The notes under the pieces were generated by a model. That model was not told the DNA's origin and searched no databases. It worked only from the letters and a program-made list of their open reading frames with translations. A stretch of DNA of 34,011 bases from an uncultured bacterium (GTDB lineage Bacteria; Cyanobacteriota; Vampirovibrionia; Gastranaerophilales; Gastranaerophilaceae): the NCBI GenBank assembly GCA_902797575.1, contig CADBTL010000004.1, positions 1 to 34,011 of the forward strand. The letters are read 5' to 3'. A program made the translations under genes and the position numbers. Below, piece after piece: positions 1 to 34,011 of the stretch; the first letter of the stretch is position 1; each line of letters starts with the position of its first letter.

Positions 1-242
1 AATAGCCCCCATGCACATAAGTTATCAAATTTAGTAAAATATCCACAAATATAGTTAATGCCAATTTTGCAAAATATAACTTATTTTTAACCAATTTGCT
101 AATTTTTTTGCAAACTTTAAAATTTAAAAGAGCTTCTTCTTAGGCGGGTTTTGAGTTTGCGGAAAAATTAAAATTTTCCCTGCAAACTCTGGGGAACGGT
201 TTCAAGTCAGACCACGTGCATCTTGGATTGTTCGGGGTGTCG
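1..242 (+). other. Structured non-coding region upstream of flagellin
   Basis: No coding sequence is supportable here; all frames in the first 120 nt are interrupted. From about 150 the DNA is strongly foldable. GAGTTTGC (153-160) pairs with GCAAACTC (182-189), continued by GGAAAA (161-166) with TTTTCC (174-179) and a 2-nt bulge, about 14 bp in all. A second stem pairs GAAC (194-197) with GTTC (230-233) and TTCAAG (201-206) with CTTGGA (222-227). I do not recognise tmRNA, SRP, RNase P or 6S consensus elements. It may be a 5' leader, a small RNA or the 3' end of an RNA transcribed from outside the window. Confidence 0.4.
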
Positions 243-284
243 GCGGAGTAGCTTAACGTAGCTCTGTCATAATTCATTTACCCC
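243..284 (+). repeat. 42-nt dispersed repeat, copy 1
   Basis: This 42-nt unit begins GCGGAGTAGC and ends CATTTACCCC. It is the same length as copies at 17639-17680 (34/42 identical) and 17692-17733 (38/42 identical). Positions 2-6 (CGGAG) can pair with positions 20-24 (CTCTG), giving a small hairpin. The 3' end TTCATTTACCCC (273-284) is immediately repeated at 285-296. The copy lies 174 nt upstream of the flagellin start. Confidence 0.75.
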
Positions 285-351
285 TTCATTTACCCCTCGA
301 CTTTTTTCGCATCCTCTTTTTTGTAAATATTTGTAAATATTTTAACAAATA

Positions 352-382
352 TTGTACAAATTTTATAGAGTTAATCTATAAT
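352..382 (+). promoter_or_regulatory. Putative flagellin promoter with nearby inverted repeats
   Basis: TTGTAC (352-357) and TATAAT (377-382) are separated by 19 nt, a slightly long sigma-70-type arrangement. Around it lie an inverted repeat AATATTTGT (326-334)/ACAAATATT (345-353) and two palindromes, ATACATGTAT (381-390) and ATTATTTAAATAAT (396-409), which could be operator sites. No convincing FliA-type (TAAA-N15-GCCGATAA) promoter was seen. Confidence 0.4.
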
Positions 383-457
383 ACATGTATACATTATTAT
401 TTAAATAATATATAAAAGAGAGTTTTTTAGGGATAAAATATTAAAAGAGGTTAGGGA

Positions 458-1369
458 ATGGCACTTACTGTCACAACGAATTTATCATCGTTAATTGTTC
501 AAAACAACTTAAATAAAGCAACAAATTCATTAAATAGCGCATTAGAGCGCCTGTCTACCGGTTATAAAATTAATCATGCTAGTGATAATGCTGCAGGCTA
601 TTCTATTACAGAAAATTGGAAGACTTTGTTGGGTTCTATAGATGTAGCATCGCAAAATGCTGCGATGGGTATGGATTTACTTCAAACAGCAGAGGAAAAT
701 TACGGATTAATAAATTCTCACCTGCAAAGGGTTAGAGATTTGACGGAACAAGCTGCTAACGGAACTTATGGTATTGATTCATTAATGGCTATAAAATCTG
801 AGATAAAAGCAAGATTGTTGGAAATCAACAGAGTAGCTGCCAACACTGAATACAACGGTATTGCGTTGATGGGCAGTGCTTCTCCTTCTGATATTGAATT
901 ACAAGTAGGAATTAATGCGAATACATCGAGCGTTATAAAATTAGATTCTACATTGTTTGGAAACGCAAACATCTCTGCAATAATTACTATAAGTGGTGTT
1001 ACAACCAAGTCTGCAGAAAATTATGCGAATGCTTTTGCAGGCATAAAACTAAAAAGTGGCAGTACTACTGAATATGAAAAAAATACTTCATTGAAACCTG
1101 CATCTTTGTTAGCAAATATAGATACTGCAATGAAGACAATTTCAAACAGAACTACCGAGCTTGGTTCTGCTCAAAATAGAGTTGATTCCGCAATTAGTTC
1201 TTTAAATGTTCAATCAATGAATCTTACTTCATCATTGTCTACAATTAGAGATACCGATGTAGCATCCACATCGTCTGCTTATATTCAAGCACAGATATTG
1301 CAACAGGCTTCAGCTACGCTTTTGGCTACAGCTAACCAATCTCCAAGTGTAGCTTTGAACCTATTATAA
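458..1369 (+). CDS. fliC: Flagellin
   Basis: Structural subunit of the flagellar filament, exported and polymerised outside the cell. The N-terminal D0/D1 helices (residues 1-135) carry NNLNKATNSL, LSTGYKINHASDNAAG and LQRVRDLTEQAANGT. The C-terminal D1/D0 (about 215-303) carries STIRDTDVAS and QILQQASATLLATANQ. The variable centre is short, so the 303-aa protein is a minimal flagellin with little D2/D3. The residues matching the Salmonella TLR5 contact trio R90/L94/E114 are present as R91/L95/E115. A purine-rich ribosome-binding site (agaggttaggga) precedes the ATG. It is convergent with the FliA-type sigma factor gene and closed by a strong hairpin terminator. The family call is secure; the symbol is used in the general sense. 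Confidence 0.97.
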   Translation: MALTVTTNLSSLIVQNNLNKATNSLNSALERLSTGYKINHASDNAAGYSITENWKTLLGSIDVASQNAAMGMDLLQTAEENYGLINSHLQRVRDLTEQAANGTYGIDSLMAIKSEIKARLLEINRVAANTEYNGIALMGSASPSDIELQVGINANTSSVIKLDSTLFGNANISAIITISGVTTKSAENYANAFAGIKLKSGSTTEYEKNTSLKPASLLANIDTAMKTISNRTTELGSAQNRVDSAISSLNVQSMNLTSSLSTIRDTDVASTSSAYIQAQILQQASATLLATANQSPSVALNLL

Positions 1370-1415
1370 AATTTATAAATAAAATTGTTGTTGATTGGGA
1401 TATGTACTTATATAT

Positions 1416-1447
1416 GAGATTGAATTTAACTTCAATCTCTTTTTATT
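1416..1447 (+). terminator. Rho-independent terminator of flagellin
   Basis: GAGATTGAA (1416-1424) pairs perfectly with TTCAATCTC (1431-1439) around a 6-nt loop, followed by a T-rich run. There is no comparable T-run on the other strand, so it mainly serves flagellin. Confidence 0.85.
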
Positions 1448-2264
1448 ATATTATGCTTCTTTTTAATCTTTCGGAACGATTTTCACTTAAAAGATTTTTA
1501 AGCTTCATAATTGCTTGAGCGTGAAGCTGCGATGTTCTTGATTCTGAAAGATTAATCGCATCACCAATTTCTTTAAGCGTCATATTCTCGTGATAATAAA
1601 GCACCATAATTGTTCTTTCTCTCTCAGGTAACCTTTTCAACGCATCCTCCAACTCTTTTTTTACATCTTTTTCTTCAAGCTTTTCATGCGGATTCAAATT
1701 ATGCGAATCTTGAATTGTATCTATAATTTCAAGATCTCCGTCTGTTGAACCTTTCTTTTCATATATTGATGTAACAGTAGTATCTTCCGATAAAAGCTGT
1801 TCTACTTTTTCTTTTTCAATGCCTAAATATGTTGCGATTTCTGTATTAGTAGCAACTCTGCCAAATTTTACTTTAAGCTCCTCCTGAGCTTCTTTTACAT
1901 CTTTTATCTTTCTCCTTACGCTTCTCGGAAGGAAATCTTGAGAACGTATTTTGTCAATAATATTTCCTCTTATACGTACAAGTGCATAGGTTTCGAACCT
2001 TGCACCCATTTTAGGAGAAAATTTTTCGATTGCATCGATTAAACCCTCTACACCGTATGAAGAAATATCCTCAAAAGAAAATGTCGGAGGTAAAGATACT
2101 TTTACACGCCCTACAACGTATTTTGTCAGATAAATATACTGCAAAATAAGAGTATCACGAAGTTCTTTATTATCATGGTCTTCAAAGTAATGCTGCCATA
2201 ATTCAATAAGCTCTTCGTTTGTTAAGCGTTTTATTTTATTGTAAGAAGAAATATCTTGCTCCAT
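1446..2264 (-). CDS. fliA: RNA polymerase sigma factor, FliA/WhiG (sigma-28) family
   Basis: 272-aa alternative sigma factor directing RNA polymerase to flagellar/motility promoters. Region 2 (about residues 45-125) includes FEDISSYGVEGLIDAIEKF and the FliA-type RGNIIDKIRSQDFLPRSVRR. Region 3 (about 135-185) includes TEIATYLGIEKEKVEQLL. Region 4 (about 205-262) has the LPERERTIMVLYYHENMTLKEIG helix-turn-helix. Region 1.1 is absent, as expected for the group. The start has a good ribosome-binding site (aggaagaga). It lies convergent to flagellin, supporting a motility role. No anti-sigma FlgM is visible. B/F/G-type sigma factors share the layout, but the RGNIIDKIR-DFLPR signature favours FliA/WhiG. 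Confidence 0.9.
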   Translation of the reverse strand: MEQDISSYNKIKRLTNEELIELWQHYFEDHDNKELRDTLILQYIYLTKYVVGRVKVSLPPTFSFEDISSYGVEGLIDAIEKFSPKMGARFETYALVRIRGNIIDKIRSQDFLPRSVRRKIKDVKEAQEELKVKFGRVATNTEIATYLGIEKEKVEQLLSEDTTVTSIYEKKGSTDGDLEIIDTIQDSHNLNPHEKLEEKDVKKELEDALKRLPERERTIMVLYYHENMTLKEIGDAINLSESRTSQLHAQAIMKLKNLLSENRSERLKRSII

Positions 2265-2374
2265 CCCTCTCTTCCTAACATGTCCTATTTTATTCTAGCC
2301 CTTTTTTTTTAAATCTCTATCGTATATTTAGATGAAATTATTAAAGTCCAATATTAATAAGAGAAAAGGTAAAC

Positions 2375-2425
2375 AAAAAATCTTAGTTTTTGCAAAAATT
2401 AAAAGCAGATTAACTAAGATTTTTC
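2375..2425 (-). terminator. Terminator downstream of the aminotransferase
   Basis: AAAAATCTTAGT (2376-2387) pairs with ACTAAGATTTTT (2413-2424), a 12-bp stem with a 25-nt loop. The A/T-rich stem base gives a U-run on either strand. It lies just beyond the stop of the minus-strand aminotransferase and before the sigma-factor gene. Confidence 0.65.
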
Positions 2426-2451
2426 AGAGTAATTTAATTATGTATTTTGTT

Positions 2452-3615
2452 TTATTTTCTTAATTTTTCAATAAATCTTTTTAAACGAGCCATCGCTTCT
2501 TTTAAATTTTCTATAGAATAAGCATAGGATATTCTTAAGTAACCTTCCCCGCTATCACCAAAGGCATTTCCCGGAACCGCCGCAACACGTTCTTCTTCTA
2601 AAAATTTTGTAGCAAATTCTTCACTTGTCATACCAAATTCTTTAATGCAAGGAAATACATAAAATGCTCCAAATGGTTCAAAGCATTCTAAGTTCATTTC
2701 TTTAAATGCATTTAATAAAAATCTGCGTCTTTGGTTATAAGCATCTTTCATCATTTTTACATCATCGTCACCGTTTTTTAACGCTTCAATTGCTGCATAT
2801 TGGCTTGTAGTTGGCGCACACATTATTGCAAATTGATGAATTTTTGTCATTTGTTTTATTATCTCTTCTGGTCCGCAAGCATAACCTAAACGCCATCCTG
2901 TCATTGCATAAGATTTAGAAAAACCGTTTATTAAAATTGTTCTTTCTTTCATTCCGTCAATCGACGCAATTGATACATGGTTTCCTTTGTATGTTAGTAC
3001 GCTGTATATTTCATCAGACATTACATATATATCTTTTTCAATACAGATTTTAGCTATCTCTTCCAAATCCCCTTTTTCCATTATTGCACCGGTTGGATTA
3101 TTCGGAAATGGAAGTATTAGTATTTTCGTCTTTTCTGATATAGCGTTATTAAGCTCATCGGCAGTAAGTCTAAAATTATTGTCCGATTTTAAATTTATAA
3201 TTACTGGTTTTGCTCCTGCAAGAAGTGCGCAAGGATAATATGAAACATATGCAGGCTGCGGAATTATTACTTCGTCACCTCGATTAATCATTGCTCTTAA
3301 ACCTATATCAATAGCTTCTGAGCCACCAACAGTTACAAGCACTTCAGATAAAGGTTTATACTCAATTTCCTGATGCCTTTTTTGAAATTTACAGATTTCT
3401 TCTCTTAATTCCTTAAGACCGGAATTCGATGTATAAAAAGTTTTCCCGCGTTCAAGAGAATATATACCTTCATCTCTTATATGCCAAGGGGTATCAAAAT
3501 CAGGCTCACCTACTCCAAGAGATATAGCATCTTTCATCTCTGAAACAAGATCAAAAAATTTACGAATACCTGATGGTTTTAACTCTTTTACAATTGTATT
3601 TAGAGGTACGCTCAT
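2452..3615 (-). CDS. PLP-dependent class I/II aminotransferase (AspC/AlaT-like)
   Basis: 387-aa fold-type I transaminase, cytoplasmic. Visible elements: the substrate loop LGVGEPDFDTP (33-43), VTVGGSEAID (95-103), PFPNNPTG (169-176), the cofactor Asp and Tyr in SDEIYS (D201, Y204), the Schiff-base Lys in NGFSKSYAMTGWRLGY (K234), and the carboxylate-binding Arg in YLRISYAYS. It overlaps the upstream Lrp/AsnC regulator by 4 nt (ATGA), so the two are translationally coupled. The pairing resembles Bacillus subtilis alaR-alaT (yugG-yugH), which suggests alanine or aspartate as substrate, but specificity cannot be read from sequence alone. Confidence 0.92.
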   Translation of the reverse strand: MSVPLNTIVKELKPSGIRKFFDLVSEMKDAISLGVGEPDFDTPWHIRDEGIYSLERGKTFYTSNSGLKELREEICKFQKRHQEIEYKPLSEVLVTVGGSEAIDIGLRAMINRGDEVIIPQPAYVSYYPCALLAGAKPVIINLKSDNNFRLTADELNNAISEKTKILILPFPNNPTGAIMEKGDLEEIAKICIEKDIYVMSDEIYSVLTYKGNHVSIASIDGMKERTILINGFSKSYAMTGWRLGYACGPEEIIKQMTKIHQFAIMCAPTTSQYAAIEALKNGDDDVKMMKDAYNQRRRFLLNAFKEMNLECFEPFGAFYVFPCIKEFGMTSEEFATKFLEEERVAAVPGNAFGDSGEGYLRISYAYSIENLKEAMARLKRFIEKLRK

Positions 3616-4094
3616 AGAGAAACAACCTCTCTTTCATCTTTTACATGCTCGTCAATTATTGTTCCGTGGTCTTTGTATTTTTTAAGTATAAAATGAGTTG
3701 CGGTACTTAAAATGCTGTCTAAAGTAGATAATTTTTCTGATACAAATCTTGCAATATCTTTAAGTGATTTTTCTTCCAGTGTAACCAGCAAATCAAAACC
3801 GCCTGAAATTAGGTACACATCTCTTACTTCCGGATAATTGTATATTCTGGAAGCAATTCTGTCAAATCCTTGCCCTCTTTGAGGTGTAACTTTTACTTCT
3901 ATTAAAGCTGTTACTTTCTCTATAGATGTTTTTTCCCAGTTTATAAGCGTATGATAACCACAAATTATTCTTTCATCTTCAAGTTTTTGGAGTTCATTAA
4001 TGATGTCAATCTCTTCCTTACCAAGTCTAACGGCAAGTTCTTTCAAGTCTATACGGCTATTTTTTTCAATAATTGATAAAAGTTCTTCTCTCAT
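3612..4094 (-). CDS. Lrp/AsnC-family transcriptional regulator
   Basis: 160-aa regulator with an N-terminal winged helix (about 1-50: LLSIIEKNSRIDLKELAVRL) and a C-terminal RAM/ligand-binding domain (about 62-140: VTALIEVKVTPQRGQGFD, EVRDVYLISGGFDLLV). Family members form octamers and respond to amino acids. It is first in a two-gene operon with the aminotransferase, with overlapping ATGA codons. The likely role is feedback control of that aminotransferase (inference from context). A good ribosome-binding site (aaggaag) precedes the ATG. Confidence 0.9.
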   Translation of the reverse strand: MREELLSIIEKNSRIDLKELAVRLGKEEIDIINELQKLEDERIICGYHTLINWEKTSIEKVTALIEVKVTPQRGQGFDRIASRIYNYPEVRDVYLISGGFDLLVTLEEKSLKDIARFVSEKLSTLDSILSTATHFILKKYKDHGTIIDEHVKDEREVVSL

Positions 4095-4161
4095 AATACT
4101 TCCTTTTTCTATGAATATACAGTTTAATTATATCAAAATTTGTAAGCTTTATGCAATGAGC

Positions 4162-5568
4162 TTACGCTTTTTTTATATCCAAATACTTAGCAGAATTATT
4201 TTGTATTCCTTTTTTGTTTGTTTTTTGTTGTGCTAAATTGTGCTCTTCTGCAGTTTTTGGGAATAATTGATGACTTACGGAACTTCCGAGAATACTTAAT
4301 CCCATACTTGAAGCTGCGCCAAGCGCCATACCTTTTCCGCCGGAGAACAATAATGCCGTAAGTACGGTAGAAACGCCCATGCCGGCAACTACCGGTAATG
4401 CACCTGAAATAGTCCGCGAAAGCCTATCTTCTTTTGAATCAGCTGTCCCTATAGCAATTCCGCTTGCAATTAAACTTAATACTGCCGTTAAAATATCTGT
4501 AGGAGCACTTCCTAACATCAAATCACGTTTTTTATCAAAGTATTCCACACATTCAGTCTTATTCGCATTTCTAAGCAACTGTTCTGCTTGTTTAATGCTT
4601 TCTTCAAAGGCAGATTTTTCTTCTCTATTTAAATGTTTTGCAAGTAAATCTATAACTTCTCTGTAAGCACCTTTTTGCGTTTTGCCGTCACCTACAAGAG
4701 AATTAACAACTTTGTTACCACTTTCTTCAAGCTTATTTCTTTGTGGCATAAGAATATCTTCAGCCCAGAAAGTAAATATATCTTTGTTTTTCTCACCTCC
4801 GGTAAATTTGAATCCATCCTTATATGCTTTTAGTTTCGCCACAAATTTCTCTTCAAGATCTTTCATTAAAGTTTCTTGTGTTTTAAGTCTGTTCCCAGTA
4901 TTTGTGACATTAAAATACTCTTGAAGTTTATCTATTTCTTTAAGTTTTTCCTCAAATATTGCACGATCTTTGGGTGAAAGCCTATCTTTATACTGTTTCA
5001 TAATTGCATCTAATGTATTCATTTGCTGTGCAACTTTTTTATTCTTACTAAATACTGTTTTTTTGCTTATACTGTCAAATCCTTTTGTTATTCCTTGATG
5101 TATATTTTTAGTTACGGATGTTTTGCTGCAAATTTTAGTAAATAATTCATCTTTGGCAGAATTACCGTTGTTTAAAACTTGAATTATGTTTGTAACTCCC
5201 TTCAAGAAAGATTCTTTGAAGCTATTCCACTTACCCAATAAAGAATTATCAACTTTTGCTTTATTACCGGCCTTTGTAGATTTTGTTTTTAATTTATTAA
5301 CTAACGCAGATGAAAATTTTGGGTTAAATAAAGCAACAATTGCGCTTAATACTAATACTGTACTACCTACTCTAATTGCTGTTTTATGCGATTTTTTTTT
5401 CTCTTCATTTTCCGGCTCAGGCACAAATGTATCTACAGTATTATTAACAATATTTTCTACCTTATCAATCGGCTTTGTAACAATATTCAAGCCATTACTT
5501 TCCTGTGCCCTAAATGGCACACGATTATAAGTATTAAAACTATTCATGTTAGTAGTATTTACTGACAC
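4162..5568 (-). CDS. Hypothetical membrane protein with N-terminal PFRA motif
   Basis: 468 aa, not assignable to a known family by eye. The N-terminus is rich in N/T/S, with the motif VPFRAQ near residue 18. A single hydrophobic segment lies at about 66-83 (VGSTVLVLSAIVALF). A long lysine-rich, mostly helical region follows (about 90-345) with coiled-coil-like stretches. Three C-terminal hydrophobic glycine-rich segments lie near 356-376, 385-408 and 411-432. Start is GTG with AGG 7 nt upstream; an ATG seven codons later lacks a ribosome-binding site. It shares the short Phe-containing N-terminal motif with the proteins at 27682 and 33102. Function unknown. Confidence 0.8.
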   Translation of the reverse strand: MSVNTTNMNSFNTYNRVPFRAQESNGLNIVTKPIDKVENIVNNTVDTFVPEPENEEKKKSHKTAIRVGSTVLVLSAIVALFNPKFSSALVNKLKTKSTKAGNKAKVDNSLLGKWNSFKESFLKGVTNIIQVLNNGNSAKDELFTKICSKTSVTKNIHQGITKGFDSISKKTVFSKNKKVAQQMNTLDAIMKQYKDRLSPKDRAIFEEKLKEIDKLQEYFNVTNTGNRLKTQETLMKDLEEKFVAKLKAYKDGFKFTGGEKNKDIFTFWAEDILMPQRNKLEESGNKVVNSLVGDGKTQKGAYREVIDLLAKHLNREEKSAFEESIKQAEQLLRNANKTECVEYFDKKRDLMLGSAPTDILTAVLSLIASGIAIGTADSKEDRLSRTISGALPVVAGMGVSTVLTALLFSGGKGMALGAASSMGLSILGSSVSHQLFPKTAEEHNLAQQKTNKKGIQNNSAKYLDIKKA

Positions 5569-5624
5569 AATATTACCTGCAAATTTAACCTTCTATATAT
5601 ATAAAGTCAACTTACCGGATAAAT

Positions 5625-5744
5625 TTGACACATTTAGCAACCAATATTAAGTTTTGTAACAAATTTTATTTTAGAGTAGCAAAAAATTTTTTTCACCGTT
5701 TTTAAAAGAGATATATAAAGCTCTCTCTTCTTATTTAAACGGAC
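5625..5744 (+). other. Structured intergenic region, candidate small RNA
   Basis: Between two minus-strand genes, the plus strand has TTGACA (5625-5630), a weak -10 (TAAGTT, 17-nt spacer) and nested pairings: CCGTTT near 5696 with AAACGG near 5737, and AAGAGA with TCTCTT inside it. It ends in a plus-strand terminator although no plus-strand gene lies upstream. The inner hairpin could equally terminate the alcohol dehydrogenase transcript on the minus strand. Tentative. Confidence 0.3.
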
Positions 5745-5775
5745 AGGCCTTGATTTTATACAAGGTCTTTTTTTT
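5745..5775 (+). terminator. Plus-strand Rho-independent terminator without an obvious gene
   Basis: AGGCCTTG (5745-5752) pairs with CAAGGTCT (5761-5768), 8 bp with one G-U, followed by an 8-nt T run. The T run is only on the plus strand, opposite to both neighbouring genes. Confidence 0.6.
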
Positions 5776-5787
5776 ATGTTTACTTTT

Positions 5788-6819
5788 TTAAGGTCTAATC
5801 AGAAACTTGATAGCATTACCTGCAATATGCTGTTCCATTGCCCACTCAACTTTTTCGAGCGGAAGTTCTGCCGTTATTAACTTTTCAACCTCTACATCGC
5901 CTGAAGCAATATAATCAAGAGCTTGTCTAAAATATTTTGGAGTATGGTGAAATACACTCATCAACTTTATATCACCATAATGCATTTTTGTTGTATCAAA
6001 GGTTACAGTTGAACCTGATTTACATCCGCCAAAAAAATGTACTGTGCCGCCCGGTCTTACACAAGAAAATACTCTTTCCCACATTTCAGGAAGTCCGACG
6101 CATTCTACCGCTACATCAAGTCCTTTAGCTTCTTCAGTAAAATCTTTAATTATTTTTTCAGGATTAGGATATTTCTTTAAGTCAATCACTTCATCCGCAT
6201 AACTAAATTCTTCTGCAAGCTTCAATTTAATAGGATTTCTTCCTGCAGCAATTACCCTTGCTCCTTTAAGTTTTGCCAACCTTGCGAACATTAATCCTAT
6301 AGGACCAATTCCTATTATACCAACCGTATCTCCTGCTTTTATATCTGTTCTTTCAACACCGTGAACAACATTCGCTAACGGTTCTGCAAAAGCTGCTTTG
6401 TGGAACGGAAGTGTATCAGGCAGAATTATAGTATTTTTTTGCACAATTCTTTCAGGAACAACGATATATTCAGCGTAAGCTCCGTTTAGCAAATCCAAAT
6501 TTTCGCAAAGATTGTATTCTCCGCGCTTGCAATAGAAACAATGACCGCAAGGTGCTGAGTTTGCGCAAACAACCCTGTCACCAACTTTTACATTTTCAAC
6601 TCCGTCTGCAACTTTAGCAACCGTTCCAGCAAATTCGTGTCCGAAACCGGACGGTATTTTCTTTATCAAAACCGGATGTCCGCGTCTATATGTTTTTACA
6701 TCAGTCCCGCAAGTTAATGCTGCACCGACTTTGACTAAAATCTCTCCTTTAGAAAGAGGTTTTATCATTGTTTCTTCGTATTTGATATTTTGCGGTCCGT
6801 AAAATAAAACAGCTTTCAT
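5788..6819 (-). CDS. Zinc-dependent medium-chain alcohol/polyol dehydrogenase
   Basis: 343-aa MDR-family dehydrogenase (sorbitol/threonine dehydrogenase-like), cytoplasmic. Catalytic zinc ligands are visible as C37 and H61-E62 in the GHE motif, with E146 a further candidate. The structural zinc site has four cysteines, C91, C94, C97 and C105. The Rossmann signature is GIGPIG (170-175). The dinucleotide loop AAGRN lacks an acidic residue, so NADP use is possible. It is last in the minus-strand operon, starting 5 nt after the ompH stop without its own ribosome-binding site, consistent with translational coupling. The substrate is not predictable. Confidence 0.92.
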   Translation of the reverse strand: MKAVLFYGPQNIKYEETMIKPLSKGEILVKVGAALTCGTDVKTYRRGHPVLIKKIPSGFGHEFAGTVAKVADGVENVKVGDRVVCANSAPCGHCFYCKRGEYNLCENLDLLNGAYAEYIVVPERIVQKNTIILPDTLPFHKAAFAEPLANVVHGVERTDIKAGDTVGIIGIGPIGLMFARLAKLKGARVIAAGRNPIKLKLAEEFSYADEVIDLKKYPNPEKIIKDFTEEAKGLDVAVECVGLPEMWERVFSCVRPGGTVHFFGGCKSGSTVTFDTTKMHYGDIKLMSVFHHTPKYFRQALDYIASGDVEVEKLITAELPLEKVEWAMEQHIAGNAIKFLIRP

Positions 6820-6824
6820 TTTTT

Positions 6825-7274
6825 TTATTTTACAACCTTTACAATTGCATCAGTTATATCATCACCGCTTACAACAACTGCGCTTTTAGCAATGACCATA
6901 GTATATCCCATTGATTTTGCTTGTTGAGCAATTTGTGCTGTTATATTTTTATCGATTTCTTTTAATTTTAAAGAGTATTCTTTAGCGTTAGCCTGTTTTT
7001 TTTCAATAAATTGTTTTTCATATTTTGCGGTAAGCTGTTTTTTTGCTTCTTCTGTTGTTTGTTTGGCAATATCTTTTTCTGCTTCTTTAACAAATTTTGC
7101 CATTGCTTTTGCTTTAGCTTGTTGGGCTTTACTTAAAATTTTCACTTGAGAAGAAGCAGATACAACTTTATTTATATCTACAACAGCTATTTTTTGTTCT
7201 GTAGCAGCAAATGCTGAAGAACCAAACAACATTGCGGATATAATTGATACTGATAATAAATTTTTTAAATTCAT
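6825..7274 (-). CDS. OmpH/Skp-family periplasmic chaperone
   Basis: 149 aa. An N-terminal signal peptide (MNLKNLLSVSIISAMLFGSSAFA, written here as residues 1-23) ends in AFA before ATEQ. The core IAVVDINKVVSAS is the family's beta-strand start. The long K/E/Q/A-rich helical tentacle (about 45-110) and the closing GYTMVIAKSAVV strand are typical. Skp binds unfolded outer-membrane proteins in the periplasm. Two ribosome-binding sites (aaggag and aggag) precede the ATG. It sits 4 nt after lgt in an envelope-biogenesis operon. Confidence 0.9.
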   Translation of the reverse strand: MNLKNLLSVSIISAMLFGSSAFAATEQKIAVVDINKVVSASSQVKILSKAQQAKAKAMAKFVKEAEKDIAKQTTEEAKKQLTAKYEKQFIEKKQANAKEYSLKLKEIDKNITAQIAQQAKSMGYTMVIAKSAVVVSGDDITDAIVKVVK

Positions 7275-7278
7275 ACTC

Positions 7279-8073
7279 CTAAACTCCTTTTTTAACTTTC
7301 TTATTATTGTAAATTAGTAAAACACCTGATAGCAATATTATACATACAGATACAACTATTGCAACAGGAAGTCCGAAGATATATCGAATGCTGTCTACCC
7401 TTATATATTCAACAAAAATTCTTGTAACAGAATATAAAATCAAATATAGAAGTGCTAAATTCCCATCTTTCCCGTGTCTTTTAGAAATCATAAGGTAGAC
7501 AAGAATACCAAATACAATTAAATCTAATAAACTTTCATATAAAAATGTAGGATGAAAGAATTCATTATCCAAAAAAGGAACTTTTCTGTATTGCGGTGCA
7601 ATATATAATTTCCATGGTAAATTTGTAGGTAACCCATACGCTTCGGAGTTAAAGAAGTTGCCCCATCTCCCAATTGCTTGTCCTAAAATTAAACCAATAG
7701 AAGAAACGTCACATAATTTTTTGAACGAAATTTTGTGTCTTAAAGAAAAAATCAACAATCCTAATAACCCGCCAAAAATTGCGCCATGAATAGATATACC
7801 ACCATGTCTCAGTGCAAGTATTTCATCAGGGAAACGTGAATAAAATTCATAATCCAATAAGCAATAATATAATCTTGCGCCCATTATACCAAAGATAATT
7901 ATATATGGTGACATATCTATTATGGTTTCACGTTTTAAGCCAAAATATTTTGTACCTGCCCAATCGGCATAAAGCGTTCCGATTGCTATCGCAAGTGCTA
8001 ATATAACACCATAATAATATATATTTACACCAAATATTGTAAATAAAATCTGTGACGGAGAGGTAAACAACAT
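7279..8073 (-). CDS. lgt: Prolipoprotein diacylglyceryl transferase
   Basis: 264-aa polytopic inner-membrane enzyme that transfers diacylglycerol from phosphatidylglycerol to the lipobox cysteine of prolipoproteins. Diagnostic motifs: RHGGISIHGA (89-98), the Lgt signature GRWGNFFNSEAYG (about 137-149), and HPTFLYESL (about 172-180). About seven hydrophobic segments are evident. It lies 6 nt after a putative lipoprotein gene and just before ompH/skp, so the operon couples lipoprotein maturation to outer-membrane assembly. The start has only a weak AGG close to the ATG, so coupling to the upstream gene is likely. Confidence 0.96.
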   Translation of the reverse strand: MLFTSPSQILFTIFGVNIYYYGVILALAIAIGTLYADWAGTKYFGLKRETIIDMSPYIIIFGIMGARLYYCLLDYEFYSRFPDEILALRHGGISIHGAIFGGLLGLLIFSLRHKISFKKLCDVSSIGLILGQAIGRWGNFFNSEAYGLPTNLPWKLYIAPQYRKVPFLDNEFFHPTFLYESLLDLIVFGILVYLMISKRHGKDGNLALLYLILYSVTRIFVEYIRVDSIRYIFGLPVAIVVSVCIILLSGVLLIYNNKKVKKGV

Positions 8074-8079
8074 TCCTGA

Positions 8080-8652
8080 CTAATCTTTCTTTGCTTCAAC
8101 TTCTGCAATTGCTTCTTCTGATTGTTTTATCATTTCTTCCACATCTTCTTTATTAGAGATTGAGGAATCTGCATTTTTATATTTTTGAAGATTCTCAATT
8201 GCCGCTTTCTTTAATTCTAAAGCCATTGCTTTTTGCGCCGGTGAAATATTTCTTTTAACTTCAATTTTTCCTTTTTCAACATCTGCAAAAGCGGTTTCTT
8301 CAACATCAGCTTCATCAAGCATGTCATCGGCCATACCTATTTGAGCAACAGCAAGCGAATAATAAAAATCATTAAAATCCGGTTTAATTTTGATACCGGC
8401 TTCAAGTGCTTCTATTGCTTTATCATATTTGTTTGCGTTTATAGCAGCAACTCCGAGATTATAATAAGTTTGATACATTGAAGCATCCAAATCCAGACTT
8501 GCTTGCAATCGACTCATGGCTGCTTCGTAATCACCTTTTTGCATTAATTGTGTTGCTTTATTATTTAATTCCTGCACTGCTATATTGTTAATGCATGCTG
8601 TAGAAACAACAGCTACAATTAATATTGATACAATCATTAAAGCTTTCTTCAT
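8080..8652 (-). CDS. TPR-repeat lipoprotein
   Basis: 190 aa from the ATG chosen at 8652. A TTG 15 nt further upstream is in frame, but GAGG lies 9 nt before this ATG. The N-terminus MKKALMIVSILIVAVVSTAC is a lipoprotein-type signal with C20; the -3 residue is Ser, so the lipobox is imperfect. Two to three TPR units follow (about residues 27-105: YEAAMSRLQASLDLD, YNLGVAAINANKYDKAIEAL, YYSLAVAQIG), then an acidic, helical C-terminus. It is first in the operon with lgt. It probably acts as a protein-interaction scaffold at the envelope; partners are unknown. Confidence 0.8.
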   Translation of the reverse strand: MKKALMIVSILIVAVVSTACINNIAVQELNNKATQLMQKGDYEAAMSRLQASLDLDASMYQTYYNLGVAAINANKYDKAIEALEAGIKIKPDFNDFYYSLAVAQIGMADDMLDEADVEETAFADVEKGKIEVKRNISPAQKAMALELKKAAIENLQKYKNADSSISNKEDVEEMIKQSEEAIAEVEAKKD

Positions 8653-8685
8653 CTTCTGTATCCTCAAATATCTTTCTTTAAGTAA

Positions 8686-8714
8686 ATTTTAATATATAAA
8701 TGTTTATTAATCAA
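8686..8714 (-). promoter_or_regulatory. Promoter of the lipoprotein-lgt-ompH operon
   Basis: Reading the minus strand, TTGATT (8714-8709) and TAAAAT (8691-8686) are separated by 17 nt. The first gene starts 33 nt downstream. Confidence 0.65.
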
Positions 8715-8778
8715 GATTGTTAAGCTATTTTAAATAAAAAATAAGGCTGCAGATAAATAGAATAATATCTCGCTGTTA

Positions 8779-8807
8779 TTGCTTTTTTTTAGTATTAATA
8801 GTAAAAT
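8779..8807 (+). promoter_or_regulatory. Promoter of the acyl-CoA synthetase gene
   Basis: TTGCTT (8779-8784) and TAAAAT (8802-8807) are separated by 17 nt. It is divergent from the lipoprotein operon promoter, and the gene begins 51 nt downstream with a clear ribosome-binding site. Confidence 0.6.
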
Positions 8808-8858
8808 GCTTATGTATTCTTGTGTGTTTTTAAATTGGAATTAAGGAGTTAAAGATTT

Positions 8859-10553
8859 ATGACTTATGAGGGAAAGAAAGAACTTAGAAGTAGCGGTATA
8901 TTATCTCATATCGAAAATAAAACAGCTGACTATGAAAACAGAATTGCTCTTGGAATCCGCGGGCGATATGGATGGAAAGAGTTTACCTATAAAGGATTGG
9001 GGTTACTTTCAAGAAAAATCGCAAAATACTTAATTGAAACACTGGAAATTAAAAAAGGTGAAGGTATTGCAATTCTCTCTGAATCAAAACCGGAGTATGG
9101 CGCATGCGTGTTTGCATCAACTTTAACCGGCTGTGTTACTATTCCTTTAGATATAAAACTTTCTGAATATGAATTAAAATCCATTCTTTCAGACTGTTTA
9201 CCTACTGTAATGTTTGTTTCGCAACATTATTTGGATATGGCATTGAAACTCCAAAAATCTATAGATTCTATAAAACACATCATTTTGATTGATGAAGTTT
9301 TTTATAATTCTGATATCACAAGCATATATGCACTTCCGGAAGAATATAATGCAAAGTGGAGACAAAGAAGCTCAAAATCTACCGCTTTAATTATTTATAC
9401 ATCGGGTACTACAGGTGCTCCCAAAGGAGTAGAAATCTCATACAAAAACATAAATGCGCAATTAGAATGTTTGACAGACCCCATTAACGAAATATTACCA
9501 GATGGAAGAAAAACAACTATGCTTTCAATTCTTCCAATGAATCACTTATTTGAAATGACAGTTGGTTTTTCAGTATTTTTAAATTTTGGACACACAGTAT
9601 ACTACACAACAAGTCTTAAGCCAAAAGACATTACTGACATTATGAAAGATAAAGGTGTAGAATTTATGATTGTAGTTCCTGCATTCTTAAAGCTGCTGAA
9701 AGCAGGAATAGAAAAAGAATTAAAAAGTGCACCTAAAATTGCTCAGTATATATTTAAGGGAATGTACCATGCTGCTAAATTTATACCGTCTTACAAAATA
9801 AAAAGATTGATGTTTAAAAAAATTCATGATAGTTTTGGCGGAAAATTTTTCGGCTGTATCGCAGGCGGTGCTCCATTAGATTTAGAAGTCGGAGAATTCT
9901 TTGAACGCATAGGTATTATGGTATACCAAGGTTACGGGCTTTCAGAAACCAGCCCTGTTGTATGCGTAAATACAGATAAAAGATCTGATATGGCTTGTGT
10001 CGGCAGACCGCTTAAAAATTTTGAAGCTAAAATTGATGAATCAACAGGTGAACTTCTTTTAAGAGGGCCTTCAGTAATGAAAGGGTATCATAATCAGCCT
10101 GAAATGACAGCAGAAGTTATAGACAAAGAAGGATGGCTGCATACGGGAGATATTGCAAGATTAGACAGTACGAATCACTTGTATATTACAGGCAGAATCA
10201 AAAATATGATTGTTTTAAACGGTGGTAAAAAAGTATTCCCTGAAGAAGTAGAATCTGTTTTAGAAAAAGGGAATTATGCATCAGAAGTTTGTGTAATCGG
10301 TACATCGAGAACATTCGGCGCAAAAGACGGAACCGAAGAAGTTACTGCGGTTATTGTACCTAAGCAGGAATTGTATTCTGCTTATTCAGAAGAAGATATA
10401 GAGCGTATGATAAGAGTAGAAGTTAAATCATTGTCTGAAAGGTTAGCACAATATAAACGTCCTACAAATATTGTAATTTCAAAAGAAGAACTGCCAAAAA
10501 CTACAACAAGAAAAGTTAAGAGAAATGATGTAAAGGAATTGATAAAGTTATAA
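8859..10553 (+). CDS. AMP-forming long-chain acyl-CoA (or acyl-ACP) synthetase
   Basis: 564-aa ANL-superfamily adenylating enzyme that activates fatty acids with ATP. Motifs: the phosphate-binding loop YTSGTTGAPKG (180-190), QGYGLSETSP (357-366), GWLHTGD (425-431), the hinge TGRIKNMIVLNGGKKVFPEEVE (around 445-464), and the C-terminal catalytic-lysine region TTTRKVKR (K552 likely). Length and motif spacing fit FadD/FACS or cyanobacterial acyl-ACP synthetase (Aas). No beta-oxidation genes are nearby, which slightly favours fatty-acid recycling into lipids. Ribosome-binding site aaggag is 10 nt from the ATG. A terminator follows. Confidence 0.92.
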   Translation: MTYEGKKELRSSGILSHIENKTADYENRIALGIRGRYGWKEFTYKGLGLLSRKIAKYLIETLEIKKGEGIAILSESKPEYGACVFASTLTGCVTIPLDIKLSEYELKSILSDCLPTVMFVSQHYLDMALKLQKSIDSIKHIILIDEVFYNSDITSIYALPEEYNAKWRQRSSKSTALIIYTSGTTGAPKGVEISYKNINAQLECLTDPINEILPDGRKTTMLSILPMNHLFEMTVGFSVFLNFGHTVYYTTSLKPKDITDIMKDKGVEFMIVVPAFLKLLKAGIEKELKSAPKIAQYIFKGMYHAAKFIPSYKIKRLMFKKIHDSFGGKFFGCIAGGAPLDLEVGEFFERIGIMVYQGYGLSETSPVVCVNTDKRSDMACVGRPLKNFEAKIDESTGELLLRGPSVMKGYHNQPEMTAEVIDKEGWLHTGDIARLDSTNHLYITGRIKNMIVLNGGKKVFPEEVESVLEKGNYASEVCVIGTSRTFGAKDGTEEVTAVIVPKQELYSAYSEEDIERMIRVEVKSLSERLAQYKRPTNIVISKEELPKTTTRKVKRNDVKELIKL

Positions 10554-10573
10554 GCAATATTTTATTCAAAATT

Positions 10574-10615
10574 AAAAAAGGTAGTGGTGTTATATTTTGC
10601 ACTATTGCCTTTTTT
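10574..10615 (+). terminator. Terminator after acyl-CoA synthetase
   Basis: The A-run plus GG and TAGTG (about 10574-10585) pairs with CACTA and CCTTTTTT (about 10600-10615), with a small bulge, followed by T-rich sequence. A possible TTGCAC-N17-TAATAT promoter for the next gene begins inside its loop. Confidence 0.7.
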
Positions 10616-10649
10616 ATAATAATATACAAAGTGCAGGGAGGTTTTCTAC

Positions 10650-11186
10650 ATGGTAAAAGCTAGTGCGTTAGAAGCAGCAAAAAAAATTAAAATGCTTGTA
10701 TTTGATGTCGATGGTGTTATGACTGACGGCAGTATAACATACGATGAAGACGGAAAAGAATATAAAACCTTTAATGCAAAAGACGGACACGGAATTGTAA
10801 GGATGAATAAGTCCGGTTTTATTACAGCAATAATTACAGCAAGAAATAACGGAACCGTTGCACATAGAGCAAAAAATTTAAATTTTACGGAACTTTATCA
10901 AGGATATAAACATAAGTTACCTGCTTTAGAAGAATTATTAAAAAAATATAACTTGTCTTTAGAAAACGTATCATATATGGGAGATGATTTACCTGATATT
11001 TGTATACTTGCTGGTGTAGGTCTTGCAGCATGTCCAGCCGATGCAGTTCCTGAAGTACAAGAAATATGTAACTTTAAATCAAAATTCGGCGGCGGTAAAG
11101 GTGCAGTACGTGAATTATGCGATTTTATTCTTGATGCACAAGGTATTGAAAAAGAGTACATTGTTGCAGAAGGACCAAATCGATAG
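10650..11186 (+). CDS. kdsC: 3-deoxy-D-manno-octulosonate 8-phosphate phosphatase (KdsC-type HAD)
   Basis: 178-aa HAD-superfamily C0 phosphatase that converts Kdo-8-P to Kdo for LPS inner core. The catalytic motif is VFDVDGVMTDG (nucleophile D19, acid D21). Downstream are KDGHGI, the Thr/Arg motif IITARNN, the metal-binding MGDDLPD, and the KdsC-typical tail GGGKGAVREL. Length matches the family (about 170-190). The ribosome-binding site gggagg is 8 nt from the ATG. No kdsA, kdsB or kdsD is adjacent; the next genes are ribosomal. It supports a Kdo-containing outer membrane. Other C0 HADs (for example NeuA-linked phosphatases) are less likely given the tail motif. Confidence 0.9.
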   Translation: MVKASALEAAKKIKMLVFDVDGVMTDGSITYDEDGKEYKTFNAKDGHGIVRMNKSGFITAIITARNNGTVAHRAKNLNFTELYQGYKHKLPALEELLKKYNLSLENVSYMGDDLPDICILAGVGLAACPADAVPEVQEICNFKSKFGGGKGAVRELCDFILDAQGIEKEYIVAEGPNR

Positions 11187-11416
11187 TTTACAAAAGTTTG
11201 TAAATTATTAATTAAGGCTTGCAAACAGATTTTAACCATGATAATATTACCTTGTCAGACTACTGAAGTACGTCTCTTCATGGGGCAGAAATTAATTCAG
11301 CAAGTGACGAGTACTCGGGTGTAAGTAAAGTAATTTCTTGAAGTACTGTAATATATTTTTCATTACAAGAAAGGTTACATCACTTTAAACTGCACTCAAA
11401 AGAAAAGGAAGAAAAG
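11187..11416 (+). promoter_or_regulatory. Structured leader region of rpsH
   Basis: This 230-nt spacer holds no rpsN or rplE, which would normally precede rpsH. A hairpin TTTACAA (11190-11196)/TTGTAAA lies right after the kdsC stop. An 8-bp stem, AGAAATTA (11287-11294) with TAATTTCT (11331-11338), encloses the palindrome CGAGTACTCG. TGAAGTAC occurs twice (about 11264 and 11340). It may be an autoregulatory r-protein binding leader or hold a promoter; I recognise no described leader family. Confidence 0.4.
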
Positions 11417-11812
11417 ATGAACACAGATCCAATAGCAGATATGCTAACAAGAATCAGAAACGCTAATGTAGTTTCTCACCCAACAGTTGAAATTCCGTCT
11501 TCAAAATTAAAAGTAGCATTAGCTAAACTTTTAAAAGAAGAAGGATATATCGTTGACTATTCAGAAAAAGCTGACGGCAATTTCAAGACATTAGTAATTG
11601 AATTGAAGTATGACGAATCAAACAAACCAGTTATTTCAAGCCTTAGAAGAGTTTCAAAACCCGGACTTAGAAATTATTGCAAAGCTAAAAATTTACCGCA
11701 AGTTATGGGTGGTATGGGTATTGCAATTGTTTCTACAAGCAAAGGCTTATTAACAGACCGTAAAGCAAGAAAAGAAAATCTTGGCGGCGAAATTCTTTGC
11801 TACATCTACTAA
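11417..11812 (+). CDS. rpsH: 30S ribosomal protein S8
   Basis: 131 aa, full length. It binds 16S rRNA helix 21 in the central domain; in E. coli it is also the repressor of the spc operon. Signatures: the N-terminal [27 protein letters not shown], and the C-terminal [26 protein letters not shown], which is almost invariant in bacteria. A good ribosome-binding site (aaaggaag) precedes the ATG. It is followed by rplF and rplR in canonical order, but with 96- and 205-nt spacers instead of tight packing, and without rplE/rpsN upstream. Confidence 0.98.
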
Positions 11813-11831
11813 TTAAGTTAAAAATGTAAAA

Positions 11832-11892
11832 ACGGAAAAGTATTGATTATCTATTTTCCGTAGAAGAAACAGGTTATTGACAGAAAGCCTGT
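11832..11892 (+). promoter_or_regulatory. Two-hairpin leader of rplF
   Basis: ACGGAAAA (11832-11839) pairs with TTTTCCGT (11854-11861) around a 14-nt loop. ACAGG (11869-11873) pairs with CCTGT (11888-11892), extendable by a G-U. The second hairpin ends just before the ribosome-binding site of rplF. There is no T run, so these look like regulatory or processing structures rather than terminators. Confidence 0.45.
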
Positions 11893-11908
11893 AGAAAGGA
11901 AAAGGAAA

Positions 11909-12448
11909 ATGTCACGTATTGGTAAAAAACCTATTGATATACCATCTGGTGTAGAAGTAAAAATAGAAGGAAACACAATTACAGTAAAAGGTCCTAAAGG
12001 AACTGAATCTGTTACTTTTAGAGATGAAGTAAAGGTCTCTCAAAAAGAAAACCAAATTATTGTTGAGCAAAATTCTGATGACAGAAAAGCAGGTGCTCTT
12101 CACGGTTTATTCAGGACTTTGATTTCAAATGCCGTAACAGGTGTTTCACAAGGTTTCGTGAAGAAGCTTGAAATTGTCGGCGTAGGTTACCGTGCAGCTA
12201 TGGAAGGTAAAAATTTAAACATGGCTCTTGGTTATTCACATCCGGTAGTTGTTGAAGCTCCGGAAGGAATTACCTTTGCAGTAGAAGCTAACACAAAAAT
12301 TACAGTTACAGGTTCAAACAAACAAGCTGTAGGTGATATAGCTGCTATTATCAGAGGTAAACGTCCGCCTGAAGTATACAAAGGCAAAGGTGTTAAATAC
12401 GAAGGTGAATACATTAGACGTAAAGCCGGTAAGGCTGGTAAAAAGTAA
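11909..12448 (+). CDS. rplF: 50S ribosomal protein L6
   Basis: 179 aa, full length; it binds 23S rRNA near the sarcin-ricin loop and factor-binding site. It starts with the hallmark [12 protein letters not shown], continues with VKGPKGT, the second-domain [25 protein letters not shown], and ends with the strongly conserved [20 protein letters not shown] and KAGKAGKK. Ribosome-binding site is aaaggaaaagga. Flanked by long non-coding spacers on both sides, which is unusual for this operon. Confidence 0.98.
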
Positions 12449-12653
12449 TTGCGTAAGCCGAAGTAAGGTCCGGTATCGAGTTGTATAAGCAATCTTTACA
12501 GGGATAAAACTTTACAATAGCACCGTTACGAAATAAGCGTTTGCTAATGAGATGATGCATTCTTTGATTGTACAGACGCTTATCAATATGACAGAATAAG
12601 CCCATATGAACTCTTGATAAGTTTCAAGCAGGTTCGGGTAAAGGAGATACAAA
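12449..12653 (+). promoter_or_regulatory. Leader of rplR with alternative pairings
   Basis: ATAAGCGT (12533-12540) pairs with ACGCTTAT (12576-12583), 8 bp. The same segment, GCTTAT (12578-12583), can instead pair with ATAAGC (12596-12601). A further hairpin (CTTGA/TCAAG, about 12613-12629) lies before the ribosome-binding site aaaggag. CAATC near 12490 can pair with GATTG near 12566 as an outer helix. Mutually exclusive helices are typical of switching leaders, but no known motif is recognised. Confidence 0.4.
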
Positions 12654-13022
12654 ATGATTAAACAAGACATTAGAAAACCAAAAGTACAGAAAAGACATCA
12701 ATCTATAAGAGTAAAACTTGCAGGAACATCAGAGTTCCCTCGTTTAGCAGTTTATAGAAGTACAAAACATATCTATGCTCAACTTATTGATGATGATAAT
12801 CACGTTACAATTGCATCAGCATCATCAGTAGACAAAGACCTTAAAGAAAAGTTAGCACATGGTGGTAACATTGAAGCTGCAAAGGTTGTTGGTGAAGCTA
12901 TTGCAAAAAAAGCAAAAGCTGCTGGCATTGAATGTGTTGTATTTGACAGAGGCGGTTTCTTATATCACGGTAGAGTTGCTGCACTTGCAGATGCTGCCAG
13001 AGAAGCTGGCTTGATGTTTTAA
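12654..13022 (+). CDS. rplR: 50S ribosomal protein L18
   Basis: 122 aa, full length; it binds 5S rRNA in the central protuberance. Recognisable elements: [35 protein letters not shown], the [14 protein letters not shown] helix, and the C-terminal [25 protein letters not shown]. It is followed by a terminator, so rpsE, rpmD, rplO and secY, which normally come next, are not here. Confidence 0.98.
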
Positions 13023-13041
13023 TGTATAAAAAACTAAAGTT

Positions 13042-13072
13042 AAAAACCGGCAATATCTATTGTCGGTTTTTT
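13042..13072 (+). terminator. Terminator after rplR
   Basis: CCGGCAAT (13047-13054) pairs with ATTGTCGG (13059-13066), 8 bp with one G-U and a 4-nt loop, flanked by A and T runs. It cleanly ends the ribosomal block. Confidence 0.9.
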
Positions 13073-13088
13073 GCTTGTATGCTATAAT
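13060..13088 (+). promoter_or_regulatory. Promoter of the PilZ gene, overlapping the rplR terminator
   Basis: TTGTCG (13060-13065) and TATAAT (13083-13088) are 17 nt apart, with an extended -10 TGC (13080-13082). The -35 lies inside the terminator stem. Confidence 0.7.
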
Positions 13089-13114
13089 TAAAAAGCATTA
13101 CTTGGGAGTTTAAT

Positions 13115-13747
13115 ATGAAACAAAATGTTTTACAAGACAAAGATAATTCTACAATTTTTCTAAAATATACTGATTTTGAAGAACATAATTATGGTGTTAT
13201 ATATAAATTTATGGATACAGAACAGTGTTTTGTAGCTACTCCTACACCTACCGAATTTACCAAGCCAAAGTCAAATACTCCTGCAGAATTGGTTGTATAT
13301 AGACCGGAAGGTGTGTATAAATCTAAGATAAAAATTATTGATACTCATTATGCAATCAGGGAAACAGTTTTCTTATTAAGCCTTCCTAAAAAGTGGGATT
13401 TTTCTCAAATAAGATCAAGTTCCAGAAAACAAATTAAATTGCATTTCAATTTAGATTTTGGAGAAAACTTTGTTATTGATTCAAATTTATTTGATATTTC
13501 TATGCAAGCATTTTCGTTTATTAGAGAAGAAGAAATTCCAAGCATCTATAAACAAGTTAGCGGTAAATTAACAATTGACCTTCCAAGCGGATATAACAAA
13601 AAACAAATAGTAGTTGATGCTAAATTTAAGAGATTATTTAAACAAGAAATTGGGTATGACAATCAAGATTGCTATGTTTACAGGTTTTTAAATTTATCTG
13701 AAGAGGATTCTGAAATATTAAAAATGTTACTAATTTCAGCAAACTAG
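13115..13747 (+). CDS. PilZ-domain (YcgR-like) putative c-di-GMP receptor
   Basis: 210 aa with an N-terminal YcgR-type beta domain (about 15-90: GVIYKFMDTEQCFVATP, VYKSKIKII) and a C-terminal PilZ domain. The c-di-GMP-binding RxxxR is present as R100-SSS-R104. The second motif (D/N)xSxxG appears as DISMQA (127-132) with Ala in place of Gly. Such proteins link c-di-GMP to flagellar braking or exopolysaccharide, and a flagellin gene lies in this window. The Gly-to-Ala change may weaken binding. It is preceded by its own extended -10 promoter and a gggag ribosome-binding site. Confidence 0.7.
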   Translation: MKQNVLQDKDNSTIFLKYTDFEEHNYGVIYKFMDTEQCFVATPTPTEFTKPKSNTPAELVVYRPEGVYKSKIKIIDTHYAIRETVFLLSLPKKWDFSQIRSSSRKQIKLHFNLDFGENFVIDSNLFDISMQAFSFIREEEIPSIYKQVSGKLTIDLPSGYNKKQIVVDAKFKRLFKQEIGYDNQDCYVYRFLNLSEEDSEILKMLLISAN

Positions 13748-13807
13748 TTCATGATTCTTTGCTCATTTTCATGATATGATTTTTATGTAGAGGAAGGTAA
13801 TAATAAA

Positions 13808-14812
13808 ATGAGTTTAGATGTATATTTAGGAATTGATGTCGGTTCTGTAACGACAAAGTTAGCTTTAGTTGATGAAAAAGGTAAGTATGTAGATTCATAC
13901 ATGCTAAAAACAGCAGGTAAACCGGTTGATGCCGTTCAGGATGGACTTAGGCATATAATTAATCAAGCAATATGTGAATATGATGTAAAAGGAGTAGGTA
14001 CTACAGGTTCAGGCAGGAATCTTGCAGGTGCACTTGTTGGTGCAGATGTCATAAAAAACGAAATAACGGCGCACGCAGTAGCAGCAAGTACTAATATACC
14101 CGGTGTTCAAACAATACTTGAAATTGGCGGACAAGATAGTAAAATTATTATTTTGCGTGATGGTATTGTTACCGATTTTGCAATGAATACAGTTTGTGCT
14201 GCAGGAACCGGAAGTTTTTTAGACCATCAGGCTCAGCGCCTTAATGTTCCGATTGAAAAATTTGGAGAAACAGCCTTGCGTTCTGACAACCCTGCACGTA
14301 TAGCAGGCAGATGCGGTGTTTTTGCTGAATCAGACTTAATACACAAGCAGCAACTGGGATATCCGGTCGAAGATTTATTATATGGACTGTGTCAAGCTCT
14401 TGTTAGAAATTACTTAAGTAATTTAGCTTTGGGTAAAGAATTACTTCCTGTATTTTCATTCCAAGGCGGGGTGGCTTCTAATACAGGCATGGTAAAGGCT
14501 TTTGAAGAAGCTTTAAATGAAAAAGTAATAGTTCCTGAACACCATCAAACTATGGGAGCAATAGGAGCGGCACTGCTTGCAATGGAAAATCATCAATATA
14601 CAGAAGTTCCAACAAAGTTTAAAGGTTGGGAAGTCGGAAATATGAATTTCCAATCAGTAACATGCCAGTGTACAGGATGTTCAAATAACTGTGAAGTTAT
14701 TACAATTTTAGAAGGTTCCGAACCAGTCGGGCATGTCCAAAAAATAGGTGATATAAAAGGAAATATTATCGCTCGTTGGGGCGGAACTTGCGGAAGATGG
14801 GATATCGGATAA
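13808..14812 (+). CDS. 2-hydroxyacyl-CoA dehydratase activase homologue (BadF/HgdC, ASKHA) with Cys-rich tail
   Basis: 334 aa. ASKHA ATPase of the BadF/BadG/BcrA/BcrD family: GIDVGSVTTK phosphate-1 (8-17), EIGGQDSK phosphate-2 (105-112), and FQGGVASN adenosine motif (218-225). The two cysteines that bridge the [4Fe-4S] cluster across the dimer are present: C130 in NTVCAAGTGSF and C169 in GRCGVFAESD. A C-terminal extension carries C286, C288, C291, C295 and C328 (CxCxxCxxxC, then GGTCGRWD), like the linker of long fused activase proteins, but the protein stops there. No dehydratase subunits are nearby, so its electron acceptor is unknown. A second, smaller homologue is at 29156. Confidence 0.85.
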   Translation: MSLDVYLGIDVGSVTTKLALVDEKGKYVDSYMLKTAGKPVDAVQDGLRHIINQAICEYDVKGVGTTGSGRNLAGALVGADVIKNEITAHAVAASTNIPGVQTILEIGGQDSKIIILRDGIVTDFAMNTVCAAGTGSFLDHQAQRLNVPIEKFGETALRSDNPARIAGRCGVFAESDLIHKQQLGYPVEDLLYGLCQALVRNYLSNLALGKELLPVFSFQGGVASNTGMVKAFEEALNEKVIVPEHHQTMGAIGAALLAMENHQYTEVPTKFKGWEVGNMNFQSVTCQCTGCSNNCEVITILEGSEPVGHVQKIGDIKGNIIARWGGTCGRWDIG

Positions 14813-14865
14813 TATTATAAATTATATAGAAAAATTTAGCCGAACATTCATATAAGTTAATATAT

Positions 14866-14894
14866 TTGGCACAAACCATTATAAATGATATAAT
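14866..14894 (+). promoter_or_regulatory. Strong promoter of the pyruvate formate-lyase genes
   Basis: TTGGCA (14866-14871) and TATAAT (14889-14894) are exactly 17 nt apart: 5/6 and 6/6 matches to consensus. Confidence 0.8.
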
Positions 14895-14946
14895 AATTAT
14901 TCGCATATAAAAATCAATATAAAAATAAGTACAAGGAGATATGGTA

Positions 14947-17037
14947 ATGGAATCAACTCTTGAAAAACAGGTTGAAAAATATTCGACAACAGACTTTGTG
15001 GGCGGTAAATGGCAAAAAGAAATAAATGTAAGAGATTTTATTCAAAGAAATTATACGCCGTATAATGGTGATTCATCGTTTTTGGCTGAACCGACTAAAG
15101 CAACAAAGAAGTTATGGGATGAATGTTGTGATTTATTTAAAAAAGAAAGAGAAAAAGGCGGCGTGCTTGATATGGATACAAAAATTGTATCTACAATAAC
15201 ATCACATGGCGCAGGATATATAGATAAGTCACTGGAAAAAATAGTCGGTTTACAAACAGACAAGCCGTTGAAACGTTCTTTGCAACCATTTGGCGGAATC
15301 AGAATGGCAGAAGGGGCTTGCAAATCATATGGATATGAAGTTGATCATGAGATAAGCGAGATTTTTACTAAATACAGAAAAACTCATAACCAAGGTGTTT
15401 TTGATGCTTATACTCCGGAAATGAAACGAGCAAGACACGCTGCAATTTTAACCGGACTTCCTGATGCATACGGAAGAGGACGAATTATAGGAGACTATAG
15501 ACGTATTGCTCTATACGGCATAGATAGGCTTGTATACGACAAAATTGAACAGCACAATTCAATAGACGGTGATATGACACCTGAAAAGATTCAATTAAAG
15601 GAAGAAATTTCAGAACAAATTCGTGCATTATGGGAAATGGCTGAACTTGGAAAAATATACGGATTTGATATTACGCAACCTGCAAGAAATGCAAGAGAAG
15701 CTATTCAATGGTTATATTTCGGTTATCTATCTGCAGTAAAAGAACAAAACGGTGCAGCAATGAGCATAGGAAGAACATCTACTTTCTTAGATATATTCCT
15801 TGAAAGAGATTTAAGAGACGGAATTCTTACAGAAGAGGAAGCTCAAGAGCTAATTGACCATTTTATAATGAAGCTGAGATTAGTTAAATTTGCACGAACT
15901 CCAGAATACAATGCGTTGTTCTCTGGCGATCCTACTTGGGTAACCGAATCAATTGGCGGTGTTGGGATTGATGGCAGACATATGGTTACAAAAAACTCAT
16001 TCAGATACTTGCATACGTTGGAAAACTTAGGCACAGCGCCTGAACCGAATTTAACAGTTTTGTGGTCAAAGAATTTACCACACAATTTTAAGCAATATGC
16101 TGCTCACATTTCAATAAAAACATCATCTATTCAGTACGAAAACGACGATCAGATGAGAGTTGTGCATGGTGATGATTACGCAATTGCTTGCTGCGTTTCT
16201 TCAATGGTAGTTGGAAAGGAAATGCAATTTTTCGGCGCGAGAGCAAATTTGGCAAAATGCTTATTATATGCAATTAATGGAGGTATAGACGAAAGATTAA
16301 AAGAACAAGTCGGACCAAAATACAGACCAATTACATCAGAATATCTTGACTACAATGAAGTTATGGAAAGATATGAAGATATGATGGAATGGCTTGCCGG
16401 ATTATATGTTAATACGCTTAATGTAATTCATTATATGCATGACAAGTACTGTTATGAACGTTCTCAAATGGCATTGCACGATAGAGATGTTAAAAGATAT
16501 TTTGCAACAGGTATTGCAGGATTATCAGTTGTAGCAGATTCTCTTTCTGCAATTAAATATGCAAAAGTCAGAACAATTCGTGATGAAAATGGAATCGTTG
16601 TAGATTATGAAGTAGAAGGTGATTATCCTAAATACGGTAATAACGATGATAGAGTTGATCAAATGGCAGTAGATTTGGTTCATAAATTTATGAATATGAT
16701 TAGAAAACATACAACATATAGAAATTCCATTCCGACTATGTCTATATTAACAATTACATCGAATGTAGTTTACGGGAAGAAAACGGGTAATACTCCGGAT
16801 GGCAGAAAAGCAGGTGTCCCACTAGCACCGGGAGCAAATCCTATGCATGGACGTGACTCTAACGGTGCCGTAGCATCACTTGCATCTGTTGCAAAACTTC
16901 CGTTTGCAGATGCACAAGACGGTATTTCTAATACTTTCTCAATTATTCCTAATGCTTTAGGCAAAGATGAAGTGTTTATGGGTGATTTAGACATACAACT
17001 TGACTGCGGATGTTGTGAAGGCGGAATTAATATATAA
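14947..17037 (+). CDS. pflB: Pyruvate formate-lyase catalytic core lacking the glycyl-radical domain
   Basis: 696 aa from the ATG at 14947 (GGAG 8 nt upstream; the ATG at 14941 is only 2 nt away from it). It converts pyruvate plus CoA to acetyl-CoA plus formate in anaerobic fermentation. Similarity to E. coli PFL is clear throughout, including [12 protein letters not shown], the active-site cysteine pair in [12 protein letters not shown] (C415-C416), [36 protein letters not shown] and [15 protein letters not shown]. coli PFL continues about 60 residues further to the radical Gly734. This protein instead ends with a divergent tail ([12 protein letters not shown]) and has no RVSGYAV. The missing domain is encoded by the next gene. 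No pflA activase is in the window. Confidence 0.95.
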
Positions 17038-17064
17038 ATGTAGAATAAGCGAATTTTTCGTATA
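17038..17064 (+). pseudogene. Decayed remnant of the original PFL glycyl-radical segment
   Basis: In the pflB frame, the codons after GGINI read stop-M-stop-N-K-R. They align with LNVNVFNR of the downstream protein: INI matches LNV, and the two stops fall on N and F. At DNA level, cttgac-ggat-gttg-gaa-ggcgga-aat-taaatgta recurs in the same order in the start of the next gene (from about 17115). This suggests the spacer is what is left of the fused domain. Confidence 0.45.
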
Positions 17065-17081
17065 ATAAAAGGAGAATTATA

Positions 17082-17501
17082 ATGACAACTCAACAAGAAG
17101 AAAATTTAATAAACTTACTTGACGGATATGTTGAAAAAGGCGGACATCATTTGAATGTAAATGTATTCAACAGAGAAACTCTGCTTGACGCTCAAGCACA
17201 TCCTGAAAAATATCCGCAACTAACAGTGAGGGTATCTGGGTATGCTGTTAATTTTATAAAACTTACAAAAGAGCAACAGGATGATGTAATATCAAGAACC
17301 TTCCATTCTTCATTAAATGGCACTAATACTATGGTTCAAGAAACTTCAAAGAGCAGTTCAGAGCAAGAGCTTTTGGAATACATTCCTGATGAACACCCAA
17401 CTTCTTCAACTCCAAGAGTAAGCAGGGGATCTATGACTATGCCATCAGATTTTTCACGCAAATCAGGAAAAAACAATAATAACGTATTGTCAAACGTATA
17501 A
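17082..17501 (+). CDS. Stand-alone glycyl-radical domain protein of pyruvate formate-lyase (GrcA/YfiD-like)
   Basis: 139 aa. Residues 10-80 match the extreme C-terminus of [43 protein letters not shown] with the radical Gly at G53, then [19 protein letters not shown]. In E. coli, YfiD/GrcA and in phage T4 Y06I restore PFL that has been cleaved by oxygen. Here the partner gene lacks the domain entirely, so this protein should be required for activity. It begins 44 nt after pflB with its own site (aaaggag, 7 nt from ATG). It has an unusual low-complexity C-terminal tail of about 57 residues, rich in S, T, N and P, absent from PFL and GrcA. Followed by a strong terminator. Confidence 0.92.
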
Positions 17502-17514
17502 ATATAAATATTTT

Positions 17515-17557
17515 AATGGTCGTAAGTTAAACGTATACACAGCTTACGACCATTTTT
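17515..17557 (+). terminator. Terminator of the pfl operon
   Basis: AATGGTCGTAAG (17515-17526) pairs perfectly with CTTACGACCATT (17543-17554), followed by a T run. A 12-bp stem, so a strong stop. Confidence 0.92.
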
Positions 17558-17638
17558 AGTTGGACTGACTTTACTTTCGCAGAGTTATACATTTGCAGTC
17601 GAGATTTCGAAAAAGTTCGAAAAATTGCTTTTTAATAG

Positions 17639-17680
17639 GCGGAGCAGCTTGATGAAGCTCCGTCATTCTTTATTTACCCC
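17639..17680 (+). repeat. 42-nt dispersed repeat, copy 2
   Basis: It starts GCGGAGCAGC and ends TATTTACCCC; 34/42 identical to copy 1. This copy has the best hairpin: CGGAGC (17640-17645) pairs with GCTCCG (17657-17662). Differences between copies mostly keep pairing through G-U, which hints at selection on RNA structure. Confidence 0.75.
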
Positions 17681-17691
17681 TTTTTCAATAA

Positions 17692-17733
17692 GCGGAGTAG
17701 CTTAACTTAATTCTGTCATATTTCATTTACCCC
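17692..17733 (+). repeat. 42-nt dispersed repeat, copy 3
   Basis: It starts GCGGAGTAGC and ends CATTTACCCC; 38/42 identical to copy 1 and 11 nt after copy 2. The stem CGGAG/TTCTG is maintained with two G-U pairs. Confidence 0.75.
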
Positions 17734-17842
17734 TTTCCTCAATATGTAAAATTTTGTAAATTTCATGCAAAAAATTGGTCAATTATTGAAAATTTATATA
17801 CTTTATAAATATAAGAGAATTTTATGAGGACAAATATTTGAC

Positions 17843-18859
17843 ATGTTTCCAAAAGGCGATTACATAAATGCTATAGTTAAAAGAATAACAAGAACTCTTG
17901 ATTTAAAAGATAAAAAGAACGATTCTTTAATAGATATTAATGATTGGAAAAATTTCGCACAAAAAAATGGTTTTAGCGGAATAGAAATCAATAAATATCA
18001 GACATTAACAACAAAAGAAGCTGAACAATTAATAAGACAAAATTTACAAATGCATTCTCATTGTTATCAAGGTCAAATGGATCTTGTTGATTTATGGTTT
18101 AGTAATCTTATGGAACAGGATATAAAAAGAACTCTTGAACAGCCAAACGATGCTACTGCTGTTAATCGAACCATAAGCCCAAAACAGGCAATTCCTATGC
18201 TTGGCAATGAAGACAAAGGTACACACAAGCTTGAAGCTAAAATTAAACTAAAACTAAAACAAGATATTTTAAAAAACAAAGTTGTAAATAACATGTATAA
18301 AAAATGGTCATCGGCTGCTCAATTAAAAGATTCTCCTTTAAAAAAAGAATTTTATGATAAATTATATGATGTTATAAAAGTATTAAATTGTACGATTCCT
18401 GATACAGATTGGAATCGTAATACATATAATACAAAAGAGGAACAGGTTATGGATGAAGTAATAGCTATTTTAGCAGGTGAGTCTAACCTTAATCCTAAAC
18501 AAGATAGCAATCCACCATTTATAGGTTTATTTCAACTTAAGAACTGCGGGTTAGTAGAAATAAAAGCTTGGGCTAAAAAACATCCTGATTTTTATGGAAT
18601 GAACAATATAAATCAAAACCTTAGTATGAGTGGTTTTAAAAAAATTTCAGGTGAGGAGCAATTAGATTATTTAGTTGCTTTTATAGGTAAAACTAAAGAA
18701 TATTCTAAAATTAAAGAAAATGAATTTATTACACCGGCACAACTTTGGGCAATGATAAAAGGGCCTTTTGACGGAAAAAATAACAATAAAGTTACTGCAA
18801 AAATATCAGCAATCAATAAGGTATTTAAAGCAAAAAATATTTCCAGAGGAGTAATCTAA
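17843..18859 (+). CDS. Putative lytic transglycosylase (SLT/lysozyme-like C-terminus)
   Basis: 338 aa. The N-terminal 110 residues are charged and helical with an EF-hand-like stretch (DLKDKKNDSLIDINDW). The C-terminal half carries the SLT hallmark: a catalytic Glu in ILAGESNLNP (about 224-233), then FIGLFQLKN, then a helical region (EEQLDYLVAFIGKTKEYS). This is the layout of phage-tail and cell-wall lytic transglycosylases that cleave peptidoglycan. No signal peptide is visible, so export would need a holin, a dedicated secretion system or lysis. The nearest ribosome-binding site (gagg) is 13 nt upstream, so the start is only fairly sure. It is convergent with the mannosidase gene, 3 nt apart. 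Confidence 0.65.
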   Translation: MFPKGDYINAIVKRITRTLDLKDKKNDSLIDINDWKNFAQKNGFSGIEINKYQTLTTKEAEQLIRQNLQMHSHCYQGQMDLVDLWFSNLMEQDIKRTLEQPNDATAVNRTISPKQAIPMLGNEDKGTHKLEAKIKLKLKQDILKNKVVNNMYKKWSSAAQLKDSPLKKEFYDKLYDVIKVLNCTIPDTDWNRNTYNTKEEQVMDEVIAILAGESNLNPKQDSNPPFIGLFQLKNCGLVEIKAWAKKHPDFYGMNNINQNLSMSGFKKISGEEQLDYLVAFIGKTKEYSKIKENEFITPAQLWAMIKGPFDGKNNNKVTAKISAINKVFKAKNISRGVI

Positions 18860-18862
18860 AAT

Positions 18863-20974
18863 TTACACAACTATATAGTTGTATACTTGATTCATAACTT
18901 CTGCAAAATCATTTTGGTTGCCAAAAAACAGGTACATCTCTGCATTATTGTACCCTATCATTTGTAAATCATTAACTTCTATAGGCGGACCTGCAGGAGT
19001 AGTTCTTGCCGGATTTTTAGGATTGGAAATTTGTCCGGTTGCTCTCAAAATCGGAATCATTAAATTATTTTGAAATACTTCATATTGAGTTAAACCTTTT
19101 GTTATGATTCCAATATTATTACCGTCATCATCAATTAATAAACCTCTTTGCATTGGTGCAGTATTATTTTTAACTTCAATACCTTTTTCTTCCGGTAAAT
19201 TTTCTCGTATATTATAATCAGGGTCAAATTCACGTTTTATAAGTAAATTCATATCCTCTGAAAAAACTGTTTTAATCGGGTTATCAAGTTTTGCAGTAAA
19301 ACACAATAAATGATTTTTTCTTGAATTATCCCACTCAAAAAAGAATTTAATAAATCTTGAGTGAGCATTCAATGTTGCATATAGTGTAATAATATCCCAT
19401 GAACTTTCTAATTCAATTTTTAAAATAGCCTGCAAGTTATTGTTTTGGATAATTTTTGTTTTTAATATTTTGAATTCTTTTCCTTTATCTTCTTTTTTCG
19501 GTGCATAGTTATAGCTGTCACCCAAATCAATAAAATCTATAAGGCAGAGTTCAATATTATTTAGTAACATTTTATTGTCTTTTAATTGAAGTTTTATGTA
19601 ATTATTTTGCAAAAGATTTTCATTAATTTCTAAATCAGATTCTCTATAAATTGGCAAAAGGAATTCAGGCTCAGAACTTTCAACGTTTTCGACTCTTGCA
19701 ATATATTTACACATTTCTCTATAGTCTTCCGTAACAGGGATTCTATATGTGTCTGTTAGTAAAAACTTGTCAAATCCGTGTTTAACAAAAACTTCTTCAA
19801 AACCGTTTAATTTTTCAGTTGATTCAAATTCAATTATCCCAGAATAACTTTTACCGGATAAATTTAAAATTCGACTTCCATTAAGATTGTTTTTGAATTT
19901 AATTTCATCAATAATACCATCTGCTATTTGAGCAATTTTATTGTATCTTATATTATTTTCCTGATGTACCTTGTCTGTAGAACATCCGCAAATACTATCA
20001 TGAGCTTGGTTTTGCAATAACATTTTATACGCATATTCGATAACAGTATCATATGAATTATCCTTGTAAAATTTTGCTAACTTTGATACTAAGTCAAGTT
20101 TATAACTGCATTCAATATTCAATCTTTTCAAGTCAAGTCTGGATGAATAACATCCTTGAAGTGTAAAAGTTCTTGAATTATCCCTCAACTCTTCGTTACA
20201 TCTGTATTGTTTGAAATTATCTTCTACTCTTGAAAAATAATCAAAAGGTGAACTTAATGTAATATAATAACTGTCTTTTAATAATTCATTAACAACTTCT
20301 ATTTGCTCGCTAATATCAGGTTCAATTCCCAAATGATCTGCACCAATCGGAAATAAAATATATTTATCATTTTTCCCTTGTTCAGAGATTAAATCAAATT
20401 CTCTTTTAATTAATTGTGCCTTTTCTTCAACAGATACTTTCTGAGAAAATTCATCATGAAAATATCCTCGAACTAAATTTACAGTATCCATTCCGCACCA
20501 CTTAAAATCGCTTGGAATTTCTTTTGAACAGCCACGCCATACAATACATTTATCGATGCCATAATCACGCATAATATCTACAACATTTTGACTATGACCA
20601 AACGTATCAGGTAAATATCCGATAAAATCATTACATCCGTATTTTTGAGCAGTTTTTATTCCTAATTCAAGATTCTTAGAAAAACAAGTTCTATCGGTTA
20701 AAAATTCATCTACCAAACAATAAAACGGACCAATAAAAAGCTTTTTACGCTTAATAAGATTAGAAATTAGTTCCCTGTTTTCCGGTCTCATTTCCAAATA
20801 ATCTTCTAATGCACTTACTTGACCGTCAAAATAAAAAGATGGGATTTTATTTTTGTAAAGCAAATCAAGAATATTATCAAAGACTCGCAATAAGCGTAGT
20901 CTAAAAATCTCAAACTCCCTATACCACTCTCTGTCCCAGTGAGTATGTAAATATGCTATGACATGCTTTTTCAT
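18863..20974 (-). CDS. Glycoside hydrolase family 38 alpha-mannosidase (MngB-like)
   Basis: 703 aa from the ATG at 20974; an ATG 15 nt upstream lies within the putative promoter. GH38 enzymes are zinc-dependent retaining alpha-mannosidases. The zinc-binding HTHWDREW (H12 and D14) opens the protein. The nucleophile Asp is in GYLPDTFGHSQ (D123). QNQAHDSICGCSTD supplies the later His/Asp site. The C-terminal beta-rich mannosidase domains follow. There is no signal peptide, so it is cytoplasmic; HTHWDREW resembles mannosylglycerate hydrolase MngB. TATAAT ends exactly 6 nt before the chosen ATG and no ribosome-binding site is present, which suggests a leaderless mRNA. The 3' end contains a 16-nt perfect palindrome (18867-18882). 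Confidence 0.88.
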   Translation of the reverse strand: MKKHVIAYLHTHWDREWYREFEIFRLRLLRVFDNILDLLYKNKIPSFYFDGQVSALEDYLEMRPENRELISNLIKRKKLFIGPFYCLVDEFLTDRTCFSKNLELGIKTAQKYGCNDFIGYLPDTFGHSQNVVDIMRDYGIDKCIVWRGCSKEIPSDFKWCGMDTVNLVRGYFHDEFSQKVSVEEKAQLIKREFDLISEQGKNDKYILFPIGADHLGIEPDISEQIEVVNELLKDSYYITLSSPFDYFSRVEDNFKQYRCNEELRDNSRTFTLQGCYSSRLDLKRLNIECSYKLDLVSKLAKFYKDNSYDTVIEYAYKMLLQNQAHDSICGCSTDKVHQENNIRYNKIAQIADGIIDEIKFKNNLNGSRILNLSGKSYSGIIEFESTEKLNGFEEVFVKHGFDKFLLTDTYRIPVTEDYREMCKYIARVENVESSEPEFLLPIYRESDLEINENLLQNNYIKLQLKDNKMLLNNIELCLIDFIDLGDSYNYAPKKEDKGKEFKILKTKIIQNNNLQAILKIELESSWDIITLYATLNAHSRFIKFFFEWDNSRKNHLLCFTAKLDNPIKTVFSEDMNLLIKREFDPDYNIRENLPEEKGIEVKNNTAPMQRGLLIDDDGNNIGIITKGLTQYEVFQNNLMIPILRATGQISNPKNPARTTPAGPPIEVNDLQMIGYNNAEMYLFFGNQNDFAEVMNQVYNYIVV

Positions 20975-20980
20975 AAGATT

Positions 20981-20986
20981 ATTATA
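20981..20986 (-). promoter_or_regulatory. -10 box of the mannosidase gene, leaderless type
   Basis: On the minus strand TATAAT (20986-20981) is followed by six nt and the ATG at 20974. No Shine-Dalgarno sequence. Confidence 0.5.
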
Positions 20987-21031
20987 CATCAGAAATTTTA
21001 ATATTATACACAGAAGCTGCAGAATAATTTA

Positions 21032-21060
21032 TTGAATTAGACCTGTTTTTTAGATACAAC
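21032..21060 (+). promoter_or_regulatory. Promoter of the GT9 gene, leaderless type
   Basis: TTGAAT (21032-21037) and TACAAC (21055-21060) are 17 nt apart. The ATG follows only 6 nt after the -10, so transcription should begin at or next to the start codon. Confidence 0.6.
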
Positions 21061-21066
21061 TTTGTT

Positions 21067-22077
21067 ATGAACAAAAATTTAAAAAATATCTTAGTTATAA
21101 ATTTTGGCGGCCTTGGTGACGAAATACTTTTTTTACCTACGATTATTTCACTAAAAAAAGAATTTCCGAAAGCAAAGATTACGCTTGTGTTGGAAAATCG
21201 CAGTAAAGGTATTACGTCATTAACCGATTTAATTAATGAAACAATTACTGTAGATATAAAATCAGGCAATTTTAAGAAGTACACAAATTTACTCTGTTTA
21301 TTAGTAAAAATTTGGGCAAGACATTTTGATATGGTTGTATCTTCAGGTGGAAACAAATTAATATCAATATTCCTATTTTTAACTTTTATAAAAGAAAAAT
21401 GCGGATATAATACAGGTAAGTTAAGTGAATTCCTATTAACAAAAGCTGTTCCGCTCAACAAAAATCAATATGCAGCAAGAATGTATCACGATTTGATAAG
21501 AGAGATAACATCAATAAATACAGAATTGCCGGAAATTAATGTAATAAAAAAGAATGCTGAACCTAATACAGTTCTTATTCATCCCGGTGTTAGCCTAATG
21601 AGTGTACGCAAAGGAATGATTAAAACCATACCTGCTAATATTTGGGCAGAAGTTGTTGATAAATTAGCAGATAGAGGAAAGCGAGTTATTCTTGCAGGCG
21701 GTCCTGATGATAAAGACGTAATAGAATACATTTCTCAAAAAGTTTCTTCCGATAAATATATTAATATGTACGGCAAAACTAAAAACTTAAAGGAACTGGC
21801 GGAACTAATTGCAAAAGCTGAAATATTCCTTTGTTCGGATTCTGCACCTTTACATATTGCAGTTTCTCTGGGGATAAGGACTTTTGCGATTTTCGGTTCA
21901 ACTGACGATAAAAAACTTATACCGCAAAATCAACTTGTTACACCTATCAAATCAAGTGATTGTAATTGCGGAATTCAACCTTGTTTGTGGGAGCATAGAA
22001 GTACAACATGTGAAACTCTGGATTGTTTGAAAATAACTTCAGATGAAATAGTTGAAATAGTTACCAAAAATATTTAA
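21067..22077 (+). CDS. Glycosyltransferase family 9, heptosyltransferase-like
   Basis: 336 aa, two Rossmann domains (GT-B). The N-terminal ILVINFGGLGDEILFLPTI (8-26) is the GT9 acceptor-domain signature. The C-terminal half has VLIHPGVS, RVILAGGPDD and the nucleotide-sugar binding motif LCSDSAPLHIAVSLGIRTFAIFGSTD (about 256-281). Family members (WaaC/WaaF/WaaQ) add heptose from ADP-heptose to the LPS inner core at the cytoplasmic face, which fits the kdsC gene in this window. The donor could differ in this lineage. Divergent from the mannosidase; its stop overlaps the convergent lipoprotein gene by 4 nt. No ribosome-binding site. Confidence 0.88.
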   Translation: MNKNLKNILVINFGGLGDEILFLPTIISLKKEFPKAKITLVLENRSKGITSLTDLINETITVDIKSGNFKKYTNLLCLLVKIWARHFDMVVSSGGNKLISIFLFLTFIKEKCGYNTGKLSEFLLTKAVPLNKNQYAARMYHDLIREITSINTELPEINVIKKNAEPNTVLIHPGVSLMSVRKGMIKTIPANIWAEVVDKLADRGKRVILAGGPDDKDVIEYISQKVSSDKYINMYGKTKNLKELAELIAKAEIFLCSDSAPLHIAVSLGIRTFAIFGSTDDKKLIPQNQLVTPIKSSDCNCGIQPCLWEHRSTTCETLDCLKITSDEIVEIVTKNI

Positions 22078-22673
22078 TCAGCTTGCTGAATATATCTCAA
22101 ATACCCGTATGCATTAAATTTAAGTGAACCAAACATTATTTTTAAATAGTTATCATTATATGGAGTTATTTTGACAAAATCTATGTCTTCAGACTCATAA
22201 TCCTCTTTTGTAGGATATCCCTTTATTTTTCCCATCAAATTATGTGCCTGATACAGAGATAAAACTATTTCATTATTTGAAGCCTTTTCTCCATACACAT
22301 TATAAAAACCTTTTTCCAATATTTTTCCGTCAACAATTACATCAACCGGTATGTTTAGCAGCCTGCCTTCTATATCTCCTTTATCGTTGAGAGATTCTTG
22401 CTTAAGTATTTCACTTGTCGGCTCTAAGCCTTTATGTAAACTTGTTCCCCCTCCGCTGATTTTTTTAATCTTTTTTTTGCGGGCTTTTTCTTCTTTTTTC
22501 TTTTGCTTAGCAGTCAGAGTATCAATAGCTTTTTCGAATTCATCATTTGTAATAGGTTTCTGATTATCCCAAGCATTATCAATACCTGTATAATTATCAA
22601 AAAAATCGTCCGCATAAACATAACATCCGGATAATACAGCCAAAATTATTAAAGATATTGCTAAATGTCTCAT
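22074..22673 (-). CDS. Hypothetical lipoprotein
   Basis: 199 aa. The signal MRHLAISLIILAVLSGC has a perfect lipobox (LSGC, C17). The mature part has a highly basic K/E stretch (about 54-72, AKQKKKEEKARKKKIKK), a glycine hinge and a C-terminal globular region (about 100-199: VDVIVDGKILEKGFYNVYG, IVLSLYQAHNLMGKIKGYP) of unknown fold. It is probably outer-membrane or periplasm anchored. Convergent with the GT9 gene (4-nt overlap of stops). The promoter TTTACA-N16-TATAAA sits 7 nt before the ATG with no ribosome-binding site. Confidence 0.8.
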   Translation of the reverse strand: MRHLAISLIILAVLSGCYVYADDFFDNYTGIDNAWDNQKPITNDEFEKAIDTLTAKQKKKEEKARKKKIKKISGGGTSLHKGLEPTSEILKQESLNDKGDIEGRLLNIPVDVIVDGKILEKGFYNVYGEKASNNEIVLSLYQAHNLMGKIKGYPTKEDYESEDIDFVKITPYNDNYLKIMFGSLKFNAYGYLRYIQQAD

Positions 22674-22680
22674 ATTTATA

Positions 22681-22708
22681 TTTATAACGTATTTTTTCCG
22701 GATGTAAA
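22681..22708 (-). promoter_or_regulatory. Promoter of the lipoprotein gene, leaderless type
   Basis: Minus strand: TTTACA (22708-22703), 16-nt spacer, TATAAA (22686-22681), then 7 nt and ATG at 22673. Confidence 0.6.
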
Positions 22709-22818
22709 CATGTGAATGGTTGATTTTAATTTACCCACTATTTGAACGAATTTATTTTTAAAAATTATGTATATAATGTATAATGAGAAATATTAATACT
22801 AAAAAATGAGAGCTTAAC

Positions 22819-24477
22819 ATGTTAAATTCCAATATTATTCTTATAATTGTTGCTTTTCTGATTGCATCAGGAGCTATATATACTTTATATTCAATTCTTT
22901 TGTTTAAAGGTGTTACAAGCAAAGGTGATGAATTACAACTCTCTACAAAAAATATTTTAGAGCAGGTAGAAGTTCTTTTCAGTAAGCAAGAATATGCATT
23001 AGTAGAGCTTTTAGCAACAAAATATTTAGATAGAGTTCCGGGACATTATGAAGTTAGAAAAATTCTTGCTAAAGCTTATTATGAAGATAAAAAATATAAT
23101 TTAGCGATGAAGCAATGTAACATAGTTTTGCAAAAACACCCGAATGACACTGATACTCACTATGTTTTAGGCAGATGCTACATGAAAAAATATTATTTAA
23201 ATAAAGCAATAAGTGAATTGTATTTTGTTTATGAACGCAATAAAAAAGATAAAGAAATAATAAAAATGCTTGCAGAATTATATACGCAAACAGACCAACT
23301 GCATTTAGCAATAGAAGCATATAAAGAATTAGTTGATTTAACAGAAGATTCTGCTGCTGCCGCAGATATACAATCGATCATTGCAGATTTGAATGAGGAA
23401 GTTAGTGATTATGCAGCTGCATTTGAAGCATATAAATCAAGATTAGCAACTTTCCCTAAGGACATTGACACAAACAGAAAACTTGTAGAATTATATGTAA
23501 AAATAGGCAATTATCCGCATGCAATCGAGACACTTTTATTGATGTTGAGTTTTGTAACAGAACCAAAGATGCTCTTGTGGGTATTTGAGATGTTGGTTGA
23601 TCTATACGAAGCAACAGAAGATTATGAAAAAGCTATTGCTTATTCTGAAAAATTATTGGATGTACAAGGTTCAGATAAGTTCAAAGTTCGTGACAGAATT
23701 GCTAATTTTTATATTAAACTTAATAAATACACTGATGGAATTACAATCTTTGAAGATTTAGCAATGATGTCTCAAAATGGTTTTGACGTTACACTGGAAT
23801 TAGCAAAAGCGTATATAGAAAATGGCGAATTTGAAAAAGCTTTAGATAAATATAAAATATTGTTAGATAAAGGTACCCCGAAAGAGGCAAAAGTAGTAAA
23901 TGGCCTTGTTTCCGAATTATATATTAAATGGTCTGACATTCCGTTAAAAGAAGCAGATTATCCTAAGACAATGGAGTTCTTGGAAAGTGCGCTGCAATAT
24001 AATCCCATTAGCTCGGATGCTTTTTATCATATTGCAAATTGTCATTTTGAGCAAAAAAATTATACTAATACAGTTGAATTTGCAAATAAATCACTTACTT
24101 ATGACAAAGATAATGTAAATCATCCGAAAGCATTACTTTTGTTATCACAAGCACACCATGAACTTGGTAATTTCTTTGAAGAGAAAAAAGCTTTATCAGA
24201 TTTGTTAAATATAGATTCAGAGAATCCTGTAGGATTATATAGATTAGGACTTATGTATGCAGGTCAACGTGATATTAAAAATGCAGAAGAGGCATTTACG
24301 AAAGCAATTAAATATGACCCCGATTTAATTCAAGCAAAATATAATTTAGCACTTTTATATGAAAATAGTAACAAAGATAAGGCTAAGGAACTTTATATGG
24401 AAGTTTTGGAACAAGATCCTACTTTTATTGAAGCGAAAAATGCTTTAACAGATTTATCCTCCTCCGATTCTTTTTAA
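22819..24477 (+). CDS. Membrane-anchored TPR-repeat protein
   Basis: 552 aa. One N-terminal transmembrane helix (about 5-28, IILIIVAFLIASGAIYTLYS) is followed by at least ten tetratricopeptide repeats, e.g. YNLAMKQCNIVLQKHPND, HYVLGRCYMKKYYLNKAI, YEKAIAYSEKLLDVQG, LYRLGLMYAGQRDIKNAEEA and YNLALLYENSNKDKAKEL. The layout recalls LapB/YciM, but the C-terminal rubredoxin-like CxxC motif of LapB is absent. It is likely a scaffold at the inner membrane. Start is supported by a weak gagag 6 nt upstream. Its stop overlaps the convergent 57-aa gene by 4 nt. Confidence 0.88.
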   Translation: MLNSNIILIIVAFLIASGAIYTLYSILLFKGVTSKGDELQLSTKNILEQVEVLFSKQEYALVELLATKYLDRVPGHYEVRKILAKAYYEDKKYNLAMKQCNIVLQKHPNDTDTHYVLGRCYMKKYYLNKAISELYFVYERNKKDKEIIKMLAELYTQTDQLHLAIEAYKELVDLTEDSAAAADIQSIIADLNEEVSDYAAAFEAYKSRLATFPKDIDTNRKLVELYVKIGNYPHAIETLLLMLSFVTEPKMLLWVFEMLVDLYEATEDYEKAIAYSEKLLDVQGSDKFKVRDRIANFYIKLNKYTDGITIFEDLAMMSQNGFDVTLELAKAYIENGEFEKALDKYKILLDKGTPKEAKVVNGLVSELYIKWSDIPLKEADYPKTMEFLESALQYNPISSDAFYHIANCHFEQKNYTNTVEFANKSLTYDKDNVNHPKALLLLSQAHHELGNFFEEKKALSDLLNIDSENPVGLYRLGLMYAGQRDIKNAEEAFTKAIKYDPDLIQAKYNLALLYENSNKDKAKELYMEVLEQDPTFIEAKNALTDLSSSDSF

Positions 24478-24647
24478 ATATCCTCCGGAATATAAATTAC
24501 TGTGTCATCCAGGTAGTTTCTGATAATTTCGTAGTCGCATCCTCTCGGAACAATTCTTTGATATTCTTTTACAATAGAAAGTATATCATTTGTAGTCAAT
24601 TTAATTAATCTTCTGCTATTACTTGTTGATTCCAATATTCTTGCCAT
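24474..24647 (-). CDS. Small conserved-looking protein, 57 aa
   Basis: It starts MARILESTSNSRRLIKLTTN and ends YIPEDI. It has a near-perfect ribosome-binding site (aaaggaggatat directly before the ATG), stronger than most in the window, and codon usage like its neighbours. The sequence suggests a central helix (NDILSIVKEYQRIV) and a terminal strand pair; one Cys at C37. No family recognised. It overlaps the TPR gene stop by 4 nt. Confidence 0.75.
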   Translation of the reverse strand: MARILESTSNSRRLIKLTTNDILSIVKEYQRIVPRGCDYEIIRNYLDDTVIYIPEDI

Positions 24648-24729
24648 ATATCCTCCTTTATAATTAATATTATCGGCAAAAATATAAAAAACTTTTGAAT
24701 AATCAAGTTAATACATTAGAAAAATCTAT

Positions 24730-25236
24730 TCATTGTTGAACAGAAAGTTTAAAACTTTCTTTTTGATTTGAGCTGACGGCAGTAATAATATAATTTCCGT
24801 GCTTGTATTCAAAAACGGATTTTGGAGCTTCATTTAATTTATATTCAGCTTCAAACTTTGTCCATTCTTTATAAAAATCTTCCGGAGTGTCACAATTAAA
24901 TTTCATCCTTTTAGCAATTGCTCTATAATTTCTTTCTTTAATTTTTTCAATGTCAATACCGCAATTATAATCTGATATTGCAATAGCTATATATTCTTTA
25001 CTGTGACTTAGGCTGAAATACTTTTCTTTGCTTACTAGTACTGGTTTTTTATTTATATATTCAATTTTTGTATTTTTTACATTAAACTTTTCTTTTAATA
25101 TTTTATTCAACGAATAATATGCAAAAGTATGCTCAATTTGTTTATTTTTATCGTAAAATGTTTTATGACAAAAGTTTTCTAACTCCATACTCATAATATT
25201 GGTATATAAAGTTTTTGGTATAATAAAAATTTCCAT
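24730..25236 (-). CDS. 4'-phosphopantetheinyl transferase (Sfp-like, short)
   Basis: 168 aa. It transfers phosphopantetheine from CoA to acyl/peptidyl carrier proteins. Family motifs: FSLSHSKEYIAIAI (74-87), the metal-binding GIDIE (D95, E97) and the third ligand plus CoA-binding lysine in WTKFEAEYK (E129, K133). At 168 aa it is shorter than Sfp (about 224) but holds both conserved halves of the pseudo-dimeric fold. It may serve fatty-acid ACP (AcpS role) or a secondary pathway; no PKS/NRPS genes are in the window. An extended -10 lies 6 nt before the ATG and there is no ribosome-binding site, so it is probably leaderless. Confidence 0.85.
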   Translation of the reverse strand: MEIFIIPKTLYTNIMSMELENFCHKTFYDKNKQIEHTFAYYSLNKILKEKFNVKNTKIEYINKKPVLVSKEKYFSLSHSKEYIAIAISDYNCGIDIEKIKERNYRAIAKRMKFNCDTPEDFYKEWTKFEAEYKLNEAPKSVFEYKHGNYIITAVSSNQKESFKLSVQQ

Positions 25237-25242
25237 GAGTCT

Positions 25243-25251
25243 ATTTTAACA
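25243..25251 (-). promoter_or_regulatory. Extended -10 of the phosphopantetheinyl transferase gene
   Basis: Minus strand reads TGT-TAAAAT (25251-25243), then AGACTC, then the ATG at 25236. Confidence 0.6.
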
Positions 25252-25276
25252 AAAAATTCTATTATCATAAATGTTG

Positions 25277-25282
25277 TATAAT
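25277..25282 (+). promoter_or_regulatory. -10 box of the DegT-like gene, leaderless type
   Basis: TATAAT (25277-25282) is followed by 7 nt and the ATG at 25290; no Shine-Dalgarno. It shares a 53-nt divergent intergenic region with the transferase gene. Confidence 0.5.
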
Positions 25283-25289
25283 ATAAAAT

Positions 25290-25976
25290 ATGTATAAAAT
25301 AAAAAAATTTAATCTAGCAAGAAATGCTCTTTACTTTTTTATACAAGAATTCAATATAAAGGAATTATATATTCCTTACTATTTATGTGATGTAGTAAGA
25401 CATACATTATTTAATGCCGGTTGCAATATAAAATTTTATCATATTAATGATAGTTTTTTCCCTGAACGCAAATTTAATAAGAACGATTTTATTCTATACC
25501 CTAATTATTTTGGAGTTTTTAGAGATAATGTTGAAAAATTAGTATCATATTATCCAAATATTATTATTGATAATGCACATGCATATTATGAAAAACCGTT
25601 GGGTTTGGCTTGTTTTAATGCGGGGCACAAATTCGGCCACAAAGATTCAATTTTATGGTATGGGAATTCAGCAGTAACAAACAATTTAAATTACGCAGAA
25701 AATGATAACGCTAAAAAGCTGTATAAGAAATTTGTGGAGCTTCATAAAATATATTCTCCAACAAATCAATTAAATATAAATATTGAAAAGATAACATCTC
25801 CTTTTGTATATCCTTATCTTGCAGAATCAACGCAAATGGCAGACATACTGGTCAATAAACTCACCAAAGAAGGTAAAATAATATACAGATATTGGAATAA
25901 TTTGCCCAAAAGTTTTAATGAATATAAATTTTATTCCAGACTCGTACCCATTCCGCTTATAGAAGCTGTTGACTAA
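25290..25976 (+). CDS. Compact DegT/DnrJ/EryC1-like PLP-enzyme homologue
   Basis: 228 aa. It resembles the DegT aminotransferase family: RNALYFFIQEFNIKELYIPYYLCDVV at the N-terminus (11-36), NDFILYPNYFGV (65-76), the cofactor-binding IIIDNAHAYYEKPLG (D94, H97), and a candidate Schiff-base Lys in NAGHKFGHKD (K114). The C-terminal ESTQMADILVNKL and RYWNNLPKS also look family-like. Normal members have about 350-400 residues, so roughly 100 central residues are missing: either a minimal form or a decayed one. It may act in sugar-nucleotide metabolism for surface glycans, if still active. Its last 20 nt overlap the convergent kinase gene. Confidence 0.6.
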   Translation: MYKIKKFNLARNALYFFIQEFNIKELYIPYYLCDVVRHTLFNAGCNIKFYHINDSFFPERKFNKNDFILYPNYFGVFRDNVEKLVSYYPNIIIDNAHAYYEKPLGLACFNAGHKFGHKDSILWYGNSAVTNNLNYAENDNAKKLYKKFVELHKIYSPTNQLNINIEKITSPFVYPYLAESTQMADILVNKLTKEGKIIYRYWNNLPKSFNEYKFYSRLVPIPLIEAVD

Positions 25977-27642
25977 TCGGCATAATAACTTTTACACAGA
26001 AACCACATTCTTCATTAGAATACAATCTGATTTCACCATGCATTGCTTCTACTAACCCTTTTACAATATACAACCCCAATCCGGTTCCTCGTGTAGTTCT
26101 TGTTGTAGAATCATCCAAACGTGTAAATTTATCAAATAAAGTTTTTAGTTTTTCTCTCGGAATAACATCATATTCATTTTGAACGGATATAGTAATATGG
26201 TTATTATCAATTTCGTAGTTTAGCACAATTCCTGTATCGTCTTTTGCATATTTAATAGCATTTTCAATAAGGTTAACAAAAACTTGTTCAATTCTATCGT
26301 TATCTGCATAAATTTCTGTTTGACAGTTTTGAATATTATTAATTATTTCCTTACCTGAATCGTTTTTGACCAGCAAAAGTGAATTTTCAATAATAGTATT
26401 AATAGGTATACTTATAAAATTAAAATTGAGTTTTGCGCCTTCTATATCAGGTATTACAAGTAAATCCTCAATCATACGTTTCAGTCTTTCTGATTGACGT
26501 TTGATTATTTTTAAAGATTTTTGTTTAGTTTCTTCATCTATTTCAATATCTTGTCTCAATAGTCTAGATGTGTATCCTTGTATGCTTGTAAGCGGAGTTC
26601 TGAATTCATGGCTTACCGTATCTATCATGTTTGATCGAAATTCATCCAGTTGTTTTAGTTCTTTATTTTTTTTCTTGATTTGGATGTATGATTTATGAAT
26701 TTGATTTACCATTCTGTTAAATTCTGTTGCCAAAAATACCAGCTCAAACGGTGTAAATATATTGGTTAATAATCTAATGCGACGTTCATAATTCCCTTTT
26801 GATATTGCTATTATTGCTTTGAAAAGCTGACGGATATTTGTATACAAATATGACGTGTATAAACCTACTACAAAAAATACTGATAATACTGTTACTAAAA
26901 TAGATAAAATAATTTTGTCACGATTGTAGTCAATAGTATCTTTTTTCATGTCTTCTGTAGTATTAACAATTATTACTGCATTTGGCTTAGTCTTTTTCAA
27001 ATAGACAAGAGGTTGATTCTTCACATTTCCATATATTATAGTCTTATCATTTTCTAAGTTTTTAGGCAGTTGTTCAAGACTTTCTTTTAAACCTTCTTCT
27101 GTATAATTGCTTGCCGCAAAAAGCTCTTTTGTTTCACCGTCAAGTATATATATTTCACGTTTATCCTCTGCTATTGTTTTAAACCAGTCTTTCTTTAAAT
27201 CTTCAACATCTAAGATTGCAACTAAGAATCTTCCATCTTCAAGAGGCCGACTTACAACCATATAATTATCACGAATATTGTATGCTTTATATTGCTGCAA
27301 TTTTTCTTTAGAATTCACAATTAATAATTCTTTATAGAAAGGCATTGTTTTTATAACAGAATCTAAGTATGCTTGCTCTTGTGCACTGTCTTTATAAAAA
27401 TTTAGCGTATATATAATTTGATTAAATTGATTATTGATAGACTCTTCAAATACATTAATCTCTTCCGATACAATGTTTGCAATCATTGTAGCTGCAGTTC
27501 TCAAATGCGCTCTATTTGATTGTTGGTTAATATTATTGATAATCAGACCGCTTACAGTCATAGGAATAAGTACCGCAAAAAATATTACGATAATTATTTG
27601 TTCTGCAATTTTTAAACGTCGTTTTGAAAAGAACTGAACCAT
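25957..27642 (-). CDS. Sensor histidine kinase (orphan)
   Basis: 561 aa. TM1 (15-36), an extracytoplasmic sensor domain of Cache type (about 40-240, NYMVVSRPLEDGRFLVAILD, REIYILDGETKELFAAS), TM2 (244-266), HAMP (about 268-315), HisKA with the phospho-acceptor SHEFRTPLTSI (H345), and HATPase_c with NLIENAIKYA (N box), DKFTRLDD (F box) and TRGTGLGLYIVKGL (G box). No response regulator is adjacent, so the partner and signal are unknown. An extended -10 (TGT-TAGAAT) lies 6 nt before the ATG with no ribosome-binding site. It overlaps the convergent DegT-like gene by 20 nt. Confidence 0.93.
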   Translation of the reverse strand: MVQFFSKRRLKIAEQIIIVIFFAVLIPMTVSGLIINNINQQSNRAHLRTAATMIANIVSEEINVFEESINNQFNQIIYTLNFYKDSAQEQAYLDSVIKTMPFYKELLIVNSKEKLQQYKAYNIRDNYMVVSRPLEDGRFLVAILDVEDLKKDWFKTIAEDKREIYILDGETKELFAASNYTEEGLKESLEQLPKNLENDKTIIYGNVKNQPLVYLKKTKPNAVIIVNTTEDMKKDTIDYNRDKIILSILVTVLSVFFVVGLYTSYLYTNIRQLFKAIIAISKGNYERRIRLLTNIFTPFELVFLATEFNRMVNQIHKSYIQIKKKNKELKQLDEFRSNMIDTVSHEFRTPLTSIQGYTSRLLRQDIEIDEETKQKSLKIIKRQSERLKRMIEDLLVIPDIEGAKLNFNFISIPINTIIENSLLLVKNDSGKEIINNIQNCQTEIYADNDRIEQVFVNLIENAIKYAKDDTGIVLNYEIDNNHITISVQNEYDVIPREKLKTLFDKFTRLDDSTTRTTRGTGLGLYIVKGLVEAMHGEIRLYSNEECGFCVKVIMPISQQLL

Positions 27643-27648
27643 TACTCG

Positions 27649-27657
27649 ATTCTAACA
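27649..27657 (-). promoter_or_regulatory. Extended -10 of the histidine kinase gene
   Basis: Minus strand reads TGT-TAGAAT (27657-27649), then CGAGTA, then the ATG at 27642. Confidence 0.55.
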
Positions 27658-27681
27658 TAAAATAATAGATTTTTAGCTATG

Positions 27682-28005
27682 TTATTTAACAAATTTAGCT
27701 GCAACAGACAAGTCTTTTGATATTAAAAATCGCTGTATTAGTCTTTCTTTTGTAATGTTTACTCTATTCTTTGTATATTTGAGAAAATCTTTTGATGTAA
27801 ATGGTAATGCAGCCATGACAGATATAATAACGCCTGTAATATTTTTATTTTTGGCATTAAAATCTTTCTTAGCCAGTTCTACGTCTTCTTGTGTTTCATC
27901 TTTAAATGGATAATATTGCATGGTATTATTATTTGTTTTACTCCATAAACCATTAAACACTTGTTTTTGTGATAGATTTACATCACCGATTTGAACTATT
28001 TTCAT
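27682..28005 (-). CDS. Small hypothetical protein with N-terminal VFNG motif
   Basis: 107 aa from the ATG at 28005; aggag lies 9 nt upstream, whereas an in-frame GTG 6 nt earlier is too close to it. The N-terminus MKIVQIGDVNLSQKQVFNGL carries a short polar segment then a Phe motif, similar in position to PFRA (4162 gene) and NFGI (33102 gene). A hydrophobic patch (NITGVIISVMAALPF, about 55-69) may be a membrane segment; the C-terminus is basic. Function unknown. Confidence 0.7.
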   Translation of the reverse strand: MKIVQIGDVNLSQKQVFNGLWSKTNNNTMQYYPFKDETQEDVELAKKDFNAKNKNITGVIISVMAALPFTSKDFLKYTKNRVNITKERLIQRFLISKDLSVAAKFVK

Positions 28006-28030
28006 ACACACTTTCTCCTACATACAAATC

Positions 28031-28059
28031 ATATTATCACTTTGTTTATATAACTACAA
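28031..28059 (-). promoter_or_regulatory. Promoter of the 107-aa protein gene
   Basis: Minus strand: TTGTAG (28059-28054), 17-nt spacer, TAATAT (28036-28031), with the gene 26 nt downstream. Confidence 0.55.
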
Positions 28060-28064
28060 TATAA

Positions 28065-28093
28065 TTGTTAAGGAATATTACATGCAATAAAAT
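28065..28093 (+). promoter_or_regulatory. Promoter of ilvE
   Basis: TTGTTA (28065-28070) and TAAAAT (28088-28093) are 17 nt apart; the start codon is 43 nt downstream with a gggag site. Confidence 0.6.
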
Positions 28094-28136
28094 AGCGTTT
28101 ATTATATAATTAAAATACCGAAGGGAGAGTGCTGAG

Positions 28137-29153
28137 ATGATGAACATTGACTGGGGAAATTTAGGATTTGGATATATGAAAACAGATTTTCGCTTTGTAT
28201 CCAATTACAAAGACGGAAAATGGGATGATGGCGAATTAATAACAGATGATTCAGTTGTTATTAATGAAAGCGCTTGCGTGCTTCAATACGCCCAAACTTG
28301 TTTTGAGGGTTTAAAGGCATATAGAACAAAAGATAATAAAGTTGTGTGTTTTAGACCTGACCTTAATGCTAAAAGAATGGCAGATTCAGCAGCAAGGCTT
28401 GAAATGCCTGTATTTCCTGAAGGGAAATTTATTGAAGCCGTCAAAAAAGTTGTAAAAGCTAATATAGATTGGGTTCCACCTTTTGGCTCAGGAGCATCTT
28501 TGTATATTCGTCCTTATATGTTCGGAACAAATCCTGTAATGGGCGTAAAACCTGCCATCGAATATCAATTTAGAATATTTGTGTCTCCGGTTGGTCCGTA
28601 TTTTAAAGGTGGCATGAAACCAATCATTTTGCGTGTTCCTGATTTTGACAGAGCTGCTCCGAGGGGAACCGGACATGTAAAAGCTGGATTGAATTATGCA
28701 ATGAGTTTGCATGCTATAATAGAAGCGCATAATCAAGGATATAATGAGAATATTTACCTTGATTCCGCTACAAGAACTAAAGTAGAGGAAACTGGCGGTG
28801 CAAATATTATATTTGTAACAAAAGATAATGAAATAGTAACTCCAAAATCTTCAACGATACTTCCTTCTATAACCCGCCGATCTTTAATGTACGTTGCAGA
28901 AAACATATTAGGACTAAAAGCTGTTGAGAGAGAAATTTATAAAGAAGAATTATCAGATTTTAAAGAATGTGCTTTATGCGGAACAGCAGCGGTACTTTCT
29001 CCTGTCGGAAAAATTGTAGATCATGGTAAAGAATACGCATTCCCTTCAGGAATGGAAAAGTGCGGCGAAATTACACAAAAGCTTTATGATACTTTAACCG
29101 GTATACAAAAAGGTGAAATTGAACCGCCAAAAGGTTGGATTTTTGAAATATAA
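28137..29153 (+). CDS. ilvE: Branched-chain amino-acid aminotransferase
   Basis: 338-aa fold-type IV PLP enzyme interconverting Leu/Ile/Val and their 2-oxoacids. It is of the longer BCAT type (eukaryotic-like and many bacteria). Motifs: YAQTCFEGLKAYR (51-63), IRPYMFGTNP (124-133), the Schiff-base Lys in GTGHVKAGLNYA (K182), and the C-terminal ECALCGTAAVLSPV. The latter includes a CxxC pair (C278, C281) in the position where mammalian mitochondrial BCAT has a redox CxxC switch. The gene is monocistronic, with its own promoter, and convergent with the small activase gene 2 nt away. Confidence 0.95.
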   Translation: MMNIDWGNLGFGYMKTDFRFVSNYKDGKWDDGELITDDSVVINESACVLQYAQTCFEGLKAYRTKDNKVVCFRPDLNAKRMADSAARLEMPVFPEGKFIEAVKKVVKANIDWVPPFGSGASLYIRPYMFGTNPVMGVKPAIEYQFRIFVSPVGPYFKGGMKPIILRVPDFDRAAPRGTGHVKAGLNYAMSLHAIIEAHNQGYNENIYLDSATRTKVEETGGANIIFVTKDNEIVTPKSSTILPSITRRSLMYVAENILGLKAVEREIYKEELSDFKECALCGTAAVLSPVGKIVDHGKEYAFPSGMEKCGEITQKLYDTLTGIQKGEIEPPKGWIFEI

Positions 29154-29155
29154 AA

Positions 29156-29824
29156 TTAAAGAATTAATCCTTCACAAAGAACAAAACGTCCGAGCGGAAT
29201 AACTTCACAATACGTATTTAGGGATTCTACAAAGCATTTGTTTTCACAGAACCCGCCTGACAAATATAATTTAGAAGGTTTATGTGCAAAATTCCAAGCA
29301 TTATAAGCAAGCCCGTGAACGAATTTTGAAATTGCTTCTGCCGGAATACATCCTCCTGAGATAGCATCCATTATTTTTTCCATTCCAAAAATTCCGCATG
29401 TTACCGAGAACTGTTCGCTATTAAATTTTAAATCATCCATATTTACATCATAAAATTTCATAAGCATTTCTACAGTAGCACCAGTAGAGCTTGCACATGA
29501 TGTATTCCAATCCATGTCGTGAAATTTTCCGTTTTTAAAATTAATCCATTTTGCATCTCTACTGCCTAAATCAAGAACTGTAGCGTCAGCATCAATATTC
29601 TTTTTTCTTGCTCCATTAGCCAATGCTATAATTTCATTTTCATCAGCATAAGCCATATGACCACAAGAGCGAGTTGGTGTTATATTCTGCTCTTTAATTA
29701 TTTTTGATGGCAATATATAATAATTTTTCCCCTCAAAATTGTGAAGGCAAAATTTTTCATCAAAAATTTTGTCATTGGCTATAATTTTAGAATAAGTTGT
29801 TCCTGCATCTAAATATATTGACAT
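29156..29824 (-). CDS. Compact 2-hydroxyacyl-CoA dehydratase activase homologue (ASKHA)
   Basis: 222 aa. Phosphate-1 YLDAGTTYSKI (4-14), phosphate-2 LDLGSRDAKW (84-93), adenosine motif LYLSGGFCEN, and the two cluster cysteines C110 (NTSCASSTGA) and C143 (VTCGIFGMEK). So the [4Fe-4S]-bridged ATPase fold is complete but about 40 residues shorter than HgdC (about 260). It is a distinct paralogue of the 334-aa protein at 13808. No dehydratase lies nearby. An extended -10 (TGT-TAGACT) lies 6 nt before the ATG. Confidence 0.75.
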   Translation of the reverse strand: MSIYLDAGTTYSKIIANDKIFDEKFCLHNFEGKNYYILPSKIIKEQNITPTRSCGHMAYADENEIIALANGARKKNIDADATVLDLGSRDAKWINFKNGKFHDMDWNTSCASSTGATVEMLMKFYDVNMDDLKFNSEQFSVTCGIFGMEKIMDAISGGCIPAEAISKFVHGLAYNAWNFAHKPSKLYLSGGFCENKCFVESLNTYCEVIPLGRFVLCEGLIL

Positions 29825-29830
29825 AGCTAT

Positions 29831-29839
29831 AGTCTAACA
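29831..29839 (-). promoter_or_regulatory. Extended -10 of the small activase gene
   Basis: Minus strand reads TGT-TAGACT (29839-29831), then ATAGCT, then the ATG at 29824. TAGACT matches consensus 4/6. Confidence 0.45.
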
Positions 29840-29962
29840 AAAACAAAAATATTAAAAAAGAAGAAAAACGACGTTATTTAAACTTGCAAGATTATAGCTT
29901 TTAAGTTAAACTTTTCTATGTTGGGGAGTTTCATATACAACCAAACATAAAAAGGAGTAAAA

Positions 29963-30091
29963 ATGCACGAATACGTATTCAAAATGAAAAAGGGCGATAT
30001 AGAAATCGAACTTAAGTCTGATGATTTAGAGTTTGTTGAAGAGCAGCTCAATAAATGGAGAGATGAACTGTTGCAAGATAATGCAAGATAG
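29963..30091 (+). CDS. 42-aa protein paralogous to the N-terminal domain of the next gene
   Basis: Starts MHEYVFKMKKGDIEIELKSD and ends DELLQDNAR. It has a strong ribosome-binding site (aaaggag, 6 nt from ATG). It aligns without gaps to residues 1-37 of the next protein: EYVFKMKKGDIEIELKS with TYSFKVTKGKYQLTFST, and FVEEQLNKWRDEL with IIDEFEKWVRKI. The predicted fold is a beta hairpin plus one helix. It lies 9 nt before the 242-aa gene, so the two form an operon and may co-assemble. Function unknown. Confidence 0.75.
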   Translation: MHEYVFKMKKGDIEIELKSDDLEFVEEQLNKWRDELLQDNAR

Positions 30092-30100
30092 GTTTAAACA

Positions 30101-30829
30101 ATGACAACTTATTCATTCAAAGTTACAAAAGGAAAATATCAACTTACTTTCTCTACAACTGATAGAGAAATGATTATTGACGAGTTTGAAAAATGGGTAA
30201 GAAAGATTTCTGAATATGTTCAAAAAAATAAAGGGCAAGATGCCGTTAAACAAGTAAATTCACAAATTAATGCAGAGAAAGAACTTACTCAAAAAAGAAT
30301 AGAAGAACAATTAAAAAATCTTCCAAAGCCAAGTACGCCCAAAGAAGAAAAAATCGTTGATAAGAATGAAAATCTCGATGTATTTTACTCTCCGGTTTCT
30401 AAGAATGATGATTCATCAAAACCTTCAATTGAAACAGAAAATCTGAATGTTCAAGGAGTTTTTGACAGTATTCTTGACCGTTCAATGCATGCTCCGCAAA
30501 CTGAATTATCTTTTAAACCGAATCCATCAATTAAAAAAGACAATGCTTTTTTGAATTTTATAAGCGGACGTAAAATTGAAAGAAAAATAGATTACTTGTT
30601 AATGACAGCATATTATTTTACTCAATATGAACAAAAACCGAGGTTTACTCTTAAACAATTGAATGCAAAATTAATGCAAAATATTGCTATAATACTTGAC
30701 CACAGTGTAATTCAAGAAGCAATAAACAGAGATTATATTGAATGTTTACCGGATTTAACCGGTGTTGTAGGTGCGTCTGAATATAGATTGACTGCGTATG
30801 GCGAAAAAACACTTTTAGAAGAAGGGTAA
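30101..30829 (+). CDS. Hypothetical protein: small N-terminal domain plus winged-helix-like C-terminus
   Basis: 242 aa. Residues 1-40 form the domain shared with the 42-aa upstream protein. A long polar linker follows (about 45-145). The C-terminal 90 residues (ERKIDYLLMTAYYFTQYEQ, RFTLKQLNAKLMQ, HSVIQEAINRDYIECLPDL, YRLTAYGEKTLLE) have the helix-turn-helix-and-wing pattern of winged-helix domains. It could be a DNA-binding or protein-docking regulator. The ribosome-binding site is weak, suggesting coupling to the upstream gene. Its stop is 1 nt from that of the convergent fusion gene. Confidence 0.75.
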   Translation: MTTYSFKVTKGKYQLTFSTTDREMIIDEFEKWVRKISEYVQKNKGQDAVKQVNSQINAEKELTQKRIEEQLKNLPKPSTPKEEKIVDKNENLDVFYSPVSKNDDSSKPSIETENLNVQGVFDSILDRSMHAPQTELSFKPNPSIKKDNAFLNFISGRKIERKIDYLLMTAYYFTQYEQKPRFTLKQLNAKLMQNIAIILDHSVIQEAINRDYIECLPDLTGVVGASEYRLTAYGEKTLLEEG

Positions 30830-30830
30830 G

Positions 30831-32900
30831 TTAGCTATTTTTATTTGAGCCAAATACCAAATTTTTGAAATTATCCAAAAACTCTTTTCTGTATAAAAAT
30901 CCGAGATGCGCGCCACAATTAATACAAATTAATTTAGTTTCGCTGATTTCTTTAAGTCGTTTTATTTGTTCCGGATTAATAAAATAATCATCAATGCTTT
31001 CGTATATTCTATAATTTTTATTTTCAGATAAAAAATCCGATAGAGCAAATAAGGATGTTTGAGTTGTATCATCATTATCAATGGATAGACCTAAATATTT
31101 TTCGGCATAATCTTGATAACTCATATTGTTTATCATTTTGTAAATATCATTCTTTTTATCATTTAGTGGATTTTCAATAGTATAAATTATATCCGACAAT
31201 TTTTGACGCAAAACAAACGTTGTAATTAATTTACCTTCTTCCTCAGTAAAAGGAAGCTTTTCAAGTTTAAAGTTTTTTTCATCTTTCAAATCATATAATT
31301 GTAAGATTTTAGCCGCCGTAAGAGCTGTTTTATCCTTGACCTCAGGTGAATTTTTATCAAATTCATCTCCGTTTTTATCAAGCTGCTTTAATGCATACTT
31401 TAGTTCTATAGGAGGTGATATTGCTACGTATTTATCTATATTTAGTAAATTATTTTTCGTTTCACTATCAGCAACAAAAAGTGTCGCAATGCCTCCGAAA
31501 GAAGTACCTATTACTATTTTTTCTCTTGGCTTGTAGTCATATTTTTCTTCCAAATTTTTTAAAATAGCCGATGTAACCTTTTTAATATATTCGCAATCTG
31601 TATATGGGATTCCAGGCGCAAATCCTTCCGGCATGCTTTTAATAAATTCCCAGTGAAAATGACTTCCCTGCATTACTACTGAATATCCTGCATCGTAAAA
31701 CATTTTTGCAAAAACAATAGAGTGGTGATTTCCTGCGCCTTCACCGATGGAGGGGTAAAAAATCATCAATGGTGAATTTTTATCTTTTTGTAATAAATAT
31801 TTAAATTGATAAGGTGCTCTACCTTCTGTTATAGATACTGAGCCGGTTTTAATTCTTTTTGTGAAACTTCTGTTCCATACTGAAAGTTCATTCCACATAG
31901 ATTTATTGATAGTTTTGTCATCAAAAAAAGCTGTTTTCATGGAATCAATGACTGGTGTTTGCTTATTATATCCATCTAGTATTATGTCCGGTTTTATCGC
32001 ATCAGCTAGCGGTAGCAATGAATCATTGTCGTTTTTAAGGCCTGAAGCGTTCGATTGTTCCCCAAATTCTGATATGAGTTCCTCAGCAAGCTCAGGATGC
32101 CCTTCTTCGACAAGTTGTTTTTCTTCAATTAAAAGTTCTTGACGATCGTAATTAGAGTTTTTGATGTAATTTTCTATACCAAAGAGTTTTTTATGAATAT
32201 CATACGGATCAGCATAAGTAGTTTCAATCATATGAGCAAGCGGTTGCATGTAAGACGTTCTGTTTAACATAAGTCCAAATTTAATGATAGAAGTTATTGG
32301 TGACGCAAGATATACAGACGGGTCTAAAGCTGCTTCCAAAGCTCTTCCGCATAGAGAGCGTGGTGTGCAAGAATGCAAACACGGCATAACAAAATACGAA
32401 CCCGAATTCATTTTGCACTTGCAAAGAGCTTGCTCCATATTTTCGTTTGTAGGTTTTACTTTAAATATTTTATCAGCAGGATCGAATAAACCTCCAAGCC
32501 CAATTGTTGAATTTGTTAAAAACCTTAGGGTTTCTTTTTTTATGCCTTCACCATCTTTTTGTAGAATACAACTTGCAAGTCTTTTAGGATATTCAATGTT
32601 ATTATAGGCGTCACGAATTCTGTCGATTCCGAATTTAGGCATAATTGAAGACCAGAGAATGTGAGCAGGTTTTGCGATATACTTGTTAAGCTTCATGTTC
32701 AAACTAAACATTTTGCGATTGAATTTTTCGTGCTTATCTTCTCCAACATACATTTTTGCATAATCCGGATATCTTGAGGATTGTGTTGTTTCAGCAGCCT
32801 GAATATTATTAGGTAAAGATTCTGTTTCCGCTGCATAATTTAATACTGGATTAAAAATAAAATATGCTAAGAGTAAAAATGATAATAATTTCTTCTTCAA
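30831..32900 (-). CDS. MlaA/VacJ domain fused to an alpha/beta hydrolase
   Basis: 689 aa from a TTG start at 32900, chosen because AAGGAG lies 9 nt upstream and a signal peptide (MKKKLLSFLLLAYFIFNP, ending near YAA) follows at once; an upstream ATG at 32960 has no site. Residues about 50-240 are MlaA-like: KFNRKMFSLNMKLNKYIAKP, RFLTNSTIGLGGLFDPA, GSYFVMPCLHSCTPRSLCGR. MlaA removes misplaced phospholipids from the outer membrane. Residues about 355-670 form an alpha/beta hydrolase with nucleophile elbow IGTSFGGIA (S467) and a likely catalytic His in GAHLGFL (H665). There is no lipobox Cys, unlike classical MlaA. The MlaA part is unusually Cys-rich. Probable periplasmic/outer-membrane lipid enzyme. 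Confidence 0.85.
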   Translation of the reverse strand: MKKKLLSFLLLAYFIFNPVLNYAAETESLPNNIQAAETTQSSRYPDYAKMYVGEDKHEKFNRKMFSLNMKLNKYIAKPAHILWSSIMPKFGIDRIRDAYNNIEYPKRLASCILQKDGEGIKKETLRFLTNSTIGLGGLFDPADKIFKVKPTNENMEQALCKCKMNSGSYFVMPCLHSCTPRSLCGRALEAALDPSVYLASPITSIIKFGLMLNRTSYMQPLAHMIETTYADPYDIHKKLFGIENYIKNSNYDRQELLIEEKQLVEEGHPELAEELISEFGEQSNASGLKNDNDSLLPLADAIKPDIILDGYNKQTPVIDSMKTAFFDDKTINKSMWNELSVWNRSFTKRIKTGSVSITEGRAPYQFKYLLQKDKNSPLMIFYPSIGEGAGNHHSIVFAKMFYDAGYSVVMQGSHFHWEFIKSMPEGFAPGIPYTDCEYIKKVTSAILKNLEEKYDYKPREKIVIGTSFGGIATLFVADSETKNNLLNIDKYVAISPPIELKYALKQLDKNGDEFDKNSPEVKDKTALTAAKILQLYDLKDEKNFKLEKLPFTEEEGKLITTFVLRQKLSDIIYTIENPLNDKKNDIYKMINNMSYQDYAEKYLGLSIDNDDTTQTSLFALSDFLSENKNYRIYESIDDYFINPEQIKRLKEISETKLICINCGAHLGFLYRKEFLDNFKNLVFGSNKNS

Positions 32901-33101
32901 ATTTGTAGTCTCCTTATAATTAAAATTTAAAAAAATCGAATAAAAATGTTTATTATACAAACGGTTAATAAAGTTGGTTATAATTGAGATTCTGTTAAAA
33001 AAGTCAATTAGATATAAATCTGCTTAAATTTTATAAAGGATTAAGGTAGCAAATTATTTTTTTATAAGTTTTAGTTAATATAGCAATAGAAAGGACAAGA
33101 A

Positions 33102-33437
33102 ATGAATATATCCGTAATCTCTAGTAGCTCAAATCCTAATTTTGGTATTACAAGCAAAGTAAGAATACCAATGAAAGATGGCACTACAACTCTTTTAAAT
33201 GTAACAGGCGAAGTAAATAAGAATGGAACAGTAAAAATTACCAAAATTTTTGGTGATATTATGAGCAAAGGTAAGTCTATTGGGAAAACAAAGAAATATG
33301 CAAATAAGAAAGGTTTTGATACTCAAAGATTTGCGGTAATATCTGAAGAACTTGGCAAAGATGCAAAAGCGCCTGATACAGTAATGGATAAACTTTTCGA
33401 TGCTATAAAGAAACCAAACATTGATTGCAACGCATAA
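33102..33437 (+). CDS. Small hypothetical protein with N-terminal NFGI motif
   Basis: 111 aa. It opens MNISVISSSSNPNFGITSKV: a short Ser/Asn-rich segment, then NPNFGI (11-16). The rest is basic and polar with a beta-rich first half (KVRIPMKDGTTTLLNVTGEV, GTVKITKIFG) and a helical second half (FDTQRFAVISEELGKD, VMDKLFDAIKK). Ribosome-binding site aaagga is 6 nt from the ATG. No family recognised; the motif links it to the proteins at 4162 and 27682. Confidence 0.75.
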   Translation: MNISVISSSSNPNFGITSKVRIPMKDGTTTLLNVTGEVNKNGTVKITKIFGDIMSKGKSIGKTKKYANKKGFDTQRFAVISEELGKDAKAPDTVMDKLFDAIKKPNIDCNA

Positions 33438-33441
33438 AATG

Positions 33442-33450
33442 TGGTATAAT
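33442..33450 (+). promoter_or_regulatory. Extended -10 of a small downstream gene
   Basis: TGG-TATAAT (33442-33450), then AAGCCT, then ATG at 33457, matching the 6-nt spacing of other leaderless starts in the window. It begins 4 nt after the preceding stop. Confidence 0.55.
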
Positions 33451-33456
33451 AAGCCT

Positions 33457-33660
33457 ATGCTTAAATACATATATATAACAATATTTGTACGAAAAGCAAA
33501 ATGCAAAATTTGTAGCAAAACAGCTGATGTATTTTTAAAATACAATAGACAAAGCGGTACACTAAATCTTGCTATATTCAAAAAATGTTTTGATAAATTA
33601 AGAACGGGTTTTGCAAGGGTGATATTCAAAAACTCTCCCCAAAAGGACTTATCACAATAG
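33457..33660 (+). CDS. Possible small basic protein with CxxC, leaderless
   Basis: 67 aa, starting MLKYIYITIFVRKAKCKICS and ending PQKDLSQ. It has a CxxC (C16, C19), a third Cys, and is strongly basic. No ribosome-binding site, but a consensus extended -10 lies exactly 6 nt upstream. The opposite strand is also open (33195-33629), so coding is uncertain; the promoter placement is the main support. No family recognised. Confidence 0.4.
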   Translation: MLKYIYITIFVRKAKCKICSKTADVFLKYNRQSGTLNLAIFKKCFDKLRTGFARVIFKNSPQKDLSQ

Positions 33661-33697
33661 ATTGACTTTTATGTTTTTTTAGTTGATATGAAGTAAC

Positions 33698-33724
33698 TTG
33701 AAATATATTTGTTTGTGTTACAAT
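33698..33724 (+). promoter_or_regulatory. Putative promoter upstream of the cloverleaf RNA and tRNA-Lys
   Basis: TTGAAA (33698-33703), 15-nt spacer, extended -10 TGT-TACAAT (33716-33724). A transcript from here would include the structured element and the tRNA. Confidence 0.45.
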
Positions 33725-33791
33725 AAGCATGTTATGAAATCTTGCATGATTTTATGCACATTGAAAGTAAATTTACACAAAGTCTAAAAAC

Positions 33792-33936
33792 AATCTGGGT
33801 GCGTGGCACTCTGCCGAGAGAAAAGTTGACTAAATGTCAAGTTTTATAGAGAGGTGCGGTAGCGCGAATGCGAGAGCATTCATGCGGTACCAACTGCCAC
33901 AAACCGTTTGAAAATTAAATAATCTGGGTGCGTGGC
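33792..33936 (+). repeat. 16-nt direct repeat shared with the tRNA-Lys 5' end
   Basis: AATCTGGGTGCGTGGC occurs at 33792-33807 and again at 33921-33936, where its last 11 nt are the tRNA acceptor 5' strand and beginning of the D-arm. The copies are 129 nt apart (start to start) and enclose the cloverleaf-forming segment. Confidence 0.8.
33803..33900 (+). ncRNA. Candidate four-way-junction (cloverleaf-like) RNA
   Basis: A closing stem GTGGCA (33803-33808)/TGCCAC (33895-33900) surrounds three hairpins: CTCT-GCCG-AGAG (33809-33820); TTGAC (33826-33830)/GTCAA (33836-33840) with a 5-nt loop; and a long arm GGTGC (33853-33857)/GTACC (33887-33891), CGC/GCG, and GAATGC-GAGA-GCATTC (33866-33881) capped by a GNRA tetraloop. 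There is no T-loop consensus, so it is not a normal tRNA. It could be a regulatory or processing element co-transcribed with tRNA-Lys, or a tRNA-derived relic. No known family recognised. Confidence 0.5.
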
Positions 33937-33998
33937 GCAGTTGGTAGCGCAGTTGACTCTTAATCAATTGGTCGTGGGTTCGAGTCCCACCACACCCA
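33926..33998 (+). tRNA. tRNA-Lys (anticodon CTT)
   Basis: 73 nt. Acceptor GGGTGCG/CACACCC with one C-A mismatch (position 6:67), D-arm GCGC-AGTTGGTA-GCGC, anticodon arm GTTGA-CTCTTAA-TCAAT with anticodon CTT, T-arm GTGGG-TTCGAGT-CCCAC, discriminator A. CCA is not encoded. The anticodon arm and variable loop match E. coli tRNA-Lys almost exactly. Confidence 0.95.
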
Positions 33999-34011
33999 AA
34001 TTTAAATATAA

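Follow-up and report, generated by a model that had tools for sequence, protein, structure and literature searches.

Predicted leaderless genes, mostly with extended -10 promoters, beside Shine-Dalgarno initiation in a Gastranaerophilales genome

From the arrangement of promoters and start codons, we consider it very probable that about 8% of the genes in a genome of the order Candidatus Gastranaerophilales are expressed from leaderless mRNAs, mostly transcribed from extended -10 promoters, beside genes that start at Shine-Dalgarno (SD) sites. Starting a protein in this leaderless manner is known, although less common. Gastranaerophilales form part of the Cyanobacteriota/Melainabacteria group, and the histidine kinase encoded in the window (the whole stretch of 34,011 nucleotides that was analysed) has relatives at 79-85% identity in a Candidatus Gastranaerophilales rumen MAG and in RUG-series MAGs. 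The genome comprises 1.83 Mb in 166 contigs (32% GC in the part examined); contig C4 is the window. Genome-wide counts cover 813 kb of the 1.83 Mb (44%) and 645 genes, delimited with a home-made gene caller that takes the 5'-most ATG as the start. Below, the source genome (G000, family f1) is compared with a congener (G005), a genome of family f6 (G015) and one of family f7 (G016).

Eight candidate starts in the window

A sequence-only reading of the window had proposed eight leaderless genes, each without an SD site and with a -10-like hexamer ending 6-7 nt before ATG. On checking the sequence, all eight boxes are present at these starts with the spacers proposed (6 nt in six cases, 7 nt in two), no SD motif precedes any of the eight, four carry the extended TGn, and a -35 element was found where it had been placed for the glycosyltransferase family 9 gene (Table 1). 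A weight matrix was trained on the rest of the source genome and the congener, the window being left out, and it ranks five of the starts (20974, 25236, 27642, 29824 and 33457) within the top 0.1-0.2% of all ATGs.

Table 1. Candidate leaderless starts in the window, with their promoter elements and weight-matrix results
Start (ATG)	Gene	Range	Strand	Promoter elements	Matrix score (rank among ATGs)
20974	GH38-like alpha-mannosidase	20972..20986	-	-10 TATAAT (20981-20986), 6-nt spacer, without TGn	10.7 (top 0.14%)
21067	Glycosyltransferase family 9	21032..21069	+	-35 TTGAAT (21032-21037), 17 nt from -10 TACAAC (21055-21060), 6-nt spacer	2.9 (top 0.8%)
22673	199-aa protein	22671..22686	-	TATAAA (22681-22686), 7-nt spacer, TTTACA at about -35; sequence only	no score at 6 nt; -5.3 with one extra base
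25236	168-aa protein	25234..25251	-	extended -10 TGTTAAAAT, 6-nt spacer	9.1 (top 0.2%)
25290	228-aa protein	25277..25292	+	-10 TATAAT (25277-25282), 7-nt spacer	nothing at 6 nt; 3.9 only with 7-nt spacer
27642	Sensor histidine kinase	27640..27657	-	extended -10 TGTTAGAAT, 6-nt spacer	
29824	BadF/BcrA-type ATPase	29822..29839	-	extended -10 TGTTAGACT, 6-nt spacer	
33457	67-aa ORF	33442..33459	+	extended -10 TGGTATAAT, 6-nt spacer	12.8

The products at 20974 and 21067 match the Pfam families GH38 and Glyco_transf_9, respectively; ORF 18863-20989 has an earlier in-frame ATG at 20989, which makes ATG 20974 the second. The 21067 ortholog in the congener (L156) retains the whole arrangement as TTGAAC-N17-TAAAAC-N6-ATG. 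The 199-aa protein belongs to no Pfam family, and the 168-aa protein (24730-25236, minus strand), without a Pfam match at E 1e-4, looks by eye like an Sfp-type phosphopantetheinyl transferase (GIDIEKI, KEWTKFEA). As no homologue of the 67-aa ORF turned up in 18 relatives, including ten congeners, the ORF is possibly not a gene, and the promoter at 33457 may serve something else. Taken site by site, four of the starts are strong and one is well conserved, the two with 7-nt spacers are plausible, and 33457 is doubtful as a gene.

Apart from these starts, the pyruvate formate-lyase of the window appears to be encoded by two genes on the plus strand: a 698-aa body that lacks the glycyl-radical segment (14941-17037), and an ORF of 139 aa, apart from it and preceded by an SD site of its own, that carries RVSGYAV (17082-17501). 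The radical-domain ORF has a match in 10 of 10 congeners, and in the five congeners read out the body has a stop of its own within the same stretch; a literature search on a split enzyme gave nothing clearly on the subject. At the other end of the window, the 5' end of a tRNA-Lys gene (33925-33999) bears a 16-mer, AATCTGGGTGCGTGGC, present at 33922-33937 and again at 33792-33807, about 130 bp before the tRNA-Lys copy and there followed by non-tRNA sequence; the upstream copy may derive from a decayed tRNA gene or be left over from an insertion.

Promoter position and gene context across the genome

The sequence-only reading had named beforehand a genome-wide peak of TANNNT at -12 as its check, and the peak is there and sharp: 60 of the 645 genes carry the motif at this position, against a mean of 19.1 at neighbouring positions (Poisson p 6e-14), and TGnTANNNT begins at -15 in 35, over a background of 2.5 (p 9e-28). 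Among 563 congener genes, 58 and 28 have the two motifs at these positions (p 5e-16 and 7e-22); the peak is weaker in the f6 genome (17 and 9 of 294) and absent from the f7 genome, similar in GC to the source at 36% (5 and 1 of 294). When the motif is counted without gene calling, the 6-nt spacing is prominent for ATG only, with no 6-nt peak at GTG, TTG or CTG, and the excess is confined to ATGs that open long ORFs (43, vs 1-27 at other spacers), those opening short ORFs having no excess at 6 nt. The proposal of eight leaderless genes is partly borne out: the boxes are real and the genome-wide peak exceeds chance, but 33457 carries the doubt noted above, 20974 is not the first ATG of its ORF, and the 7-nt (-13) class forms no separate peak in the source genome and shows at most a slight excess in the congener.

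SD and leaderless-type starts are almost mutually exclusive, as 58 of the 60 starts with TANNNT at -12 lack an SD site and two have one. The two initiation modes seen in the window, where most other genes do have SD sites as had been stated, coexist across the genome, SD sites at about 56% of starts and leaderless-type signals at about 7-8% (51 of 645 genes, 8%, score when first and early later ATGs are counted).

Aligning starts chosen only for TANNNT at -12 and the lack of an SD site brings out further columns that had not been selected: T at -15 (77%), G at -14 (63%), A at -9 (81%) and -8 (79%), and T at -1 (81%). The pair T-1/A+1 fits transcription initiation on the A of ATG. TTG at -35 distance occurs in 11 of 48 starts without TGn vs 3 of 63 with it, a trade that would be expected of real sigma-70-type promoters; the glycosyltransferase gene at 21067, with a -35 and no TGn, exemplifies the second kind. 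A-richness after the start codon is not specific to leaderless-type starts, being the same in SD genes.

Gene context, for which leaderless-type starts were those with a matrix score of at least 6, separates the two modes further. Such starts are found at 10.8% of divergently oriented genes, at 19.2% of genes lying 26-60 nt behind a co-directional gene and at 1.0% of those at most 25 nt behind one, i.e., they are about tenfold rarer inside operons; SD use follows the opposite trend, rising from 51.7% to 68.1% toward the closest spacing. The set is wide and mostly housekeeping. It includes DNA repair and replication (mutS, ruvB, the DNA polymerase III delta subunit, O6-methylguanine-DNA methyltransferase), tRNA and rRNA modification, isoprenoid, folate and riboflavin synthesis, and outer-membrane efflux (two proteins), and among its members are ispG, an ispE-like kinase, comEC, rsgA, mnmE, rsmH, folP, ribE and a MiaB-type radical-SAM enzyme. 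The theme that had been proposed, regulators and surface-glycan genes, did not hold beyond the window, by informal comparison.

Conservation and lineage distribution

Among start-aligned reciprocal best hits at >=50% identity between source genome and congener, 20 genes have a leaderless-type start in the source genome, and 16 of these have one in the congener as well, vs only 2 of the 114 other genes (odds ratio 224, p 3e-15). In all 16 conserved pairs the alignment begins at residue 1, and identity reaches 88-100% at columns -15, -14, -12, -11, -9 to -7 and -1, against about 35% in the flanks. Where four starts score only in the source genome, the congener has a 7-nt version in two and an SD site in one; both starts that score only in the congener have an SD site in the source genome. 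Source genome and f6 genome, both with the -12 peak, share none of their leaderless starts among 109 reciprocal best hits (small numbers), which suggests either fast turnover or separate gains.

Individual genes extend the comparison. The histidine kinase at 27642 keeps TGnTANAAT-N6-ATG in four orthologs (L061, L063, L064 and L106), and two others (L062 and L065) have purine-rich SD-type sites and different upstream sequence instead, GGGGAGG before a TTG and GAAGAAGGATAAGAGG before ATG; to judge from these sites, the gene is a natural case of a start that would have changed mode. For the BadF-type ATPase at 29824, three orthologs (L068, L069 and L070) have TGnTANNNT-N6-ATG and two (L074 and L075) a plain TANNNT-N6-ATG. 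Sought across the family, a DNA pattern at the start of the histidine-kinase gene proved too specific to be informative, and ribE (riboflavin synthase) served instead, its start being recognised in DNA by MFTGIIE/MFTGIVE and its counts per family tallied by hand. TANNNT stands exactly at -12 in 79 of 89 scorable genomes of family f1 and in both genomes of f7, which are of one genus; the eight genomes from families f2, f4 and f6 all lack it there. Across 66 distinct upstream 12-mers, position -1 is T in 98%, and -5, -3 and -2 vary freely. The orthologs of ribE, the histidine kinase and the ATPase are conserved in protein from the first residues.

A scan for TGNTATAATN6ATG, expressed per Mb and set against a composition-matched control, gave 13.5 vs 0.8 in family f1 (about 17x), 2.7-5.5 vs 0-0.8 in families f3, f5 and f6 (about 7x), 2.8 vs 1.0 in f7 and 0.5-0.9 vs 0.7-1.2 in f2 and f4, i.e., the layout is strong in one Gastranaerophilales family and partial in some. 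One other sampled family of the class stands at 1.1 vs 1.1, and 63 genomes of other Cyanobacteriota at 0.47 vs 0.33 (about 1.4x). The simplest reading of these counts alone, with losses possible in some families, would be a gain inside the order. We lean towards the view that leaderless initiation was not retained from an ancestor but gained late, within a single non-photosynthetic order of the Cyanobacteriota. Oxygenic relatives and the other sampled family of the class stand close to background; in the family with the strong signal, single genes such as ribE would have stayed leaderless across 15 genera, and others would flip between leaderless and SD starts with operon position.

Proposed initiation mode and known systems

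The promoter-start architecture, its statistics, its conservation and its lineage distribution are what we observe, and the mode of expression that we infer from them is as follows. A housekeeping-sigma promoter, usually an extended -10 (TGnTAnAAT) and otherwise one with a -35, would be placed with 6 and sometimes 7 nt between -10 and ATG, such that transcription would start on the A of ATG and yield an mRNA without a 5' UTR, the exact 5' end being the predicted one. The 5'-terminal AUG would then be translated by the SD-independent leaderless (70S-type) route that this architecture implies. About 8% of genes, those proximal to promoters, would use this mode, and the rest, above all operon-internal genes, SD sites or leaders of another kind; with a change of place in the operon, a gene could switch from one mode to the other.

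Chance is the rival that a 32% GC genome invites, since TANNNT is common in such DNA (a background of about 19 per position in 645 genes): the boxes would be look-alikes of TATAAT in AT-rich upstream sequence, and the real promoters would lie farther upstream and give ordinary leaders. For individual sites, 22673 for instance, it may well be correct. As a general account it is already disfavoured by the two peaks (p 6e-14 and 9e-28) and their absence from the f7 genome at 36% GC, by a composition-matched control 17 times rarer in family f1 and by promoter columns conserved in ribE and in the pairs with the congener, and we regard it as the least probable of the alternatives, with hardly any chance of being right.

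A promoter at the ATG could also be real while the true start codon lies downstream with its own SD site, the leaderless ATG being merely the first transcribed triplet; initiation at A is generally favoured and our start calls are the 5'-most ATGs, yet alignment from residue 1 in 16 of 16 conserved pairs, conservation of the ribE, histidine kinase and ATPase proteins from their first residues and a 6-nt excess only at ATGs opening long ORFs make this very unlikely. Just as improbable, in our judgement, are short leaders of 1-5 nt with SD-independent or S1-assisted translation, i.e., mRNAs not strictly leaderless. TSS choice in bacteria does shift by 1-2 nt, and the 7-nt spacer class includes two ortholog pairs with a 6-to-7-nt change, but the peak at a single position, T-1/A+1 and the exclusivity for ATG fit initiation on A; by sequence, a leader of 1-3 nt and none look the same and cannot be separated.

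Strictly leaderless mRNAs, our preferred reading, would place a two-mode start system, SD and leaderless, in an abundant, poorly studied, animal-gut lineage. As its oxygenic relatives are nearly without the leaderless mode, its gain should be traceable gene by gene between families, which bears on the published view of bacterial leaderless genes as ancestral remnants. For Gastranaerophilales genomes from metagenomes, a leaderless model is advisable in predicting start codons and 5' UTRs. Among the papers searched, none treats leaderless genes in Melainabacteria, Gastranaerophilales or Vampirovibrio, and no RNA 5' ends or proteomics of these uncultured genomes turned up in the sources covered; since the mechanism itself is published, it is the lineage and its steep boundary that appear undescribed.

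The closest known counterparts are TA-led genes, defined by TANNNT near -12, which in Lactococcus carry a strong TG extension as well (Zheng et al. 2011, PMC3160421). The starts described here show the features of that class (the -12 peak, no SD, promoter-proximal genes and AUG preference), and the likeness extends to the TG extension in low-GC genomes and to SD genes alongside; the difference is that Gastranaerophilales apparently lie outside its genomes. That survey counts 207 genomes with leaderless genes, from many phyla, among the 953 bacterial ones examined, Cyanobacteria not being among the groups it gives, says that many cyanobacterial genomes use neither SD nor leaderless mode, and proposes the ancestral-remnant view (PMC3160421). 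According to GeneMarkS-2 predictions, 21.6% of bacterial species use leaderless transcription (Lomsadze 2018, cited in PMC9581028), and these resemble the source genome in mixing leaderless and SD starts within one genome; they differ in that Cyanobacteria are instead the example of a weak signal of unknown kind (PMC9581028). Synechococcus elongatus UTEX 2973, of the same broader phylum, has 19 gene TSSs considered leaderless (PMC6091082), few compared with the approximately 8% of genes predicted from sequence in the source genome.
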